Positions 1 to 64,000 of a stretch of DNA of 64,000 bases are shown one piece after another. This stretch comes from Catalinimonas alkaloidigena (lineage in GTDB: Bacteria > Bacteroidota > Bacteroidia > Cytophagales > Flexibacteraceae). Made by a program: the position numbers and the translations under genes. The stretch spans positions 248,001 to 312,000 of the forward strand of contig NZ_FNFO01000005.1 of assembly GCF_900100765.1 (NCBI RefSeq), given 5' to 3'. The stretch's first letter is position 1; each line of letters starts with the position of its first letter. A model generated the notes under the pieces. The model ran no database searches, was not told the origin of the DNA, and was given only the letters and a program-made list of their open reading frames with translations.

Positions 1-1084
1 ACTTGTAATCGTTGTAGTAGCGTTCTCCCTGCAGGTAATTCGTATAGATCACCTCCACCACGAGGCGCTGCAGCACCGCATCGGCGTAACGCGGCACGAA
101 ACTCACGCCGGTCACCTGATCCAGGTTCAACAGTCGGGTGGCCACCGACAGCTCATACGGCGTCTGGTGGTAGAGGCGAAGCATGCCCCACGCCGTTTCG
201 TACGACAGCCCCCCTTCCACCACCGCCCGCTGGTCGGCCCCGGTACCGCGCCGCAACAGAACAATGCGGGCAAATTCGCGGGTAGACCGATCGGCAGGAG
301 CCTGTTCACTTCGGCGACCGCCCCAGATCGCGTAATGATGAAAGCCCCCGAACAGACGGAAGCGACGTTTCCCGATCTGCAACAGTGCGTGCTTCTCGTG
401 CAGGTAGGAGTGCTGGTACCAACGCTGTCGGCCCAGCCAGCCGTGGCTCATTCCCCCTTTGAACTGCAACCAGCCGCCGGTAAAAGGCACCGGCGTAAAC
501 TCGGTGACCGCTAGGCCTACCTGTGGAATGGGCTGAGCGTTCCCGCTGATGCCCAGAGAACCGCTCGACAGCACCGGATCGACTTCCTCACGTACATCTT
601 CGAAGGCACCGACCCGCACTTCCCAATGACGATAGCCGGCTTTTGCGAAAGCCTCCTGTACAAACGTCCGTCCGAAACTGCGGTGGTTGTACACGTCGAG
701 GCCGTAGTTCAGGTAAAGACCTTTCCGCGGGGGCGTCACCTGAATCAGCCCCGTGCGCGGATCGATCAAGTCGCCCTGCGTGTTGTACTCAACATCCACG
801 TGTGCGTTGCTGAGCCGGACGTGCGTCGCCAGGTCCATCCCCTGATCGGCCAGCGCTCCGAATTGATTGGAGACAAGCCACAACGGCTGGTACGGCTGAG
901 CCGCCACCGTTCCCACCGCGCCCAACGTAATCTGCAGGGAATCGAGCCCTTGCGCGGAGGCAGCTACCGTTCCTTGCAGAAAAATCAGAAGTCCCCAGAG
1001 CGTCCGGCCACTCAACCAAGTAGTTTGCCTACCAACCTTGCGCTTACACGCACGTCCACAGTACTCTGATAACGTAAGATGCAT
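1..1084 (-). CDS. Wzi-like outer-membrane protein (partial, C-terminus beyond left edge)
   Basis: The minus frame is open from an ATG at 1084 to the window edge, so the gene is truncated by the window. About 361 residues are visible. The N-terminus is basic, then hydrophobic (WGLLIFLQGTVAASAQ), which looks like a Sec signal peptide ending near AQ. The mature part begins with a motif resembling the other Wzi-like protein at 3766-5247 (QPLWLVSNQFGALADQG here, IPFWMQANRFGSVPV there). It continues with alternating Tyr/Trp/Gly strands typical of an outer-membrane barrel. Wzi proteins anchor capsule to the outer membrane; that role is inferred from family and locus. It is the last visible gene of the capsule run, 92 bp after the WcaI-like gene. 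A downstream start cannot be excluded. Confidence 0.72.
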   Translation of the reverse strand, partial: MHLTLSEYCGRACKRKVGRQTTWLSGRTLWGLLIFLQGTVAASAQGLDSLQITLGAVGTVAAQPYQPLWLVSNQFGALADQGMDLATHVRLSNAHVDVEYNTQGDLIDPRTGLIQVTPPRKGLYLNYGLDVYNHRSFGRTFVQEAFAKAGYRHWEVRVGAFEDVREEVDPVLSSGSLGISGNAQPIPQVGLAVTEFTPVPFTGGWLQFKGGMSHGWLGRQRWYQHSYLHEKHALLQIGKRRFRLFGGFHHYAIWGGRRSEQAPADRSTREFARIVLLRRGTGADQRAVVEGGLSYETAWGMLRLYHQTPYELSVATRLLNLDQVTGVSFVPRYADAVLQRLVVEVIYTNYLQGERYYNDYK

Positions 1085-1176
1085 TTCTCCTGGGGATGCC
1101 CTACCGACAAGTTACACTTGCCTCAACAGGCAGTTTCTAAAAAGCAAAAGTGGGCTGCGTCAATTCCTCAACAGCA

Positions 1177-2442
1177 TCAGTGGGCATGTTGCACTTTGGT
1201 TGCCCCCTCTATAAATGAGGATAACCCCTTCATCACCGTATTGATGTCGAGAAATCGCTCTGCGTATTGCCGGGCTTTCTCCCGCACGTCTTCCTGATCG
1301 GCATAGAGTGCCCGCCTGATGCCCGCATTCAAAGCGTCCTGGTTCTCGGCTGCTACCAAAAGGCCTGCCCCATATTTACGCACCAAGGCGTGTAAACTGG
1401 AGCCCTCATTTGCCGTGATTAACGCCAGTCCGCCTACCGCCAAAATAGTTGTCAGTTTCGACGGCATTACCAGGTCGCTGGCGTTTGCTTTCTGGATGAC
1501 CAGATGCAAATCCGCCATGTTTAAAAACTGCGTAAACTTCTCGAGAGGTTGCAACGGAAAGAACAGCACATTAGGCAACGAGAGCGCTTGTGCCAGTTGT
1601 TGCAGTCGCTCCTGATAAGGGCCCGAACCGCAGATCACGAATTTGACCGTTGCATCGTTCTGCAAGGCCTGAGCTGCGTACAGAATGGATTCAAGGCCCT
1701 GCTTTTCGCCGATCGCTCCCGAGTAGAGTACCACCTGATCGGTAGGCGCAAAGCCGAACATTGTTTTGAGCTGATCCCGGCCAGCAAGAGGGTAAAACCG
1801 CTGGGTGTCTGCCCAGTTCGGTAAAAGAGCAACGGGCTTCTCGGCTTTTGCTTCCACACGCTGCACCATGCCTTCGGAGATGGTACTGATCCGGTCAGAC
1901 TGGCGAAAGATGAACGTTTCTAAGCGAAACATCAGGCGAATGATCAGAGGTGACTTGATCATCTGCAGATCGCGGGCGGCTTCTATCTGCAAATCCTGAA
2001 TGTGGTACACCATGCGCGCGCCCCGGAGTTTCCGATACAAAACAGCCAGGAGTCCGATGTGAAACGAGGGCACCACCGAAATCACCACGTCAAAAGGTTG
2101 CTGTACCAGCAGAGGCAGCATGCGAAGGAAAGCAGACGAAGAAAACGTCAGATCTTGTAAGATACGTTTCAGGCCCGAGGGTTGTGCAGGAACGTACTGA
2201 GGACAGCGGTAAACCGTCACCGGAACGCCCCCTTCAACAGGCAAGGTCTCTTGCAAGTACCCAAATCGTTTCTTGGCATAAGGAGGTTGTACCTGCCAGT
2301 ACGGATAGTAGGGATAGGTGGTGATCACCGTACAGGCGTATCCCTGCCGCGCCAACCAGGCCACCATCTCGCCATTGTACTTTCCGATGCCGGTAGGTTC
2401 AGGCGAAAAATTTCCCCCGATCAACAGTATCCTTTTCTTCAT
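1177..2442 (-). CDS. WcaI-like GT4 glycosyltransferase
   Basis: 421 residues. The N-terminus carries a GT-B entry motif (GGNFSPEPTGIGKYN, about residues 9-23), followed by a middle segment with VVISVVPSFHIGL and a C-terminal nucleotide-sugar domain with LYSGAIGEKQGLE and VICGSGP. This layout fits the colanic-acid WcaI branch of GT4, which transfers a sugar from a nucleotide donor to a lipid-linked oligosaccharide on the cytoplasmic face. It lies within the capsule run between a DUF6588-like barrel upstream and a Wzi-like gene downstream. Donor and acceptor sugars cannot be told from sequence. The length is normal for the family and the ATG start at 2442 is the first in frame. Confidence 0.85.
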   Translation of the reverse strand: MKKRILLIGGNFSPEPTGIGKYNGEMVAWLARQGYACTVITTYPYYPYWQVQPPYAKKRFGYLQETLPVEGGVPVTVYRCPQYVPAQPSGLKRILQDLTFSSSAFLRMLPLLVQQPFDVVISVVPSFHIGLLAVLYRKLRGARMVYHIQDLQIEAARDLQMIKSPLIIRLMFRLETFIFRQSDRISTISEGMVQRVEAKAEKPVALLPNWADTQRFYPLAGRDQLKTMFGFAPTDQVVLYSGAIGEKQGLESILYAAQALQNDATVKFVICGSGPYQERLQQLAQALSLPNVLFFPLQPLEKFTQFLNMADLHLVIQKANASDLVMPSKLTTILAVGGLALITANEGSSLHALVRKYGAGLLVAAENQDALNAGIRRALYADQEDVREKARQYAERFLDINTVMKGLSSFIEGATKVQHAH

Positions 2443-2600
2443 ATCGTGTTACAATCTCGCCGTTCTACGTCTAAAATTCGGATGTCTAACCAGCAATCAC
2501 GACCCTGTAAGAGCGTGAAAGCCCATTTTTCTGTGCTCCCCAGCCAGACGTCTCATTACCGTGATCAGCTGGGTTTGTCATTTCATAAAGGCAATTCCGC

Positions 2601-3713
2601 TCAAAACGAAACGCTCAAGGCGGCGCTCAAAGACGTATACGTCGCATACGTGCCTGATAACCCGAGGGTGAAGGCGCTGAGCCGGCAGCTTACTCCGGCT
2701 TGCAATGCCAAAGGATAGTAAGGAATTGCGACTTTAATTGGGTTCTTCACATCCTTAAAGTATAACTCATAATAAGGGTCTTCATCTGTAGGACGAACTG
2801 CTATCTGAGGATAAATTCCCAATGTTTCCACATACGTTCTTCCGATGCTGTACCGCAACCCGGAAAAGAATGTAAATGCACGCACCTCTTTGGAGAGAAT
2901 GCATTCCAGAATCAAGGATTCCGCTCGCAGCTGTAGCTTCTGGTCATCATAATGTGAAGGGTCTTTCTGCTGCTCGGTACGTACTACTTCCTGGCCGTTA
3001 AGTACCTGATGCCAACTTCCAACCCGCTCAAAGTTTCCCTGCACGCGCTGACGCGCATAGGTGAGCCCGGCCGTTACGGAAAAGGGCAGGTAGCGCACAA
3101 AAGACTGATGCAACCGGTGCGTCACTCCTATCCCCCACATCGCCGTTGCATAATTAGTACCATCACTACGAAATTTGATGCTAGGCAAAAGGCGGGTGCG
3201 CAGTTCGGTACCTTTCATAAGGCCTAAATTTAGCTGAAGCGAAGGCAAAGGAATGAGCGGAACCCCCACCCCTTCCGGCATAGGATACGTCGCAATAACC
3301 GCCTCCTCGCCTGAACCGGGAAGAGTGGTGGTGACGTTAAGCTGAGGTCCTAACGTATGCGCACCCAAGGCTGTAGGCGTCTGACTTCCGTAGCCCGCTG
3401 CCAGTTGAGTCGTCGCCTCCAGACCAATCGCCGTCACGTCAAAGCTCTTTTGATCAGGGGGCACAAACGCGGTCGTCAGGGTGACGCCTACCTCTACACG
3501 ACCGGGGGTCAGCGCCTCTCCGCCAAACAACCACCCCCGGTTTAAATTACTGTTGATGCTTTTAGCAACAGGCATAAAGTAGGCACGGGCCAGGAGGTCA
3601 GCGTTGGGCTGTCCGCTCAGGATAAAAAAAGAGACTTCGCTTTGCCCAAACGCAGGGCAGAACCTCTGGGTAAAGAAAAACAAGATGCACAAGAAAACTC
3701 TTTTCACCGGCAA
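2601..3713 (-). CDS. DUF6588-like outer-membrane beta-barrel protein
   Basis: 370 residues, beginning with a signal peptide (residues 1-24, ending PAFGQ). The mature protein has many short amphipathic strands, and its final residue is Phe (ALSVSF), a common ending for barrels folded by the BAM machinery. The pattern matches what I know of DUF6588, a Bacteroidota-restricted barrel family with no assigned function, but the family call is from memory of the pattern and not from a search. It sits between a Wzi-like gene and a WcaI-like glycosyltransferase on the same strand, so a part in capsule surface display is possible but unproven. Confidence 0.55.
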   Translation of the reverse strand: MPVKRVFLCILFFFTQRFCPAFGQSEVSFFILSGQPNADLLARAYFMPVAKSINSNLNRGWLFGGEALTPGRVEVGVTLTTAFVPPDQKSFDVTAIGLEATTQLAAGYGSQTPTALGAHTLGPQLNVTTTLPGSGEEAVIATYPMPEGVGVPLIPLPSLQLNLGLMKGTELRTRLLPSIKFRSDGTNYATAMWGIGVTHRLHQSFVRYLPFSVTAGLTYARQRVQGNFERVGSWHQVLNGQEVVRTEQQKDPSHYDDQKLQLRAESLILECILSKEVRAFTFFSGLRYSIGRTYVETLGIYPQIAVRPTDEDPYYELYFKDVKNPIKVAIPYYPLALQAGVSCRLSAFTLGLSGTYATYTSLSAALSVSF

Positions 3714-3765
3714 GGAGGCATTAACGCATCCAAATGCGGAAGCTAGTGATAAATTGTCTGTCAGC

Positions 3766-5247
3766 TTACTGAAAAATCTTGGTCACGCACACATTTCCTC
3801 CCCAGGCGTTGTTCAACAGATTGCCCACGTCGAAGGCCGTACTGTAACGCACCCGATAACCGTTACTTAATTTTTTTTTTCCTTCCAGGTAGGCGGAAAA
3901 TTGCCCCACTTCCCGGAAGACATTCTCGCCGGGATCGTGCGGTACCCGCTGGTTGTTAAACCAGAAATACTCGACATCACTGGTCCAGTACGTGCCGTAA
4001 TTGCGTGAGTAAGAAACCTTGCCAGTAAAAGTCCAGCGCTGGTAACAGGCTTCAACGCCTAAATGGGTCAGGAAGACACGATTGTTGATGAAATAGTCTT
4101 GCGGAGCGGAAGCCTGCCCTTCTCGGGCCATGTGTCGAGGCGTGATGAAAGGCGTACCAATCCCCCTGCCCCGATACGAGTATCCATCCGCATAGACCGA
4201 ATGATTGTAATAGTGCTCTGGCCCGGAAGGTGTCCAGGGAGACCAAATCTCGCCGGCCTGGTTCTTGGTGAACAAGACTTCGAGCAATAGTTTCCGCCAC
4301 TGAAGCTTCTGGGTAACTGGCTGCTTATTGGTGAGACTTACGCCGTTCAAGCCATCGCGTAGATTGGCTAAGTAGCGAATGGCTCCTTTGTCGTAAAAGT
4401 GCTGACGATACACCGCTAGTTTCACCGTGGGGAAGTCATAATCAAACCCAAAATCAATAGAACCGAGTTGATTACCAATTTTCGAGATATTTTCGCTACC
4501 GACTACTTTCTTTCCCGTAAGTACATAGAAGTAAGCTTTCTTAGAAGCGATGGTAAAATCGTCGCCGAAAATCTGTTGCTCGTCACCCCAGAGGACCATG
4601 TGATTAATTCCTGCATACAACTTTAAGGGGCTATCGGGTTTGCCGAGTCTGCCGTAAGCCGATAGCATATGAAACCGAGTGTTTAACTTAGGGGGAGCAT
4701 TTCCAAACCTGATGTCTGTCTTCCCCAGCCACCCGTGTACAAAGTTCCCTTTGATAGCCAGCCTCCTTCCCAGGATCGGAATACTGTAGAATTCAGGAAT
4801 GGCCAGATCCACCTTCGGAATGCCCAGGGCATTACCCGAAAGGGCAATGGAACCAGAAGATAAGGTAGAATCGACCAATCCGATTTGACTCTTTGCCCGC
4901 CCTACCTTCGCTTCGAAAATGCTCAATCGTGCCTTGGCGTAACCTTCGATCAATAAGAATTCGGCCGTCTTGCCTGCATTTCCGCGTCCTTCAAAAGAGA
5001 GTCCCCAATCCACCAAACGTTTGCGATCGGTACGATAGTCTTTTCGAAGGCTTCCTACGATGCTGACAGAGGGGCCTGCAACAGGAACGCTGCCGAAACG
5101 ATTGGCTTGCATCCAAAAGGGAATGGATTGAAGCGATGTAATACTGCCTTCTACAGACATACTGTAGTGAAAGGTACTGCGTTGTGCATGTCCTTGAAAA
5201 ATCAATCCAGCAAAAGTAAAGGCGAGAAATAGCCAGATGCATTTCAT
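3766..5247 (-). CDS. Capsule assembly Wzi family protein
   Basis: 493 residues, with a signal peptide ending GHAQ at about residue 22. The mature start contains the family-like motif SIPFWMQANRFGSVPV, and the body has barrel strands rich in Tyr, Gly and Trp. Wzi-family proteins are outer-membrane barrels that bind capsule at the cell surface. Length is normal for Bacteroidota members. It overlaps no neighbour and lies 27 bp after the acetyltransferase gene. Near the 3' end is a run of ten A residues in the coding strand (3871-3880) encoding Lys-Lys-Lys; slippage there would replace the last 35 or so residues, including the terminal strands. The second Wzi-like gene in this locus is at 1-1084. 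Confidence 0.85.
   Translation of the reverse strand: MKCIWLFLAFTFAGLIFQGHAQRSTFHYSMSVEGSITSLQSIPFWMQANRFGSVPVAGPSVSIVGSLRKDYRTDRKRLVDWGLSFEGRGNAGKTAEFLLIEGYAKARLSIFEAKVGRAKSQIGLVDSTLSSGSIALSGNALGIPKVDLAIPEFYSIPILGRRLAIKGNFVHGWLGKTDIRFGNAPPKLNTRFHMLSAYGRLGKPDSPLKLYAGINHMVLWGDEQQIFGDDFTIASKKAYFYVLTGKKVVGSENISKIGNQLGSIDFGFDYDFPTVKLAVYRQHFYDKGAIRYLANLRDGLNGVSLTNKQPVTQKLQWRKLLLEVLFTKNQAGEIWSPWTPSGPEHYYNHSVYADGYSYRGRGIGTPFITPRHMAREGQASAPQDYFINNRVFLTHLGVEACYQRWTFTGKVSYSRNYGTYWTSDVEYFWFNNQRVPHDPGENVFREVGQFSAYLEGKKKLSNGYRVRYSTAFDVGNLLNNAWGGNVCVTKIFQ
3871..3880. repeat. Homopolymeric A/T tract (10 nt) inside the Wzi-like gene
   Basis: Ten consecutive T on the plus strand read as ten A in the coding direction, within codons for a Lys-Lys-Lys stretch near the C-terminus. 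A one-base change would frameshift the end of the barrel. Confidence 0.9.
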
Positions 5248-5274
5248 GGAACAAGCTCGTCATCTATATTTCCT

Positions 5275-5874
5275 CTACTTACTAATGTCAATTTCAGACC
5301 TCCAACGGATTTTCTCAAACGCAGGTGGATGTACCCGACATATCCGATTTGCGCCTAAATCGGAAGTCACAATTGATCCTACCGTTACTACGGTATCAGT
5401 GCCTACGGTTACGCCAGGTCCAATAAAACAGCCGGCACCGATCCAGCACCCGTCTTGCAGGGTAATGGGGCCATTGCGGTAGGGCATTGACGGCACCCGA
5501 AAGTCGTGATTTCCACCACACAGGAAGGCGCGCTGCGAAATGCATACGTTGCTTCCGATACGCACGGGTTCGAAGTTGAGAATAAAGGCTTCTTCTCCAA
5601 TCCAGACGTCATCACCTATCTCCAACTTCCAGGGAAAATGAATATTCACTCGTGGTTTAATAACCACTCTACTTCCTACATGCGCACCAAATAAACGAAG
5701 TATCGAAGCCTTTAAGTGATGTGGATACGGCAACGCCGATAAAAAGAACACTATTTTCACAACGTACCAAAAGCCTTCTTTCCACTTCGCAACACCTCTA
5801 TCTAATCCTACTGAAGGATTAAACTCTTTAAGCTTTACCTGTGAAATAAAGTGCTTTTCCACCATAGCTCTCAT
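5275..5874 (-). CDS. WcaF-like polysaccharide O-acetyltransferase
   Basis: 199 residues of the hexapeptide-repeat (left-handed beta-helix) acyltransferase superfamily. A hydrophobic N-terminal helix (about residues 37-50) is followed by hexapeptide turns such as VGSRVVIKPRVNI, IGDDVWIGEEAFI and IGAGCFIGPGVTV. The likely catalytic His lies in GGNHDF (His123). The order matches WcaF of colanic-acid loci, which moves acetyl from acetyl-CoA to a sugar of the repeat unit. It is the last gene before the base composition becomes AT-rich. ATG at 5874 or at codon 4 could each be the start. Confidence 0.85.
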   Translation of the reverse strand: MRAMVEKHFISQVKLKEFNPSVGLDRGVAKWKEGFWYVVKIVFFLSALPYPHHLKASILRLFGAHVGSRVVIKPRVNIHFPWKLEIGDDVWIGEEAFILNFEPVRIGSNVCISQRAFLCGGNHDFRVPSMPYRNGPITLQDGCWIGAGCFIGPGVTVGTDTVVTVGSIVTSDLGANRICRVHPPAFEKIRWRSEIDISK

Positions 5875-5896
5875 ATCAACAAAGCTGAGCTTCTTA

Positions 5897-6802
5897 TTAA
5901 TTTTCTATCAGGTTAACTCGCAAAACAGTAAGCATACTGCTCAGCCTACTTTTAATAGACTTGCCAGGGAAAAAGGTCCTAAATTCCGATATAAGCTTCT
6001 GATTGTAGTTCATATCAGACTCAAAAGACGTAACAGGATGAGATTTTACTTGTTTTTTCTGGTTGCGCCAGTTCAATCTAACTTTATGAACACCTGTACC
6101 ATCAAATCCAATATTCGTAATTTTACTATGAGCACTCCACACACAACGCCCATTATTTTTAAACAAATAAAAATACCACCTAATTTGCCAAGAGTTAACC
6201 CTGCCTTCTAAATAACTTTGCAAAAAACTAGAAAACGTATCCCCGGCATAATTAAACTTTTTAACTTCAGAGGGATTCGACAATAAGGCTTTATACTCAA
6301 CCTCATTATTAAAGTCACATTCTTCCCAACACTCTTTCCAAGTTCCCCATCCCCAGGAACAAGGCCATGGAGCGATATAGGTATCATTATGATTCTTGTA
6401 TTTTAGAGGAAGCCCGAATCCTGAGATATGCTTTACTTCAGGCACCGCTTCATAAAAATCAAAACAAGCATCCATAAAAGACACAAAATCATTACTTGGA
6501 ACACAATCATCCTCTAAGACCACAACTCTATCATAGCCCTTATCGAACAATAGACTTACTCCTCTTATGATAGATTTAGCTAGTCCTACATTCTTCCCTT
6601 TGTACTCTTTTTGAACTTCACACCAATCTATCTCATCTATTAATTTACGAGTTTTCACTACCCCCTCCATATCGTCTTCGCAAGCAGGAGCGTCGGCAAA
6701 AACATAAAGCTTATCAATACCATTTTCCTTTAATCCTGCGAGAACTTGTTCAGTATGATCAGGCCTACTATACACAAACAAGGCAATAGCTCTTTTTTTC
6801 AT
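5897..6802 (-). CDS. GT-A glycosyltransferase (GNT-I-like)
   Basis: 301 residues. The N-terminus IALFVYSRPDHTEQVLAGL and the acidic triplet in VVVLEDDCVPS (Glu97-Asp98-Asp99) mark a GT-A fold enzyme with a DxD-type metal site. The WPCSWGWGTW motif is shared by bacterial proteins distantly related to eukaryotic N-acetylglucosaminyltransferase I. Probably a cytoplasmic enzyme adding one residue of the repeat unit. The gene is AT-rich, as are those upstream, suggesting it belongs to the acquired central block. Donor and acceptor are unknown. Confidence 0.75.
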   Translation of the reverse strand: MKKRAIALFVYSRPDHTEQVLAGLKENGIDKLYVFADAPACEDDMEGVVKTRKLIDEIDWCEVQKEYKGKNVGLAKSIIRGVSLLFDKGYDRVVVLEDDCVPSNDFVSFMDACFDFYEAVPEVKHISGFGLPLKYKNHNDTYIAPWPCSWGWGTWKECWEECDFNNEVEYKALLSNPSEVKKFNYAGDTFSSFLQSYLEGRVNSWQIRWYFYLFKNNGRCVWSAHSKITNIGFDGTGVHKVRLNWRNQKKQVKSHPVTSFESDMNYNQKLISEFRTFFPGKSIKSRLSSMLTVLRVNLIEN

Positions 6803-6847
6803 TTTAAAGTAAAGTCATACTTTGTATTAATAAAACATTTGTAACAA

Positions 6848-8107
6848 TCAAAACCGCGAATACATTTTCAACAAACGTCTCTTAAATATAATTCTAGAAT
6901 CGACTAATCTAGTAGGTAGACCTATTGAAAAAACAGATGCCATAAAATACCAGTATGGCCCATTAGAATAAATGGCTCCTGAGAAAAAAGATGCAATTGC
7001 ATATTGAATAAAAAGCAATGCAACCCAAGTATACTCTGAACTATACTGTATATGTTTAAAAGCTCTATACATTGCCATAAGCAACAACCCAATAAATGGC
7101 ATGCCACCAATTACACCGGTAGACATAAATCCTTCCAAATAAATATTATGAGGATAAAAGTGATACTTCTGCTCTTCTAAAGAATTACCAATTAATGGAG
7201 AATCAACAAATTGATCAATTGCTCCATCCCACTCATCCAGCCTTATACTACCTGACTCATCTTCACCGTCAAACATTCTCTCAAGCCTCCTAACAGCACT
7301 ACTACCTGAGACATCAATAAAAGAAAAAATTTCACCACTAAAAATAAATCCAAAAGCAAATACACAAAACAGATAAATAAAAAACTTTTTACTACTATAA
7401 TAAAACATATACACCGCAGCGACAATGATCAACGACAAAATAGGACCTCTAGAGGCAGCCATAATGACTACTATCATTCCTACGACAATACCTAAAATAC
7501 TAACCAACTTAACATAAATATTACCATCAATCAATTTACTAAAAAAGCAATACAGAGACATCACAAACAAAGAGGCACCAAGATGACCTAAAAATATAGG
7601 ACTAAATTTATCGTTAGACAACCTGCCATTTCTAAATTCCTGAGACTGTATCTTATCAAGAACTGAAATCAAAACAAAAACCGACGCAATCAAAAGAATC
7701 ACCAGCAAGGCAATTACTATCTCTCTTTTAAAGAGCTTAATTTGACTAAACCTAAAAGCAATAAAAGGTATAAAGCACACTCCATATGCGAATAATATAT
7801 AATTATAAGATGGGAGCCGTAGGGGCGTAGTAAAGAAAACAGTATCTAGCAAAATCCGCAAGGTATACATCAACACAAATGCCACAAATAGCAAACCATC
7901 AATACTATTAATAAGCTTTACATTTTGTATATTGAATGCTATCAAAACCACAGAAAGCATTAGAAAGAGAAGTCTGAATAATATAAAAGGCACGCTTGAA
8001 TCAGTAGAGATATTTAATATTTCTACTATGCTAGAAACAATAGCCAGTCCTGATAGACTAAGGACATAGGTTATAACAGTAACTCTTTTTTTTAAATTTA
8101 ATGTCAT
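6848..8107 (-). CDS. O-antigen/exopolysaccharide polymerase or ligase (Wzy/WaaL-like)
   Basis: 419 residues and almost entirely hydrophobic, with about ten predicted membrane segments. A larger loop before the C-terminal helices contains DEWDGAIDQFVDSPLIGN and PHNIYLEGFMSTGVIGG (about residue 317), typical of the Wzy_C/O-antigen ligase superfamily. In a locus with a Wzx flippase this protein is best read as the polymerase joining repeat units in the periplasm. Sequence alone does not separate polymerases from ligases. Strongly AT-rich, like its neighbours, and only 8 bp downstream of the GT2 gene. Confidence 0.8.
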   Translation of the reverse strand: MTLNLKKRVTVITYVLSLSGLAIVSSIVEILNISTDSSVPFILFRLLFLMLSVVLIAFNIQNVKLINSIDGLLFVAFVLMYTLRILLDTVFFTTPLRLPSYNYILFAYGVCFIPFIAFRFSQIKLFKREIVIALLVILLIASVFVLISVLDKIQSQEFRNGRLSNDKFSPIFLGHLGASLFVMSLYCFFSKLIDGNIYVKLVSILGIVVGMIVVIMAASRGPILSLIIVAAVYMFYYSSKKFFIYLFCVFAFGFIFSGEIFSFIDVSGSSAVRRLERMFDGEDESGSIRLDEWDGAIDQFVDSPLIGNSLEEQKYHFYPHNIYLEGFMSTGVIGGMPFIGLLLMAMYRAFKHIQYSSEYTWVALLFIQYAIASFFSGAIYSNGPYWYFMASVFSIGLPTRLVDSRIIFKRRLLKMYSRF

Positions 8108-8115
8108 TAATAATA

Positions 8116-8871
8116 TTAAATTACGTCCTTAAACCTTTCCAATGAAGTTCCATTTATTATTCTGTCAACAAAACAGGAGATAGCTCTGATATAGCCATAA
8201 TTATTAAATATCAATCTATACTTCTCCTTTCTTACCCTCGCACTTCTTTGAGTTGAAATCCCGTTTCCTTCATAGACTGCAACCAAAGTATCTATGTATT
8301 TAAAACCATATCTTTTGGTCTGATATATCCTATTAACTAATTCATAATCAGCATATATTTTATACTTTGTATCATAAGTCAATTGTTTTTGTAATATTCT
8401 TTTATTAAAAAACATAGATTGATGGTTGCCCATCATTATACCATATTCAAGAGCCTTAAGAGGCAACGGCAATCGTATATGATCATTATTGCCTTTATAC
8501 ATTGAATTACCATAAATAATAGCATAGCTCTCGTACTCGCCCCATGGAATAGATTCTAAAACTTGACTAGAGCAGAATGTATCACCGCTATTCATAAAGT
8601 TGATCCAATGGCCAGAAGCTTTAGCAATGCCTTTATTCATAGCATCATATATCCCTTCATCTGGTTCACTCCTCCAGTAATCTATATTATTTTCATACTT
8701 TCTGATAATATCTGTACTACCATCTGTACTTCCGCCATCAATAATAATATATTCATAGTTAGGATATTTTTGCTCAATTACGCTTTGAATAGTTGCTTCA
8801 ATAGAATCTACAGCGTTATAAGCAATAGTTATGATTGTTATCTTAGGGAGATAACCCTTCACCACACCCAT
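8116..8871 (-). CDS. GT2 family glycosyltransferase
   Basis: 251 residues with a classical GT2 domain. It starts with ITIITIAYNAVDSIEATIQS (residues 11-30), followed by the UDP-sugar motif IIIDGGSTDGS (42-52) and MNKGIAKASGHWINFMNSGD (78-97), where NSGD takes the DxD position. That Asn-Ser-Gly-Asp variant occurs in the WcaA-like group. A cytoplasmic enzyme that extends the lipid-linked repeat unit; the sugar is unknown. The ATG at 8871 places the start in a short AT-rich gap 28 bp after the sulfotransferase stop. Confidence 0.85.
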   Translation of the reverse strand: MGVVKGYLPKITIITIAYNAVDSIEATIQSVIEQKYPNYEYIIIDGGSTDGSTDIIRKYENNIDYWRSEPDEGIYDAMNKGIAKASGHWINFMNSGDTFCSSQVLESIPWGEYESYAIIYGNSMYKGNNDHIRLPLPLKALEYGIMMGNHQSMFFNKRILQKQLTYDTKYKIYADYELVNRIYQTKRYGFKYIDTLVAVYEGNGISTQRSARVRKEKYRLIFNNYGYIRAISCFVDRIINGTSLERFKDVI

Positions 8872-8899
8872 ACATTCCTGTTTTTTTTATTATAAACAC

Positions 8900-9886
8900 T
8901 TAATAGTGCTGCACATTAAACTTCCGATTATTTTCTCTTAGCTTAGCTTTCCAAAGGCTTGGCTCAATCCAAGGTCTTAATGCATATTCTAAGTATCCTC
9001 TCACGTCAGAAAGCAGATGCGCACTAGTTGGCGATATATCTTTAAGATCAGTCAGTATCGTATTCATGTCGTATCCCATAGTTTTCAATCTCTCCTCCCC
9101 AATCCAATTCACATAATTTATAGCCCATCTCTTTCTTATTACACTATTCATGTTACTTTTCCACTTGCTAACCGAATCACTAGAGATACTCTTCTTAAGT
9201 TTTATATTAGGATCACCAAAGCTTCCGCTCAGTGTTACATTCTGAAAGCTGCTTTTTATTTCACTATCGTAAACCAAGCCCAAATAATCAAATAGTTTAT
9301 CAAGCACTATATTATTCAGTTCCGGATTAACTAATTCTTCATAATTTAAACTAAAAGAGGTAGACTTGTTGCTTTCATAAGCATCTACTAAATTATGCAA
9401 TCCGTTAAATAAATCCACTTTATACCTATATAAATTCCATTTATCATCATTAAATGTGCTCATCAGTGAACTCACTGTTGCAATAGGATGCCTCCAGAGA
9501 AACACATATTTTGCTTCAGGAAAACACTTAATAATTTCCTGAACAATCAAATGATATCTCGGGGTTTTATCTATAAAGAATGAGGCTTCTGGATGTGCTG
9601 CACCATGGTATAGCTTTATAGCTACTTCATGTACTACTTGGCGATAAGCACCAAGACCTAATTTCAGATTACCACAATATTCTTTTAACGCATTACTACT
9701 TGCCTCAAAACCATAATCAGAAAAAGTACTACCACTTTGCCTCAATGGGCTTAATAAAGGCAGTAATATCCAGGGTTCTGAAGTAGTAGCAACCTTTTCA
9801 TGGTTCGCTATTATTTTTTGGAGCAATGTGGAGCCCGACCTGGGCAAAGAAAAAATAAATATAGGAGTTATACTTCCTAAGCTCAT
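8900..9886 (-). CDS. PAPS-dependent sulfotransferase family protein
   Basis: 328 residues from the ATG at 9886, which directly follows the flippase stop codon; a TTG nine bases upstream would overlap that stop. The 5'-phosphosulfate binding loop is clear near the N-terminus (FSLPRSGSTLLQ, about residues 12-23), and a 3'-phosphate binding motif follows (KYVFLWRHPIATVSSLM). Such enzymes move sulfate from PAPS to a hydroxyl or amino group. Because it lies between flippase and glycosyltransferase genes, its likely target is the exopolysaccharide. Related domains also act on lipids or proteins, so the substrate is an inference. Confidence 0.82.
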   Translation of the reverse strand: MSLGSITPIFIFSLPRSGSTLLQKIIANHEKVATTSEPWILLPLLSPLRQSGSTFSDYGFEASSNALKEYCGNLKLGLGAYRQVVHEVAIKLYHGAAHPEASFFIDKTPRYHLIVQEIIKCFPEAKYVFLWRHPIATVSSLMSTFNDDKWNLYRYKVDLFNGLHNLVDAYESNKSTSFSLNYEELVNPELNNIVLDKLFDYLGLVYDSEIKSSFQNVTLSGSFGDPNIKLKKSISSDSVSKWKSNMNSVIRKRWAINYVNWIGEERLKTMGYDMNTILTDLKDISPTSAHLLSDVRGYLEYALRPWIEPSLWKAKLRENNRKFNVQHY

Positions 9887-9887
9887 A

Positions 9888-11249
9888 TTAATCAAACTTG
9901 TAACTAATAATAGAAACAGAAATCCCTAATTTATTTTTCAAATAGAAACTCATTGCAATATTCCAAAAGCATGTTGCAACTAGACTTGCTAAGGCTGCTC
10001 CAAAATAAGAATATGACGGTATCAAAAAGAAATTCAGTATTACATTAAGAATACCAGAAATAAGAATGATATTTTTAAATGCATTTTCGTGTTCGGTCAT
10101 CTGCAGAATATACCCTACTGAGCCACAGCCAATATTAACGCATTGCCCCAAGGCAATTATAAGAATCGCTGCTTTCCCTTCAATAAACTCTTGTCCAAAG
10201 AGATTTAGTATAAATTCGGGAACAAGGAAGATACCTACGAAAAAAGGTAATGAACTCCAAAAAGTTAAGGCCGTTGCTTGACGAGCAACCTTCTGTAATC
10301 CTACAAGATTATTACGCCCCCATTCTTCTGCAAACTTAGGTGCTACAATACTATTGACGGCTAATAAACCAATAGTCGTGATATTTGTAATTTTTACACA
10401 AACATTAAATATTCCTACTTCACTATCGGATTGCATAGCTCCTAGCATTAAGGTATCTGTAGTATTCATTACTAATTGCAAAGAACTTGCTAATAGTAAT
10501 GGCATTGAAGATTTCAGAAGAGATTTAAATTTTGAACCCTGGCCAAACCATTTTAACGTTAAACGTGAAAATGATGCAACTGAAATATTATTATTCAACA
10601 CCATGAAACTAGACACTGCAGCAATTGTGGCTGGAATTGAATAGGCTAAATAGGGTACATTTTCGCCATTTGAAGGATAGAACCAAAATAAGAGTACTAA
10701 TGTGATGGTAGCACCCAATTGCGGCCACAAGCTCTCAAAAAACGAAAACAGGTAAACGCGTTTTATACCTCTCAATCCCTCGATATTGATATACATCCAT
10801 GTAAATGGGAAAACACTTAGACCAACTAATTTCAAGCTTTCGCTCAAATAGGGCTTATCAAATACTCTTATGGCAATCCGATCAGAATAAACACAAACAA
10901 TCAAAGTAACCATCAAAGAAGAGAAAGAGATTAAGGCAAAAACCCTTTGATAAGTTTCAATGATATTATGATTCTGAGCTAACGCTTTGTACTTAGCAGT
11001 TAAGCGAAGTAAAATTGTATTTAGCCCAAGTTTACTTACTATAGTAGCTATGTTGATAGAAGACAAACAGATAGAAAATATTCCTAATGCATTCGCCCCA
11101 TAAAATCTTGCAACTAGAAAAGTAAAAACATAGCTAAAAAGGACACCCATTAGCTTGATTCCAAATGCTGCACCTGAGTTTATTATCAGTTCAGTTAGCT
11201 CAACATCGCCTCGTAATTTTTCTTTTATTTTAACCCACATGGCCTGCAT
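9888..11249 (-). CDS. Wzx-type polysaccharide flippase (MATE/MOP superfamily)
   Basis: 453 residues with about 12-14 membrane segments. The N-terminal portion, with INSGAAFGIKLMGVLFSYVFTFLVARFYGANALG split over two helices, has the RfbX/Wzx pattern, and the C-terminal helices end in a lysine-rich cytoplasmic segment. Wzx proteins move undecaprenyl-linked repeat units across the inner membrane. The gene is 10 bp from the tyrosine kinase gene and abuts the sulfotransferase gene, so translational coupling is likely. AT-rich composition matches the central block. Confidence 0.85.
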   Translation of the reverse strand: MQAMWVKIKEKLRGDVELTELIINSGAAFGIKLMGVLFSYVFTFLVARFYGANALGIFSICLSSINIATIVSKLGLNTILLRLTAKYKALAQNHNIIETYQRVFALISFSSLMVTLIVCVYSDRIAIRVFDKPYLSESLKLVGLSVFPFTWMYINIEGLRGIKRVYLFSFFESLWPQLGATITLVLLFWFYPSNGENVPYLAYSIPATIAAVSSFMVLNNNISVASFSRLTLKWFGQGSKFKSLLKSSMPLLLASSLQLVMNTTDTLMLGAMQSDSEVGIFNVCVKITNITTIGLLAVNSIVAPKFAEEWGRNNLVGLQKVARQATALTFWSSLPFFVGIFLVPEFILNLFGQEFIEGKAAILIIALGQCVNIGCGSVGYILQMTEHENAFKNIILISGILNVILNFFLIPSYSYFGAALASLVATCFWNIAMSFYLKNKLGISVSIISYKFD

Positions 11250-11259
11250 GAAGCTAAAG

Positions 11260-13611
<2,352 letters not shown>

Positions 13612-13614
13612 AAT

Positions 13615-14394
13615 TTACAATACTCTTGTGGCCACTACAATCAGGAGTGTAGTGACAGAGGCTATTATAGAAATAGTTCTTGTATTTGTACTAGCTTGTA
13701 CCTGCTTCATACGGTCTGGCTCCACATATACCACATCATTTTGTTGCAAATAGAAGTATGGAGAATTCAAAACAGATTTATCATTTAAATTCAATCGTGT
13801 AGCTGTTCTTGCCCCTTGCTCTTCACGTATTATTAATACGTTTTCACGCTTACCGAAAATGGTCATGTCACCAGCCATACCTAAAGCTTCCAAAACACTA
13901 ATTCGCTCAGAAGGAATTGTAAAGGTGGCAGGTCGGTTTACTTCCCCTACCACAGTAATTTTGTAATTCAAGAACCGTATGTATACAATAGGCTCCTTCA
14001 AGTACAACAATAAAGCTTTGGTAAGGGTATCTTTTGCCTGTGTTTTAGTAAGCCCAGCTAACCTTGTTTTTCCTAATACTGGAAAGTCAATAAAGCCTTT
14101 TTTATCTACAATATATCCTTCTCGATAAACGTTTTGTGGATTATCCATTGCACCATATGCGGTAGTAGTTGTCGGCATAACCACTCCCCGATTAAACAGC
14201 ATGTTTGATTCAGGACTCAGACTTGTCACCGTGATATTCAGCAAATCGTCAGGCTGAATTTTCGGCTCAGTAGCATTATTGACACTATCTTGATATATCC
14301 CCTGAATAGGAAGATTGCTAAAATACGTCAGGTTGCGTCGTGTGCACGACGTGAAACAGATTGCCCCCAGCAGGCAATAAATAAGTACTCTCAT
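13615..14394 (-). CDS. Wza-like polysaccharide export lipoprotein
   Basis: 259 residues. A short signal peptide with a lipobox (LGAICFTSC, Cys at about residue 17) shows it is a lipoprotein. The Poly_export domain follows (IQPDDLLNITVTSLSPES), then an SLBB-type segment (ITVVGEVNRPATFTIPSERISVLEALGMAG). A C-terminal hydrophobic helix (IASVTTLLIVVATRVL) could insert in the outer membrane, as the amphipathic helices of Wza do. It would form the export channel working with the downstream kinase. The composition is AT-rich, marking the upstream end of the low-GC block. Confidence 0.9.
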   Translation of the reverse strand: MRVLIYCLLGAICFTSCTRRNLTYFSNLPIQGIYQDSVNNATEPKIQPDDLLNITVTSLSPESNMLFNRGVVMPTTTTAYGAMDNPQNVYREGYIVDKKGFIDFPVLGKTRLAGLTKTQAKDTLTKALLLYLKEPIVYIRFLNYKITVVGEVNRPATFTIPSERISVLEALGMAGDMTIFGKRENVLIIREEQGARTATRLNLNDKSVLNSPYFYLQQNDVVYVEPDRMKQVQASTNTRTISIIASVTTLLIVVATRVL

Positions 14395-14460
14395 GTAAAG
14401 TTCACTGATTCAACTGCACGTGCCGTACCGCATTGGAGGTACAGAGGGAGCTGATAGTCG

Positions 14461-15855
14461 TTAGTAAGCATTTTCTTCGCCCCGGATGGCGTTGGTCACC
14501 GTCCGCAGGATGATCCGTAGGTCAAGCCAGAGGCTCCAGTTTTCCATGTACCAGGTATCGTATTCGACACGTTTCTTCATCATATCCGCGTTGGAGATCT
14601 CGCCGCGGGAGCCGTTTACCTGCGCATAGCCCGTAATGCCGGGGGTCACAAAATGGCGCACCAGGTATTTGTCGACCGATTGGGAATATTCGCGGGTGTG
14701 GGCTTCCATGTGCGGACGTGGTCCCACGACCGACATCTGCCCGAGCAGCACGTTGATGAACTGCGGCAGTTCGTCGAGGCTGGTTTTGCGCAGGAAGGCG
14801 CCTACGCGCGTGATGCGGCGGTCGCCCCGCGTGGCCGATTGGGCATTCGCTTCGGCATTCACATACATCGAGCGAAACTTATAGCACAGAAACGGCTTGT
14901 TCTTCCGGCCCGAGCGGGGCTGCTCGAAGAAAATCGGCCCCTTCGATTCGAGGCGGATCAGCAGCGCGATGATCGGGAAGACCAACGGCACCAGCACTGA
15001 CAGGACCAGCAAAGAGAAGGCGATGTCGAATCCCCGTTTGAGCAATTGGTTCAAGAAGATTTGCAGCGGGTCCTTCCGGAATTTCATGACGGGCACGTCG
15101 CCGTAGAAGTCGATGTTGACTTTCCGCTTGAGCAAGCTGCGCAGGTCCGGCGCAATTTTGAAGCTGATGAAGCTGTCGTCGGCAAAATCCGTGAGGTCTT
15201 TGATCAGGTCGGCCTGGTCGAGCGGCAGGGCGTAATAGATCTCGTCGACCTTTCGCTCCACACAAAAGGCTTTTACGTCGGCCAGGGTGCCTTGCAAGGG
15301 CAGGTAGCTCAGCTCAGGCTCATCGTCGAAAAAGCCCAGGAACTGGTAGCCTAACGATTTATGACTCACCAGGTACTGGTGCAGTTCCTGACCGGCGTGG
15401 TTGGCCCCTACGATCACGGCTTTGCGGTTCTTCCGCCGAATCCGCACAAACTGCCGCAACACCGTGCGAAAAATGAGCCGGATGAGCAGAACCACCGTCC
15501 CGGAGATGCCGTAGAGGATGGCCAGGGAATTCCATGAGAGTGCCGGGAAGCTGATGGCGTAGGCCGACAGCAACAGCAGGTGAAACCCAAAGGCATACAC
15601 GACACTCTTCAAAATCTCTCTGCGGTTGATCAGGATGTTGATCAGGCTGGAGGAGATGAACGATACGATCGTCAGCCAGGAGACAACCCAGGTCAGCTTG
15701 AACAGCATCAGCAGGTTCATGTACCGTGCCGATTTGATAAACACGGGATCGACCTCTACGTAGCTCGCCAGCTCCCACGACCAGTCGATCAAAAATGCAT
15801 CGACCACCAGCAGGATAATCCCAATCAGTTTAGAGTACTTCAGTTCTTTACTCAT
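14461..15855 (-). CDS. Undecaprenyl-phosphate sugar phosphotransferase (WcaJ-like)
   Basis: 464 residues from the ATG at 15855. A longer frame begins at 15897, but its first 14 residues are not signal-like, and the MSKELKYSK start precedes the first helix as in homologues. Four N-terminal membrane helices are followed by a CoA-binding-like domain ([17 protein letters not shown]). After a further helix comes the catalytic bacterial sugar transferase domain with [43 protein letters not shown] and VGPRP. It transfers a hexose-1-phosphate to undecaprenyl phosphate, initiating the repeat unit. GC-rich, unlike the next gene. Confidence 0.92.
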
Positions 15856-15989
15856 AAGACAGACATGCGCTAAAAATAATTCACTCGCATCACTCACTAA
15901 AAATTCCTCACACGACTAAAACAATTCTTTCAAGACATACCTTTTCCGCCCTGAATTTAGTTTATTCAAGTTTTACAAACACATCAGAC

Positions 15990-16190
15990 GGTGGTGGCTT
16001 ATACTATACTAAAAACATATTACGGCCCTCTCCCTGGTGGTGTGTAATATGGTCGGATGCAACGCCGGTACGGATTGCTCCTTTCTCCAAAGAAAACCAG
16101 TAATAACGTTGATGGTATCCAGACAGGTGGTCAGTGTACAGCAGGACGTTGGCGATTGCTTTCAATCAATACGAGGTGGTGAGTGTAATC
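15990..16190. repeat. Iterated GGTGGT...GTGTA motif in the capsule leader
   Basis: Degenerate copies start near 15990, 16036, 16126 and 16175. The best three share GGTGGTnnGTGTA, and those near 16036 and 16126 are followed by a CGnATTGCT-like element. Spacings are about 46, 90 and 49 nt, near multiples of 45. A further GGTGGTGAATG lies at 16375. On the transcribed minus strand the motif is TACACnnACCACC. Confidence 0.6.
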
Positions 16191-16204
16191 GCAAACGTAC
16201 ATAA

Positions 16205-16235
16205 CAAAGGTAGAAATAGATCCTTGTAAATCAAG
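16205..16235 (-). promoter_or_regulatory. Candidate promoter of the capsule operon
   Basis: On the minus strand CTTG (16232-16235, one mismatch to the -33 TTTG) is separated by 19 nt from TACCTTTG (16205-16212), a full match to TAnnTTTG. A second -7 match, TACGTTTG, lies at 16192-16199 without a clear -33 partner. Confidence 0.5.
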
Positions 16236-16663
16236 GACTTTCTTACAGTTACCGGCCTAGCTTCGAAAACATTTTAACATCTTTAAATATGTACCTGTTT
16301 TTTTGTGTAGGTGTTTAATCGAGTGTCTTTTTTGGTGTCTCTCCTTACCTAACTCGCAGTAAACGCTCCCGCGTGGTGGTGAATGCGTTGATCTTCTGTG
16401 CTGGTGCGTTTGTCATAAAACAACCATGACTGCTACGGAAGCATAGAAAATTTTACCGATTATCAATGCGATATTACAAGCAATCGCTTCCGAACGCAAT
16501 ACCTATTTTTAGGTATACCGCGCTGATCGGACGTCAACGGCCTTCATTTTTTCATTTTATTGATATAATTCAAAACAATTCCCAAATAAGTAAAAACCTT
16601 TTTTCGGCTTGTCCAGTAGAAGGGTCGCGGCATCGGATCAGCCTCACGCCTCTCGTCCGGCCG

Positions 16664-16719
16664 CCTCTCAAAACAAACGTCTTGCCGCTGTGCTGTATTC
16701 GTACACAACGACAAGACGT
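16664..16719 (-). terminator. Rho-independent terminator after the WecG-type gene
   Basis: A 16-bp stem (arms 16677-16692 and 16704-16719, with two G-U pairs in the minus-strand RNA) and an 11-nt loop are followed on the minus strand by TTTGTTTTGAG. It lies about 60 bp beyond the stop codon at 16779. Confidence 0.75.
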
Positions 16720-16778
16720 CCCTTAAAAAGCGTAAGAAATTTAGTGCAAGCGACAAGTGCTTCAGCCGCCCTGTGCTT

Positions 16779-17558
16779 TTACGACGGGCGCAGGCGCTTT
16801 TTGAGCATGGCCTTGGCGGCAAGCATTAAAAACAGGCTGTTGCCGATCAGGTAGCGCCGCCAGAGTCGTTTGGGTTCGAGGTAGAGTCGGTAGGCCCACT
16901 CAAGAGAAAGGTCGCGCGTCCATTTGGGAAGTCGTTTCTCGCGTCCTGTGTAGGTCAGAAATGCCTGCCCCACCCCCAGCATGCACGCCTGGACGGAATG
17001 CTGGTGCTGATGCATCCAGTTTTCCTGTTTTGGGCAGCCCAAGGAGACAAACACGAGGTTGGCTCCCGAGGCGTTGATCTCTTCGACGACGGCGGCGTCT
17101 TCTTCGGCGGTCAGGGGCCGGAAGGGCGGCGAATGCGTTCCTGCAATGGTCAGGTCCGGGTGCTGCGCGAGCGCCTGACTCACCAAGGCTTCCAGCACGT
17201 CTTCCGTAGAACCATAAAAGTAGACCGAGAGTCCGCGCCGGGCCGCTTCGCCCAACAGTTCCGGCAACAGGTCCATGCCACAGGCGCGCTCCTGCGGAAT
17301 GCCGTACAGCAGGCGCATCAGAATAGACAGGGGCCGCCCGTCGGGGCTGACGATCGTGGCCTCCTCCAGCACGCGGACAAACGTCGGGTCCTGATGCGCT
17401 TCGATGGTCATGTGGACGTTGGCAAAACAGACGTAGCCGCGCCGTTCCCGGCCCAACTGCAGGATCTCTTCCCGAATGGTTGCGTAAGGGGCCGTGGTTA
17501 CAGGCGCTCCCACGATGTCTACTTTGCGGAGTGCCTGACGTGATTCTTTGGTATGCAT
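16779..17558 (-). CDS. WecG/TagA/CpsF family glycosyltransferase
   Basis: 259 residues from the ATG at 17558; a TTG at 17579 would add seven residues. Family hallmarks are the N-terminal VGAPVTTAPYATIREEIL, VSPDGRPLSILMRLLYG, VYFYGSTEDVLEAL and FVSLGCPKQENWMHQHQ. The family moves N-acetylmannosaminuronic acid, N-acetylmannosamine or glucose onto lipid-linked acceptors, usually as the second sugar of a polymer. A basic C-terminal helical segment may bind the membrane. It is followed by its own terminator, so it is probably a separate unit beside the capsule operon. Confidence 0.88.
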   Translation of the reverse strand: MHTKESRQALRKVDIVGAPVTTAPYATIREEILQLGRERRGYVCFANVHMTIEAHQDPTFVRVLEEATIVSPDGRPLSILMRLLYGIPQERACGMDLLPELLGEAARRGLSVYFYGSTEDVLEALVSQALAQHPDLTIAGTHSPPFRPLTAEEDAAVVEEINASGANLVFVSLGCPKQENWMHQHQHSVQACMLGVGQAFLTYTGREKRLPKWTRDLSLEWAYRLYLEPKRLWRRYLIGNSLFLMLAAKAMLKKRLRPS

Positions 17559-17771
17559 GGGTTTATGCGTTCTTAACAATGGTCTGTGGCTAACCCTCCT
17601 GCAGGAGCGTCAGCGGACGAAGCGGTTCTACTTCCCCGGGCCGCGGCAGTCCGTGTGCAGGGTGGCGGGCAGCGCGGCGGCAGGTAAAAATACGCCTTTC
17701 TGGTAGGTTGTGTCAAACAGAAAACGAGCCGGGTGCGTCAGTGCCTCGCAGTGCGGGGCGTACCGATCCCG

Positions 17772-18389
17772 CTAATCGACTAAGCCATAGCGCAGTGCGA
17801 GTCGTACCAACTCGGCGGTATTTTTGACGCCCGCTTTCTTCAGGATATTCCGCCGGTGGGTGTTGACCGTCATGATGCTGATCTTGAGCTGTTGTGCAAT
17901 TTCGTTACTGGTGTGCCCCCGGGCCAGCAGTCCCAGAATTTCCAGCTCGCGCTCGCTCAATTCGGTTTCGCTCCATTGTTCCTGCAAACTCTCCCGCAGC
18001 TCTTCGCCGATGTAGAGTTCGTTCTGCATGGCCTTCCGAATGGCCAGGTGCACTTCCTGCAGGGAAGATGATTTGAACAGGTACGCTGAAGCGCCCCCGT
18101 ACAGCGCTTGCCGGGCGATGTGGGGATGATCTTCCACCGTCAGCATGATGATCTTCACCGCGGGGTATTCCTGACGAATGCGATAAGTAGCCTGCAAGCC
18201 GTCCAATTGCGGCATGCGCAAGTCGAGAATCACCACCTCGCAGGGATGGGCCGCAAGCCGGGCCAGGAGTTCCAGCCCGCTACGCGCCGTAGCGACGACC
18301 TCCAGGTCGGGAAAGTCCGCCAGCAGTTGCGTCAGTCCCTGGAGAAAAATCGGGTGATCATCCGCCAAAATGATCCGAATCGGGGACAT
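17772..18389 (-). CDS. NarL/FixJ-type response regulator (REC + LuxR HTH)
   Basis: 205 residues. The receiver domain has the acidic pair Asp10-Asp11, the phospho-acceptor Asp56 (VILDLRMPQLDG) and Lys106 (YLFKSSS). The C-terminal LuxR helix-turn-helix reads LSERELEILGLLARGHTSNEIAQQL, then TVNTHRRNILKKAGVKNTAEL. No histidine kinase is adjacent, so it is an orphan within this window. Its position beside the polysaccharide genes makes it a candidate regulator of them, but nothing in the sequence shows this. 190 bases of non-coding DNA separate it from the WecG-type gene. Confidence 0.93.
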   Translation of the reverse strand: MSPIRIILADDHPIFLQGLTQLLADFPDLEVVATARSGLELLARLAAHPCEVVILDLRMPQLDGLQATYRIRQEYPAVKIIMLTVEDHPHIARQALYGGASAYLFKSSSLQEVHLAIRKAMQNELYIGEELRESLQEQWSETELSERELEILGLLARGHTSNEIAQQLKISIMTVNTHRRNILKKAGVKNTAELVRLALRYGLVD

Positions 18390-18718
18390 ACGTTACAATT
18401 GATCAAAATCTCCGTCCTATACAAAGGGCCTCCGTAATCCCCTTTGTGTAAGACACGCGTAAAAGCAATTCTGTCTCAAGATACTACAAATTACTTGTCG
18501 CTACATCTAATTTCTACAAAAGTTGCTGGATTTCTTACCAAACCACTTTTATTTCGTGTCTACGGCTCTCGGTCCCTTCGGTTGAGCGCCGGCGCCTGAT
18601 TTTTTACGGAGCGTTCCGGTCTAACCTTACATCCCCGTGGTCCCCCGCTCGAACGCCCCACTTGGCAGGACTCCTCCTCTGAGTGTATATTGTTAATTAT
18701 TCACGTAATTACTGGCTT
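18390..18718. other. Divergent intergenic region
   Basis: This segment separates the response-regulator gene (minus) from the secreted-protein gene (plus) and should hold both promoters. I see no exact TAnnTTTG element, repeat or RNA gene in it. Confidence 0.5.
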
Positions 18719-19249
18719 ATGCGGTCCCCGGTTACTCTTTGGCACTTCCTTCTGCTCACGCTTGCTTTCACGTTCGCCTCGGCTTCGGTGCAAGCCCAAC
18801 GTGCGCTGAAGGCCAACATTCCCAACGATCTGGCACAGACACGGGTCCTCCTGCTGCAGTACAAATTCGACGACCTGATGGCGACCGTACAGGGTGATCT
18901 GGAGGACGTTGACGACGAGCTACGCGTCTCCTATTACAAACAGCACCTTGCCAGTCTGAAAGAGCTGCAGGAACTGTTCACCGAACAGCAGGTAACGTAC
19001 CAGGTGGTGCCCGCGAAAGAATACGAACAGTATGCGTCCGACTTCCATTATGTGGTGCGCTACACCATGGCCTGCGAAGCGGCCGACGACTGGTCGTGGT
19101 GCGACGGCGGTTTTTACTTCACCGATTTGGGTAAAAACCTCGCGTACGACCCCATTGGCATGGATAAGAAAAGTTTCAAAGTGTTATCGAAAGAAATCGA
19201 CCAGGCGCCCCCGGCCCTGATCAGCATCGACTCCGACCCGGACGAATAG
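18719..19249 (+). CDS. Secreted protein of unknown function
   Basis: 176 residues from the ATG at 18719; a GTG at 18683 would add 12 residues before the signal peptide. Residues 1-28 form a typical Sec signal ending in SVQAQ. The mature part is acidic, with a helical, charged stretch (about 35-85) and a C-terminal region with two cysteines (TMACEAADDWSWCDGG) that could form a disulfide. It ends in a very acidic tail (SIDSDPDE). I do not recognise a family. The gene stands alone and is followed by a strong terminator shared with the convergent galK. Confidence 0.75.
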   Translation: MRSPVTLWHFLLLTLAFTFASASVQAQRALKANIPNDLAQTRVLLLQYKFDDLMATVQGDLEDVDDELRVSYYKQHLASLKELQELFTEQQVTYQVVPAKEYEQYASDFHYVVRYTMACEAADDWSWCDGGFYFTDLGKNLAYDPIGMDKKSFKVLSKEIDQAPPALISIDSDPDE

Positions 19250-19291
19250 AGCGGCGGGCAGAAAGGGCTTACCTCCTTACGAACCTTACCC

Positions 19292-19328
19292 AAAAGGCGC
19301 ATACGATCCAGATCGCATGCGCCTTTTT
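19292..19328. terminator. Bidirectional terminator between convergent genes
   Basis: A 17-bp stem with one mismatch (19292-19308 with 19312-19328) and a 3-nt loop is flanked by A and T runs on opposite sides. It can serve both the secreted-protein gene and galK. Confidence 0.88.
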
Positions 19329-19362
19329 ATTGTGGTTTACCGCCCGGTGAATCTGTCCGCAC

Positions 19363-20511
19363 TTAGACGGGACTGACGCCATCGACAATGCGTGTCACGT
19401 ACAGCGACAGGTCGCGTTTGGTTTCGGTGTAATAGGCATTTTTCATACGCTCGGCAAAATCGGTTACGTGGTCGACTTCCACGAGGTTGATCGTACACCC
19501 CCCGAAGCCGCCGCCCATCAGCCGGGCACCCAGCACGTGGGGATCTTCCTGACTGCGGGCCACCAGAAAATCGAGTTCAGGCGTGCTGACTTCGTAGTCG
19601 TGACTCAGGCCGTGGTGCGTCCGGTACATCTGCTTGCCAAACGCGTTCAGCGAGCGCACTTCCAGGTCGCGGCAGGCCAGTTCGACGCGTGTATTCTCCT
19701 GCACCACGTAGCTGCACCGGCGGTAGATCAGCGGGTCCATTTCGTCACGACATTGCCGCAACAGCCCCATGGTCACGTCGCGCAGCGACTGCACGTTGGG
19801 CGCACGGCGTTGGATGATCCGAACGCCCTCTTCGCACTGGTGCCGCCGGACGTTGTATTCCGAATCGACCAGGGCGTGTTCTATGTTCGAGTCGCACAGC
19901 ACCACCCGGTACGCATCGATTTCGAAGGGATAATACTCGTATTCCAGGGAACGGCAGTCGAGTTTAATGACCCGGTCGCGTTTGCCGAGCATCACCGCAA
20001 ACGGGTCCATGATCCCACACTTCATGCCCACAAAATTGTTTTCGGCACGTTGCACCAGCTGAATCAGGTCGAGCGTAGGCACCTGGAGTTCGAACAGCGC
20101 GTTGAGGGCGTAGGCCAGGCCGCATTCGACGGCCGCCGACGAAGAGAGGCCCGCGCCGATGGGCACGTTTCCTCCCAACACCAGGTCGAACCCCTCGATC
20201 CGGTGGCCGAGTTGTTGCAGTTCCCACACCACGCCCATCAAGTAGTTCGCCCAGTTTTTTTCATTCCGCGTCAGCTCCAGCAGATCGACCTCGAACGAAT
20301 CATCGAAGTTAAATGCATAGAAACGTGCCTTCCGCGTCTGGTTCGGCGCGATGGCAAAAATGATCTCCTTGTCGATGGCGGCCGGCAACACAAACCCGTC
20401 GTTATAGTCGGTGTGCTCCCCGATCAGGTTGATCCGTCCCGGCGAGCGCACCAGCAGCGGTGTGGCGTCGAAAAGCTGTTTGAATTTGTCGGCAATGTCC
20501 TGTACTTCCAT
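19363..20511 (-). CDS. galK: Galactokinase
   Basis: 382 residues of the GHMP kinase family. The galactokinase signature GRINLIGEHTDYNDG lies at residues 25-39, the ATP-binding motif PIGAGLSSSAAVE at 117-129, and the C-terminal motif MGGGFGGCTI near 340-350. It phosphorylates galactose to galactose-1-phosphate, the entry step of the Leloir pathway. It lies 41 bp after the sodium/sugar symporter gene in the same direction, so uptake and phosphorylation are probably co-transcribed. Length is as usual for the family. Confidence 0.96.
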   Translation of the reverse strand: MEVQDIADKFKQLFDATPLLVRSPGRINLIGEHTDYNDGFVLPAAIDKEIIFAIAPNQTRKARFYAFNFDDSFEVDLLELTRNEKNWANYLMGVVWELQQLGHRIEGFDLVLGGNVPIGAGLSSSAAVECGLAYALNALFELQVPTLDLIQLVQRAENNFVGMKCGIMDPFAVMLGKRDRVIKLDCRSLEYEYYPFEIDAYRVVLCDSNIEHALVDSEYNVRRHQCEEGVRIIQRRAPNVQSLRDVTMGLLRQCRDEMDPLIYRRCSYVVQENTRVELACRDLEVRSLNAFGKQMYRTHHGLSHDYEVSTPELDFLVARSQEDPHVLGARLMGGGFGGCTINLVEVDHVTDFAERMKNAYYTETKRDLSLYVTRIVDGVSPV

Positions 20512-20552
20512 GCGTACGTGTGTATGGCACTAAAAAATGAGTGTTCCGTCCC

Positions 20553-22130
20553 CTACCAGAAAAGCAGGTAAATCGCGGCGATGATCATGCAGATCCCGAT
20601 CGCCAGAATGTTGAAAATGGGCCCCGTGTGAAAGAGCGAGCGCGACAACGCAATGCCCTTGGGACTCGGCTGTTTGGTTTCCAGCAGCGAGACAACCACC
20701 ATCACGGCGACGATCACCAGAAACACAACGCCCATCCGGTCGATAAACGGCATGGAGTCAAGGAACGATTTGGCCAGCACCGACAAAGGAATGGTCAAAA
20801 TAGCGCCCCACAACGCTGCATTGGCGGTGGTACGTTTCCAGAAAAGCCCCAGCAGGAAGATGGCGACCACCCCTGGGCTCACAAAACCGGTGTACTCCTG
20901 AATGAACTGAAAGGCCTGATCGAGCACGCGCAGTTGCGGCGCTACCAGCACGGCGATGACCAGCGCAATTCCCCCAACCAGCCTGCCGGTGTTTACCAGC
21001 GTACGTTCCGAGGCCGACTTATTAATAAAGTGTTTGTAGATGTCGATCGTAAAGATGGTCGCGGTGCTGTTCACCATCGAGGCCAGCGACGACACCACCG
21101 CCGCGATGAGCGCCGCAAACGCCAGGCCCTTAATCCCCGCCGGGACGAAATTGGCCAGCAGCCACGGATACGCTTCGTCGGGCTTGCCGATGGGTGCATC
21201 CAACACGTAGGCCGCGATGCCGGGAATGACCACGATCAGGGGCATCAGAATTTTCAGGTAACCGGCAAAGGCCACGCCCCGCTGCGCTTCCTGAATGCTT
21301 TTGGCGGCCAGGGTCCGCTGGATGATGTACTGGTTACAGCCCCAGTAGTTCAGGTTGGCGATCCACATCCCCCCGATCAGCACCGAAATGCCGGGCAGGT
21401 TGCTATAATGTTCAGCATTAACGCCGTCTTTGCTGATGATCATATCAAACTTCTCGGGCGCCTTTTCCCACAAGATCGCCAGCCCATCGAAGAAACCGCC
21501 GTTCTCGCCACTCACCGCCTGCAACGCCAGGTAAGTCGTGATGAGGCCCCCCCCCGCCAGGAAGATCACCTGCACGACGTCGGTCCAGGCCACCGCCTTC
21601 AGTCCACCGTAAATTGAATAGACGGCCGCGAAGATGGCCAGCCCCACGATGCCCCACCACAGCGGAATGTTCAGGATGGTTTCCATCGCCAGCGCGCCGA
21701 GGTACAGCACCGACGTGAGGTTTACAAATACATAGACCAGCAGCCAGAACACCGCCAGGCTGGTCCGCACCCGGTTGTCGTACCGCACCTCCAGGAACTG
21801 GGGCATGGTGAAAATGCCCTTCTCGATGAAAATAGGCAGGAAGAACTTGGCCACGACCAGCAGCGTTACGGCCGCCATAAATTCGTAGGTGGCGATGCCC
21901 AGCCCGATGGCAAAGCCCGACCCCTGCATGCCGATGAACTGTTCGGCCGAAATGTTGGAAGCAATCAGCGACGCCCCGATGGCCCACCAGGGCAGGGTCT
22001 TGCTCGCCAGAAAGTAATCTTGAGAGGTTTCTTCTTCACCGCCTTTGCGCCGCGATACCCAGAGGCCAATGCCGATGATGAGCAGGCAGTAGGCGATGAA
22101 AATAACTAAGTCAATGGTTTGAAACTGCAT
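20553..22130 (-). CDS. Sodium/sugar (galactose-type) symporter, SSS family
   Basis: 525 residues with about 14 membrane segments, starting FQTIDLVIFIAYCLLIIGIG. Motifs typical of sodium/solute symporters of the SGLT branch are seen: ASLIASNISAEQFIGMQGSG, VYSIYGGLKAVAWTDVVQ and AALIAAVVSSLASMVNSTAT. The downstream galK supports galactose as substrate, driven by a Na+ gradient. Nine consecutive G in the coding strand (21547-21555) encode part of an Ala-Gly-Gly-Gly-Leu segment. An exact -7 element, TATGTTTG, lies about 184 bp upstream of the ATG. Confidence 0.92.
   Translation of the reverse strand: MQFQTIDLVIFIAYCLLIIGIGLWVSRRKGGEEETSQDYFLASKTLPWWAIGASLIASNISAEQFIGMQGSGFAIGLGIATYEFMAAVTLLVVAKFFLPIFIEKGIFTMPQFLEVRYDNRVRTSLAVFWLLVYVFVNLTSVLYLGALAMETILNIPLWWGIVGLAIFAAVYSIYGGLKAVAWTDVVQVIFLAGGGLITTYLALQAVSGENGGFFDGLAILWEKAPEKFDMIISKDGVNAEHYSNLPGISVLIGGMWIANLNYWGCNQYIIQRTLAAKSIQEAQRGVAFAGYLKILMPLIVVIPGIAAYVLDAPIGKPDEAYPWLLANFVPAGIKGLAFAALIAAVVSSLASMVNSTATIFTIDIYKHFINKSASERTLVNTGRLVGGIALVIAVLVAPQLRVLDQAFQFIQEYTGFVSPGVVAIFLLGLFWKRTTANAALWGAILTIPLSVLAKSFLDSMPFIDRMGVVFLVIVAVMVVVSLLETKQPSPKGIALSRSLFHTGPIFNILAIGICMIIAAIYLLFW
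21547..21555. repeat. G/C homopolymer (9 nt) in the symporter gene
   Basis: Nine consecutive C on the plus strand, read as G in the coding direction within a glycine-rich membrane segment. It is less remarkable than the A10 tract because this region is GC-rich. Confidence 0.9.
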
Positions 22131-22452
22131 AAGGGTTGTCTAGATAAACAGGATGAGAGTTGCGAAGCGATGGGGCATGCCAACAACGGGCTGTTGTTCC
22201 CAAGGCCAGGCTTTTCCGCAAAAGGGTGTCGCCCAGCGGGCTTGTTGCGTTATGTTGGTGCATCAACGTCGGGTTTGGCAGGCAGGCAAAAACAGCCCGT
22301 GTCCAGCGATGGACAAACATAATACTTTTTCAGTGTCACCCCTAGCGAAAACCAGGGCATCCGCCGGCCCCGTGTCCCGGCAACCGCTCATTAGGACGCA
22401 AGCCCCCCGCTGCCGTAGCTTTGCGGTTTCAGCCGATGTTGCACTTTTCCGT
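22131..22452. other. Divergent promoter region between symporter and binding-lipoprotein genes
   Basis: No gene is seen. The plus frame stays open upstream of the lipoprotein start, but its sequence is not protein-like. A minus-strand -7 element is at 22314-22321. Confidence 0.55.
22314..22321 (-). promoter_or_regulatory. Candidate -7 element for the symporter-galK operon
   Basis: TATGTTTG on the minus strand matches TAnnTTTG exactly. No clear TTTG -33 partner is seen at the usual distance, so the call is tentative. Confidence 0.4.
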
Positions 22453-23424
22453 ATGATGGACACCTTCCTGCCCAAAGGCATTCTTTTTGTTCTCCTGCTG
22501 CTGGCACTAGGCCGCTGTACGTCGCCCGAGCATTCGCTGCATAGCCCGCCTCGCGTCGCGTACCTCACTACGGCTACCTCTGCGCGTTCGCCGCACCAGG
22601 AAACCGAAGCGGCGCTGCGCACCACGCTGGCCGACGACTCACTGTCCATCAGCACGTTCGTGTTGCCTTCGGCTGCCGCTCAGGACAGTGGGGCGGTGCA
22701 AAACGGGTGGGAACCCGTGCAAGCCTTCTCTCCCGATGTGCTGGTAGCCGGCGATCTGGCCAGTTTGCAGGCGGTGCTGGACCAACACGTGGCGTTAGGG
22801 TCCAAGCCCGTCGTGTACTGCGGTGCTTACGCATGGACGCCACCGCCCAACGCCCCTCCGGTCGTTGCGCTCTCTTCGCCTTCGGCACTTCCGTCGATGG
22901 TGGACACCTTGCGCCTGACCGACCAACCGCTGCGCTCGGTGCTGCTCTTGCTGCCCGCCACCGAGAAAGCGGCGCAGCCTGCACTCGACAGCCTCTGCCG
23001 ACGGACCGGACTCCGCCCCATGTTTGCCTGGGTCAACGACTTTGCGGAGTGGACTGCACAGTACACGTCGGGGAACGAGAATTTCGATCTGCTGTACCTG
23101 GCATCCGCTACAGATCTGCCCGGTTGGAACGACACCCTTGCCTACGACGTGGCCCGTCAGTACATCCGCCGTCCGGTGCTTACGTCCGCACCCGACATGG
23201 TCCCTTACGCCGTATGGGGAATAACACAAGACAATCGTACGCGGGGGCAGTGGGCGGCGGCCGTCGTACAGCGCCTCCTCGACGGAGCCCAACCAGGCCC
23301 GCTTGAGGTACCGTACCAACCCGCGACACAAAGCATCCTGAACCCTGAATTGGCCGGGCAAATCGACCTGACCTTTAGCGAAGCGCTCGTCGCCCAGAGT
23401 CGGTTGGTGACGCCGACCGAATAA
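22453..23424 (+). CDS. ABC-type substrate-binding lipoprotein (TrpX/DUF534-like)
   Basis: 323 residues from the ATG at 22453. A longer open frame exists, but MMDTFLPKGILFVLLLLALGRC is a clear lipoprotein signal with the Cys at about residue 22. The mature protein has two alternating alpha/beta lobes: RVAYLTTATSARSPHQETEAAL, then DVLVAGDLASLQAVL and a C-terminal WGITQDNRTRGQWAAAVVQRLLDG. This resembles the periplasmic-binding-protein fold of the ABC_sub_bind (PF04392) group. No permease or ATPase gene lies nearby. The ligand is unknown; a role as a stand-alone sensor or binding protein is possible. Confidence 0.65.
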   Translation: MMDTFLPKGILFVLLLLALGRCTSPEHSLHSPPRVAYLTTATSARSPHQETEAALRTTLADDSLSISTFVLPSAAAQDSGAVQNGWEPVQAFSPDVLVAGDLASLQAVLDQHVALGSKPVVYCGAYAWTPPPNAPPVVALSSPSALPSMVDTLRLTDQPLRSVLLLLPATEKAAQPALDSLCRRTGLRPMFAWVNDFAEWTAQYTSGNENFDLLYLASATDLPGWNDTLAYDVARQYIRRPVLTSAPDMVPYAVWGITQDNRTRGQWAAAVVQRLLDGAQPGPLEVPYQPATQSILNPELAGQIDLTFSEALVAQSRLVTPTE

Positions 23425-23429
23425 CCTCC

Positions 23430-23469
23430 GAAAAAACAAAAGCCTACCTGCAACAAGTACAGATAGGCT
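23430..23469 (-). terminator. Terminator of the RNase P RNA gene
   Basis: Inverted arms AGCCTA and TAGGCT with their inner extensions (23441-23469) are followed on the minus strand by TTTGTTTTTT. It lies just past the inferred 3' end of rnpB. Confidence 0.8.
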
Positions 23470-23480
23470 CTGGCAGATGC

Positions 23481-23873
23481 AGAAGATCGATAAGCCGGGT
23501 TCTGTCGCTCTGCCAACGCACAAGGCGCCGACAAAGGTCTTATCATTTATCTAGACGGTCCCTCACGAAACCGCTCCATCAGCCTACCCGTCGGCGTCGG
23601 GCGAGTCACCCTTAATCCTGGCTTGCGCCGGATGCCGACCTATTTGGCCTTTCAACCCGTAAGGTTTACCCTGCAACCTCCGTCACCGGCGGCCCGGTGG
23701 GCTCTTACCCCACCTTTTCACCCTTACCCCACCCATGGCGGGGCGGTTCGTTTTCTGTGGCACTGGCTGTCACCCCGTCTGCAGTCGGGGTGCCTTCCCG
23801 TTAGGAAGTACGGTACTCTGCGTTGCCCGGACTTTCCTCCTTACCCGTAAGTAAGGCGATAAGATAATCTTCT
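23481..23873 (-). ncRNA. rnpB: RNase P RNA (class A)
   Basis: The catalytic RNA of RNase P, which trims the 5' ends of pre-tRNAs. On the minus strand the conserved 5' core GGAGGAAAGTCCGGGC is at about 23828-23843, and the 3' core ACAGAACCCGGCTTATC is at about 23489-23505. The ends pair as helix P1: AGAAGAT at 23867-23873 with ATCTTCT on the minus strand at 23481-23487. This gives a length near 393 nt, normal for class A. A terminator follows at 23430-23469, and a promoter-like element lies just upstream. The exact ends are inferred from the P1 pairing. Confidence 0.96.
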
Positions 23874-23878
23874 GATGG

Positions 23879-23911
23879 CAATATTAGTAACAATCATCAT
23901 CCCGGAGCGAA
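23879..23911 (-). promoter_or_regulatory. Candidate rnpB promoter
   Basis: On the minus strand TTCG (23908-23911) is followed after 21 nt by TAATATTG (23879-23886), each one mismatch from TTTG and TAnnTTTG. The spacing to the P1-defined 5' end at 23873 fits a -7 element. Confidence 0.45.
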
Positions 23912-24372
23912 CCTTTAATCGAATGATAGTCAGCACAGTAAAACTATGTATGAAAAATAAGTAAAATTGCAGGTAACTATCGACCAGGTGCGGTCGTTAT
24001 AGGGTTTGTCACTGTTGCTACAAAAATAAACATATCAACAATGGTAATAATCCTACAACCCTGCCTTATTTTTCAAAGATTGCCAAAAAAGAAGGCTAAT
24101 TTTTTAGCAATCAAGGAGTTCAAAGCGCGTGAAGCCTAAGCGCCGTTTGCGGAAGAAATAGATACTCTGTACAACAATTCTAATTTTATTTAAAAAAAAC
24201 CTTGAAAATGTTGAAAAAGATCCATTTCTTCCATAACATTGTAATGAAATTACGGACAGAACCGCCACACGTAAGTTTTCATACTGGTTTGCAATTGTTT
24301 GGAGGGCAGTGGTAACTTGCAGCCTTCACATATCTGGGACCTGAAGGTCAAGTAGTTAGCTATTTGCCTGTA

Positions 24373-24380
24373 TACGTTTG
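24373..24380 (+). promoter_or_regulatory. Candidate -7 element of the giant T9SS protein gene
   Basis: TACGTTTG matches TAnnTTTG exactly, but no TTTG is found at the usual -33 distance. Use of this site would give a 5' leader of about 215 nt. Confidence 0.35.
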
Positions 24381-24600
24381 TATAACGCTTTCTTACCTCA
24401 GCGAGGCATCTTTCTGAGATAAGTAGAGCTTTCGAGAAACACACTTACCACAACCTGTAACCCGAGAATCGGAGTTAACCAACCTTAACTTCCAATTCTG
24501 TAGCCACAGATGCATCAACGCTGACTGCCAACGACATTACGCAACAATCCATATCCATTAAGTTCTTGGTTCTTCTTTCAGCTCATCTTTTTAAAAAACT

Positions 24601-27600
24601 ATGAAACACATCCACGAAAGTAGTGGGATTCGATCGGCAGGTTCTTTCCCTGCAAGGGTATCCCCCCCCCATTTACTCCAGCGGGCACTCACCGTTCGCA
24701 CTTTTTTTACATTCCTTGTTATGTACTTGGTCTGGGGTGGGTCAGTGGCCTTCGCCCAGTCGCACGCGTTGGTATTGGAATCAACGCCCAATACCCTGCA
24801 GTTGGGTAAAAACGGAAGCGGCTCGCTGAACAACTACCTCAGCACAGCCGACTACACCGACCCGGTCAGTACCACACTTACGGCAGTCGACGCGAAATCA
24901 GGAGCGGCACCCTCCTGGCTAAAAGTCAATCAGAAACTGCTGACAGGCATTCCGTATACCAGTGGCTCTGAGCTGGTGTTCGAGTTCGATGCCGCCGGTC
25001 TGAAGTACGGCACCTACCAAGCTACCGTAACGGCCTCTGCAGCTGGCTACGAAAGCACCTCGGTCGAGCTGTCGCTGGTGGTTTCTGACAACGCTCCGGC
25101 TACGGCCGCCGCTACGAATGCCTATCAGATCAACTTTTCGGACCAGGCCACGGCCACACCGAACGGCTGGCTGAAAGACTACGGTCAAGCCTACGGCGAC
25201 CGCGGCAACGGTCTGACCTACGGCTGGCTGACGCTGAATGGCCAGACGGGTCTGAACCTGACCACCAATGCCCGCAACCGGAACAAAAGCGGCGTCGACG
25301 TCTGGAAGAATACCCTGATTCACATGCAATACGGGGACATTGACAACGGCACGGGTACCAGCGGTAACAAAACGGAAGGGATCTGGGAAATGGCCCTCCC
25401 GAACGGCACCTATGCGGTATCGGTGATGGTGGGTGACCCCAACGCGGAGGTGAGCAACAATCCGCGCCACACCATTAACGTAGAGAACGTAACGGCCATT
25501 AACCGTTACATTCCGACGGGTGGCGACGGCAGCGCTACACTGCACAAAAGCGCCAGCGTCACGGTTTCGGTGAACGACGGACGCCTGACGCTGACGGCGG
25601 TAGGTGGCTTTAACACGAAGATCAACTCGGTTACCATCACCCCCACAACCAGCGGGGGCAGCGGCACGCCGCGCGTGGTGGGCGTAACACCGGCCAACGG
25701 CGCTACCAACCAGCCGCTTAACAGCAGCATTTCAGCCAACGAACTGGAACTGCCCAATGCAACGGCCGATGGGCTCTACGGGGTGGACAATACAACCATC
25801 ACCCAGAGCACAGTGCGTCTGTACAAAGGCACGACCCTGGTTCCGGCCAACGTGAACGGTACTGGTGGTGGCGATGCCATCATCCTGACGCCCGCTTCTT
25901 CGCTGGAACCCAACACGCAGTATCGCTTCGAAATCAACGGCGTACGCGACCTGACCGGCGTCGAATTCGAGCCGTTCTCGTCGACCTTCACAACGGGCTC
26001 GGGCTCAAACACGGGCAACGGCGGTACGCTCGATGGCGTTTCGTTCATCAAGTACGGCACCGTCGCGTCGGGCAGCATGTACACGACGCTCACAATCGGT
26101 CCCGATACCAAACTGTACGGCATCACGATTTTCGGTGATATCCACCGTTGGACCATCAACAGCGATGGGACCCTCAGCAACAAAGAAGCGGTCAGCTCCT
26201 GGAAAGCCAACTATGCCAATAGCCGCACGGCTGTCGGCCTGACGTTCGATCCGAAGTCAACGGCCAGCAACCTGATTGCCTGGGTTTCGCATTGCTCTGC
26301 CGGCTTCAACAACGCCCCGGAATGGGATGGCAAAATTTCGCGCCTGTCAGGTCCTAACCTGGAGACCGAACAACTGGTCGTGACCAACCTGCCGCGCTCG
26401 CGCAAAGATCACCTGACCAACAGCATCGCCTTTAAACCCGGCGAAAACAACGTGCTGTACTTCATGCAAGGTAGCACGAGCGCAGGCGGTGCCCCCGACA
26501 ATGCCTGGGGGAACCGTTCGGAGTGCCTTCTGTCGGCTGCCATGCTGCGGTTGGATCTGAACAAACTGCCGCAGTCAAGCTGGCCGCTCGATGCCAAAAC
26601 GACCACCAACCCGTCGGTGATCAACAACGCGCCCAGCAACTCGATTCTCATGTCCGACGGCACGTACAACCCGTATGCCACCAACTCGCCGCTGACCATC
26701 TACGGCTCGGGCATCCGGAATGCGTACGACCTGATCTGGCACACAAACGGCCAGTGTTATATTCCGGCCAACGGAACAGCGGGTGGCAGCAACACACCGG
26801 CTTCGGTCAACGGCACACGCCGTCCCAACGGTACGACTTATAACTTCGGAGAAATTCCGGCCACGACCAACAACGTCGTACAGCGCGACTGGCTGTTCCG
26901 GGTGGATCCGGCCCAGAGCGTAGGTTACTACGGCCACCCCAACCCGCTTCGTGGTGAGTACGTGATGAACCGCGGTTCGATCGACGTGCCTGCCTATCCG
27001 TTCGGAACGGCACCTGACCCGAACTACCGTGGCGCCGCTTACGATTTCGGCTTCAACGTTTCGCCCAATGGGGTGATCGAATACAAAAGCAACGCCGAAG
27101 GAGGCAAACTGAAAGGTGCCATTCTGGTGGTGCGCTACAGCGGTGGAGACGACATCGTCGCCATGCTTCCCAACGGCACCAGTGGCAACATCGGCTCGTC
27201 TCGCATCGGTATCCCGGGCTTCAATGGCTTCAGCGATCCGCTCGATCTGGTAGAAGACACCCGGAACGGGAACATTTACGTCTCGGAATACGGCTCCAGC
27301 AAAATCACGCTTCTGAAGCCCAACTCCGCCTCTACTCCTGCACCGATCATTTCGGTTAGCCCCGAAACACTGGTGTTCCAGGACTACACCAGCGGCGGTG
27401 CCAGCAGCCCGCAGACGGTGTTCATCACCAACGAAGGGAACGCCAACCTCTCGAACATTTCTATCACCAAGAGTGGTACCAATGCCGGAGGCTTCACGGT
27501 GAACCAATCGTCGCTGAAAAGCACCCTCGCGCCCGGTGAAACGTCGAGCTTTACGGTAACGTTCAACGCCGCCCTGACGGGTCAAGGTCCGAAGTACGCG

Positions 27601-30600
27601 CAGTTGACCATCGCTACGTCGACGGGCAGCGTAGCGCCCAAGCAGGTCAGCCTGAAAGCAGTCGGCCTGCCGGCCAACGGCGAGCCTTCGCTGCAGTGGA
27701 TTGCCGATACGTATTTCGGTGATAACTTCATCAACATCGGCGACGACAACGAGGCATCAGAACCCATCCACTCGTCAACTCCCGGTGCGCCCCTGTTGGG
27801 TCAGGAAGTTTCTGCCCAGCGCTTTGTACGCGCCGAAGATGCGCCGGTCACGCTGGAACTGATCAGCGTATACGGTCCTGGTGCAGTTAACCCGACGGTT
27901 GCTTTCGGATGGTATCCGTCCGGCAACGCCGGTGCACTGAACCCGCTGTTTACCGTCAGCAACACGTATGCAGAAAGCATCAACCCCATTGCCGACGGTG
28001 CGCTGGAATTTGATCCAGGCATTAGTGAGTTCGGATTCTACAGCCGCTGGCCTTACTTCGACAACCGGCTGGTGTTTAGCGAAGACGCCCTGAATACTTT
28101 CTCAGGTGCTATTCCTCACCACGTACGGGTGTACCAGGTACCCGGCCAGGCCAACACGTACCTGATCGCGACGGAAGAAAACCCGACCGGCTTCGATTAC
28201 AACGACGTGGTGGTAATTGCCCGCAACGTCATGCCGACCAGCAACACCGGCGGCGGCAAAACCCTGTCGTTTAGCCCTGGCAACCTGACGTTCAACACGT
28301 ACAACGGTGCTTCTACACCGCAAAGCGCAACCCTGACGGCCAGCAGCTCCATCAACGCCTCGAACGTGACGCTCACGTCTAACCAATCGTGGGTCGTATT
28401 GCCGCAGAAGTCGGTAGGCAGCCCCATGTCGTTCGACGTTAACACGGCAGGTCTGGCACAGGGCAGCTACACGGCGACGGTGACCGCATCGGCCCCTGAC
28501 TTTACGTCGGCAACGCTGCAGATCGTTGCAAACGTCAATTCCGGTTCGGCTACGGGTCCTTTCATCCGGGTCGAAAACATGACGAAGATTCCGTTTACCA
28601 GCGTAGGGTTCCCGGCTGACGACTACTACTCGTTCAACCATAACCTGAGCACCAGCAAGGACAATTCGTCGAAAGCGTGGCATCAGAAAAACGTCATGCG
28701 GATTCATAACGAAGGCACCAGCGTGCTGAACGTGACCGGCTTGACCATTTCGGGCAAAGAGTTCGTGCTGGAGAATACGCCGTCAACCTTCTCGGTACAG
28801 CCGGGCGCCTATCAGGATGTGACCCTCAAGTTTGTGGGGAACACCAACTACGGCAAACACCTGTTCAAGTCGACGCTGCAGATTGCTTCTAACGCGGGCA
28901 ACGGCTCGGTTAGCGTCACGCTGCATGGCTCGCAACAGGCCAACGTACAAGGTGGCTCCGAAGCCTCGGCACAGGACATCCTGAAAGCATTCGGATTCAC
29001 TACCGATATGGGGCAGTTGGGTTCCGACTATCCTACCGATCAGGATGTTAACAACGGTGTGTACGGCGACCTGGTGTTGTCGACCAAATTCAAGCGCGCC
29101 GATCCGAACAAGCCGGTCAATGCCTTCCAGATCCTGCAACTCCGGGATGCCGGCCGTGGTCGATTCTTCCTGCAAGCCGAATTGGGCAAACTGGAAGGTG
29201 TAGGCGGTGTCATTTACGATTCTGACTCCGCTTACTGCCAGTCGATCCTGCCGCGTGCTCAAAACGACAACACGCGCATTGCAGGCGCAGCGTCCAGCAC
29301 GGTGAGCGGTACCTTCTACATCAACATCGAAGGCTACCACACCTACGGCCGATGGGATCCTAACGACAAACGGATGTTGGGCACCCGAGTCTATAAAGTG
29401 CGGGACCGCAACGGCAACGTCATTCCGAACCACTACATCGTGGCGCGTGACCTGATCCGTAGCTGGGGATGTGGTTCTACAGATCCGCGTGTGAATTCAT
29501 CGAACAGCGGTAACTGTGACTTCCAGGACGACATTCACTACGTCATCAACCTTCGGCCTGCAAACGATCCGTCTGCCGGTTCCATTCCGAACAAGACGGT
29601 AGCCGCTGGTTCGCAGTTGAACTACCCTGTTGCCAGCTACTTTAACCTGGGCTACCCAGGCAACAAGCTGACCTACAGCGCTAAACTGAGCAACGGCAGT
29701 GCGCTGCCCGGCTGGTTGAACCTGAACCCGCAAACGGGTGTATTCAGCGGTACGGCCGGTGGTGCAAGCCCGCTCAACATTGTGGTAACCGCTACTGATG
29801 TGAACGGCATCGCCGTGACGTCGAGCTACACCCTGACCATTACGGGTGGCTCGGGCAACCAGTACCCCACCGCCAATGCAGGTGCCGACAAAACGGTGAC
29901 CGACAGCGACGGCAATGGCTCGGAAGTAGTAGCCCTGAACGGAGCGAGCTCGTCCGATCCGGATGGCAGCATCACCAGCTACAAATGGACCGAGAACGGG
30001 ACGCAGATTGCGACGGGCGCTACGCCTAACGTGACGCTGGCAGTGGGTACGCATACCATTACACTGACCGTCACGGATAACCAGGGGGCTACGGCCACCG
30101 ACGATGTGATCATCCAGGTGATTTCGAACGGGACCAACCCGCCGCCGGCATCGACCGACCTCTGGCTGGAAGCCGAGTGTGCTACATTGGGCAGCAACTG
30201 GAGCACCGTCAGCAGCTCAAGCGCCTCGAACAGTGCCATCGTCACCGTGAAGAGCGGCTACGGTTCAGCACCGTCCGGCCTGGCAAATGACCGCGTACGC
30301 TTCAGCTTCGACGTAAGCTCGGCAGGTACGTACCGTATCTTCGGTCGGATCCGGGCGATGAGCAGCAACCGGAACTCATTCTGGATTCGCGTCAACGGCG
30401 GCAACTGGATTCTCTGGGAGATGCCGGTCAACAGCGACTACACGTGGTATGAAAAAGACGGAGGTGCCGTGCAACTGGCGGCCGGCTACAACACGATCGA
30501 CGTGGAGTACCGCGAACCGAATACGAACCTCGACAAGCTGTACCTCACGAAAGGTACCAGCGCGCCTACCGGCCTGGGCAATACGGCCTCTAACTGTGGC

Positions 30601-31392
30601 ACTACGAAGCCCACACCTCCGACGCCTCCTGCGGCCAGCACCTACTGGCTGGAAGCCGAGTGCGCAACGTTGGGCAGCAACTGGAGCACCGTTAGCAGCT
30701 CAAGCGCTTCGAACAATGCCATCGTTACCGTGAAGAGCGGTTATGGCACCGCGCCATCGGGCCAGGCGGCCGATCGGGTCCGCTTCAACTTTAGTGTGAG
30801 CAGTGCCGGAACCTATCACGTCTTCGGTCGGATCCGGGCGATGAGCAGCAACCGAAACTCATTCTGGATTCGCGTCAACGGCGGCAACTGGGTGCTCTGG
30901 GAAATGGAACCCGACGGCGGTTACGTGTGGTACGAGAAAGATGGCGGCACCGTACAGCTGAATGCAGGTGCTAACACCATCGACGTAGAGTACCGTGAGC
31001 CGAACACCAACCTCGACAAACTGTGTGTGACGTCTAGCGCGGTGATGCCGACGGGTCTTGGCGAAGCTGCATCGAACTGCAACAGCGCATTGGTGCGCAG
31101 CGCAGCTCCCAGCAGTGCCTCGGTCGACTGGAGCACGGTGAACGTGTCGGTTTACCCGAACCCGAGCTTCGGTTCGTACAACGTGGCCTTCGAAGGTCCG
31201 CAACCCGAAACCGGCAGCATCAAAGTGATCTCTCTGACGGGCGTTACCCTGCGCGAAATCAAGGTGGAAAAAGCCCAGTGGAAATTCGAACTGCAAGAGC
31301 AGGCCGCTGGGATGTACATCCTGCAAATCGAGTTTGGCGATCGTTCCGAAGAAACCAATACGGTGCGCATGCAGCGTATCCAAAAACTGTAG
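24601..31392 (+). CDS. Giant multidomain T9SS-secreted carbohydrate-binding protein
   Basis: 2263 residues. The signal peptide ends at VAFAQ (residue 53). Apparent modules: malectin/CBM-like (about 170-350); Ig-like Big_5 (357-468); a propeller resembling glucose/sorbosone dehydrogenases (478-910); HYDIN-type (916-1020); DUF4114-like (1024-1210); BACON-like (1221-1313); a second HYDIN-type (1319-1447); an unassigned segment (1454-1655); He_PIG (1657-1750); PKD (1753-1843); two tandem CBM6-like domains (1853-2000, 2015-2160); and a type A T9SS sorting domain from VSVYPNPSFG (about 2180) to the end. It is probably displayed on the surface, binding and perhaps oxidising or sensing glycans. Enzymatic activity is unproven. 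A C9 tract lies at codons 21-24. The gene stands alone before a strong terminator. Domain names are by motif, not by search. Confidence 0.88.
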   Translation: MKHIHESSGIRSAGSFPARVSPPHLLQRALTVRTFFTFLVMYLVWGGSVAFAQSHALVLESTPNTLQLGKNGSGSLNNYLSTADYTDPVSTTLTAVDAKSGAAPSWLKVNQKLLTGIPYTSGSELVFEFDAAGLKYGTYQATVTASAAGYESTSVELSLVVSDNAPATAAATNAYQINFSDQATATPNGWLKDYGQAYGDRGNGLTYGWLTLNGQTGLNLTTNARNRNKSGVDVWKNTLIHMQYGDIDNGTGTSGNKTEGIWEMALPNGTYAVSVMVGDPNAEVSNNPRHTINVENVTAINRYIPTGGDGSATLHKSASVTVSVNDGRLTLTAVGGFNTKINSVTITPTTSGGSGTPRVVGVTPANGATNQPLNSSISANELELPNATADGLYGVDNTTITQSTVRLYKGTTLVPANVNGTGGGDAIILTPASSLEPNTQYRFEINGVRDLTGVEFEPFSSTFTTGSGSNTGNGGTLDGVSFIKYGTVASGSMYTTLTIGPDTKLYGITIFGDIHRWTINSDGTLSNKEAVSSWKANYANSRTAVGLTFDPKSTASNLIAWVSHCSAGFNNAPEWDGKISRLSGPNLETEQLVVTNLPRSRKDHLTNSIAFKPGENNVLYFMQGSTSAGGAPDNAWGNRSECLLSAAMLRLDLNKLPQSSWPLDAKTTTNPSVINNAPSNSILMSDGTYNPYATNSPLTIYGSGIRNAYDLIWHTNGQCYIPANGTAGGSNTPASVNGTRRPNGTTYNFGEIPATTNNVVQRDWLFRVDPAQSVGYYGHPNPLRGEYVMNRGSIDVPAYPFGTAPDPNYRGAAYDFGFNVSPNGVIEYKSNAEGGKLKGAILVVRYSGGDDIVAMLPNGTSGNIGSSRIGIPGFNGFSDPLDLVEDTRNGNIYVSEYGSSKITLLKPNSASTPAPIISVSPETLVFQDYTSGGASSPQTVFITNEGNANLSNISITKSGTNAGGFTVNQSSLKSTLAPGETSSFTVTFNAALTGQGPKYAQLTIATSTGSVAPKQVSLKAVGLPANGEPSLQWIADTYFGDNFINIGDDNEASEPIHSSTPGAPLLGQEVSAQRFVRAEDAPVTLELISVYGPGAVNPTVAFGWYPSGNAGALNPLFTVSNTYAESINPIADGALEFDPGISEFGFYSRWPYFDNRLVFSEDALNTFSGAIPHHVRVYQVPGQANTYLIATEENPTGFDYNDVVVIARNVMPTSNTGGGKTLSFSPGNLTFNTYNGASTPQSATLTASSSINASNVTLTSNQSWVVLPQKSVGSPMSFDVNTAGLAQGSYTATVTASAPDFTSATLQIVANVNSGSATGPFIRVENMTKIPFTSVGFPADDYYSFNHNLSTSKDNSSKAWHQKNVMRIHNEGTSVLNVTGLTISGKEFVLENTPSTFSVQPGAYQDVTLKFVGNTNYGKHLFKSTLQIASNAGNGSVSVTLHGSQQANVQGGSEASAQDILKAFGFTTDMGQLGSDYPTDQDVNNGVYGDLVLSTKFKRADPNKPVNAFQILQLRDAGRGRFFLQAELGKLEGVGGVIYDSDSAYCQSILPRAQNDNTRIAGAASSTVSGTFYINIEGYHTYGRWDPNDKRMLGTRVYKVRDRNGNVIPNHYIVARDLIRSWGCGSTDPRVNSSNSGNCDFQDDIHYVINLRPANDPSAGSIPNKTVAAGSQLNYPVASYFNLGYPGNKLTYSAKLSNGSALPGWLNLNPQTGVFSGTAGGASPLNIVVTATDVNGIAVTSSYTLTITGGSGNQYPTANAGADKTVTDSDGNGSEVVALNGASSSDPDGSITSYKWTENGTQIATGATPNVTLAVGTHTITLTVTDNQGATATDDVIIQVISNGTNPPPASTDLWLEAECATLGSNWSTVSSSSASNSAIVTVKSGYGSAPSGLANDRVRFSFDVSSAGTYRIFGRIRAMSSNRNSFWIRVNGGNWILWEMPVNSDYTWYEKDGGAVQLAAGYNTIDVEYREPNTNLDKLYLTKGTSAPTGLGNTASNCGTTKPTPPTPPAASTYWLEAECATLGSNWSTVSSSSASNNAIVTVKSGYGTAPSGQAADRVRFNFSVSSAGTYHVFGRIRAMSSNRNSFWIRVNGGNWVLWEMEPDGGYVWYEKDGGTVQLNAGANTIDVEYREPNTNLDKLCVTSSAVMPTGLGEAASNCNSALVRSAAPSSASVDWSTVNVSVYPNPSFGSYNVAFEGPQPETGSIKVISLTGVTLREIKVEKAQWKFELQEQAAGMYILQIEFGDRSEETNTVRMQRIQKL
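24662..24670. repeat. C9 homopolymer near the start of the giant gene
   Basis: Nine consecutive C in codons 21-24, before the hydrophobic core of the signal peptide. A slip would frameshift from the first start; an in-frame ATG at 24721 lies after the tract but leaves only a short signal. Confidence 0.9.
30158..31080 (+). repeat. Tandem duplication of a CBM6-like module
   Basis: Two copies are offset by 483 bp (161 codons). The stretch beginning at 30341 matches that beginning at 30824 over about 65 bases with one mismatch. The stretches near 30190-30260 and 30673-30743 are also close, differing mainly at third codon positions. Confidence 0.9.
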
Positions 31393-31410
31393 TAAAAGAA
31401 GAACCCAAGC

Positions 31411-31445
31411 AAAAAGCCCCGGCGCTCAGTGCCGGGGCTTTTTTT
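31411..31445. terminator. Terminator after the giant gene
   Basis: A perfect 9-bp GC-rich stem (31415-31423 with 31431-31439) and 7-nt loop are followed by a run of T, with A residues on the other side. It lies about 20 bp after the stop codon. Confidence 0.92.
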
Positions 31446-31620
31446 ATGTGCAAAAGCCATTGCTTAGCTTAATATTGATACGGGTACTTAGTCGCAAGCA
31501 CCCCGTGGGAAGGAGATACCTTCGTAGCAAGCTACATCCGTGTTCCAGAGAAGCCCAGCGCTATACATCCGGCGGTGGCTTCGGGGGTTAGCCCGCCCCA
31601 GAGAAAGTTACGCAAAGGGC

Positions 31621-31650
31621 ATAAAAAAATCCTCCGGAAAAAGGAGGATT
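31621..31650 (-). terminator. Terminator of the tRNA-Gly gene
   Basis: Arms AATCCTCC and GGAGGATT on the minus strand form an 8-bp stem followed by a T run, directly downstream of the tRNA 3' end. Confidence 0.85.
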
Positions 31651-31654
31651 CAGG

Positions 31655-31727
31655 AGCGAGAAACGGGGCTCGAACCCGCGACCCTCAGCTTGGGAAGCTG
31701 ATGCTCTACCAACTGAGCTACTCTCGC
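31655..31727 (-). tRNA. tRNA-Gly(CCC)
   Basis: A 73-nt cloverleaf is seen on the minus strand. The acceptor arm GCGAGAG pairs with the 3' TTCTCGC including one G-U. A D-arm (AGCTCAGTTGGTAGAGC), an anticodon arm with loop TTCCCAA, and a T-arm (GGGTTCGAGCCCC) follow. The loop gives anticodon CCC, which reads GGG glycine codons. CCA is not encoded; the discriminator base is T. An exact -7 promoter match (TAATTTTG, 31741-31748) lies 14 bases upstream and a terminator follows. Confidence 0.95.
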
Positions 31728-31740
31728 AATCGGTAGGGAG

Positions 31741-31748
31741 CAAAATTA
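31741..31748 (-). promoter_or_regulatory. Candidate -7 element of the tRNA-Gly gene
   Basis: TAATTTTG on the minus strand matches TAnnTTTG and is well placed for a transcript starting a few bases before the tRNA. A TTTG lies upstream at 31763-31766, though closer than usual. Confidence 0.45.
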
Positions 31749-31795
31749 GAAAAAGTCCGCTACAAACCTACGTCGGCCTATTTTTTTCACTTCCG

Positions 31796-33031
31796 TCAGG
31801 GACGGTTGCACCATACCTCCAGCGGCTTGGCCGCCACTTCCATCCCGAGTTGCTTGGCACGCAGCAGATCTTCGCAGGCCTCCTGATTCCGCCGCAGGTA
31901 ATGGCGCGTCAGTCCTCGGTTGTAAAAGGCTTTGGGATTTAAAGGGTCCATGTTCAACGCCCGGTCGTACTCACGCAGCGCCGCCGTATAATCCTTTTGC
32001 CGGAAGTAGATGTTTCCCCGGTTCAGGTAGGCTTCAGGCTTGGCCTGCAACGCCAGCGCCCGCTCGTAGGCGCGCAACGCTTCGTCGGATCGCTCCAGCT
32101 TTTCGAGCGTAAAAGCGCGTTGCATGTGCAGGTCCACCGAACGCGGATTCAACCGCAAGGCCTGATCGTAGGCGGCCAGTGCGGCCTGAAAATCGCCGTC
32201 GGCCTGATGTTGCATGCCACGCTGGAGCAGGGTTTCTTCCGACTGCCCCTCTTCCAAAGCCCGGGCGTAGGCCTTGGCCGCACCGGCACTGGTGTAACGC
32301 AAGAGCGACAGGTTCCGCAAAGCACCGGCGTGATCGGCATCCAACGCAACAGCCGCCGCAAAGTCGGACACCCCGCGGGCCGTATCGGTCAGGGCCAAAT
32401 GTGCCAACCCCCGGTTTACCCAATAGTCGGGGCGCGAGCTTTGCAGCGCAATGGCTTCCGAAAAACGTGCACGGGCCGAATCGTACTGTTCCAGCTTCAT
32501 ACGCGCCAGCCCGATGTAATTCAGATAGTCGGCCTGCATGCCCGACTGCACGGTGGTCAGTCCCGTCGCTTCAAAAGAGCCGTCGGCCGCATACGATCCC
32601 GAAAACAACACCGCGTTGGTTTCGCCGGGCGGCACGTGCAACAGCGTCGTCAGGTCCGCGATGGCCTCTTCGTAGCGCGCCTGATGGTACAGCGCCAGCG
32701 CGCGCCCAAGCAACGCTTCCGAATACGCAGGAGACAGGTGCAGGATGATCGAATAATCCGTGATGGCGCCGCCCAGGTCGTTCAGGTGTTCGCGCGTTTG
32801 CGCCCGCAACACGTACGCATCCACCAGGTCGTGCTGCACCATAACGGCCTGATCCAGCGCCCGGAGCGCTTCCGGATAGGCCTCACGGTCGTAGGCGAGG
32901 TACGCTTTTTCCAGCCATTGCCGTGCTTCCCGGTTCGGTACGGACCGGTAGTCGGTTCGGTCGGCCGACTGCCCCCACGCCGGTTCCAGGAGAAGCCCCA
33001 GACACATGAGAATAAAAAGTCTTGTAATCAA
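31796..33031 (-). CDS. Secreted tetratricopeptide-repeat protein
   Basis: 411 residues if translation starts at the TTG at 33031, giving a signal peptide ending EPAWGQ. An ATG at 33007 is also possible but gives a very short signal, and the longer open frame upstream is not protein-like. The mature part is a chain of TPR motifs, for example ALRALDQAVMVQHDLVDAYVLRAQTREHLND and, split by a turn, YLNRGNIYFRQKDYTAALREYDRALNMDPLNP. Roughly nine to ten repeats are present. It probably acts as a periplasmic or surface protein-protein scaffold; partners are unknown. It is divergent from the DUF4168 gene. Confidence 0.82.
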   Translation of the reverse strand: MITRLFILMCLGLLLEPAWGQSADRTDYRSVPNREARQWLEKAYLAYDREAYPEALRALDQAVMVQHDLVDAYVLRAQTREHLNDLGGAITDYSIILHLSPAYSEALLGRALALYHQARYEEAIADLTTLLHVPPGETNAVLFSGSYAADGSFEATGLTTVQSGMQADYLNYIGLARMKLEQYDSARARFSEAIALQSSRPDYWVNRGLAHLALTDTARGVSDFAAAVALDADHAGALRNLSLLRYTSAGAAKAYARALEEGQSEETLLQRGMQHQADGDFQAALAAYDQALRLNPRSVDLHMQRAFTLEKLERSDEALRAYERALALQAKPEAYLNRGNIYFRQKDYTAALREYDRALNMDPLNPKAFYNRGLTRHYLRRNQEACEDLLRAKQLGMEVAAKPLEVWCNRP

Positions 33032-33298
33032 GGAGTTATCTGCAAAAAGGTGATTGCTAGCACAACACCAAACGTCGGAACGAAAGTTTAGTATTTTCAA
33101 TATTTTGCTCGAAATCAGGAGCCTTCTGCCCCTCCCGCGATCGACTTTTTCTGGCGAACATCCTTCTGAACAATTTGCCCTCACCATAGTTTTTGGTAAA
33201 TTTCAGTTTCGAACGTATGTAGCTTAGGGCATACGTGCTGAAACTCTGCAAAATCTATTATCGTTGTATTAATTCAATAATCAACCCTTACCATCAAC

Positions 33299-33826
33299 AT
33301 GAAATATAATCTGTTAAGAATCTCGGGTTTTCTTATGATGCTGTTGAGCCTGAGCGTTTTTGCGGTCACAAACGTTTTTGCGCAAGACGGAGAGAGCTTT
33401 ACTGACGAGGAAGTAGAATTGTATGCGCAGTCGGTTTACGAGATCGATCAGCTGAAAAAGGGCATCAACGACACCCTGCTGGTCATCATTCAGGAAGAAG
33501 GCATGGAGCCGAAACGCTACAACGAAGTAAACCGCGCCAGCAAAAAAGATGATTTCGAAACGGCCGTGCCTGAGGAAGAGCGGATGCAATTTCAGAAGAT
33601 CGAAGATCGGATGACCGATATCAAAGCGAGCCTGAACAGCAACGCCACCGAAGCCATCAAGGCAACAGGACTGGAGCTGGGACGCTATAATGACATCAAG
33701 AAGGCCGCCCGGAAAGATCCTGAGCTGAAGGCTAAAATCAATACCAAAGTGGAAGAACTGGCCCAGGCCACGCCTACCGAAGAAGAGGAAGGCGCGATGG
33801 AAGACGTAGCCGATACGCCCAAATAA
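33299..33826 (+). CDS. DUF4168 domain-containing secreted protein
   Basis: 175 residues with a signal peptide ending NVFAQ (about residue 29). The mature part has paired helical halves containing the DUF4168 pattern, with EEGMEPKRYNEVNRASKKDD and the parallel TGLELGRYNDIKKAARKDPE. The C-terminal tail is strongly acidic (TEEEEGAMEDVADTPK). DUF4168 proteins are small envelope proteins of unknown function. The start ATG follows an A-rich stretch. A terminator lies 26 bp after the stop. Confidence 0.85.
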   Translation: MKYNLLRISGFLMMLLSLSVFAVTNVFAQDGESFTDEEVELYAQSVYEIDQLKKGINDTLLVIIQEEGMEPKRYNEVNRASKKDDFETAVPEEERMQFQKIEDRMTDIKASLNSNATEAIKATGLELGRYNDIKKAARKDPELKAKINTKVEELAQATPTEEEEGAMEDVADTPK

Positions 33827-33851
33827 GCCCACATTTCCACTGTCGATACCG

Positions 33852-33885
33852 ATGCCCTGGCGAAACCGTCAGGGCATTTCTTTTA
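33852..33885 (+). terminator. Terminator after the DUF4168 gene
   Basis: Arms ATGCCCTG (33852-33859) and CAGGGCAT (33870-33877) form a perfect 8-bp stem followed by TTCTTTTATTT. Confidence 0.85.
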
Positions 33886-33919
33886 TTTCGTGCACCTTTG
33901 TGCTTCACTTTTCCTGATC

Positions 33920-34510
33920 ATGTTTACCGGCATTGTCGAAACCCTGGCCCGCCTGACCCAACTGCGCGACGAAGGCACCAACCGCATTTTTACATTCGAA
34001 ACCGAACTGGCCACCGAATTCAAGATTGACCAGAGCATTTCGCACAACGGCGTCTGCCTGACGGTCACCCAGATTGCGGACCGTCAGTACGAAGTGCTCG
34101 CGGTGGAAGAAACGCTGCAAAAGAGCAACCTGGGGAAACTTTGCCCCGGCGACGCCGTGAACCTGGAGCGCTGCATGCCTGCGCACGGCCGCTTCGACGG
34201 TCATATTGTGCAAGGCCACGTAGACCAGACGGGTACCTGCACGCGCGTCGAGTCGCGCGACGGCAGCTGGCTTTACGATTTTGCGTACGATGCCTCGACG
34301 GGCAACCTGACGGTCGAAAAAGGATCGATTGCCATCAACGGCGTTAGCCTCACCGTCTTTCACTCGGAAGCCGATGCCTTTCGTGTGACGATCATTCCCT
34401 ACACGTACCAGCACACCACCTTCCAGTTCCTGCAAGAAGGCGACACGGTGAACCTCGAATTCGACATTCTGGGCAAATACATCCAGAAAATCATGGCTGC
34501 CCGGCGCTAG
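33920..34510 (+). CDS. ribE: Riboflavin synthase, alpha subunit
   Basis: 196 residues from the ATG at 33920, which begins with the near-invariant MFTGIVE of the family; an upstream ATG at 33890 is less likely. Two lumazine-binding repeats are visible: the first has SHNGVCLTVT, and the second starts GHIVQGHVDQTG and includes INGVSLTVF. The enzyme dismutates two 6,7-dimethyl-8-ribityllumazine molecules to riboflavin. No FMN riboswitch-like leader is seen in the short upstream gap. It converges on the esterase gene with one base between stop codons. Confidence 0.95.
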   Translation: MFTGIVETLARLTQLRDEGTNRIFTFETELATEFKIDQSISHNGVCLTVTQIADRQYEVLAVEETLQKSNLGKLCPGDAVNLERCMPAHGRFDGHIVQGHVDQTGTCTRVESRDGSWLYDFAYDASTGNLTVEKGSIAINGVSLTVFHSEADAFRVTIIPYTYQHTTFQFLQEGDTVNLEFDILGKYIQKIMAARR

Positions 34511-34511
34511 G

Positions 34512-35618
34512 TCAGTTCGTGTGCTGCAACAGCTTCCGGAAAAACGGCCGTAACTCTTCCGCCAGTCGGGCGTGCTCCTCCACACTCGGGTGGCCCGTAC
34601 ATCCGCTGGCTTGCATCGGCTCGAAAAAATAGAGGGCAACGGGCCGCGCGGCGGGATGCAACGCGTCGACCTGCGTTTTCACGGCGGTAAGGCATTGCTG
34701 CAATGTATCGCGCCGCCCGCCCTGCACCATGGGACTGCTCAACAGGGCAATCTGCGCCTCGGGGTAGTGCGCCTTGACCTGCTGCACAAACGCAACGTAG
34801 TGGCTGACAAATGCTTCAGGATCGAAAGGAAGCCGGGGACGCTGGCCATCGCCGTTGCTGTAGTCGTTCGTACCGAGCGCAATGCTCACCACCGCAGGCC
34901 GGTAGGCATCAAATTCCCACATGCGTTCACTGTCCTGCTGCAAATCGGCCTTTTCGTAGACCTGCGGCATGGTGGGGCCGTCGCTGTTCCAGTTGCGGTA
35001 CACCCCGATGCCGCTGACGCAGCTCATCAGGTAGTTGACGCCCAACGCCCGGGCCACACGCGGTCCGTACGCCTGATAAGCATTGTGCTGATCGTGGTAT
35101 ACGCCCGTTCCGCAGGGCACTTCCGACGGGTCGGCGGCGGCCCCGCAGGTAATGCTGTTGCCGATAAATTCGATGAACGGAGCTTCGGGACGCTTCAGGG
35201 AACGCACCCCCTGCCCCACAATTTCGTCCAGGATGATAGGCCCCGTGTGCGCTTCGGTGGCTTTGTAGAGCCAAACCGTCTGCGGCCCCTCGCCCGTTGC
35301 CTGAATGGTGATTTCGCTGCGGCTGGTATCGGCTACCCGGATTCGCTTCTGGTAGACGCCATCCAGTTCGTATTGCAGGTAATTGTGCGCTCCCGGCTGC
35401 GTCAGGTGCGCCACCACCCGGCAGCTATCACCCGCAAAGCGGAAGCCCACGTGCACGGCCGAGCCGATCAGCTCCACGCCTCCGTGCGGGGCAGGCAGGC
35501 TCCGTCCAACCGGGTACAGTGCCGAGGCGGGCAGGACCGCTTCGTCGGTGGTGGCGGGTTGTACGGAAGAACAGCCCGCGATGACGAGCCACAGCCACCC
35601 AAAAGATTTTGCGTTCAT
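34512..35618 (-). CDS. SGNH-hydrolase lipoprotein (CE2-like acetyl esterase)
   Basis: 368 residues. A lipoprotein signal (LVIAGCSS, Cys at about residue 16) is followed by an N-terminal beta-sandwich (about 35-140) and an SGNH hydrolase domain. The SGNH blocks are visible as FIEFIGNSITCG (nucleophile Ser), SCVSGIGVYRNW, SIALGTNDYSNG and, near the end, GCTGHPSVEEHARLAEEL with the catalytic His. This two-domain order is that of CE2 esterases, which deacetylate plant polysaccharides such as xylan. It sits between ribE (convergent) and hslV, away from the pectin locus. Confidence 0.82.
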   Translation of the reverse strand: MNAKSFGWLWLVIAGCSSVQPATTDEAVLPASALYPVGRSLPAPHGGVELIGSAVHVGFRFAGDSCRVVAHLTQPGAHNYLQYELDGVYQKRIRVADTSRSEITIQATGEGPQTVWLYKATEAHTGPIILDEIVGQGVRSLKRPEAPFIEFIGNSITCGAAADPSEVPCGTGVYHDQHNAYQAYGPRVARALGVNYLMSCVSGIGVYRNWNSDGPTMPQVYEKADLQQDSERMWEFDAYRPAVVSIALGTNDYSNGDGQRPRLPFDPEAFVSHYVAFVQQVKAHYPEAQIALLSSPMVQGGRRDTLQQCLTAVKTQVDALHPAARPVALYFFEPMQASGCTGHPSVEEHARLAEELRPFFRKLLQHTN

Positions 35619-35685
35619 GAAAAGCTATTGCGTTAACGGGCAAAGTAACGGAATTTGGCCCAGGCGCACGCCCTCTTGCCGATAC

Positions 35686-35722
35686 AAAAAAAGACCGGAC
35701 GCGTAACGGCCCGGTCTTTTAA
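35686..35722 (-). terminator. Terminator after hslV
   Basis: Arms AAAAGACCGG and CCGGTCTTTT (35689-35698 and 35711-35720) form a 10-bp stem, followed on the minus strand by TTTG. It lies about 20 bp past the hslV stop. Confidence 0.85.
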
Positions 35723-35743
35723 AGAAGGTTGATGGTCAGAACG

Positions 35744-36280
35744 CTACTTCAGCGTTTCGATCACCAGGTTGTGGTTGGTATAAATACAAATGTCGGCGGC
35801 GATGTTGAGGCTTTCGCGCACCATCTCTTCGGCGGTGAGCTGTGGCGCATGCTTTTTCAGGGCCAGCGCGGCCGATTGTGCATACATGCTTCCCGAACCG
35901 ATGGCCGCAATTTCGTTATCGGGTTCCAGCACGTCGCCCGTTCCCGAAATGATGAGCAGCTCCCCCTGCGTGGCCGTGATCAGCATGGACTCCAGCCGGC
36001 GCAAGTACCGGTCGGTACGCCAGTCTTTTGCCAGTTCGATGGCCGCGCGGCGCATGTTGCCCCCGTACGAGTTGAGTTTTTCTTCAAACCGGTCGATCAG
36101 CGAGAAGGCATCGGCCGTAGATCCCGCAAAGCCCGTCAGGATTTTGCCGTTCATCAGCGAGCGTACCTTCCGTACGTTGCTTTTGGCGACCGTATTTCCC
36201 ATCGTAGCCTGTCCGTCGGCACCTAACGCAATTTGTCCGTTATGCAAAATCCCGACGACGGTTGTGGCGTGTATTTTCAT
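35744..36280 (-). CDS. hslV: ATP-dependent protease proteolytic subunit HslV
   Basis: 178 residues from the ATG at 36280; an upstream ATG adds only seven residues. The sequence MKIHATTVVGILHNGQIALGADGQ matches the HslV N-terminus, with a five-residue leader before the catalytic Thr (Thr6) rather than Met alone. GKILTGFAGSTADAF and the C-terminal AAIGSGSMYAQSAALAL are also conserved. HslV forms a double hexamer that degrades unfolded proteins together with the HslU ATPase. hslU is not in this window, so the usual hslVU pairing is absent here. Confidence 0.94.
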   Translation of the reverse strand: MKIHATTVVGILHNGQIALGADGQATMGNTVAKSNVRKVRSLMNGKILTGFAGSTADAFSLIDRFEEKLNSYGGNMRRAAIELAKDWRTDRYLRRLESMLITATQGELLIISGTGDVLEPDNEIAAIGSGSMYAQSAALALKKHAPQLTAEEMVRESLNIAADICIYTNHNLVIETLK

Positions 36281-36375
36281 GATTCGTTCAGTTACATTCA
36301 AAAAGGGAGTGCCTGCACAGGAATGGTGCCGAAGGTAAAACTCTGCCTAAACCGCCGACTTGGCCTGACAAATCT

Positions 36376-37530
36376 TCAAGGTAACTGCTGATAATACTGC
36401 AACTGATGGTCGGGCAGCAACTCCGGATGCAGGATTTTGATCAGATCGGCCAGTAGCACGTGCGGTTCGATCACGCCGCGCTCCCAGTACGGATTCCGGC
36501 CTTCGGCGTCCATCTGCCGCGTGTTGTTGTACACCCGGCCCGTCTGCATCGGCCGGAAGTCGGCATACCGGGCATCTTGCTCGCGGATAGCGGTCCGGGT
36601 GGTGGCGGTACCGGTGTTCAGCCAGACCTCCGCCTCCAGGGCGATGGGATATACCGCTTCGAAGCTAAGGGGCAGCGACTGTTGCTGCCCGGCATCGTGC
36701 CACGGATAATCGGCCCCGGCATCGTGCAGCAGTTGCGTCTGGTAATTTTGCCCGCCCGGCACAAACCAGGTGTCTTTGTAAGGGAGGTTCACCACCACGG
36801 TCGGACGACTGTCGACGCGGTCCACCAGGGCAGCTTGCGTTTCATAAGCAGTGGCGATGCGCTCAAACTCCTGGGCCGCCTTGTGTTCCTGGCCGAGCAA
36901 TGCCCCCATTACCTTGAGCCATTCGGCACGCCCCAGCGGATGCGGCTCCAGCCATTCGGTGTTGGGCAATACCGCAATGCCTGCCTCCTGTACAATTTCC
37001 AGACGCCGATTTTCTCCGCTGGCCCCTCCCGACACCATGACGACATCGGGCGACAAGCCCAGAATCACTTCCTGATTCGGCTCGTACGCCACGCCCACCT
37101 CTACCACTTTACCAGCGGCCGCACGTTTGCGGATCGTGGGTTCGTAGACGTCTTGCAGCCGCATCAACCCGGAGAGGACCGAATCGGCCCCAAGCGCGTG
37201 GAGCAGCGCCACGTGAGTAGTAGAGAGCGCCACCAGCTTCTGGACAGGCACCAAAATGCGGGGTGATTCCACCAGCGCAATCGACCCGGACTGATCGCGA
37301 GGTACCAACACCAACGTGAGCGTATCCTCCCCGGGGTGCAGGTGCAACAGCGTATACGCCTCCTGTTTGCTGAAATGAAAGCCACGCGCATACTTCACTT
37401 GCAACGCCGCGGGTAGCACCGTATCTCCCGAAATTTCGGCGACCGGCTGCGTTGCTGACCGATCCCAACATCCCGTTACGACTACCCATAAAAAACTCAT
37501 CAGAAAAAATATACGCGCCTTTGTACTCAT
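36376..37530 (-). CDS. Periplasmic-binding lipoprotein (BtuF/FepB-like)
   Basis: 384 residues with a lipoprotein signal (LWVVVTGC, Cys at about residue 21). After a linker of about 80 residues, the Peripla_BP_2 fold is seen: KLVALSTTHVALLHALGADSVLSGL, VEVGVAYEPNQEVILGLSPDVVMVSG and a C-terminal lobe with RVYNNTRQMDAEGRNPYWERGVIEPHVLLADLIKILHPEL. This is typical of iron-siderophore or cobalamin binding proteins of Bacteroidota. The matching permease, ATPase and TonB receptor genes are not adjacent, so the ligand stays open. Confidence 0.85.
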   Translation of the reverse strand: MSTKARIFFLMSFLWVVVTGCWDRSATQPVAEISGDTVLPAALQVKYARGFHFSKQEAYTLLHLHPGEDTLTLVLVPRDQSGSIALVESPRILVPVQKLVALSTTHVALLHALGADSVLSGLMRLQDVYEPTIRKRAAAGKVVEVGVAYEPNQEVILGLSPDVVMVSGGASGENRRLEIVQEAGIAVLPNTEWLEPHPLGRAEWLKVMGALLGQEHKAAQEFERIATAYETQAALVDRVDSRPTVVVNLPYKDTWFVPGGQNYQTQLLHDAGADYPWHDAGQQQSLPLSFEAVYPIALEAEVWLNTGTATTRTAIREQDARYADFRPMQTGRVYNNTRQMDAEGRNPYWERGVIEPHVLLADLIKILHPELLPDHQLQYYQQLP

Positions 37531-37768
37531 GGTGCAATGCTACGGATTTTTCAAGTGGCACATCCACGGCGCTTTTCCCGAAGGGGTTTTCCACAAACGA
37601 ATTGGACCCTAACGTGTAAAGCTTTGATTTAATCCATTCCGGCTAACCCGGTGCATCGGAAGTCCGTATATAATTCTTACCTTTTTATAGCAATCCATCC
37701 ACCAACCCACCGTAACAACCGGTAAAACACCACATTTTGCCGCCTTACACATCAAAACGATTACACCT

Positions 37769-38845
37769 ATGTATCAGCCTACTTTATTAATGTCGGTCGA
37801 CGGAGTCGGCGGCATTTGGACCTACGCTGTGGAGCTTTGCCGGGCATTGCAAAAGCTCGGATTTCACATCAACCTGGCTTACACCGGTCCTACACTCACC
37901 CCCTGGCAGCGCGAGCAGCTTGCCCACCTCCCCCTTGTCCAGTTACACGAAAAAACCTTTGGGCCTGAAATTACCGATCACGAAACGGAAGAAGCCGGCG
38001 AATGGCTGCTCTCGCTAGCCCACCGCACCGCTTCTGAACTGGTGCACCTGAATGGCTATACGTACGCCCATCTGCCCTGGCACGTCCCGACCGTGGTGGT
38101 GGCGCATTCGTGCGTCTGTTCCTGGTGGGAAGCCGTAAAAGGCGAAGAAATTGAAGGCGAGGTGTGGAAACAACACCGCCGCAACGTACGGAAGAAGTTG
38201 AACGCCGTGGACCGGATCGTGACGCCAACACAGGCGATGCTGGATACGCTGCGGCATTACTACGGCGACCTGCCCAAAGCACAGGTGATTCCGACGGCTT
38301 GCCTGGGCGACCCTTTCTACCAACGCCCCAAAGAAGAATTTCTGTTCTGTGCAGCCCCGCGCAGCAACGAAGCGAAAAATGTGATGGCCCTGGAACGCAT
38401 CGCTTCGCGTCTTTCGTGGCCGGTGCACCTGGCCAGCGATCCGGACGCGGATCGGGGTCGGCGGGTGAACGTCGTGTACGAAGGCGAAATGCCCCGTGAA
38501 GAACTCGCGGAGCGTTTGTCGCGGGCGGCCATCTACGCCCTACCTGCCTTCTACGAGCCGTTCGGGTTCACCATTCTGGAAGCGGCCTTGTCTCAATGCG
38601 CTCTGGTGGTGGGCGACCTGCCTACTCTACGCGAGTTGTGGGGCGAGGCGGCCCTTTATGTCGATCCGTACGACGACGACGCCATCGCGGCTACCCTTCA
38701 GCAACTGATCGACAACCCGAAGCGCTGCAGGGAAATGGGGCATCGTGCCTGGATTCGGGCGCTCGATTTCTCACCGTCGCACATGGCTACTCAGTATTTT
38801 CACTTGTACCAGTCCATGCTGGAGGAACACCTGGTCGAAGAATGA
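37769..38845 (+). CDS. GT4 family glycosyltransferase
   Basis: 358 residues with a GT-B fold. The N-terminal MSVDGVGGIWTYAVELCRAL gives the acceptor-side glycine loop. The C-terminal lobe has APRSNEAKNVMALERI, VYEGEMPREELAERL and the donor-binding motif PAFYEPFGFTILEAAL, with the EPFGF..LEA pattern of GT4. It is a lone gene, not linked to the capsule run, and ends in a terminator that overlaps the end of the convergent aminotransferase gene. The substrate is unknown. Confidence 0.88.
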   Translation: MYQPTLLMSVDGVGGIWTYAVELCRALQKLGFHINLAYTGPTLTPWQREQLAHLPLVQLHEKTFGPEITDHETEEAGEWLLSLAHRTASELVHLNGYTYAHLPWHVPTVVVAHSCVCSWWEAVKGEEIEGEVWKQHRRNVRKKLNAVDRIVTPTQAMLDTLRHYYGDLPKAQVIPTACLGDPFYQRPKEEFLFCAAPRSNEAKNVMALERIASRLSWPVHLASDPDADRGRRVNVVYEGEMPREELAERLSRAAIYALPAFYEPFGFTILEAALSQCALVVGDLPTLRELWGEAALYVDPYDDDAIAATLQQLIDNPKRCREMGHRAWIRALDFSPSHMATQYFHLYQSMLEEHLVEE

Positions 38846-38873
38846 GTTGAGGCGAAGGAACAGGTTGAACTGG

Positions 38874-38904
38874 GAGAGCGGCTTAAACGTCGCTCTCTTT
38901 TTTT
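38874..38904 (+). terminator. Terminator of the GT4 gene, inside the end of the DegT gene
   Basis: Arms GAGAGCG (38874-38880) and CGCTCTC (38891-38897) with a 10-nt loop are followed by seven or more T. The T run also forms the Lys-Lys codons at the end of the convergent aminotransferase gene. Confidence 0.85.
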
Positions 38905-40022
38905 GCGAAGAAGGCCCGAATGGCGTCGATCACGCGGGTTTGTGCCGCTTCCGTCAGGCCCGGGTAGAGGGGTAGGGAAAGACAGGTGGCGCTCCAGCGC
39001 TCCGCTTCCGGAAAATCGCCGGGTCGGTAGCCCTCGCGGGCGTAAACCGGTTGGAGCGGCACCGGAACAGGATAATGAAGCAGCGTACCGATCTGCCGGT
39101 CGGCGAGGTAACGCTGCAACGCGTCCCGCCGGGCCGTACGCACTACGTAGAGGTACCAGACGGGCGAAGCGCCTTCTGCAACGACGGGCCGTTGCAGATC
39201 GCCAACGCCCGCCAGTGCAGTGTGATAGCGTGCGGCCAGGATGCGCCTTTGGTCGGTCCAGCGCGACACATGGGCCAGCTTTAATCGCAAGACGTCAGCT
39301 TGCCATTCGTCGAGGCGGGAGTTAACACCCGCTTCTGCATGGTGGTATTTTTCGGCAGAGCCGTAGTTCCGCAACTGCCGCAACTGATCGGCCAGCGCCG
39401 GATCGTCTGTAGTGATCCCTCCCCCGTCGCCCAGCGCGCCGAGGTTCTTAGTTGGATAAAAACTAGTCGCATTCACCAGGCCGAAACTGCCGGTCGTCTT
39501 GCCTTGAAACGTGGCCCCGTGCGCCTGCGCGTTGTCTTCCACCACCTGGAGGCCCCGCCGCGCGGCCAGCGCCAGAATCGCGTCCATCGCGCACGGTTGT
39601 CCGTACAAATGGACCGGCACCACCGCCCGCGTGCGGGGCGAAAGGCAGGGCTCCAGTGTAGCAGCGGTAACGTTACCGGTTTGCGCATCGGGCTCCGCAA
39701 AAACGGGCCGCGCACCGGTATGCGATACCGACAGCGCCGTAGCCGAAAAGGTATGCGCCGGCACCACGACCTCGTCGCCCGGACCAATCTGCAGCGCACG
39801 CAACGCCAGGTAGAGGGCATCAAAGCCATTCCCGACGCCGACGCAAAAGCGCGTTCCACTGAAATGGGCGTAGGCTTGTTCGAAGGCAGCTAGGCCTTCG
39901 CCCAGAATGTACCACTGTCGCGCTACGAACCGGGCAAACGCCGTTTGTAGTTCCGGTTCCAGGTCGGCATTGGTAGCCTCCAGCGAGAAAAAAGGGATCG
40001 GGGGGATTTCGTGACGTTTCAC
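38883..40022 (-). CDS. DegT/DnrJ/EryC1/StrS-type sugar aminotransferase
   Basis: 379 residues from a GTG at 40022 (VKRHEIPPIPFFSLEATN). An ATG at 40082 would leave only 32 bp to the divergent lepA start and adds residues unlike the family. Signs of a PLP enzyme: GNGFDALYLALRALQIGPGDEVVVPAHTFSA split over two elements, VVEDNAQAHGA with Asp163, and SFYPTKNLGALGDGG with the Schiff-base Lys192. The family transaminates ketosugar nucleotides for glycan building. No partner dehydratase is seen nearby. Confidence 0.9.
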   Translation of the reverse strand: MKRHEIPPIPFFSLEATNADLEPELQTAFARFVARQWYILGEGLAAFEQAYAHFSGTRFCVGVGNGFDALYLALRALQIGPGDEVVVPAHTFSATALSVSHTGARPVFAEPDAQTGNVTAATLEPCLSPRTRAVVPVHLYGQPCAMDAILALAARRGLQVVEDNAQAHGATFQGKTTGSFGLVNATSFYPTKNLGALGDGGGITTDDPALADQLRQLRNYGSAEKYHHAEAGVNSRLDEWQADVLRLKLAHVSRWTDQRRILAARYHTALAGVGDLQRPVVAEGASPVWYLYVVRTARRDALQRYLADRQIGTLLHYPVPVPLQPVYAREGYRPGDFPEAERWSATCLSLPLYPGLTEAAQTRVIDAIRAFFAKKESDV

Positions 40023-40088
40023 AGCGATTTCTACGAACCAAACGGCGGCCTTTTGCTTTATCATTCCATACAATCGCCGCATTCGTGC

Positions 40089-40096
40089 TAAGTTTG
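40089..40096 (+). promoter_or_regulatory. Candidate -7 element of lepA
   Basis: TAAGTTTG matches TAnnTTTG exactly, 18 bases before the lepA ATG. No TTTG lies at the usual -33 distance. Confidence 0.45.
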
Positions 40097-40113
40097 CACA
40101 TTATTCTTGATTC

Positions 40114-41901
<1,788 letters not shown>

Positions 41902-41927
41902 TCTGTTCTTACCCAGATAACGATACG

Positions 41928-41960
41928 AGACTACGGTCAAAAGCCGTAGTCTTCTTTTTT
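41928..41960 (+). terminator. Terminator of lepA
   Basis: Arms AGACTACGG (41928-41936) and CCGTAGTCT (41944-41952) form a perfect 9-bp stem followed by TCTTTTTT. Confidence 0.93.
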
Positions 41961-42058
41961 AAACTTCCGGCTCGCTTCTGCGTTTACTTTTCGGGCACGG
42001 CGGGTCCACAACGCCCTAAATCGCCCACACCCGATCAACGATTTTATTCTTAGAATTT

Positions 42059-42844
42059 ATGCAAGCCATCGAGTTGTTAGAAAGCACCCTGGTTCCGTAC
42101 CGAAACCAACTCCTGACCCATCCCCTTTACGTACACATCCGGTCGGTTGCCGACATCCGTCAGTTTATGGAGTCGCACGTGTTTGCCGTGTGGGATTTTA
42201 TGTCGCTGCTGAAAGCGTTGCAACGCGACCTGACCTGCGTGGCCGTCCCGTGGGTGCCGCAGGGAAGCCCGGTGGCCCGGCGACTGATCAACGAGATTGT
42301 GTTCGGTGAAGAGAGCGATGTGAATGAGGAAGGCGCGCCCATGAGTCACTTCGAAATGTACCTGGAAGCGATGGCACAACTCGGTGCCGATACCGCCCCG
42401 ATCCGGGAGTTTATCGATCGGCTTCACCAGGGACAGTCAGTCACGGAAGCGGAGGCGGCCTTTGCGCACCTGCCGCAGGCCCAGGCATTTGTAGACTTTA
42501 CGTTCGACGTGATTGCCACCGGCCAACTGCACCGAATTGCGGCCGTTTTCACGTTTGGCCGCGAAGACCTGATTCCTGATATGTTCATTCAGATCGTCAA
42601 GAACTTACAGGCCGAATCGGACGTGGACCTGCGCAAGTTGATTTATTACCTGGAACGCCATATCGAAGTCGACAGCGGCGAACATGGTCCCATGGCGTTG
42701 CAAATGATTCAGGAACTGTGCGGCGACGATCCTAAAAAGTGGCAGGAAGCGACGGAGATCAGTCAGGCGGCGTTGCGCCAACGCATCGCCCTGTGGGACA
42801 GCATTTACCAACACTTGACACAAGCCGAACCCGCGCGCGTGTAA
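42059..42844 (+). CDS. DUF3050 (heme-oxygenase-like fold) protein
   Basis: 261 residues, helical and cytoplasmic. The motifs HPLYVHIRSVADIRQFMESHVFAVWDFMSLLK and HFEMYLEAM, each with conserved His/Glu, and YYLERHIEVDSGEHGPMA near the C-terminus fit DUF3050. Members belong to the heme-oxygenase/TenA-like structural group, and several such proteins are diiron enzymes. The His and Glu residues could bind metal, but no reaction is known. It has no operon partner: it ends three bases before the convergent small membrane-protein gene stop. Confidence 0.85.
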   Translation: MQAIELLESTLVPYRNQLLTHPLYVHIRSVADIRQFMESHVFAVWDFMSLLKALQRDLTCVAVPWVPQGSPVARRLINEIVFGEESDVNEEGAPMSHFEMYLEAMAQLGADTAPIREFIDRLHQGQSVTEAEAAFAHLPQAQAFVDFTFDVIATGQLHRIAAVFTFGREDLIPDMFIQIVKNLQAESDVDLRKLIYYLERHIEVDSGEHGPMALQMIQELCGDDPKKWQEATEISQAALRQRIALWDSIYQHLTQAEPARV

Positions 42845-42847
42845 GGC

Positions 42848-43123
42848 TTACTTGCCAAAAGCCCTCCACAAGAGCGCACCGGCCAACAGCAGCACGCCCG
42901 TCAGCACCAAAGCCCATTTGAAATTTTCGTCCCGGCGAACGGCTTGCATCTTCCGCCGCCATACGTCGACTTCCTGCGGAGAAGCTTTTTTGAGGTGCAG
43001 CGCACCCCGGCGGTAGCGGCGGTAGCGGCGGTAGCGGTCGCTGATTGCTTCAAATGTGGTGCGCTTGCCCAACAGGTTACGATTCTGTTCAAAGCGATCC
43101 TGCGACTGGCTGGCAAATCCCAT
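42848..43123 (-). CDS. Small single-pass membrane protein with Arg-Tyr-Arg repeats
   Basis: 91 residues from the ATG at 43123 (MGFASQSQDRFEQNRNLL); the longer open frame to 43261 is not protein-like. The N-terminal half is basic with a tandem RYRRYRRYRR stretch encoded by three perfect 9-bp repeats (43008-43034). The end is one hydrophobic helix (WALVLTGVLLLAGALLW) and a short basic tail. The MGF-SQS-RF-QNR-LL start recurs in Bacteroidota proteins that databases sometimes label riboflavin synthase beta subunit, a name its size and membrane helix do not support. Function unknown. Confidence 0.7.
   Translation of the reverse strand: MGFASQSQDRFEQNRNLLGKRTTFEAISDRYRRYRRYRRGALHLKKASPQEVDVWRRKMQAVRRDENFKWALVLTGVLLLAGALLWRAFGK
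43008..43037. repeat. 9-bp tandem repeat in the small membrane-protein gene
   Basis: Three perfect copies of CGGCGGTAG plus four bases of a fourth. On the coding strand they encode Tyr-Arg-Arg units, so copy change keeps the frame. Confidence 0.92.
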
Positions 43124-43728
43124 ACACGACAAGTTTTTGTGGTTGACTGATTTTACATTTCCTGTTCTACAGCAAGAGGCGATTATACAGCCCTCTGGCC
43201 ACCCCGGTTCCTGGTGCGGCACTCTTCTTTTCCAGGGAATATACCTACCTTCGTCCGGCAAACGAATTCACCATCCTTAACGGCAACTCGCTCGCAGGCT
43301 GCGGTTTACGAAATGTCCTCCATGGTGTCCGAAAATCTTTTCTTAAACCCCGTCTTATAGTATTAAAAAATAACTATATCTTAGCAATATTTCACAAAAA
43401 TAGTCTTATCAGATCGTGACGACGCGGGCGCTTTTTATCTGACTTTTTTTACGCTTGAAGCGCTTTTGTGAAGCATACGGCTACTTTTTTACACATCGCA
43501 CCATTAACCAGCACGTTTGTTCGCTTTCTATGAAAAATCGACGGTTACCAACCGATCTTCACGGGCATACATTCGGAATGCCACTTGGCTTCGGTCCGTT
43601 TCGGTACGGTCGTCGCGCAGGGCACCTGGCGCTTTCATCACCATGTATTCGTACAACTTAGCAGACCATAGGTGAGCCGGAACGTATCCATGCAGCGCGC
43701 TGCGCTCTCGTCATCAACGTTGAAAACT
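43124..43728. other. Intergenic region between divergent genes
   Basis: About 600 bases. The stretch 43310-43500 is AT-rich and likely holds the promoter of the acyltransferase gene. A short plus frame at 43455-43661 does not look coding. I see no RNA gene or strong repeat. Confidence 0.5.
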
Positions 43729-44805
43729 ATGCATCCAAACGCAGAAACGTCTACGACACTCGAGGTGCCTCAGGCTCCTAAGTCTTCTAAAAGGAAGTTT
43801 TTACGGCACGTCCACTATTTCCGCGGCTTTGCCATCCTCAACATTGCGTTCATTCACATCTGGTTTTTCCCGGAGAAGTACAAAGACACGCCCGACGTAG
43901 TGTTTCTCAGCCATTTCAGAGAGGTGATTTTCCACGCTTCGACCATCTATTTCCTGTTTATCTCCGGATTTCTGTTTGCCTATCTCTCCTCCAATTTCGA
44001 TACCTGGAAGTACTACAAAAGCAAGTTCCTCAACGTGCTTTTGCCGTATATACTGATCACGACCGGGCTGTTTCTGGCCAGCAATCTTTCGCTGATCAAG
44101 CAAGCGGCCCTGGGTGAATTGGGCCAGGGTTGGGCGGAGGCGATTCTGACCGGGAGCATACAGGTGCAGTACTGGTACATTCCGTTCATTGCGCTGGTGT
44201 TCCTCATCAGCCCCCTGCTGCTCAAAATTCCCGATCGGATTTTCAATGCCCTGACGCTAATCTGTAGCTTCCTACCGCTGTTCGGTACGCGCACGGCCGT
44301 TGAAGTGAGCTTCGAGCTCTACATGTATTTTATGCCGGTTTACCTGTGGGGCATGTACGCCGCCAGAAACTACGACGCATTCGTGCGGGTCATTCAACAG
44401 TACAAATACGGGATTGCGCTGGTGGCGGTCGTTTTGTCGGGTGTGCTTTTCTGGTTGCGGTTGTACCCCAGCCAGCCCGACGGCGTGCTTGAAGCACTGT
44501 ATTACGTACAGAAAATGGCGTTTACATTCCTGATTTTCGTATTCCTGATGCGGTACGAACACGTGGAAGTCAAATTGCTCGACCAGTTTGCGGTGTACAG
44601 TTTCTCCATCTTCTTTCTGCACACCATCGTGGACGTGTACTTCATCAAAAAACAGATTTACGAGGTGATCATGACGCTGCCGCTTTACCTGATTGCCCCG
44701 ATTTCGCTGCTCTATACGGCCCTGATTTGCCTGATTACCCTTTGGGTCAGCATGTTGATTAAAAAAGTACTCGGCAAGTATTCGCGCTACCTGATCGGCT
44801 CCTGA
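43729..44805 (+). CDS. Acyltransferase 3 family membrane protein
   Basis: 358 residues from the ATG at 43729; an upstream ATG (43690) and GTG (43672) are possible but less likely. It has about ten membrane helices. The first carries the acyltransferase-3 pattern RHVHYFRGFAILNIAFIHIW, whose His residues match the catalytic region of the family, and later helices include YFMPVYLWGMYAARNYD. Such proteins O-acylate sugars of surface polysaccharides or other envelope molecules. No glycan cluster surrounds it, so the target is unknown. Confidence 0.85.
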   Translation: MHPNAETSTTLEVPQAPKSSKRKFLRHVHYFRGFAILNIAFIHIWFFPEKYKDTPDVVFLSHFREVIFHASTIYFLFISGFLFAYLSSNFDTWKYYKSKFLNVLLPYILITTGLFLASNLSLIKQAALGELGQGWAEAILTGSIQVQYWYIPFIALVFLISPLLLKIPDRIFNALTLICSFLPLFGTRTAVEVSFELYMYFMPVYLWGMYAARNYDAFVRVIQQYKYGIALVAVVLSGVLFWLRLYPSQPDGVLEALYYVQKMAFTFLIFVFLMRYEHVEVKLLDQFAVYSFSIFFLHTIVDVYFIKKQIYEVIMTLPLYLIAPISLLYTALICLITLWVSMLIKKVLGKYSRYLIGS

Positions 44806-44971
44806 CGGGCGGCCCGGCAAGGCTTTCTTTGCATCACCATCAGGCCCATATCCGCTCGACCTTCTGTAACGGGCGGGATTAGTGGGGCTTACCCAACAAC
44901 GCGTAACCGCGCATAACCCAACAGTTGGTGCCCCAGTGCGGGCGACCCGCAAGGGTTTTGATCGTGAGTAG

Positions 44972-44979
44972 TACCTTTG
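44972..44979 (+). promoter_or_regulatory. Candidate -7 element of the Gre-like gene
   Basis: TACCTTTG matches TAnnTTTG exactly, 28 bases before the ATG at 45007. A TTTG lies upstream at 44957-44960, closer than usual. Confidence 0.4.
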
Positions 44980-45006
44980 CCGTCCGTACCGTTTCCGACC
45001 ACGTCC

Positions 45007-45465
45007 ATGTCACTCCGTACCCAGAAAGAAGCTTTATTGACCCAGCTGCATGCTGTGGTGGATGAAAAGATCGCGACGGCTCAGGCAGCCATTGCGTCGG
45101 CGAAAGAGTCGCGGGACGGCGAGACCAAGAGTACGGCAGGCGATAAATACGAGACCGGGCGTGCCATGATGCAGATCGAAATGGACCGACACGAGGCTCA
45201 ACTCGGCAAAGCGCTGGCCCTTAAAAACGAACTGGCCCGGGTGGACCTTACCAAAACGTATGCAAAGGCAGAGTTTGGAAGTCTGGTTGCTACGACCCAG
45301 GGCACCTACCTGCTGGCCATCGGACTGGGAAAGGTCGACGCGGAAGGGCAGACGTACTTTACCGTCTCGCTTGCCTCGCCCATCGGGCAACTTTTGCAGG
45401 GCAAATCAACCGGCGACGCGGTGCAATTCGGCGGCCGGACGTTGGTAATCGAAGCCCTTGTCTAA
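45007..45465 (+). CDS. GreA/GreB-like protein
   Basis: 152 residues from the ATG at 45007; an in-frame ATG at 44977 adds ten residues. Residues 1-75 look like an antiparallel coiled coil (KEALLTQLHAVVDEKIATAQ, then MMQIEMDRHEAQLGKALAL). The C-terminal half ends with SPIGQLLQGKSTGDAVQFGG, like the PLG..L.GK..GD block of GreA/GreB, factors that make RNA polymerase cleave backtracked transcripts. Similar Bacteroidota proteins are often labelled 3-oxoacyl-ACP synthase, which this size and sequence do not support. Transcript cleavage is an inference. Confidence 0.6.
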   Translation: MSLRTQKEALLTQLHAVVDEKIATAQAAIASAKESRDGETKSTAGDKYETGRAMMQIEMDRHEAQLGKALALKNELARVDLTKTYAKAEFGSLVATTQGTYLLAIGLGKVDAEGQTYFTVSLASPIGQLLQGKSTGDAVQFGGRTLVIEALV

Positions 45466-45571
45466 CGCCAAAGCCCCCGGCAGGCACCCTCCCGCTCCCG
45501 AGTTGCTTGCTAGATAACTGGGTATGGAAGTAAAGAAGGATACCTGACGAGGGCTCGTCTCGCGCGCGTAG

Positions 45572-47203
45572 CTACTTAACCGGCTCGATGCGGAACCAGT
45601 CGAAATCGGCGTAGCCGGCATCGTTGGTCTGCGCCTGGCGGGTACACATCAGCCCCACTTTCGCGCCGACCCAACGGCCTTCGCTCGCCTCGAACACATC
45701 GCCGACCGGCGTAAATCTTTTGCCGTTGGTGCTGTAACTGAACTGGCACTTCGCACCGGGGGTCACCGTGACGCGGAGGTAAACGGTCGGATCTTTCAGC
45801 CGGGTGATTTCCGTCTCTTTTTCGGGCGCCCCTTTTTCCGCATCCATCGCTACGCCGTGCATCAGATGCAGACCGTCTTCTTGGCTTTTGACCGTCAGGT
45901 TAGCGTAGTCGTAGCCCATCACCACCAACCCGGCCTCTTCGTTTTGCAGTTTCGGATTGTGGGTAAACGTCAGTTTTGTGGTGGCCTGAAACACACCGGC
46001 CGGAAATTTCTGGAACAATTGGTTGGGCACATTCCACAGGTTGGGTACGCTATCGGGCACCGGCATCGTGTACATGCGCAACACGCCCTTCGCGGGGTTC
46101 GGAAAAGCCCAGTACGGTTGCGGATTGGCGTGCCATTGCCACTGGAGGCCCAGCCGCGCGTCGTTGAACTCGTCCGATTCCGGCGGCGTCACCTTCGGGT
46201 AGGTTTTGCCAACATTAGGTTTCTGGTACGTATGGACCGGCTCTCCCGTCCCGTCGCCGTCTTTGTCCACCCCAATCACGGGCCAGTCGTTTTTCCACTG
46301 CATGGGATTGAGGTGCACCACCCGCCCGTACGGTCCCTGGTCCTGGAAATGCAGAAACCAGTCTTCGCCGGTCGGGGTGTCGACCCACGCCCCCTGGTGA
46401 GGTCCGTTGATGTCCGTCCGGCCCTGTTCCATCACTACTTTGCGTTCATACGGTCCGTAAATATTTTTAGAGCGCAAGACCAATTGCCAGCCCGTGGGAA
46501 CACCCCCGGCCGGCGCAAAAATGTAGTAGTAGCCGTTGCGTTTGTAAAACTTCGGGCCTTCGATGGTCGGGTCTGTTTCGTGCCCGTCGTAAACCAGCAC
46601 GCCGGTGTCGAGCGTTTTGGTCCCCTCCGGGTTCATCTTCTTCACCACGATCACGCTTTTGATGCCCGCCCGGCTCCCGGCATAGGCATGGACGAGGTAG
46701 ACCTGCCCGTCGTCGTCCCACAGGGGACACGGATCGATCAGCCCTTTGCCCCCTTCCACCAGAATCGGGTCAGACCAGGGTCCGGCCGGATTTTGCGCTT
46801 TCGTCACGTAAATCCCGAAGTCAGGATCGGGGTAGTAGATGTAGAATTCGCCGTCGTGGTGCCGAATGGCAGGAGCCCATACGCCATTGCCGTGCTGGGG
46901 CGTCTCAAAATGCGCAATCGGTACCTGACGGGGCAACGCATGGCCGATCAGTTCCCAGTTCACCAAGTCTTTTGAGTGCAGAATGGGCAAACCGGGTGCA
47001 GCGTTGAAACTCGACGACGTCATGTAAAAATCGTCGCCCACACGGCAGGCATCGGGGTCGGAATAGTCGGCGTAGAGAATCGGATTTTTGTACGTGGCAC
47101 CTTGGTCGGCCACCCACACGCTGGAAACGGGGGCGGCGCTTTTTTGCGCGAACGCTGCGCTACACATACCTGCCGCCAGTCCGACGGCTACGAAATACTT
47201 CAT
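45572..47203 (-). CDS. GH43 family glycosidase (xylosidase/arabinofuranosidase type)
   Basis: 543 residues. A signal peptide ends AAFAQ (residue 20). The five-bladed propeller starts KNPILYADYSDPDACRVGDDFYM, split as NPILYADYSDPD with the likely base Asp49. LIDPCPLWDDDGQVYLVHAY holds the pKa-tuning Asp, and EGPKFYKRNGYYYIF the likely general acid Glu. A C-terminal concanavalin-like domain (about 340-540) follows. It would remove arabinose, xylose or galactose side units in the periplasm. It is the last gene of the pectin locus; the precise linkage is unknown. Confidence 0.9.
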   Translation of the reverse strand: MKYFVAVGLAAGMCSAAFAQKSAAPVSSVWVADQGATYKNPILYADYSDPDACRVGDDFYMTSSSFNAAPGLPILHSKDLVNWELIGHALPRQVPIAHFETPQHGNGVWAPAIRHHDGEFYIYYPDPDFGIYVTKAQNPAGPWSDPILVEGGKGLIDPCPLWDDDGQVYLVHAYAGSRAGIKSVIVVKKMNPEGTKTLDTGVLVYDGHETDPTIEGPKFYKRNGYYYIFAPAGGVPTGWQLVLRSKNIYGPYERKVVMEQGRTDINGPHQGAWVDTPTGEDWFLHFQDQGPYGRVVHLNPMQWKNDWPVIGVDKDGDGTGEPVHTYQKPNVGKTYPKVTPPESDEFNDARLGLQWQWHANPQPYWAFPNPAKGVLRMYTMPVPDSVPNLWNVPNQLFQKFPAGVFQATTKLTFTHNPKLQNEEAGLVVMGYDYANLTVKSQEDGLHLMHGVAMDAEKGAPEKETEITRLKDPTVYLRVTVTPGAKCQFSYSTNGKRFTPVGDVFEASEGRWVGAKVGLMCTRQAQTNDAGYADFDWFRIEPVK

Positions 47204-47294
47204 GTATCAATAACAAATGGGCAAATGACAGAAACAAAAGCGCTTTGAGCACAGGCCTCTACTTCCATCCTATATGTATTCACTACGTGAGGCT

Positions 47295-48065
47295 TTATAA
47301 CCTTTGCAGTCCCTGAAAGACCAGTTGCGCGACCGCTTCGGCCCCTTCGGGCTGAAAGTGGGTATTGTCGCTTTGCCCGTCGGGATAGGCCTCGTAGGTG
47401 TTGGCGGGCAGATTCATAAAATAATGGTCCGTCACGTACTCCTTCCCCCGGTCCGAGAACGCATCCATCGATAGCTGGTTCAGGTCGATCAGGTCGACTT
47501 GCAGTTCCTGCGCCACTTCCTTCATCGCCTGCGGATAGTCGCCGTGAACGTTGGCCAGGTGTCCGTTCTCCCAAGGGTAGTTCCGTGCCACGGGCGTCAG
47601 CAGAATAGGACGCGCTCCTTTTTCGCGGGTCTGGCGGACAAACAACCGGAGGTATTCTTTGTATCCCGCTTCGTTGACGTACCGCTCCGTTTTCTCCTTG
47701 GCGGCATCGTTGTGCCCGAACTGGATCAGTACCAGATCGCCCTTCCGCAGCGATTCGTACACGTTCCGCCAGCGCCCTTCCTCAAAAAAAGTGCGGGTGC
47801 TGCGGCCGCCGCGCGCGACATCGCGCACCAACACGCTGTCGGTCTTGATCAGATTCCGCACTTTGCCAAGGCTATCGGCACTCATAAAATGCTGGAACAC
47901 CTGCCCCCATCCCATCAGCGGGTAGCGTTTCTTCTGATAATCTTCGTCGTAAGTCGTATAGTCGGCCATGGTCGAGTCGCCGACCAGAAACACCTGCGTC
48001 GGTTGTTTCTTGAGCACGGTAAACGACATCAGGCCCAAAAGCAGCAGGAGAGCACGAAAACGCAT
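47295..48065 (-). CDS. Rhamnogalacturonan acetylesterase (CE12, SGNH)
   Basis: 256 residues with a short N-terminal hydrophobic signal. SGNH blocks: VFLVGDSTMADY with nucleophile Ser31, VRDVARGGRSTRTF, LIQFGHNDA and the C-terminal SDNTHFQPEGA with the catalytic Asp and His. Together with GWGQVFQHF this is the typical CE12 pattern. The enzyme removes acetyl groups from rhamnogalacturonan I, opening the backbone to lyases. It is co-directional with the pectate lyase genes, 42 bp downstream of the first. Confidence 0.92.
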   Translation of the reverse strand: MRFRALLLLLGLMSFTVLKKQPTQVFLVGDSTMADYTTYDEDYQKKRYPLMGWGQVFQHFMSADSLGKVRNLIKTDSVLVRDVARGGRSTRTFFEEGRWRNVYESLRKGDLVLIQFGHNDAAKEKTERYVNEAGYKEYLRLFVRQTREKGARPILLTPVARNYPWENGHLANVHGDYPQAMKEVAQELQVDLIDLNQLSMDAFSDRGKEYVTDHYFMNLPANTYEAYPDGQSDNTHFQPEGAEAVAQLVFQGLQRL

Positions 48066-48107
48066 CCGGAAATAGGTTTTTAGAAGGTAGAAGGTCAGGG
48101 TGTAAAA

Positions 48108-49454
48108 TTATAATGGCCGCTCGGCCAATTCGTTTAGATATACTTCCACGTTGGTGTACAGGGGGTTCAGCGTGTGCTGCGCACCATCGGCGCTGTCGCG
48201 AGGATCGAGCCGGTGCTTCTTCTCCCAGCGGTCGGGCATGCCGTCGCGATCCTGATCGGCCGGAGGATCGGTCGACTTCAGTTCGGGCCACCCGCCCACC
48301 TGCGCCTGTGAGTCGATAATGCCCGTGCCAAACGTGGCTGTTCCGTCACGCACTTCCCGGACAATGCGCTGGTCGACCGCATCGCGCACGCGGCTGGCGC
48401 CCGCCTTTTTGAGCACCGCTTCGTAGGCCGTGACGGCATCCTGCGCATCTTCCAACGCCGGGGCCGGAAAGGGTTCCGGGTGACGCGCTGCGGCCGGATT
48501 GTCGGCCTGTACGCCCCCCTCCCAGTTGTGGGCCGAGATGGCTTCGCTGCCGACCATGTAATTGCCGTGGATGTAGTACTGTCCGTAGGGTTCCCACGGG
48601 GCGATGATGCGCTCGCGCTTCGATTTTTCGGTGGCCGGTCCGGGCTTGTAATAGTTATTGACCACGTTGTAGTGCCCTTTTTCGCCGCCGTAGATGCTGT
48701 TTCCGCCCCAGTTGTAAATCACGTTGTTGCGGAAGTCGACCAGTTCTTTATCGGTGTTAGGCGTAGAGGACGAGCCGCTGAAGCGGGGATTACGGCTGGT
48801 GTGGTGCGCCAGCAGATTGTGGTGGAACGTGGCGCCTTCGCCGCCCCAGATGCCCCCGTACCCGTGGTCACCTTTGTGATGCACCGATTCATTGAGACTT
48901 TCGGAGATGATGCACCACTGCATCGTGAAGTTCTTGTTCCAGTAGAACGACGCACATTCGTCGGTCGACCAACTGATGGAACAATGGTCGATCATCACGC
49001 GGTCCTGCTTCCGTCCGCCCAGAGCGTCGGCCTCTTGCTTGGTTTCGTCGCCCATGCGCACCCGGAGGTACCGGAGGATGACGTTGTCGGCCTTGACGTT
49101 GACCGGATAATCTTTCAGGCAAATGCCGTCGCCCGGTGCCGACTGCCCGGCGATGGTCAGATCACCGTTGTTGATGTCCAGCGATGATTTCAGGGCAATG
49201 GTGCCCGACACGGCAAAGACGATGATGCGTGGCCCGTGTTTACGCACCGCCTCGCGCAGGCTGCCCGGCCCTTCGTCGTTTAGGTTCTCCACGACATAGA
49301 CCGTTCCGCCCCGCCCGCCGGTAGCATGCGCACCGAAGCCTTCTGCCCCCGGAAACGCCAGCGGTTGTGCGTGCATTTCCACGGTGCTTCCCAGGGTCAC
49401 GACCACCAGGCTCAGGCGAAAAATCCAGTTCATACTCATGCGTAACTTCTCCAT
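48108..49454 (-). CDS. Pectate lyase, PL1 family (first copy)
   Basis: 448 residues from the ATG at 49454 (MEKLRMSMNWIFRL), though ATGs at codons 6 and 8 are also possible. A signal peptide ends EMHAQ. The right-handed beta-helix starts LAFPGAEGFGAHATGGRGGTVYVV and contains VMIDHCSISWSTDE and HGYGGIWGGEGATFHHNLLAHHTSRNPR, all typical of PL1. The C-terminus has a DRDGMPDRWEKKHRLDP calcium-loop-like segment. It cleaves polygalacturonate by beta-elimination. There is no lipobox, so the protein is probably periplasmic, unlike the next copy. Confidence 0.92.
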   Translation of the reverse strand: MEKLRMSMNWIFRLSLVVVTLGSTVEMHAQPLAFPGAEGFGAHATGGRGGTVYVVENLNDEGPGSLREAVRKHGPRIIVFAVSGTIALKSSLDINNGDLTIAGQSAPGDGICLKDYPVNVKADNVILRYLRVRMGDETKQEADALGGRKQDRVMIDHCSISWSTDECASFYWNKNFTMQWCIISESLNESVHHKGDHGYGGIWGGEGATFHHNLLAHHTSRNPRFSGSSSTPNTDKELVDFRNNVIYNWGGNSIYGGEKGHYNVVNNYYKPGPATEKSKRERIIAPWEPYGQYYIHGNYMVGSEAISAHNWEGGVQADNPAAARHPEPFPAPALEDAQDAVTAYEAVLKKAGASRVRDAVDQRIVREVRDGTATFGTGIIDSQAQVGGWPELKSTDPPADQDRDGMPDRWEKKHRLDPRDSADGAQHTLNPLYTNVEVYLNELAERPL

Positions 49455-49657
49455 GTCAGCCTTATTAAACGTTGGGGGCGCTTTGCTCCTTATCAAGAAA
49501 GACGAACTCCGGCCCTGAGTATACCCACTCGGGACGCTTTCCTGCCGAATCGGATGAATGATGCGCAGGAAAGGGGCGTTCAATTCCCCTTCGGCCCCCT
49601 TTCGCTGCACATCGTCCTCATCTCCCTCGCAGAAGGTTTTGCGGCCAGGCGTAATGC

Positions 49658-51133
49658 TTACTGGACCTGGCGTTCGGTGATTTCATGCACCAGGCTATTA
49701 AAATAGACTTCTACGTTCTCGTAGCCTGTGCTCAGGTCGTGGCCGTTGGCATTATCCTGAGCGGGGTCCAGTTTCTTTTCGGTTTTCCAGGCATCGGGCA
49801 TGCCATCGCCCGACGTATCCAGCGGCGGCTCGGCCGAACGCAGTTCGGGCCATCCTCCTACGTCGCTTTGCGTATCGATGATGCCGTTGCTACTGCCGTT
49901 TGAGCCAGAAAAAGTGAACAATCCGGTCTGGACTTCCCGTACCACACGGGCGTCTACCGTGTCGCGGTGCAGGGAGGCCCCGCTGTACGCCAGCACGTTG
50001 TCGTATGCTTCGGCGGCCGTGTGTGTCGTGACGTTGTCGTTGATCGGATGCGGCTCCGCCTGCCGGATGGCGGCCTTTTCTTCGTCCGATACAGTACCGT
50101 ACTTGCTGTGAAACTGGTTGAACACGCCGTAGGTCCAATTGTCGGCTGTTACGTCGGGGCTTCCTTCCATCACGTTCCCGGCGATGTAGTACTTGCCCCA
50201 GGTATCGTAGACGTCGGTGCCTTCGTTGGTATTTTTATCGATCGAGATGATCCGTTGCCGCTTTTTGGTGGCCGGGCCGGGCTTGTAATAACAGTTGACG
50301 ATGTTGACGTTCATGGCTTCGCCGCCGTACGTGCTGTTGTTGCCCCAGTTGTAGAATACGTTGTTGCGCAGATCGACCAGATCGGTCAATGCAAAGGCTT
50401 TGCCGGCCTCTTCGCCCAGACGCGGATTACGACTGTCGTGGTGCGCCAGCAGGTTGTGGTGAAACGAGGCTTTTCGCCCGCCCCAGATGCCGCCGTAGCC
50501 GTGCGCGCCTTTGTCGTGCACCGAATTGCGCAGGCTCTCGGCAATCAGACACCACTGCACCGTCGTATTTTCGTTGGCATAAAACGAGACACACTCGTCG
50601 GTTGACCAGCTCATGGAACAATGGTCGATGATGATGTCGTGGTGAAAACGCCCGCCCAGGGCGTCGGCTTCCTGTTGCGCTTCGTCGCCCATCCGGAAAC
50701 GCAGGTACCGGATGATGACATTGTCGGTGCTGATGGTGACGGGGTAGTCTTTCAGGCAAATGCCATCGCCCGGCGCCGTTTGTCCCGCAATTGTGACGTC
50801 GCCATTTTTGATGTCGAGGCGCGACCGCAGGGAAATGGTGCCGGATACCTGAAACAAAATGTAGCGCGGACCGGCCTGGTTAATGGCGTAGCGCAGTGTG
50901 CCCGGCGAACCGTCGTCGGTCAGTTTGGTAACGTAGAGCACCTTGCCGCCCCGCCCGCCCGTAGCGTTGCGGCCGAAGCCCTCTGCCCCGGGAAAGGCGA
51001 GCGCCGCTTCTTCGACAGGAGTGGGCTTTTCAGGTTCCGGATCAGGCCCGGGTGTAGACCCGGTCGGTCCGGATTTGCAACTCAAGAGCGCGAGGATACA
51101 ACCTCCAATCAGGAGGGATAAAGAGCGAACCAT
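49658..51133 (-). CDS. Pectate lyase, PL1 family (second copy, lipoprotein)
   Basis: 491 residues from the ATG at 51133. A lipoprotein signal (GGCILALLSC, Cys at about residue 19) is followed by a Pro/Glu-rich linker. The PL1 domain starts LAFPGAEGFGRNATGGRGG and carries IIIDHCSMSWSTDE and HGYGGIWGGRKASFHHNLLAHHDSRNPR. The C-terminus has a DTSGDGMPDAWKTEKKLDP motif. It is closely related to the neighbouring copy, but the lipid anchor suggests surface exposure. One copy may act outside on polymer and the other inside on oligomers; that split is inferred from the signal type. Confidence 0.92.
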   Translation of the reverse strand: MVRSLSLLIGGCILALLSCKSGPTGSTPGPDPEPEKPTPVEEAALAFPGAEGFGRNATGGRGGKVLYVTKLTDDGSPGTLRYAINQAGPRYILFQVSGTISLRSRLDIKNGDVTIAGQTAPGDGICLKDYPVTISTDNVIIRYLRFRMGDEAQQEADALGGRFHHDIIIDHCSMSWSTDECVSFYANENTTVQWCLIAESLRNSVHDKGAHGYGGIWGGRKASFHHNLLAHHDSRNPRLGEEAGKAFALTDLVDLRNNVFYNWGNNSTYGGEAMNVNIVNCYYKPGPATKKRQRIISIDKNTNEGTDVYDTWGKYYIAGNVMEGSPDVTADNWTYGVFNQFHSKYGTVSDEEKAAIRQAEPHPINDNVTTHTAAEAYDNVLAYSGASLHRDTVDARVVREVQTGLFTFSGSNGSSNGIIDTQSDVGGWPELRSAEPPLDTSGDGMPDAWKTEKKLDPAQDNANGHDLSTGYENVEVYFNSLVHEITERQVQ

Positions 51134-51209
51134 AGCAAGGGGAATGACGAAAAAATAAAAAGAGGGGCGACTGCTTTGGCACCGCAGCCGCCCCCGCATC
51201 TATGAACAC

Positions 51210-52796
51210 CTAGGGATTCCAGCGCGGGTCGCCCGCTACGCTGTTAAAACTGTTGTCGACGATGGTGAAGTCGCCGTTGAGCGGATCGGCCCATAGCTCG
51301 TCGGCGGGGCGTCCGTGGGCCGACAAACCAGGAATTTCGGTCGCCGGGTCGGACAGTTCGAAGTCGGACGTGATGAACGAGTTGGAAACGTCGATGCCGT
51401 TCAGGTTGCCGTTGCGGCCTTTGATCGCCACGCTTTCGGCACCGCCGCTATCCCAGCCCGGCCCGATGATCGTGTTGTAGATTTTGACCTGATTGACGTT
51501 GTTCGCGCCGTCGCTGCCCCGGTAATCGAACATGGTCGAGCCGGTCTTGGTCACTTCGAACAACGTACAGTTTTCGATCACAATCGAATTGGTGCTGGTT
51601 TTGCTGCGGATAAACTGCTCCGCCTGCGAAATGGTCGAGTTCGAAATCTTGATGTTTTCTACGTGGGCGTCGTCGTTGTCCATGTTGACAAGGCCGTAGC
51701 CGCTGATGCTGTCGATCACGCAGTTGTTGATCAGAAACGAATCGATCTGTACGGCGCTCGTCTTGATCCGGGCCACCCCACGCAGGCTGTGGATTTCGCA
51801 CGATTCGATTTTGATGGTACCGACGGTGGTGGCCTTGTCGATGTTAAATACGTAGTGAGACGAAAATTCGCCCGTAAAACGAATGCCTCGCAGCGTCAGC
51901 GATTCTATTTCAGTGCCTTCTTCGAACGCCAGGCTCCCCACCTCGATGGTGGCCAGCTCGGGGCTGAAGTCAATCTCACTAGCAATGGTCAGCGATTTGC
52001 CGAACCGGTACGACGACAGCGTGTAAGGCACGCCCTTCTTCAGCACAATTACGCTACCGTCCGGCACCGCATCGAGCGTATCTTCCAGGGCATTCGGATC
52101 GTCGATGTCGGTCAGGTCGATGATCATATCGGCCGCGCCGAGCGATTCTTTCGTTACGTAGTTGCCCCAGCCGCGCTCGGCCTCACCGCTCATCAGGTAC
52201 ACCAAGTAGTTGGTAGACGGTTGCAGCCCGTCGATGAGCTTCATGGCGGCGGCGCGGTCGTCGTCCGTTACTTCCACCTGTTTTACCAGCGACGAATCGG
52301 CTCCCAGCAAGACCCGAATGGCCGTCACGGGTGCGCCTTCGGTTTTCCATCGTACAATGATAGCCCGGTCGGTCACGTCGAACTTCGTCGGCGGAATCCA
52401 GATGGTCGGGAACCGGGGCGTTTTGATCTCGCCCAGTTCGGCCATTTTGGAATTAAATTCCGGATTGCTCGAGTTGGCCCGCACCCGCACCTGGTAGAGG
52501 GTCTCCCATTCCAGCCCTTCGAACGTGACCAGGTTGGTGTCGATTTCTACCGTGGCGGCAACGGTCTGGAACGTGTCTTTACTGATTTCGGCCGTGTACG
52601 AGCTGGCTTCCTTGACCTGCTGCCACGTGGCCTGCACCCAGTTGCCCTGCGACATCAAAGGCTCTTTGAGGGTGGGGCGAAACAACCGCACCGGCCCCAG
52701 TTCTTCTTCTTCAGGTTTACACGCCCCCAGCAAGAGTAGGCTCAGGCATAGCCAGAGGTAGCCGTTACGGTGGGTAAATAGCTTATGTTTGATCAT
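51210..52796 (-). CDS. DUF5123/DUF4957-like surface lipoprotein
   Basis: 528 residues from the ATG at 52796 (MIKHKLFTHRNGYLWL), with lipobox LLLLGAC. Upstream codons in the open frame belong to the intergenic stretch. Two fibronectin type III-like domains (about 45-230) precede a parallel beta-helix of short repeats, such as VGTIKIESCEIHSLRG, VQIDSFLINNCVIDSISG and NSIVIENCTLFEVT, ending in a DUF5123-type GDPRWNP tail. Such proteins recur in pectin loci of Bacteroidota next to SusD and probably bind or present substrate at the surface. No catalytic residues were identified. Confidence 0.8.
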   Translation of the reverse strand: MIKHKLFTHRNGYLWLCLSLLLLGACKPEEEELGPVRLFRPTLKEPLMSQGNWVQATWQQVKEASSYTAEISKDTFQTVAATVEIDTNLVTFEGLEWETLYQVRVRANSSNPEFNSKMAELGEIKTPRFPTIWIPPTKFDVTDRAIIVRWKTEGAPVTAIRVLLGADSSLVKQVEVTDDDRAAAMKLIDGLQPSTNYLVYLMSGEAERGWGNYVTKESLGAADMIIDLTDIDDPNALEDTLDAVPDGSVIVLKKGVPYTLSSYRFGKSLTIASEIDFSPELATIEVGSLAFEEGTEIESLTLRGIRFTGEFSSHYVFNIDKATTVGTIKIESCEIHSLRGVARIKTSAVQIDSFLINNCVIDSISGYGLVNMDNDDAHVENIKISNSTISQAEQFIRSKTSTNSIVIENCTLFEVTKTGSTMFDYRGSDGANNVNQVKIYNTIIGPGWDSGGAESVAIKGRNGNLNGIDVSNSFITSDFELSDPATEIPGLSAHGRPADELWADPLNGDFTIVDNSFNSVAGDPRWNP

Positions 52797-52842
52797 CTCT
52801 GTGCTCTTCGTTAGTAGGTTGATTTTTTGAATAACCGCGGCC

Positions 52843-54687
52843 TTACTCGCCATAGTTATAGCCATTGTTCTGTAGCACGCCCTGGCTGCTGCTGATGGTG
52901 GAGCTGTGGAGCGGCAAAATGTAGCGCACCGGCATTTGGCCTGTGTTGTCCGTGTAGCCGCGCCACTGGCGCATCACGTAGTCGGAAGGCTCGCCGGTCG
53001 ATGTATTGTAAAGTCCCAGCAACCAGCTCTGACGCATCCAGCCGTCCGGATTGTCGCCCACGTTCGGCGAATCTTCGAGCGCGGGTTCCGTTTCGGGCTG
53101 CCGGAATTTATTCAGGATCAGCATCGGTTGCATCGGCTCCTGCAGTTTGTAGTAGAGGTAATGCGGGTAGGCGGCCCACTTGCCAACGCCGGCGTAGGCG
53201 TCTTTGCCCATTTGAATCAGGTCGTTGCGGGTTTGAGCCACTTTCTCGCCGTACAGGTTCCAGCGGGCCAGGTCGTATTTCCGCAGGCATTCTCCCCCAA
53301 ATTCCCAGGCGCGCTCGTCGACGATGGCCCGGAAGAACGATTCTTTATCGCCGTGTTCGCTGATGTAAGCGTCCACTTTCGTGCCCCACACCGATTGGTC
53401 AAAGGCGCGCTGGCGTACCTGCCGCAGAGCACCCTTCGCCAGTTCGGTGGGGCCGTTCAGTTCGTTTTCGGCTTCGGCCATCATCAGCAACACGTCCGTG
53501 TAACGCATCATCGGCCAGTTGATGCCCGTGCCTTTGGCAGACGAAGCCCCCGGCTGATAGGGCAACCACAGGCGGTTCCATTTCCCCGGCCCTACGGAGC
53601 TGTAGCTCTGCGGATTCTGCACCAGGTTGTCCTCGTAGTAATAGAAGGCACACGTGGCGTCGAAACGCTGGTCGAGGGTATCGAACGAGTACACGTAGGT
53701 CAGCGGAAAGCTCAGGTAGTTGGAGCCGGAACCGTAAGGGTGCGTCCCGGCATCGACCCGGATACCGTTGTTCCAGGCCACATCGCCCGAGCCGGGATAA
53801 AACGGTACTTCCCACAACACGTCTTCGTTCAGCGGTTTGATGAACTCACACTCGTTTTTGAAGATCTGCAGGAAATCGGGGTTGAGCGTATGGGGCTTCA
53901 GGTCCACCAGTTTCTTCGCATAATCGCGGGCGAGCGTATAGTAATCGAGGTAGTCGGGCTGCCGCACCATCTGCATGTCGGGCGTCAGCCAGTAGCCCCC
54001 GCGCATCAGCGACAGCCGTGCAATCATGCCCAGTACGAATTCGCGGTTGATCTGCTCGATGCCGTAGGGCAACTGATCGGCCCACATCATGTCGGCCTCA
54101 ATATCCACCAGATCCTGGATCAGCACCGTCAGGCAGGAATCGCGCGGCGAGCGGGGCAGGTAAAAGTTATCGCCCGCTTTGGTCGGTGTGGTTTTGAAGG
54201 GCACATCGCCCCAGTGGTTCATCAGCAGATAATACCAGATGGCGCGCAGCGTGAGCGCTTCGCCCAGGTACTGCTTCATCATCGGATGGTTGGGGTCGTC
54301 GTAGATGGGGCTGTTCTGAATGCCCTCGATCACTTCGTTGGCGCGGTTGATGGCCACGTAGGCGTTGTCCCACACCCGCAACAGGTCGGCATTGGCGTCA
54401 GAAGCCTCGAACGACCAGATGTCGCGCCGCGAGTTGTCGGGAGCCGACCCCACGCTGCCACACTCGATGTCGGTATTGCCCGTGAAGTTGTTCGATACCC
54501 GCGACGTGAAGGCGTCCTGGTTGAACATGGCGTATACGCCATACAGCGCCTTGGCAGCATCGGTCTCCTGCGAGAAAATGTAGTCTTCCGTGAACGCCGA
54601 GGGCGAGTCGGTATCCAGGAAGTCTTCTTTACACGCCACGGTCAGTAGCGCGACGACGGTCAGAAGAAGAGGAAATTTATATTTCAT
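52843..54687 (-). CDS. SusD/RagB-type glycan-binding lipoprotein
   Basis: 614 residues from the ATG at 54687; an ATG three codons upstream is equally possible. Lipobox VALLTVAC places the Cys at about residue 19. SusD features include ETDAAKALYGVYAMFNQDAF, WDNAYVAINRANEVIEGI, LGEALTLRAIWYYLLMNHWGDVPF with TPR-like helices, MRYTDVLLMMAEAENEL, and RQRAFDQSVWG in place of the usual VR.RAG. The protein caps the SusC channel and binds oligosaccharide. Substrate is inferred as pectin-derived from the enzymes downstream. Confidence 0.95.
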   Translation of the reverse strand: MKYKFPLLLTVVALLTVACKEDFLDTDSPSAFTEDYIFSQETDAAKALYGVYAMFNQDAFTSRVSNNFTGNTDIECGSVGSAPDNSRRDIWSFEASDANADLLRVWDNAYVAINRANEVIEGIQNSPIYDDPNHPMMKQYLGEALTLRAIWYYLLMNHWGDVPFKTTPTKAGDNFYLPRSPRDSCLTVLIQDLVDIEADMMWADQLPYGIEQINREFVLGMIARLSLMRGGYWLTPDMQMVRQPDYLDYYTLARDYAKKLVDLKPHTLNPDFLQIFKNECEFIKPLNEDVLWEVPFYPGSGDVAWNNGIRVDAGTHPYGSGSNYLSFPLTYVYSFDTLDQRFDATCAFYYYEDNLVQNPQSYSSVGPGKWNRLWLPYQPGASSAKGTGINWPMMRYTDVLLMMAEAENELNGPTELAKGALRQVRQRAFDQSVWGTKVDAYISEHGDKESFFRAIVDERAWEFGGECLRKYDLARWNLYGEKVAQTRNDLIQMGKDAYAGVGKWAAYPHYLYYKLQEPMQPMLILNKFRQPETEPALEDSPNVGDNPDGWMRQSWLLGLYNTSTGEPSDYVMRQWRGYTDNTGQMPVRYILPLHSSTISSSQGVLQNNGYNYGE

Positions 54688-54724
54688 GATGGACATGACT
54701 TGGTGTGATCTAGTAGGCGTTCAA

Positions 54725-57700
54725 TTAGAAAGTAACGTTTACGCCGATGGTAAACGAGCGACTTTTCGGGTAAGACGAATAGTCGACACCGGGGGTCAGG
54801 GCGGCGTAGGAGCTGCTGCGCGTCGTGCTTACTTCCGGATCGTAACCCGAATATTTGGTCCACAACCAGGCGTTGTAGGCCGTAACGTACACGCGGAACT
54901 GCGACATCCGGAGTTTGGAAATCATCGATTGCGGCAGCGAGTAGCCGATGGTGGCGTTGCTCAGGCGCAGGAAAGAGCCGTCTTCGATGGCGTATGAGTG
55001 CACCACCGGCGCGGCGTTGCCCATGGAGAACGGCGACCAGATGGTGGCGTTCTGGTTCAACTGCCGCAGCGACTCCAGGTCGGACACCAATTGCCCTTCG
55101 GCATCGATGTACTTGAAGCGGTTGTCGGAATTCATGGTGTTCAGCATGTTGCCGAACGTGGTCCGGTGGTACATGTTGAAAGAAATTTTGCCGGTGTTGT
55201 ACACGTCGTTGCCATACACCCAGTTGAAAAACACCGAAGCGTCGAATCCTTTGTAAGTGGCGTTGAGGCCAAAGCCACCGCTGTGCTTCGGCAGGGCATT
55301 CCCGATCACCTGACGGTCTCCGTCGGCAGTGATAACGCCGTTGCCGTCCAGGTCTTTCAACTTGAGCATGCCGGGACGCACCCGCCCGCTGAAGCCGGTC
55401 ACAATGCCGGTTACGTCGGGTACCCCTTCTTTCAGGATGTAATTGCCGGTGGCTTCATCGTAAGCCTGAAAATCGTCTACCGTGTAGAAGCCGTCGGTGA
55501 CATATCCCTGAATCAGGCCGATGGTCTGGCCTACAATCAGGCGGTAATCGTCCTGACTCTTCAGGTCCGTGCCGGCCCAGTTGGAAAATAACTGGCGTTC
55601 GTTTACGCCGTCCAATTCGTCGATGCGGGCCCGGTTGATTCCGATGTTGAAGTCTGCCGAAACGGACAGGTCGTTGCGATCTACCAGATAAGCCTTCATG
55701 GTCAGCTCAACCCCGCGATTCGACGTCTGTCCGATGTTGCGCATCTGCTTGGCGTATCCGGTGTACGAAGGAATGTCCGACTCGACCAACAGGTCTTTGG
55801 TGGTGTTGTAGTACAACTCGACGGTACCGGTCACCAGGCTTTTGAACAGGCCAAAATCAAGGCCCAAATTGCGGGTCACGGTAGTTTCCCATTTCAGGTC
55901 CGGGTTGACGAGCGTCGACGAAGCGGCGGTCCAATACGTCTGCTGCACGTCGTCGAACCCGATGGGACGGTAGCTGGACGGCGTGTAGGTACGCCGCCAC
56001 AGGTTGTCGTCGATCCGGTTGTTCCCCGCTTCGCCGTAGCTGGCGCGCAGTTTCAGGTCCGAGACAAAACCGAGGTTTTGCATAAAGTCTTCCTGCGAAA
56101 TACGCCAGGCCAGGGCCGCGGCCGGAAACACGCCCCAGCGGTTGCCCGGAGCAAACTTGCTGGAGCCGTCTGCCCGCAGCGTCAGCGTAGCCAGGTAGCG
56201 GTCGTTGAACTGGTAGTTGACCCGCCCAAACAGGGAGAGTAGCTTGTTGTCGGGGCTAATGTAGGTCTCGTACCGGTCGGAAGTCCCCAACACCATGTTG
56301 GCGAAGATTTTTTCCGGCGACATGGACTCATCGAAATACAACGCGCGGTTGAACGTCGACTGACGGCCTATTTTCAATACTTCCTGCCCGAACAGAATGT
56401 TAGCACTGTGCATGCCCTTGGAAAGGTTGTAGCTCAGTGTGTTGGCCCAACGCAGGCGGTTGTCATCATAATCCGTGATCTCGGCCAGGGGCAGGCTCCG
56501 TCCGTTGTTGAACGACTCGCCCGTCAGGGGACCGTAGTACCGCCGGCGCGTCTCGAAACCGTATTCGATCCCGAAGTCGGAGCGGTACGTCAGTTCCGGC
56601 AGAATTTTCCAGGAAATGCCGCCATTCATGACCAGCGAACGGTCGATGCGCTTGCGATAATCCTGTTCCACCAGTTTCAGGGGGCTGATCAGGCTGCGCA
56701 TGAACTGCTCGTAATCGCCCGCGGCGTCGAGCGGATCGAGGACGATCTGATCGGCCAGCCCGTTGACGGGGCGGGTGGTGATGCCGTCCGAAATACGCAA
56801 CTGCGAACTTCCCGAGGTACCGGCACCGTCCACAATGATGTTGGAAAAGCGGGGTGCCAGGTCCAACTGAAGTTTGTCGCTGATTTTGTGATTCAACTTA
56901 AAATTGACGGTGGTGCGCTGGTAACCCGATCCGACCAGAATTCCCTGGTCGTCGTTGCCGGTCAGGCTCAGGCTCATTTTGGTGCGATCCGTCCCGCCCG
57001 TCACACTCACATTATGGTACTGCATGTAGGCCGGGCTGCCGAACAACTCTTCCTGCCAGTCGGTGCCGCGCTGGCTTTTGTACAGTTCCAGGTCGTCATA
57101 TACGCCAAAGTAGCGGGTAAACCGGTCGATGTCGTCCGTTCCCCGCAACTGCGCGTACTCGTATTGCGCCAGGACAAATTCGTACGGCGAAAGCACTTCC
57201 AGCTTTCGGGGCAGGTTGCGCTGCTGCACGTAACCGTTGTACGATACCGACGTATTGCCCGCCTTGGCGCTTTTGGTCGTCACGATTACGACGCCGTTGG
57301 CCCCGCGTGCACCGTAGATGGCCGCCGAAGCCGCATCTTTCAGCACGTCGATGCTCACAATGTCGGTCGGTGGAATGTTGTTGATGTTATCGACCGGAAA
57401 ACCGTCGACAATAAACAGCGGAGAGTTGTCTTGCGTTACTGAGCCGCCCCCCCGCACCCGGATCACAATCTCGGCGTCGGGCGAGCCGTCGGTCGTGGTG
57501 ACCTGTACGCCGGCCATGCGCCCGGTGATGGCCTGAGCCGTGCTCGACACGGGAATTTTAGCCAGTTCACGGCCCGAAACGGACGATACTGCACTCGTCA
57601 GGTCTTCGCGTTTCACTTCACCGTAACCGACGACCACCACTTCGTCCAGCGCCTTTACGTCGTCTTTCAGCGTCACGCTGACGTTACTCTGGTTGTTCAC

Positions 57701-58357
57701 CGCCAGTTCCTGTGTCAGATACCCTACCGCGCTGAATACCAACGTGGCGCCGTCCTGCACGTTCAGCGCAAACCGTCCCTCCACGTCGGTGATGGTTCCG
57801 TTGGTCGTACCTTTTTCCAGCACGTTGACCCCCGGGATTCCTTCTCCGCTGCCGTCGGTGACCTGCCCGGATACATTTTGCTCGGGACGCGACCGACGTA
57901 CATTCGCCAGCAGGGGCTGCGGTGCCTGTTCGGTGTAGAGCGGCGGTACCGTCATCGGGGCGAACGTTTTGGAACGCTTGGGTTCCAGTGCCGGGATAAT
58001 GGCGTAGTGGGTGTCGTCCAGTTGCCGGTAAGTCAAATTGGTATTTTCCAGCAGTTGGCTCATGGTCTGCCCGAAGGCCTCCCGGTTCAGCACCTTCGGT
58101 ACGAACGTGTTTTCGACCACATCGGGCGAGTAGACGAACAAGATGTTGAACTCGTGCTCGATTTCTTTCAGTGCCTCGACCAGGGGACGTTGGTTTTGTG
58201 CTGCCTGCTTGGGTTGTTCTCTTCTTGGTGACAGATGAGTTCCGTTAGCCAGCGCCACCTGCGGAGTTTGGCCGAAGCTCCTGCTGGGGCTTCCTAATAG
58301 GCAAAGCAGAGCCACCCCACACGCCCGGGCGAGCATGTCGTTCGTAGGAATTCTCAT
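54725..58357 (-). CDS. SusC/RagA TonB-dependent transporter with N-terminal STN domain
   Basis: 1210 residues. After a signal peptide (ending SFGQ, about residue 30) there is an STN-type domain (about 60-125, LVEALKEIEHEFNILFVYSP). A CarboxypepD_reg-like domain follows (about 160-245, VSGQVTDGSGEGIPGVNVLEKG), then the plug starting DEVVVVGYGEVKREDLTSAVS, with LFIVDGFPVDNINNIPPTDI. A 22-strand barrel ends in Phe. It imports pectin oligosaccharides powered by TonB. The STN domain normally contacts a FecR anti-sigma, and the fecR-like gene lies just 26 bp upstream. Confidence 0.96.
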   Translation of the reverse strand: MRIPTNDMLARACGVALLCLLGSPSRSFGQTPQVALANGTHLSPRREQPKQAAQNQRPLVEALKEIEHEFNILFVYSPDVVENTFVPKVLNREAFGQTMSQLLENTNLTYRQLDDTHYAIIPALEPKRSKTFAPMTVPPLYTEQAPQPLLANVRRSRPEQNVSGQVTDGSGEGIPGVNVLEKGTTNGTITDVEGRFALNVQDGATLVFSAVGYLTQELAVNNQSNVSVTLKDDVKALDEVVVVGYGEVKREDLTSAVSSVSGRELAKIPVSSTAQAITGRMAGVQVTTTDGSPDAEIVIRVRGGGSVTQDNSPLFIVDGFPVDNINNIPPTDIVSIDVLKDAASAAIYGARGANGVVIVTTKSAKAGNTSVSYNGYVQQRNLPRKLEVLSPYEFVLAQYEYAQLRGTDDIDRFTRYFGVYDDLELYKSQRGTDWQEELFGSPAYMQYHNVSVTGGTDRTKMSLSLTGNDDQGILVGSGYQRTTVNFKLNHKISDKLQLDLAPRFSNIIVDGAGTSGSSQLRISDGITTRPVNGLADQIVLDPLDAAGDYEQFMRSLISPLKLVEQDYRKRIDRSLVMNGGISWKILPELTYRSDFGIEYGFETRRRYYGPLTGESFNNGRSLPLAEITDYDDNRLRWANTLSYNLSKGMHSANILFGQEVLKIGRQSTFNRALYFDESMSPEKIFANMVLGTSDRYETYISPDNKLLSLFGRVNYQFNDRYLATLTLRADGSSKFAPGNRWGVFPAAALAWRISQEDFMQNLGFVSDLKLRASYGEAGNNRIDDNLWRRTYTPSSYRPIGFDDVQQTYWTAASSTLVNPDLKWETTVTRNLGLDFGLFKSLVTGTVELYYNTTKDLLVESDIPSYTGYAKQMRNIGQTSNRGVELTMKAYLVDRNDLSVSADFNIGINRARIDELDGVNERQLFSNWAGTDLKSQDDYRLIVGQTIGLIQGYVTDGFYTVDDFQAYDEATGNYILKEGVPDVTGIVTGFSGRVRPGMLKLKDLDGNGVITADGDRQVIGNALPKHSGGFGLNATYKGFDASVFFNWVYGNDVYNTGKISFNMYHRTTFGNMLNTMNSDNRFKYIDAEGQLVSDLESLRQLNQNATIWSPFSMGNAAPVVHSYAIEDGSFLRLSNATIGYSLPQSMISKLRMSQFRVYVTAYNAWLWTKYSGYDPEVSTTRSSSYAALTPGVDYSSYPKSRSFTIGVNVTF

Positions 58358-58383
58358 AAAAGGTTGCTGTTTATGTGATGGTG

Positions 58384-59322
58384 TTAGCGAGGTTTTTGCA
58401 GGGTAATCCGATCAGGTCCTTTGCGATACTCAATCCCGTGCGTGATGGCCAGGGCGTCGAGAATCAGGTCAACATTATCGGACCGAATGGTGCCCGAAAG
58501 CTTCAGATCGGCGATACTGCTGTCCTGGATTTCCACGGTAAACCCGTAGGTCGTTTGAATCAGCTCCGCAATTTCTCGAATGGTTTTATTGTTGAGAATC
58601 AGTTTGTTTTCTTTCCAGACGACATAAGGTGAGGTTTCTACCACCTTGTGTGTCAACTGATGGCTTTCGGCCGAATACTCCACCAGATCGCCCGGCTGCA
58701 TCAGGATGTTGGCGGAGGTATCGGCGCGCAGGTCGACACGAATGCTGCCTTCTTCCAGCACCACCTGCGTCTTGGACGCACGCTGTGCGACGTTGAATTG
58801 CGTACCCAATACCTCTACATCCAGGTCGGGGGTATGCACTACAAACTTGACGGCACCGCTCGAAGAAGACTGTTTCTGAACCGAAAAGTACGCTTCCCCG
58901 TCCAGCCAGACTTCCCGTGCCTGCCCCACCTCCCACGACGGCGCAAAACGCAAGGTAGAATTGGCATTGAGCGTCACGACCGACTGGTCGGGCAACGTGA
59001 ACGACCGGGTCTCGCCGTAGGCCGTGGCGTACTGCTCCTGCGAAGGGTAATACAGCCAGCCGTAACCCACTGCCACTGCCATCAGCAGAGCAATGGCCGC
59101 GGCAGCGGCATAAGGAAAGCGCCGCGCCGACGACGTAGTAGGCACCGATGGCCGCTCGGCCCGCAGACGCGCCTGAATCTGCGCGTACTCGGCCTCACGC
59201 TGCGCCTGCGAGGAGGCCTCCGGACGGCGGGGGCCGGCATGGTGCAGCGGGTTTTTCTCGTCAGAAGACAAATCCCCGAAAAAGGGCTGAGACTCTTCTG
59301 AAGAATGGCGATCGGTCGTCAT
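58384..59322 (-). CDS. FecR-type anti-sigma factor
   Basis: 312 residues. The N-terminal cytoplasmic part (about 1-68) should bind the sigma factor, one membrane helix lies near residues 69-91, and the periplasmic FecR domain follows with FTLPDQSVVTLNANSTLRF and VWLDGEAYFSV. The C-terminal DUF4974-type domain (about 240-310) has TIREIAELIQTTYGFTVEI. It relays the occupied state of the transporter to the sigma factor. It lies between the sigma gene and susC, as is usual in such loci. The cytoplasmic segment is less conserved-looking than the rest. Confidence 0.94.
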   Translation of the reverse strand: MTTDRHSSEESQPFFGDLSSDEKNPLHHAGPRRPEASSQAQREAEYAQIQARLRAERPSVPTTSSARRFPYAAAAAIALLMAVAVGYGWLYYPSQEQYATAYGETRSFTLPDQSVVTLNANSTLRFAPSWEVGQAREVWLDGEAYFSVQKQSSSSGAVKFVVHTPDLDVEVLGTQFNVAQRASKTQVVLEEGSIRVDLRADTSANILMQPGDLVEYSAESHQLTHKVVETSPYVVWKENKLILNNKTIREIAELIQTTYGFTVEIQDSSIADLKLSGTIRSDNVDLILDALAITHGIEYRKGPDRITLQKPR

Positions 59323-59439
59323 ACGAAATGGCGTAGAATGGCTTCGTTATACATAAAGAGAAAGGGCGCTGCGCCAACAACCCAGCTTCGTGAAAAATTT
59401 TTTAAAAATGGGGAGGCGACCGCCGAAACGGGGCTTAGG

Positions 59440-60060
59440 CTACCAACTCGCGAGCATCATAAAACCAACCGCGTACAACAGTTCGGAGAGTTGTTCGGGC
59501 GTGGCGCTGCCTTTGAGTTTGAGAAAAGCCCGGTTCAGGTGATTGATGACCGACTGGTAGTTGATGTCCAGCGTATCGGCAATCTCCTGGAGGCTCAGAC
59601 TTTCGTAATACTTCAGGTAGACAATTTCGCGCTGCCGGGGGGTAAGGTTGTTCAACAGCTGCGCGACGTATTCTTTCTTGAGCTGGGAGCGCTCGTCGAG
59701 AATAACGATTTCTTCGGGCGAAAATACAAGGTCGGTCCGGAGCGAGGCCCATTGGTCCATCTGCAACACATACCGGCGGTCACGCTGCATGTCCTGCAAC
59801 AGGAGCCGCCGTAGGGAGATGAACAAGTACGCCTTTACGGAACGGGCCTCGCTCAGTTTCTGCCGCGACTGCCAGAGTTGCACGAACAGATTTTGCAAGC
59901 CGTTGAGGGCCATTTCGGCATCTCCGGTGATTTTAAGGGCGTAGTGGTACAGCGGATCGCGGTAACGGTGGTAGAGGTGAGACAGGCTGCTTTCGTCTCC
60001 TTCTCTCAGATGTTGCCAGAGGTCTTCGTCAGAAAAATGTGAAAAACGGGCCAGCTCCAT
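59440..60060 (-). CDS. ECF sigma factor (FecI-like)
   Basis: 206 residues. Region 2 is seen in LSHLYHRYRDPLYHYALKITGDAEMALNGL and FVQLWQSRQKL. Region 4 reads LTPRQREIVYLKYYESLSLQEIADTLDINYQSVINHLNRAFLKL, with the helix-turn-helix at its end. Released by the FecR-type protein, it should direct RNA polymerase to the polysaccharide locus. No exact TAnnTTTG lies in the upstream gap; instead a perfect 18-bp palindrome is found at 60083-60100. The gap to fecR is 117 bp. Confidence 0.94.
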   Translation of the reverse strand: MELARFSHFSDEDLWQHLREGDESSLSHLYHRYRDPLYHYALKITGDAEMALNGLQNLFVQLWQSRQKLSEARSVKAYLFISLRRLLLQDMQRDRRYVLQMDQWASLRTDLVFSPEEIVILDERSQLKKEYVAQLLNNLTPRQREIVYLKYYESLSLQEIADTLDINYQSVINHLNRAFLKLKGSATPEQLSELLYAVGFMMLASW

Positions 60061-60082
60061 GGTGGTGGTAGGTCTGCAGGAA

Positions 60083-60100
60083 AGTTAGAACGATCTAACT
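60083..60100. promoter_or_regulatory. Palindrome upstream of the sigma-factor gene
   Basis: AGTTAGA, a 4-nt spacer and TCTAACT form a perfect inverted repeat 22 bp before the sigma ATG. It lacks a following T run, so it is more likely an operator than a terminator. A smaller repeat (GAATC-5 nt-GATTC) lies at about 60112-60126. Confidence 0.45.
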
Positions 60101-60179
60101 AATCTAAACAAGAATCCAATAGATTCAAAGTTTCGATCATCGATATACTTCCAAAGACAGACCTATCCTGCGTTTGTAC

Positions 60180-62927
60180 TCAACGCATCGCGGTTGCGGA
60201 GCGTGCTTTTTTAAAGTCGATCCAGTCGAGCGCGGCCAGTTGATCGTTCGGCTCTTCTGTCCGGACAAAAACGATGTACAGGTCGTGCAGACCTTCCGGA
60301 GCGGTTACCGACGCCTGAATGTCCTTCATTTTCTGCCAGTCGCCCGTAGATTCGTACGAGGTGCTGCTGACCAGCGGTCCGTCCGGCGTGTCGAGGTGCA
60401 TCTCGATGGTAGCCCCGACTTTGGGTGCCGACAGGCGGTAGGCCACCTGCGCAATGCCTTTGAGATCGACCTGACGGAACATCAGGTAGGCCTGTTTTCC
60501 GCCCAGCACCACCGCCGATAACTCGCCCCGCGAAAATACCTGCCCTCCCACCAGCGAGTCGGCCTCTTCGGCCTGCACACGCGCCGAGCGGAGCGTCAGC
60601 AACGCGCTGTTTGTCAGCGGTCCGATCACCTCGCCACCGCCGTCCGTATAGGACGCTTCCAGCAGATACGTCCCGGCTTCGCGCTGGCCTACGTGGTGTT
60701 TCAGCGGCACTGCACCTTCGGCGGGCAGGTTGCGCAGGACCTGCGCTTCTTCGGCCAGGGTCAGAATGTAATTCACCATTTCAGAGGCTTCGTCGACCGA
60801 AAGCTGCGGATGGGCACTCATGGCGTGTTCGCCCCAGACGCCACCGCCACCCTTGATGATCTTCTGCGCCAGTTGCGCAATCGGACGACTCTGGGCGTAC
60901 TTGGCAGCCACTTCCTGAAACGACGGGCCGACCGTCCGCTCGTCGACCAGGTGACAGGCTTTGCAGTCGCTGCTTTCCAGCAACTCTTTCCCCCGGTTTT
61001 TGGTCACCGACGTCTGCTGGTGGCCGATCAGCATGCCGGGCACATCTTTCCCCTGCGGCAGGTAATGGAAAGCCACCTGCAGTCGCGAGGCGTCGGGCGT
61101 TCCGTCTTCCGGATCTTCCACCACCACCTGATACTTCAGCTCGTCGCTGTCCCAGTAAAACGTCCGGTTTCGGGGGGTTTCAATGTGTACTTGCGGCAGC
61201 GTATTGCCGACTTTGATAGCAATCGTCGATTTCGAGACCGTACCCGACGTATCGGTTACCGAAAGGGTAGCGTGGTAGAGACCGGGCTTCTCGAACGTGT
61301 ACTCGGCATCGGGGGTGTCCGACTTGAAATCGGCTTCGTCGATGGCCCAGGCGTAGGTCAGGGCATCGTCCGTATCAAAATCGTAGGATTTTCCGCCCCG
61401 CAACGCCACTTGCAACGGTGCCGCGCCAACTGTATCGCTGGTCATGGCCACGGCCACCGGTGGGCGGTTGTTGGGATTGAATTCGAGCTTCACCAGACTG
61501 GCGTCGGGGTTTTCTTTGCCGTAGGCTTCGCCGTATTCCAGCATCCACAGCGCACCGTCGGGTCCGAACTGCATGTCGATCGGACGATCGATCTGCGTGT
61601 GTTCCATGATGCGTTCGATCCGCTCGAAATTGCCTTCTTCATCCATAAAGACGGCCATCACCCAGTTGCGCATCCAGTCGAAGACAAACAGCGCGCCGTC
61701 GTAATACGCAGGAAATTTCACCTCGGAGTCGAGGTCGGGATCGAAGTGGTAGACGGGTCCGGCCATCGCGGAGCGGCCGCCATTGCCCACTTCCGGAAAC
61801 TCGGTCGATTCGTTATACGGATACCAGATGAATGCCGATTGGGCGGGCGGCAGCACCTCCCCGCCCGTGTTGTTGGGCGAGCGGTTCACCGGCTCGGCAA
61901 TGCGGAAAGTATCGCCTACGGTTTTGGTCGCAAAGTCGTAGTCGAGGTAAGGCTTGTTGTCACCCACAAAGTAAGGCCACCCGAAAAAGCCGGGCTGCCG
62001 GGCCTGGTTGATTTCGTCGTACCCGCGCGGGCCTTGCGGGCCGTCCACGCCGGAATCGGGACCGATTTCGCCCCAGTATACGTACCCCGTTGCCGGATCG
62101 ACCGACATGCGGTACGGATTCCGACATCCCTTTACATAAATCTCGGGGCGGCCCTGAGAGCCGTCTTTCGGAAACAGGTTGCCGTCGGGAATGGTGTAGG
62201 GCGCGCTGCCCGCCACGCTGTCGTACTGCGGTGTGATCCGCAGAATGGCCCCCCGCAGGTCGTTCATATTACCCGCCGAACGTTGTGCGTCGTAGACCAG
62301 CCGTCCTTCGCGCTCGTCGATGGGCGCAAAGCCGTCGGAAGCAAAGGGCGTCGTGTTGTCACCCACCGAAATGAACAGGTTGCCCTGCGTGTCGAACTGG
62401 AGCGAACCGCCCGTGTGTGCGCTGGCCTCCATTTCGATCGGAATTTCCAGCACCACCTTTTCTGAGGCATAGTCCAGGCTATCGGGGCCGAGGGTGAAAC
62501 GCGACACCGACTGGTGAAGCCGGATTGAATCGCGGGCGGGCGTATAAAAGAGGTAGACGTAGCGATTTTGCTCGAACTCGGGATCGAGCGTAATGCCCAG
62601 CAAGCCGTTGCCTTCGGCGGTCACCACCGGCAGGGAATTGATTAGCGTCACCTCTTGCGTGGCGGGATCGTACCGCCGCACGTCGCCCCGCCGATCGACG
62701 AACAAGACCAGGCCTTTGGACGACACGACCAGTTCCATCGGTTCGCGCAGCCCTTCGGTAATGACCGTTCGTGAGAAGCGGTTCTCTTCCGGCTTTTTGG
62801 GCGTGCCTGAGGTGAGGTAATACGGACTGGTGGAGCGTTCTGTCGTGGGTTGGTCCGACGTACAAGCGCCGATTCCCAAAAACGCCAGCAACAGCGCAGC
62901 GGTGGTGGTACGGAGGGGTGCGTGCAT
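60180..62927 (-). CDS. Sugar-dehydrogenase-type propeller fused to PKD, cytochrome c and CBM6-like domains
   Basis: 915 residues. A lipoprotein signal (LAFLGIGAC, Cys at about residue 22) is followed by a glucose/sorbosone dehydrogenase-type propeller (about 45-480: GLREPMELVVSSKGLVLFVD, GNGLLGITLDPEF, GCRNPYRMSVDPATGYVYWGEIGPD). A PKD domain lies at about 488-575. A cytochrome c domain has the heme motif CKACH near residue 653 and LVDERTVGPSFQEVAAKYA. A CBM6-like domain is at the C-terminus (about 760-905). A surface-anchored oxidase passing electrons to its own heme is the natural reading. The sugar and cofactor (PQQ or none) are not determined by sequence. Confidence 0.9.
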   Translation of the reverse strand: MHAPLRTTTAALLLAFLGIGACTSDQPTTERSTSPYYLTSGTPKKPEENRFSRTVITEGLREPMELVVSSKGLVLFVDRRGDVRRYDPATQEVTLINSLPVVTAEGNGLLGITLDPEFEQNRYVYLFYTPARDSIRLHQSVSRFTLGPDSLDYASEKVVLEIPIEMEASAHTGGSLQFDTQGNLFISVGDNTTPFASDGFAPIDEREGRLVYDAQRSAGNMNDLRGAILRITPQYDSVAGSAPYTIPDGNLFPKDGSQGRPEIYVKGCRNPYRMSVDPATGYVYWGEIGPDSGVDGPQGPRGYDEINQARQPGFFGWPYFVGDNKPYLDYDFATKTVGDTFRIAEPVNRSPNNTGGEVLPPAQSAFIWYPYNESTEFPEVGNGGRSAMAGPVYHFDPDLDSEVKFPAYYDGALFVFDWMRNWVMAVFMDEEGNFERIERIMEHTQIDRPIDMQFGPDGALWMLEYGEAYGKENPDASLVKLEFNPNNRPPVAVAMTSDTVGAAPLQVALRGGKSYDFDTDDALTYAWAIDEADFKSDTPDAEYTFEKPGLYHATLSVTDTSGTVSKSTIAIKVGNTLPQVHIETPRNRTFYWDSDELKYQVVVEDPEDGTPDASRLQVAFHYLPQGKDVPGMLIGHQQTSVTKNRGKELLESSDCKACHLVDERTVGPSFQEVAAKYAQSRPIAQLAQKIIKGGGGVWGEHAMSAHPQLSVDEASEMVNYILTLAEEAQVLRNLPAEGAVPLKHHVGQREAGTYLLEASYTDGGGEVIGPLTNSALLTLRSARVQAEEADSLVGGQVFSRGELSAVVLGGKQAYLMFRQVDLKGIAQVAYRLSAPKVGATIEMHLDTPDGPLVSSTSYESTGDWQKMKDIQASVTAPEGLHDLYIVFVRTEEPNDQLAALDWIDFKKARSATAMR

Positions 62928-63054
62928 ACGAAAGCAAAAATTAGCGGAGGTGCTCGAAATTCAGCGTGCCGTCTACAGACGGAAAATTGCCTGGAAAACT
63001 ACTTGATCTTTCCCGAAAAAAGTAGACTTCGTGCCGGGAATGCAGTGCGGTTCT

Positions 63055-64000
63055 TTACTCAAACTTGCTGGCATCGAGGTTGAAGAAGCGCACGGCGTTG
63101 TTAAACAGGATGTCGCGCTTCTGGTCGTACGACAGGTAGTCGGCATTTTCGATAACCCCAATCGACGTTTCCAGCAACTTGGGCCAGACCATCAGGTCGG
63201 TGCCGTACAGAATGCGCTTGCCGAAGCCCGCCTGCACCAGTCGCTTCAGGTACATGTGGATTTCGTCCTGCGGGTAGCTCCAGATGAACCCGGCCAGGTC
63301 GACGTATACGTAAGCATTCGCGCCCATCAGCGCAATCATCTCGTCGATCATGGGGTAACCCGCGTGCATCACCCAGATTTTCAGCTTGGGATGGCGCGCC
63401 AGCATGTCTTCCAACAGAAACGGACGGCCCAGCGAAGCACGGTAGTTGGGAGCGGTGATGTTCGCCATGCCGTTGCCCCCCGTGCCCATGTGAATGCCGA
63501 CCGGTACGCCCAGCTTCTCGGCCACGCCGAAGTAAGCATCCAACGACATATCGCTCGGCGATAGGCCCTGGTATTGCGGTGCCACCTCGCCCATCACTTT
63601 GTAGAACCCACCTTTGAGCGAGTCCTCAAATGCTTTGACGGTCATCTGGTCGGCGTTGCTGATGCCCAGCGAGGGAATGATGCGCGTGGGCGCAGCGTTG
63701 TACCAGTTGTGCAAAATTTGAGCATCGCCACTGGCCACCATCGTGACGTTGAGCCGTTCGCAGGCTTCCAATAGGGCGTCCTGCATCTCCTGGTCGGACT
63801 TGGCCGCTTTGAGTGGATCGACGCAATCGAGATTCATGAACGACGGCGGCGGGCCGTTGGGGTCACCACCCGGCATGTTTTTCAGAAACCAGGGGCACAT
63901 GTCGGACGCAAACGCCGGGTTTACCTTCATCGCATGCACGTGCACATCGATGATGGGTGGTCGGGAGTCGGTTTCCTGCGCGTAGGTCAGGAAAGAGAAG
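63055..64000 (-). CDS. Amidohydrolase family protein (partial, N-terminus beyond right edge)
   Basis: The frame is open to the right edge; about 314 residues are visible. The first visible residues end a signal peptide (FLTYAQ), followed by PPIIDVHVHAM, which carries the metal-binding HxH of the amidohydrolase_2 (PF04909) group. Later landmarks are VGIHMGTGGNG, KIWVMHAGYP with a metal-site His, and RILYGTDLMVWP with the catalytic Asp. The family includes decarboxylases and lactonases of the TIM-barrel type. It is in line with the dehydrogenase fusion, 127 bp upstream of it. The reaction is unknown. Confidence 0.87.
   Translation of the reverse strand, partial: FSFLTYAQETDSRPPIIDVHVHAMKVNPAFASDMCPWFLKNMPGGDPNGPPPSFMNLDCVDPLKAAKSDQEMQDALLEACERLNVTMVASGDAQILHNWYNAAPTRIIPSLGISNADQMTVKAFEDSLKGGFYKVMGEVAPQYQGLSPSDMSLDAYFGVAEKLGVPVGIHMGTGGNGMANITAPNYRASLGRPFLLEDMLARHPKLKIWVMHAGYPMIDEMIALMGANAYVYVDLAGFIWSYPQDEIHMYLKRLVQAGFGKRILYGTDLMVWPKLLETSIGVIENADYLSYDQKRDILFNNAVRFFNLDASKFE

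Follow-up and report, generated by a model that had tools for sequence, protein, structure and literature searches.

A 2263-residue protein with a T9SS sorting signal carries a predicted sugar dehydrogenase-type propeller with a conserved pocket

The window, a 64,000-nucleotide stretch of the Catalinimonas alkaloidigena genome, contains on its plus strand one uninterrupted open reading frame of 2263 amino acids with an ATG start (24601-31392), as the initial annotation had reported. The encoded protein indeed joins a propeller resembling those of dehydrogenases to modules of the binding type and a T9SS signal. The domain order proposed earlier was mostly correct, except that an N-terminal Ig/BACON-like segment had been overlooked and a segment listed as unknown is a second DUF4114-like domain. 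The protein, all features of which are given here on the plus strand, opens with a hydrophobic signal region (residues 1-53, 24601-24759, ending ...VAFAQ), a putative signal peptide judged from sequence and hydropathy. This is followed by the Ig/BACON-like segment (residues 54-165, 24760-25095), which has similar stretches in relatives and no Pfam match and whose boundaries were set by us, by a galactose-binding-domain/malectin-like segment, the first CBM (residues 166-352, 25096-25656), with a weak match to PF21254 (E 0.0099, below the cut-off), and by a Big_5 Ig-like domain (residues 356-465, 25666-25995; PF13205, E 1e-9, over the Pfam cut-off). The predicted propeller comes next (residues 471-918, 26011-27354).

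Downstream of the propeller lie a HYDIN/ASH, choice-of-anchor-D Ig-like domain (residues 915-1017, 27343-27651), over the cut-off in both Pfam and NCBIfam (choice_anch_D), and DUF4114-like domain 1 (residues 1023-1222, 27667-28266). DUF4114 was matched by 5 of 28 aligned members of this domain (best E 0.0037), the window copy itself giving no match. A BACON-like segment (residues 1223-1312, 28267-28536), labeled from similar stretches in relatives with no Pfam match behind it, precedes a second HYDIN/PapD-like Ig domain (residues 1313-1440, 28537-28920; Z 10.8 to the CEP192 SPD-2 domain) and the second DUF4114-like domain (residues 1441-1655, 28921-29565). The latter is a paralogue of DUF4114-like domain 1 (hhalign probability 99.2, E 2.7e-19), and its status as a new domain was therefore rejected; in a fold search with the HYDIN and DUF4114-like pair, the matches listed were all taken up by the Ig part. 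He_PIG (residues 1660-1748, 29578-29844) and PKD (residues 1760-1840, 29878-30120) domains, both over the Pfam cut-off, lead to two CBM-like modules (residues 1848-2000, 30142-30600, and residues 2007-2165, 30619-31095). The second is a duplicate of the first, with 79% DNA identity across 300 nt, and these repeats match CBM_35, Golvesin_C and GH115_C weakly, below the cut-offs. The protein ends in a T9SS type A C-terminal sorting domain (residues about 2184-2250, 31150-31350), recognized by Por_Secre_tail PF18962 (31.4 bits, cut-off 27) and TIGR04183 (30.5 bits, cut-off 23). Promoter and terminator scans were uninformative (5 against 4.0 expected and 11 against 9.8 expected).

The model of residues 471-918 (m811dc9579580, pLDDT 94.6) predicts a six-bladed propeller of the sugar-dehydrogenase type. 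Its first-ranked Foldseek match was 6jt5 (9.6e-14), and VIA gave a Z of 32.5 to 3a9g. Sugar dehydrogenases and AA12 enzymes scored Z 27.3-32.5 over 299-336 aligned residues, whereas other propellers, including lactonase and Diels-Alderase folds, ranked lower at about 24-26, which makes a lactonase reading the less favored one. For sGDH/Asd (PF07995), the fold similarity (Z 27-32) contrasts with a sequence identity of at most 21% in the structural matches. The window propeller gave no match to the Pfam GSDH model PF07995 at E up to 1, a threshold at which 40 of 59 propeller members matched it (best E 3.4e-9), and the propeller sequence profile found only two unrelated PDB chains (E 0.46 and 0.9). 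Likewise, the TrAA12 model PF22807 matched none of 59 relatives at 1e-20, and none of the controls. The nearest NCBIfam models were TIGR02604 Piru_Ver_Nterm, a PVC-type propeller (56 of 59 members, best E 6.6e-11), and ScyD/ScyE (49 of 59, best E 2.8e-7); however, the window copy itself reached E 0.023 and 14.1 bits where the cut-off is 122.2, and the 2263-residue protein is without a cytochrome-type match. We read the propeller as representing a subfamily without a name within the soluble glucose/aldose dehydrogenase fold, putatively catalytic on saccharides.

Residue conservation supports a retained pocket. When the family profile is aligned with 19 canonical aldose dehydrogenases from related genomes, His604 of Asp603-His604 (26407-26412) falls on the catalytic His144 of sGDH and Arg706-Asn707 (26716-26721) on sGDH Arg228-Asn229, the pair located at the quinone carbonyls; both positions are invariant in all 59 propeller members. 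A second invariant signature, Asp-x2-Trp-x2-Arg-x-Glu, is likewise present in 59 of 59. Beyond Asn707, where hhalign gave no usable alignment of the C-terminal half, residues were mapped by eye. In this hand alignment Asn724-Gly725 (26770-26775) forms a candidate catalytic-calcium loop, with Asn-Gly-(Ser/Thr) found in 59 of 59 members at the same spacing from Arg-Asn; the ligands are partly main-chain atoms, and the counterparts compared were Gly247/Pro248 or Ser449/Asp451. The corresponding loops are described around sGDH Gly247 and CcPDH Asn448-Ser449 in the excerpts of PMC6881810 and PMC6881789. The His, Arg-Asn and Asn-Gly are kept in all six propeller copies of this genome. By contrast, the Arg-x-Arg clamp that anchors PQQ is missing. 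The equivalent of Arg406 is Asp/Asn and that of Arg408 is Leu/Ile in 58 of 59 members (a gap in one, by hand alignment), while both arginines are kept in 19 of 19 canonical aldose dehydrogenases, and the equivalent of sGDH Lys377 is Ser. Complete loss of the cofactor residues, which the initial annotation had taken, in combination with absent glycan binding, as arguing for a purely structural role, was thus not what the check it suggested returned: the catalytic His and Arg-Asn pair remain in 59 of 59, and it is the PQQ-anchoring arginines that are gone.

These residues bear on whether the protein could be an ordinary PQQ-dependent sugar dehydrogenase on the surface, which would scavenge PQQ from the environment and send electrons outward. 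The fold and the catalytic residues would suit such an enzyme, and the AA12 pyranose dehydrogenases (CcPDH, TrAA12) share with the propeller the fold and the missing Lys377. By hand alignment, Asn724 corresponds to CcPDH Asn448 and Asn819 (His in some copies) to His539. According to the excerpt of PMC6881789, AA12 binds PQQ without Lys377, with another arginine replacing Arg408, and CcPDH bears a cytochrome b domain. In the same excerpt, however, Arg621 of AA12 and Arg406 of sGDH are conserved between both groups (PMC6881789), and this position is Asp/Asn here by hand alignment; an equivalent of AA12 Arg273 is likewise missing in that alignment. In addition, no cytochrome domain was matched within the 2263-residue protein, unlike in a 915-residue protein of the window (below), and the Pfam GSDH model does not recognize the window copy. 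We therefore consider an ordinary PQQ dehydrogenase quite improbable.

The loss of the PQQ-anchoring arginines in 58 of 59 members also fits a propeller that is a non-catalytic platform like that of HHIP, in which case the protein would be a polysaccharide-binding adhesin or matrix component whose pocket holds a ligand without chemistry. In HHIP the propeller has a protein as its ligand and is not known to act as an enzyme, which shows that the fold can serve as a binding platform. The remaining modules of the 2263-residue protein are of the binding or spacer type, and no PQQ synthesis gene passed the cut-off in the genome: pqqE had no match over the curated cut-off and pqqC no match, their absence being unproven because no control genome passed either cut-off. 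HHIP shares the fold (Z about 24-25.5) and keeps the catalytic His, but it has His-Asp at the position where the window family has Arg-Asn in 59 of 59. The base and Arg-Asn occur without exception in the 59 members and in seven records from other phyla, and both the invariant Asp-x2-Trp-x2-Arg-x-Glu and the existence of short copies with open frames of 515-581 residues speak against a mere platform, which we judge somewhat unlikely.

A related propeller is encoded on the minus strand at 60180-62927, where the 915-residue protein carries GSDH, PKD, cytochrome c and CBM6 domains, as had been claimed. The proposed likeness of the two propellers holds in that they are related (hhalign E 1.5e-4, probability 52; His and Arg-Asn are again paired) and that both proteins have PKD and CBM6-type modules, but it is weak and lies at the level of fold and profile. 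The GSDH match of the 915-residue protein is canonical (E 1.6e-34), its N-terminus reads as that of a lipoprotein in our inspection of the sequence, it has no T9SS tail match, and its gene neighbors encode FecR, a TonB-plug receptor, SusD and GH43, a SusC/D locus; it thus belongs to another locus. From these sequence features, its export route probably differs from that of the 2263-residue protein. A sister relationship between the two was rejected, given the weak profile link and tree companions that lie elsewhere. The suggestion that they are binding and redox-active versions of one strategy consequently finds no support: the 915-residue protein is placed elsewhere, and the window propeller, which keeps its pocket and does not look dead, is not simply a binding version.

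The domain order recurs outside this genome. In 53 propeller-containing ORF pieces, which came from 46 further loci and in 19 cases were cut by the end of the locus, the Big_5-propeller order was present in 52, propeller-HYDIN in 40 and propeller-HYDIN-DUF4114-like in 25. A second HYDIN-DUF4114-like pair was found in 27 of the 53, both together, the longer core, in 22, and a galactose-binding/malectin-like copy before the first propeller in 46. An architecture peculiar to one protein was accordingly rejected, the order being partly a family trait, and the protein's size, earlier called unusual, is hardly so, since relatives reach 6000-7000 residues, with open frames of up to 6965. In a midpoint-rooted FastTree of 64 propellers, the window copy is placed apart from its own-genome paralogues and beside propellers that come first or stand alone in giant proteins, for example from Saprospiraceae, Aquiflexum and Maribacter, and further from Arenibacter, Pricia and Robertkochia. 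T9SS tails of the relatives were judged by eye because a custom tail profile matched only 2 of 60 ORF pieces.

Across 37 genomes, 16 of 65 propeller loci had a Wza-type export gene (PF02563) no more than 10 kb away against 0.78 expected, the other 49 having none at that distance, while canonical dehydrogenases used as a control showed no such excess (2 of 147 against 1.73 expected). The genomes with linked loci are related to one another (10 of 16 from Sphingobacteriales and 5 of 16 from the Lewinella group, labels assigned by us); outside Sphingobacteriales, six were observed against 0.49 expected. Two of four further genomes also show the linkage. In Mucilaginibacter-type loci, the propeller gene lies just upstream of Wza on the same strand, and the two plasmid loci of Deinococcus are each embedded in EPS genes. 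No annotated EPS genes flank the propeller in Yoonia, Rhizobium or Salipiger, and within the Lewinella group the propeller copies adjoining Wza are not those that share the architecture of the window protein. The window does contain an EPS/capsule cluster on the minus strand (3766-15897; Wzi, a hexapeptide protein, Wzy, GT2, Wzx/MatE, Wzc, Wza and a priming sugar transferase), whose Wza-type export protein is encoded at 13615-14394 (minus strand). At 11.8 kb from Wza and divergent, with other genes between, the window copy lies outside this EPS operon and shares no transcription unit with the Wza/Wzc genes; none of the other propeller copies of this genome is within 10 kb of Wza. Neither the propeller nor its EPS linkage is described in the titles and abstract openings among the literature matches listed, and the excerpted main text of PMC9606717 mentions neither malectin nor exopolysaccharide nor glucose dehydrogenase.

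This position raises the alternative that the protein is a foraging one, at once enzyme and adhesin on the outer surface and directed at plant or algal glycans from outside, with the EPS linkage of relatives inapplicable to the window copy. Besides lying outside the EPS operon, the gene shares the window with the SusC/D-GH43 locus and a CE2-type esterase, and T9SS is a common route for glycan enzymes of the outer surface. Yet the neighbors scanned at 20-34 kb are not PUL genes (a sodium symporter, a weak ABC-binding-protein match, a tRNA, a TPR protein, DUF4168 and a lumazine-binding protein), and the relatives cluster with export genes; we regard foraging as unlikely.

Our preferred reading, which we hold tentatively and at a little short of even chances, is that of a large cell-surface or matrix protein with one putatively enzymatic propeller acting on a saccharide, likeliest the cell's own exopolysaccharide. 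It rests on the predicted fold, residue conservation, the recurring domain syntax and the family's linkage to EPS genes. The signal peptide would direct the protein into the periplasm, and the type IX system, to judge from the sorting signal, would export and probably anchor it. The Ig-like, PKD, He_PIG, DUF4114-like and CBM-like modules may serve as a stalk and glycan-binding arms, leaving the propeller as the sole probable enzymatic domain. Since the general base His604, Arg706-Asn707 and probably the calcium loop are kept and the Arg-x-Arg clamp on the PQQ carboxylates is lost, the saccharide may sit in the same pocket, with PQQ from outside bound differently or with a changed, cofactor-poor chemistry. 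The cell's own exopolysaccharide would be the likeliest substrate because the family is enriched beside polysaccharide-export genes. Taken together, a partial catalytic center, recurrence in giant secreted proteins of distant bacteria and frequent slime-export neighbors suggest that the propeller may act on the coat of the cells.

A broader proposal, which as stated we think rather unlikely, is that the propeller founds an unrecognized class of secreted enzymes that modify the producer's own exopolysaccharide and leave the cell by various export routes. One catalytic module would then be carried on giant proteins with the route set by lineage: the T9SS for Bacteroidota and type I secretion for Rhizobium and Salipiger, alongside forms anchored in the membrane and encoded next to Wza for Mucilaginibacter and forms from EPS loci on Deinococcus plasmids. 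PQQ might be used in a new way, or the pocket might serve a different reaction. In Bacteroidota, secreted proteins of giant size are usually catalogued as adhesins with no assigned role. A conserved, probably active pocket of the sugar-dehydrogenase type, present in four bacterial phyla and linked statistically to polysaccharide export genes, would make of such an adhesin an enzyme open to test, with a specific residue as target for mutation and a specific substrate to begin with, and it raises the question of how a quinone enzyme fold loses its cofactor clamp yet keeps its catalytic residues. Phage origin of the propeller was rejected, as no phage record matches. In a plasmid collection, 14 of 72,556 records match it; with lengths from 235 kb to 11.9 Mb, these are large replicons, the largest probably a chromosome. 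The seven of the 14 that we tested (two Deinococcus, two Rhizobium, Yoonia, Salipiger and Nonomuraea; 33-48% identity) have the same pocket residues, His, Arg-Asn and Asn-Gly, in the parts each covers, so that the pocket signature is common to copies from Deinococcus, alphaproteobacteria and one actinomycete.

The giant protein (24601-31392, + strand) is encoded by an open frame of 2263 aa and is, as the initial annotation recognized, a multidomain T9SS protein with a propeller. Its Big_5, HYDIN/ASH, He_PIG, PKD and T9SS type A tail regions all scored above curated cut-offs, its galactose-binding-domain-like segment and DUF4114-like domain gave weak matches, and the segments that we label BACON-like had no match in the Pfam search. 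A second HYDIN/PapD-like Ig domain is present, and a segment previously set apart as a distinct, unknown domain proved by profile comparison to be a second DUF4114-like copy (probability 99.2, E 2.7e-19). The CBM-like modules at the C-terminus form a duplicated tandem pair, with 79% DNA identity across 300 nt. Directly downstream of the gene lies a tRNA-Gly (ccc; 31653-31727, − strand), and ∼3 kb downstream a carbohydrate esterase family 2-type GDSL protein (34512-35618, − strand).

The propeller (residues 471-918) was predicted with confidence (pLDDT 94.6, pTM 0.93). Foldseek searches with this model placed AA12, aldose and glucose dehydrogenases at the top ranks (E 1e-13 to 3e-10), and VIA-align gave Z scores of 27.3-32.5 against these enzymes, with Diels-Alderases reaching 25.8, HHIP 25.5 and lactonases ∼24-25. 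The Pfam GSDH profile did not match the window copy; 40 of 59 aligned family members matched it with E ≤1, the best at 3.4e-9. NCBIfam TIGR02604 was touched by 56 of the 59, the window copy falling far under its cut-off.

Profile alignment against 19 aldose dehydrogenases of canonical type from related genomes puts His604 opposite their catalytic His and Arg706-Asn707 opposite their Arg-Asn. The roles of His144, Arg228, Asn229, Gly247, Lys377 and the carboxylate-binding arginines in sGDH/AA12 enzymes are described in PMC6881810 and PMC6881789. All 59 members share, without variation, His604, Arg706-Asn707, Asn724-Gly725 and a loop signature, Asp633-x2-Trp636-x2-Arg639-x-Glu641. The cofactor residues, whose retention the initial annotation had left for checking, are nevertheless only partly kept: by hand alignment, the position of the carboxylate-binding arginine, which we take to be Arg406 in sGDH, is Asp or Asn in 58 of 59 members (one gap), and that of Arg408 is Leu or Ile, whereas the Arg-x-Arg is retained in 19/19 canonical enzymes. 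HHIP, a relative with no known enzymatic activity, shares the His with the family but lacks the Arg-Asn. Because His and Arg-Asn are kept and the clamp is gone, and because HHIP is without Arg-Asn, the family pocket falls between a full PQQ site and a degenerate one.

Weighing the lost clamp against the untouched catalytic residues, we tentatively lean towards an active, saccharide-acting pocket, at somewhat less than an even chance. The lost clamp would also suit a binding-only platform, a doubtful reading given the invariant catalytic residues; those residues would in turn suit an ordinary PQQ dehydrogenase, which the missing clamp makes improbable. The window's own genome had no pqqE match above cut-off and no pqqC match, but the control genomes also had none above these cut-offs. 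On the favoured reading, the 2263-aa protein would be a T9SS surface protein whose arms hold polysaccharide and present it to the propeller, which probably still does chemistry, with catalysis, cofactor and substrate each putative.

The 915-aa protein (60180-62927, − strand) had been proposed as a redox-active counterpart to a binding 2263-aa protein. The kinship of the two propellers stands as a shared fold with weak profile similarity, and nothing closer, and the binding-versus-redox contrast is not borne out by the residues of the 2263-aa propeller. Unlike the latter protein, the 915-aa one combines a canonical GSDH with cytochrome c, begins like a lipoprotein and is encoded next to SusC/D and GH43 genes. 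Its SusC/SusD locus (45572-62927, − strand) holds FecR, a DUF5123/DUF4957 protein, a GH43 enzyme and then this GSDH-PKD-cytochrome c-CBM6 protein.

Across the genome collection the propeller query matched 46 loci, of which we place 45 in Bacteroidota and one in an Egibacteraceae MAG. The family is patchy: among 59 genomes close to that of the window it occurs in 2, and among 392 phylum-sample genomes in 6 (four candidates per genome scored), own genome included in both. Domain order was counted in 53 propeller ORF pieces from the 46 loci, 19 of them cut by the locus end. Big_5 immediately precedes the propeller in 52/53 pieces, and a GBD-like segment lies anywhere ahead of the first propeller in 46/53. 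HYDIN immediately follows in 40/53 (with DUF4114-like, 25/53), a later HYDIN-DUF4114-like pair occurs in 27/53, both such units in 22/53, and He_PIG plus PKD immediately after the later pair in 12/53; six pieces carry two propellers. Since these counts fall from 52/53 to 12/53, the complete arrangement seen in the window protein is common to part of the family, not the whole. The longest open frame with a propeller is 6965 aa; Mucilaginibacter-type proteins are shorter than the window protein. Six copies are present in the window's genome, with frame lengths of 6590 (two), 2872, 2265, 1459 and 543 aa. By its topology, a tree built from 64 propellers places the window copy beside first or only propellers of other-order giants and apart from its own-genome paralogues. 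Two adjacent giant genes of this genome (G000:C7:84686-113712; L074 and L075; 6590 and 2872 aa) together hold three propellers, He_PIG/PKD units and T9SS tails.

In seven loci of Mucilaginibacter, Hufsiella and Anseongella (L035, L038, L042, L043, L044, L047, L049), the propeller genes are followed by homologues of one gene. Its domains were read in L035, where it encodes Wza and precedes Wzc, a weak Wzy match and glycosyltransferases; on the opposite flank, one homology group recurs in six loci (NusG-like as read in L042). We mapped both the propeller and Wza (PF02563) across 37 genomes, merging propeller copies <25 kb apart into 65 loci, and computed expected linkage from Wza counts and genome sizes. 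A Wza match lay within 10 kb of 16/65 propeller loci versus 0.78 expected, compared with 2/147 canonical GSDH loci versus 1.73 expected (150 matches listed, same genomes). By our own labels, the 16 comprise 10 Sphingobacteriales, 5 Lewinella group and 1 Leeuwenhoekiella; with Sphingobacteriales removed, 6 remained linked versus 0.49 expected (∼52 loci, hand count). The propeller lies on the same strand ahead of Wza or divergent from it, depending on the group, and this difference favours more than a single origin. Four further genomes gave a propeller copy 4.4-4.7 kb from Wza in two (G302 and G436, from a single genus) and none so placed in the other two (G271 and G391); G039 and G267 are apparent repeats of genomes already counted (identical coordinates).

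The window copy lies 11.8 kb from Wza, divergent from a Wzx/Wzy-type EPS/capsule cluster (1177-18389, − strand) with Wzi, Wzy, MatE-type Wzx, Wzc, Wza, priming transferase, WecG, glycosyltransferases and a LuxR-type response regulator. Between Wza and the window copy are a WecG-type transferase, a response regulator, galactokinase, a symporter and a weak binding-protein match. This position fits the linkage trend, weakly by itself; the other own-genome copies had no Wza match on their contigs. A foraging role, which concerns the target and overlaps with the three readings of the pocket, seems rather unlikely.

Mucilaginibacter/Hufsiella proteins of 937-951 aa end just past the propeller, with no T9SS-like tail by eye, and have a strongly hydrophobic N-terminus (best 19-residue hydropathy 2.1-2.8 versus 1.67 for the window signal peptide); we read them as probably membrane-anchored. 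If so, the propeller domain would be active not only outside but also in the periplasm, beside the export machine. The 543-aa protein of the window's genome likewise stops past the propeller, but its N-terminus (hydropathy 1.84) may equally well be a signal peptide or an anchor. Tandem gene pairs in L035, L037, L042, L043, L047 and L049 encode a ∼1490-1765-aa protein with a T9SS-like tail (by eye) and a ∼940-aa protein that lacks one and has a hydrophobic N-terminus; in the tree these types occupy separate branches.

A protein search with the propeller matched 14 of 72,556 plasmid records, nine of which were fetched. The signature was tested in seven (two Deinococcus, two Rhizobium, Yoonia, Salipiger, Nonomuraea) and was retained in 7/7, at 33-48% identity, within the parts each covers. 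The other matches were a 62.5% Persicobacter one and six weaker ones (Rufibacter, Hymenobacter, two Persicobacter, Haloarcula, Halobellus), with identities of 24-29%. Arg845, Asp851, Asn819 and a few others vary in the seven tested records, and in Yoonia Ala replaces the His of the Gly-His-Pro-Asn stretch. The Yoonia record has neither annotated EPS nor type I secretion genes beside the propeller, and the Nonomuraea and Persicobacter records carry no annotation at the site. Both Rhizobium records and Salipiger (L139, L141, L143) have the propeller within a ∼3100-5240-aa carbohydrate-binding protein near type I secretion genes, with no annotated EPS genes nearby. In both Deinococcus records the propeller gene lies among EPS genes, namely glucose-1-phosphate thymidylyltransferase, glycosyltransferases and O-antigen ligase; one of the two also has UDP-galactopyranose mutase and polyprenyl glycosylphosphotransferase. 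These plasmid loci (L138, L142) also encode several NPCBM/NEW2 proteins, one with the propeller adjoining a WD40-repeat protein.
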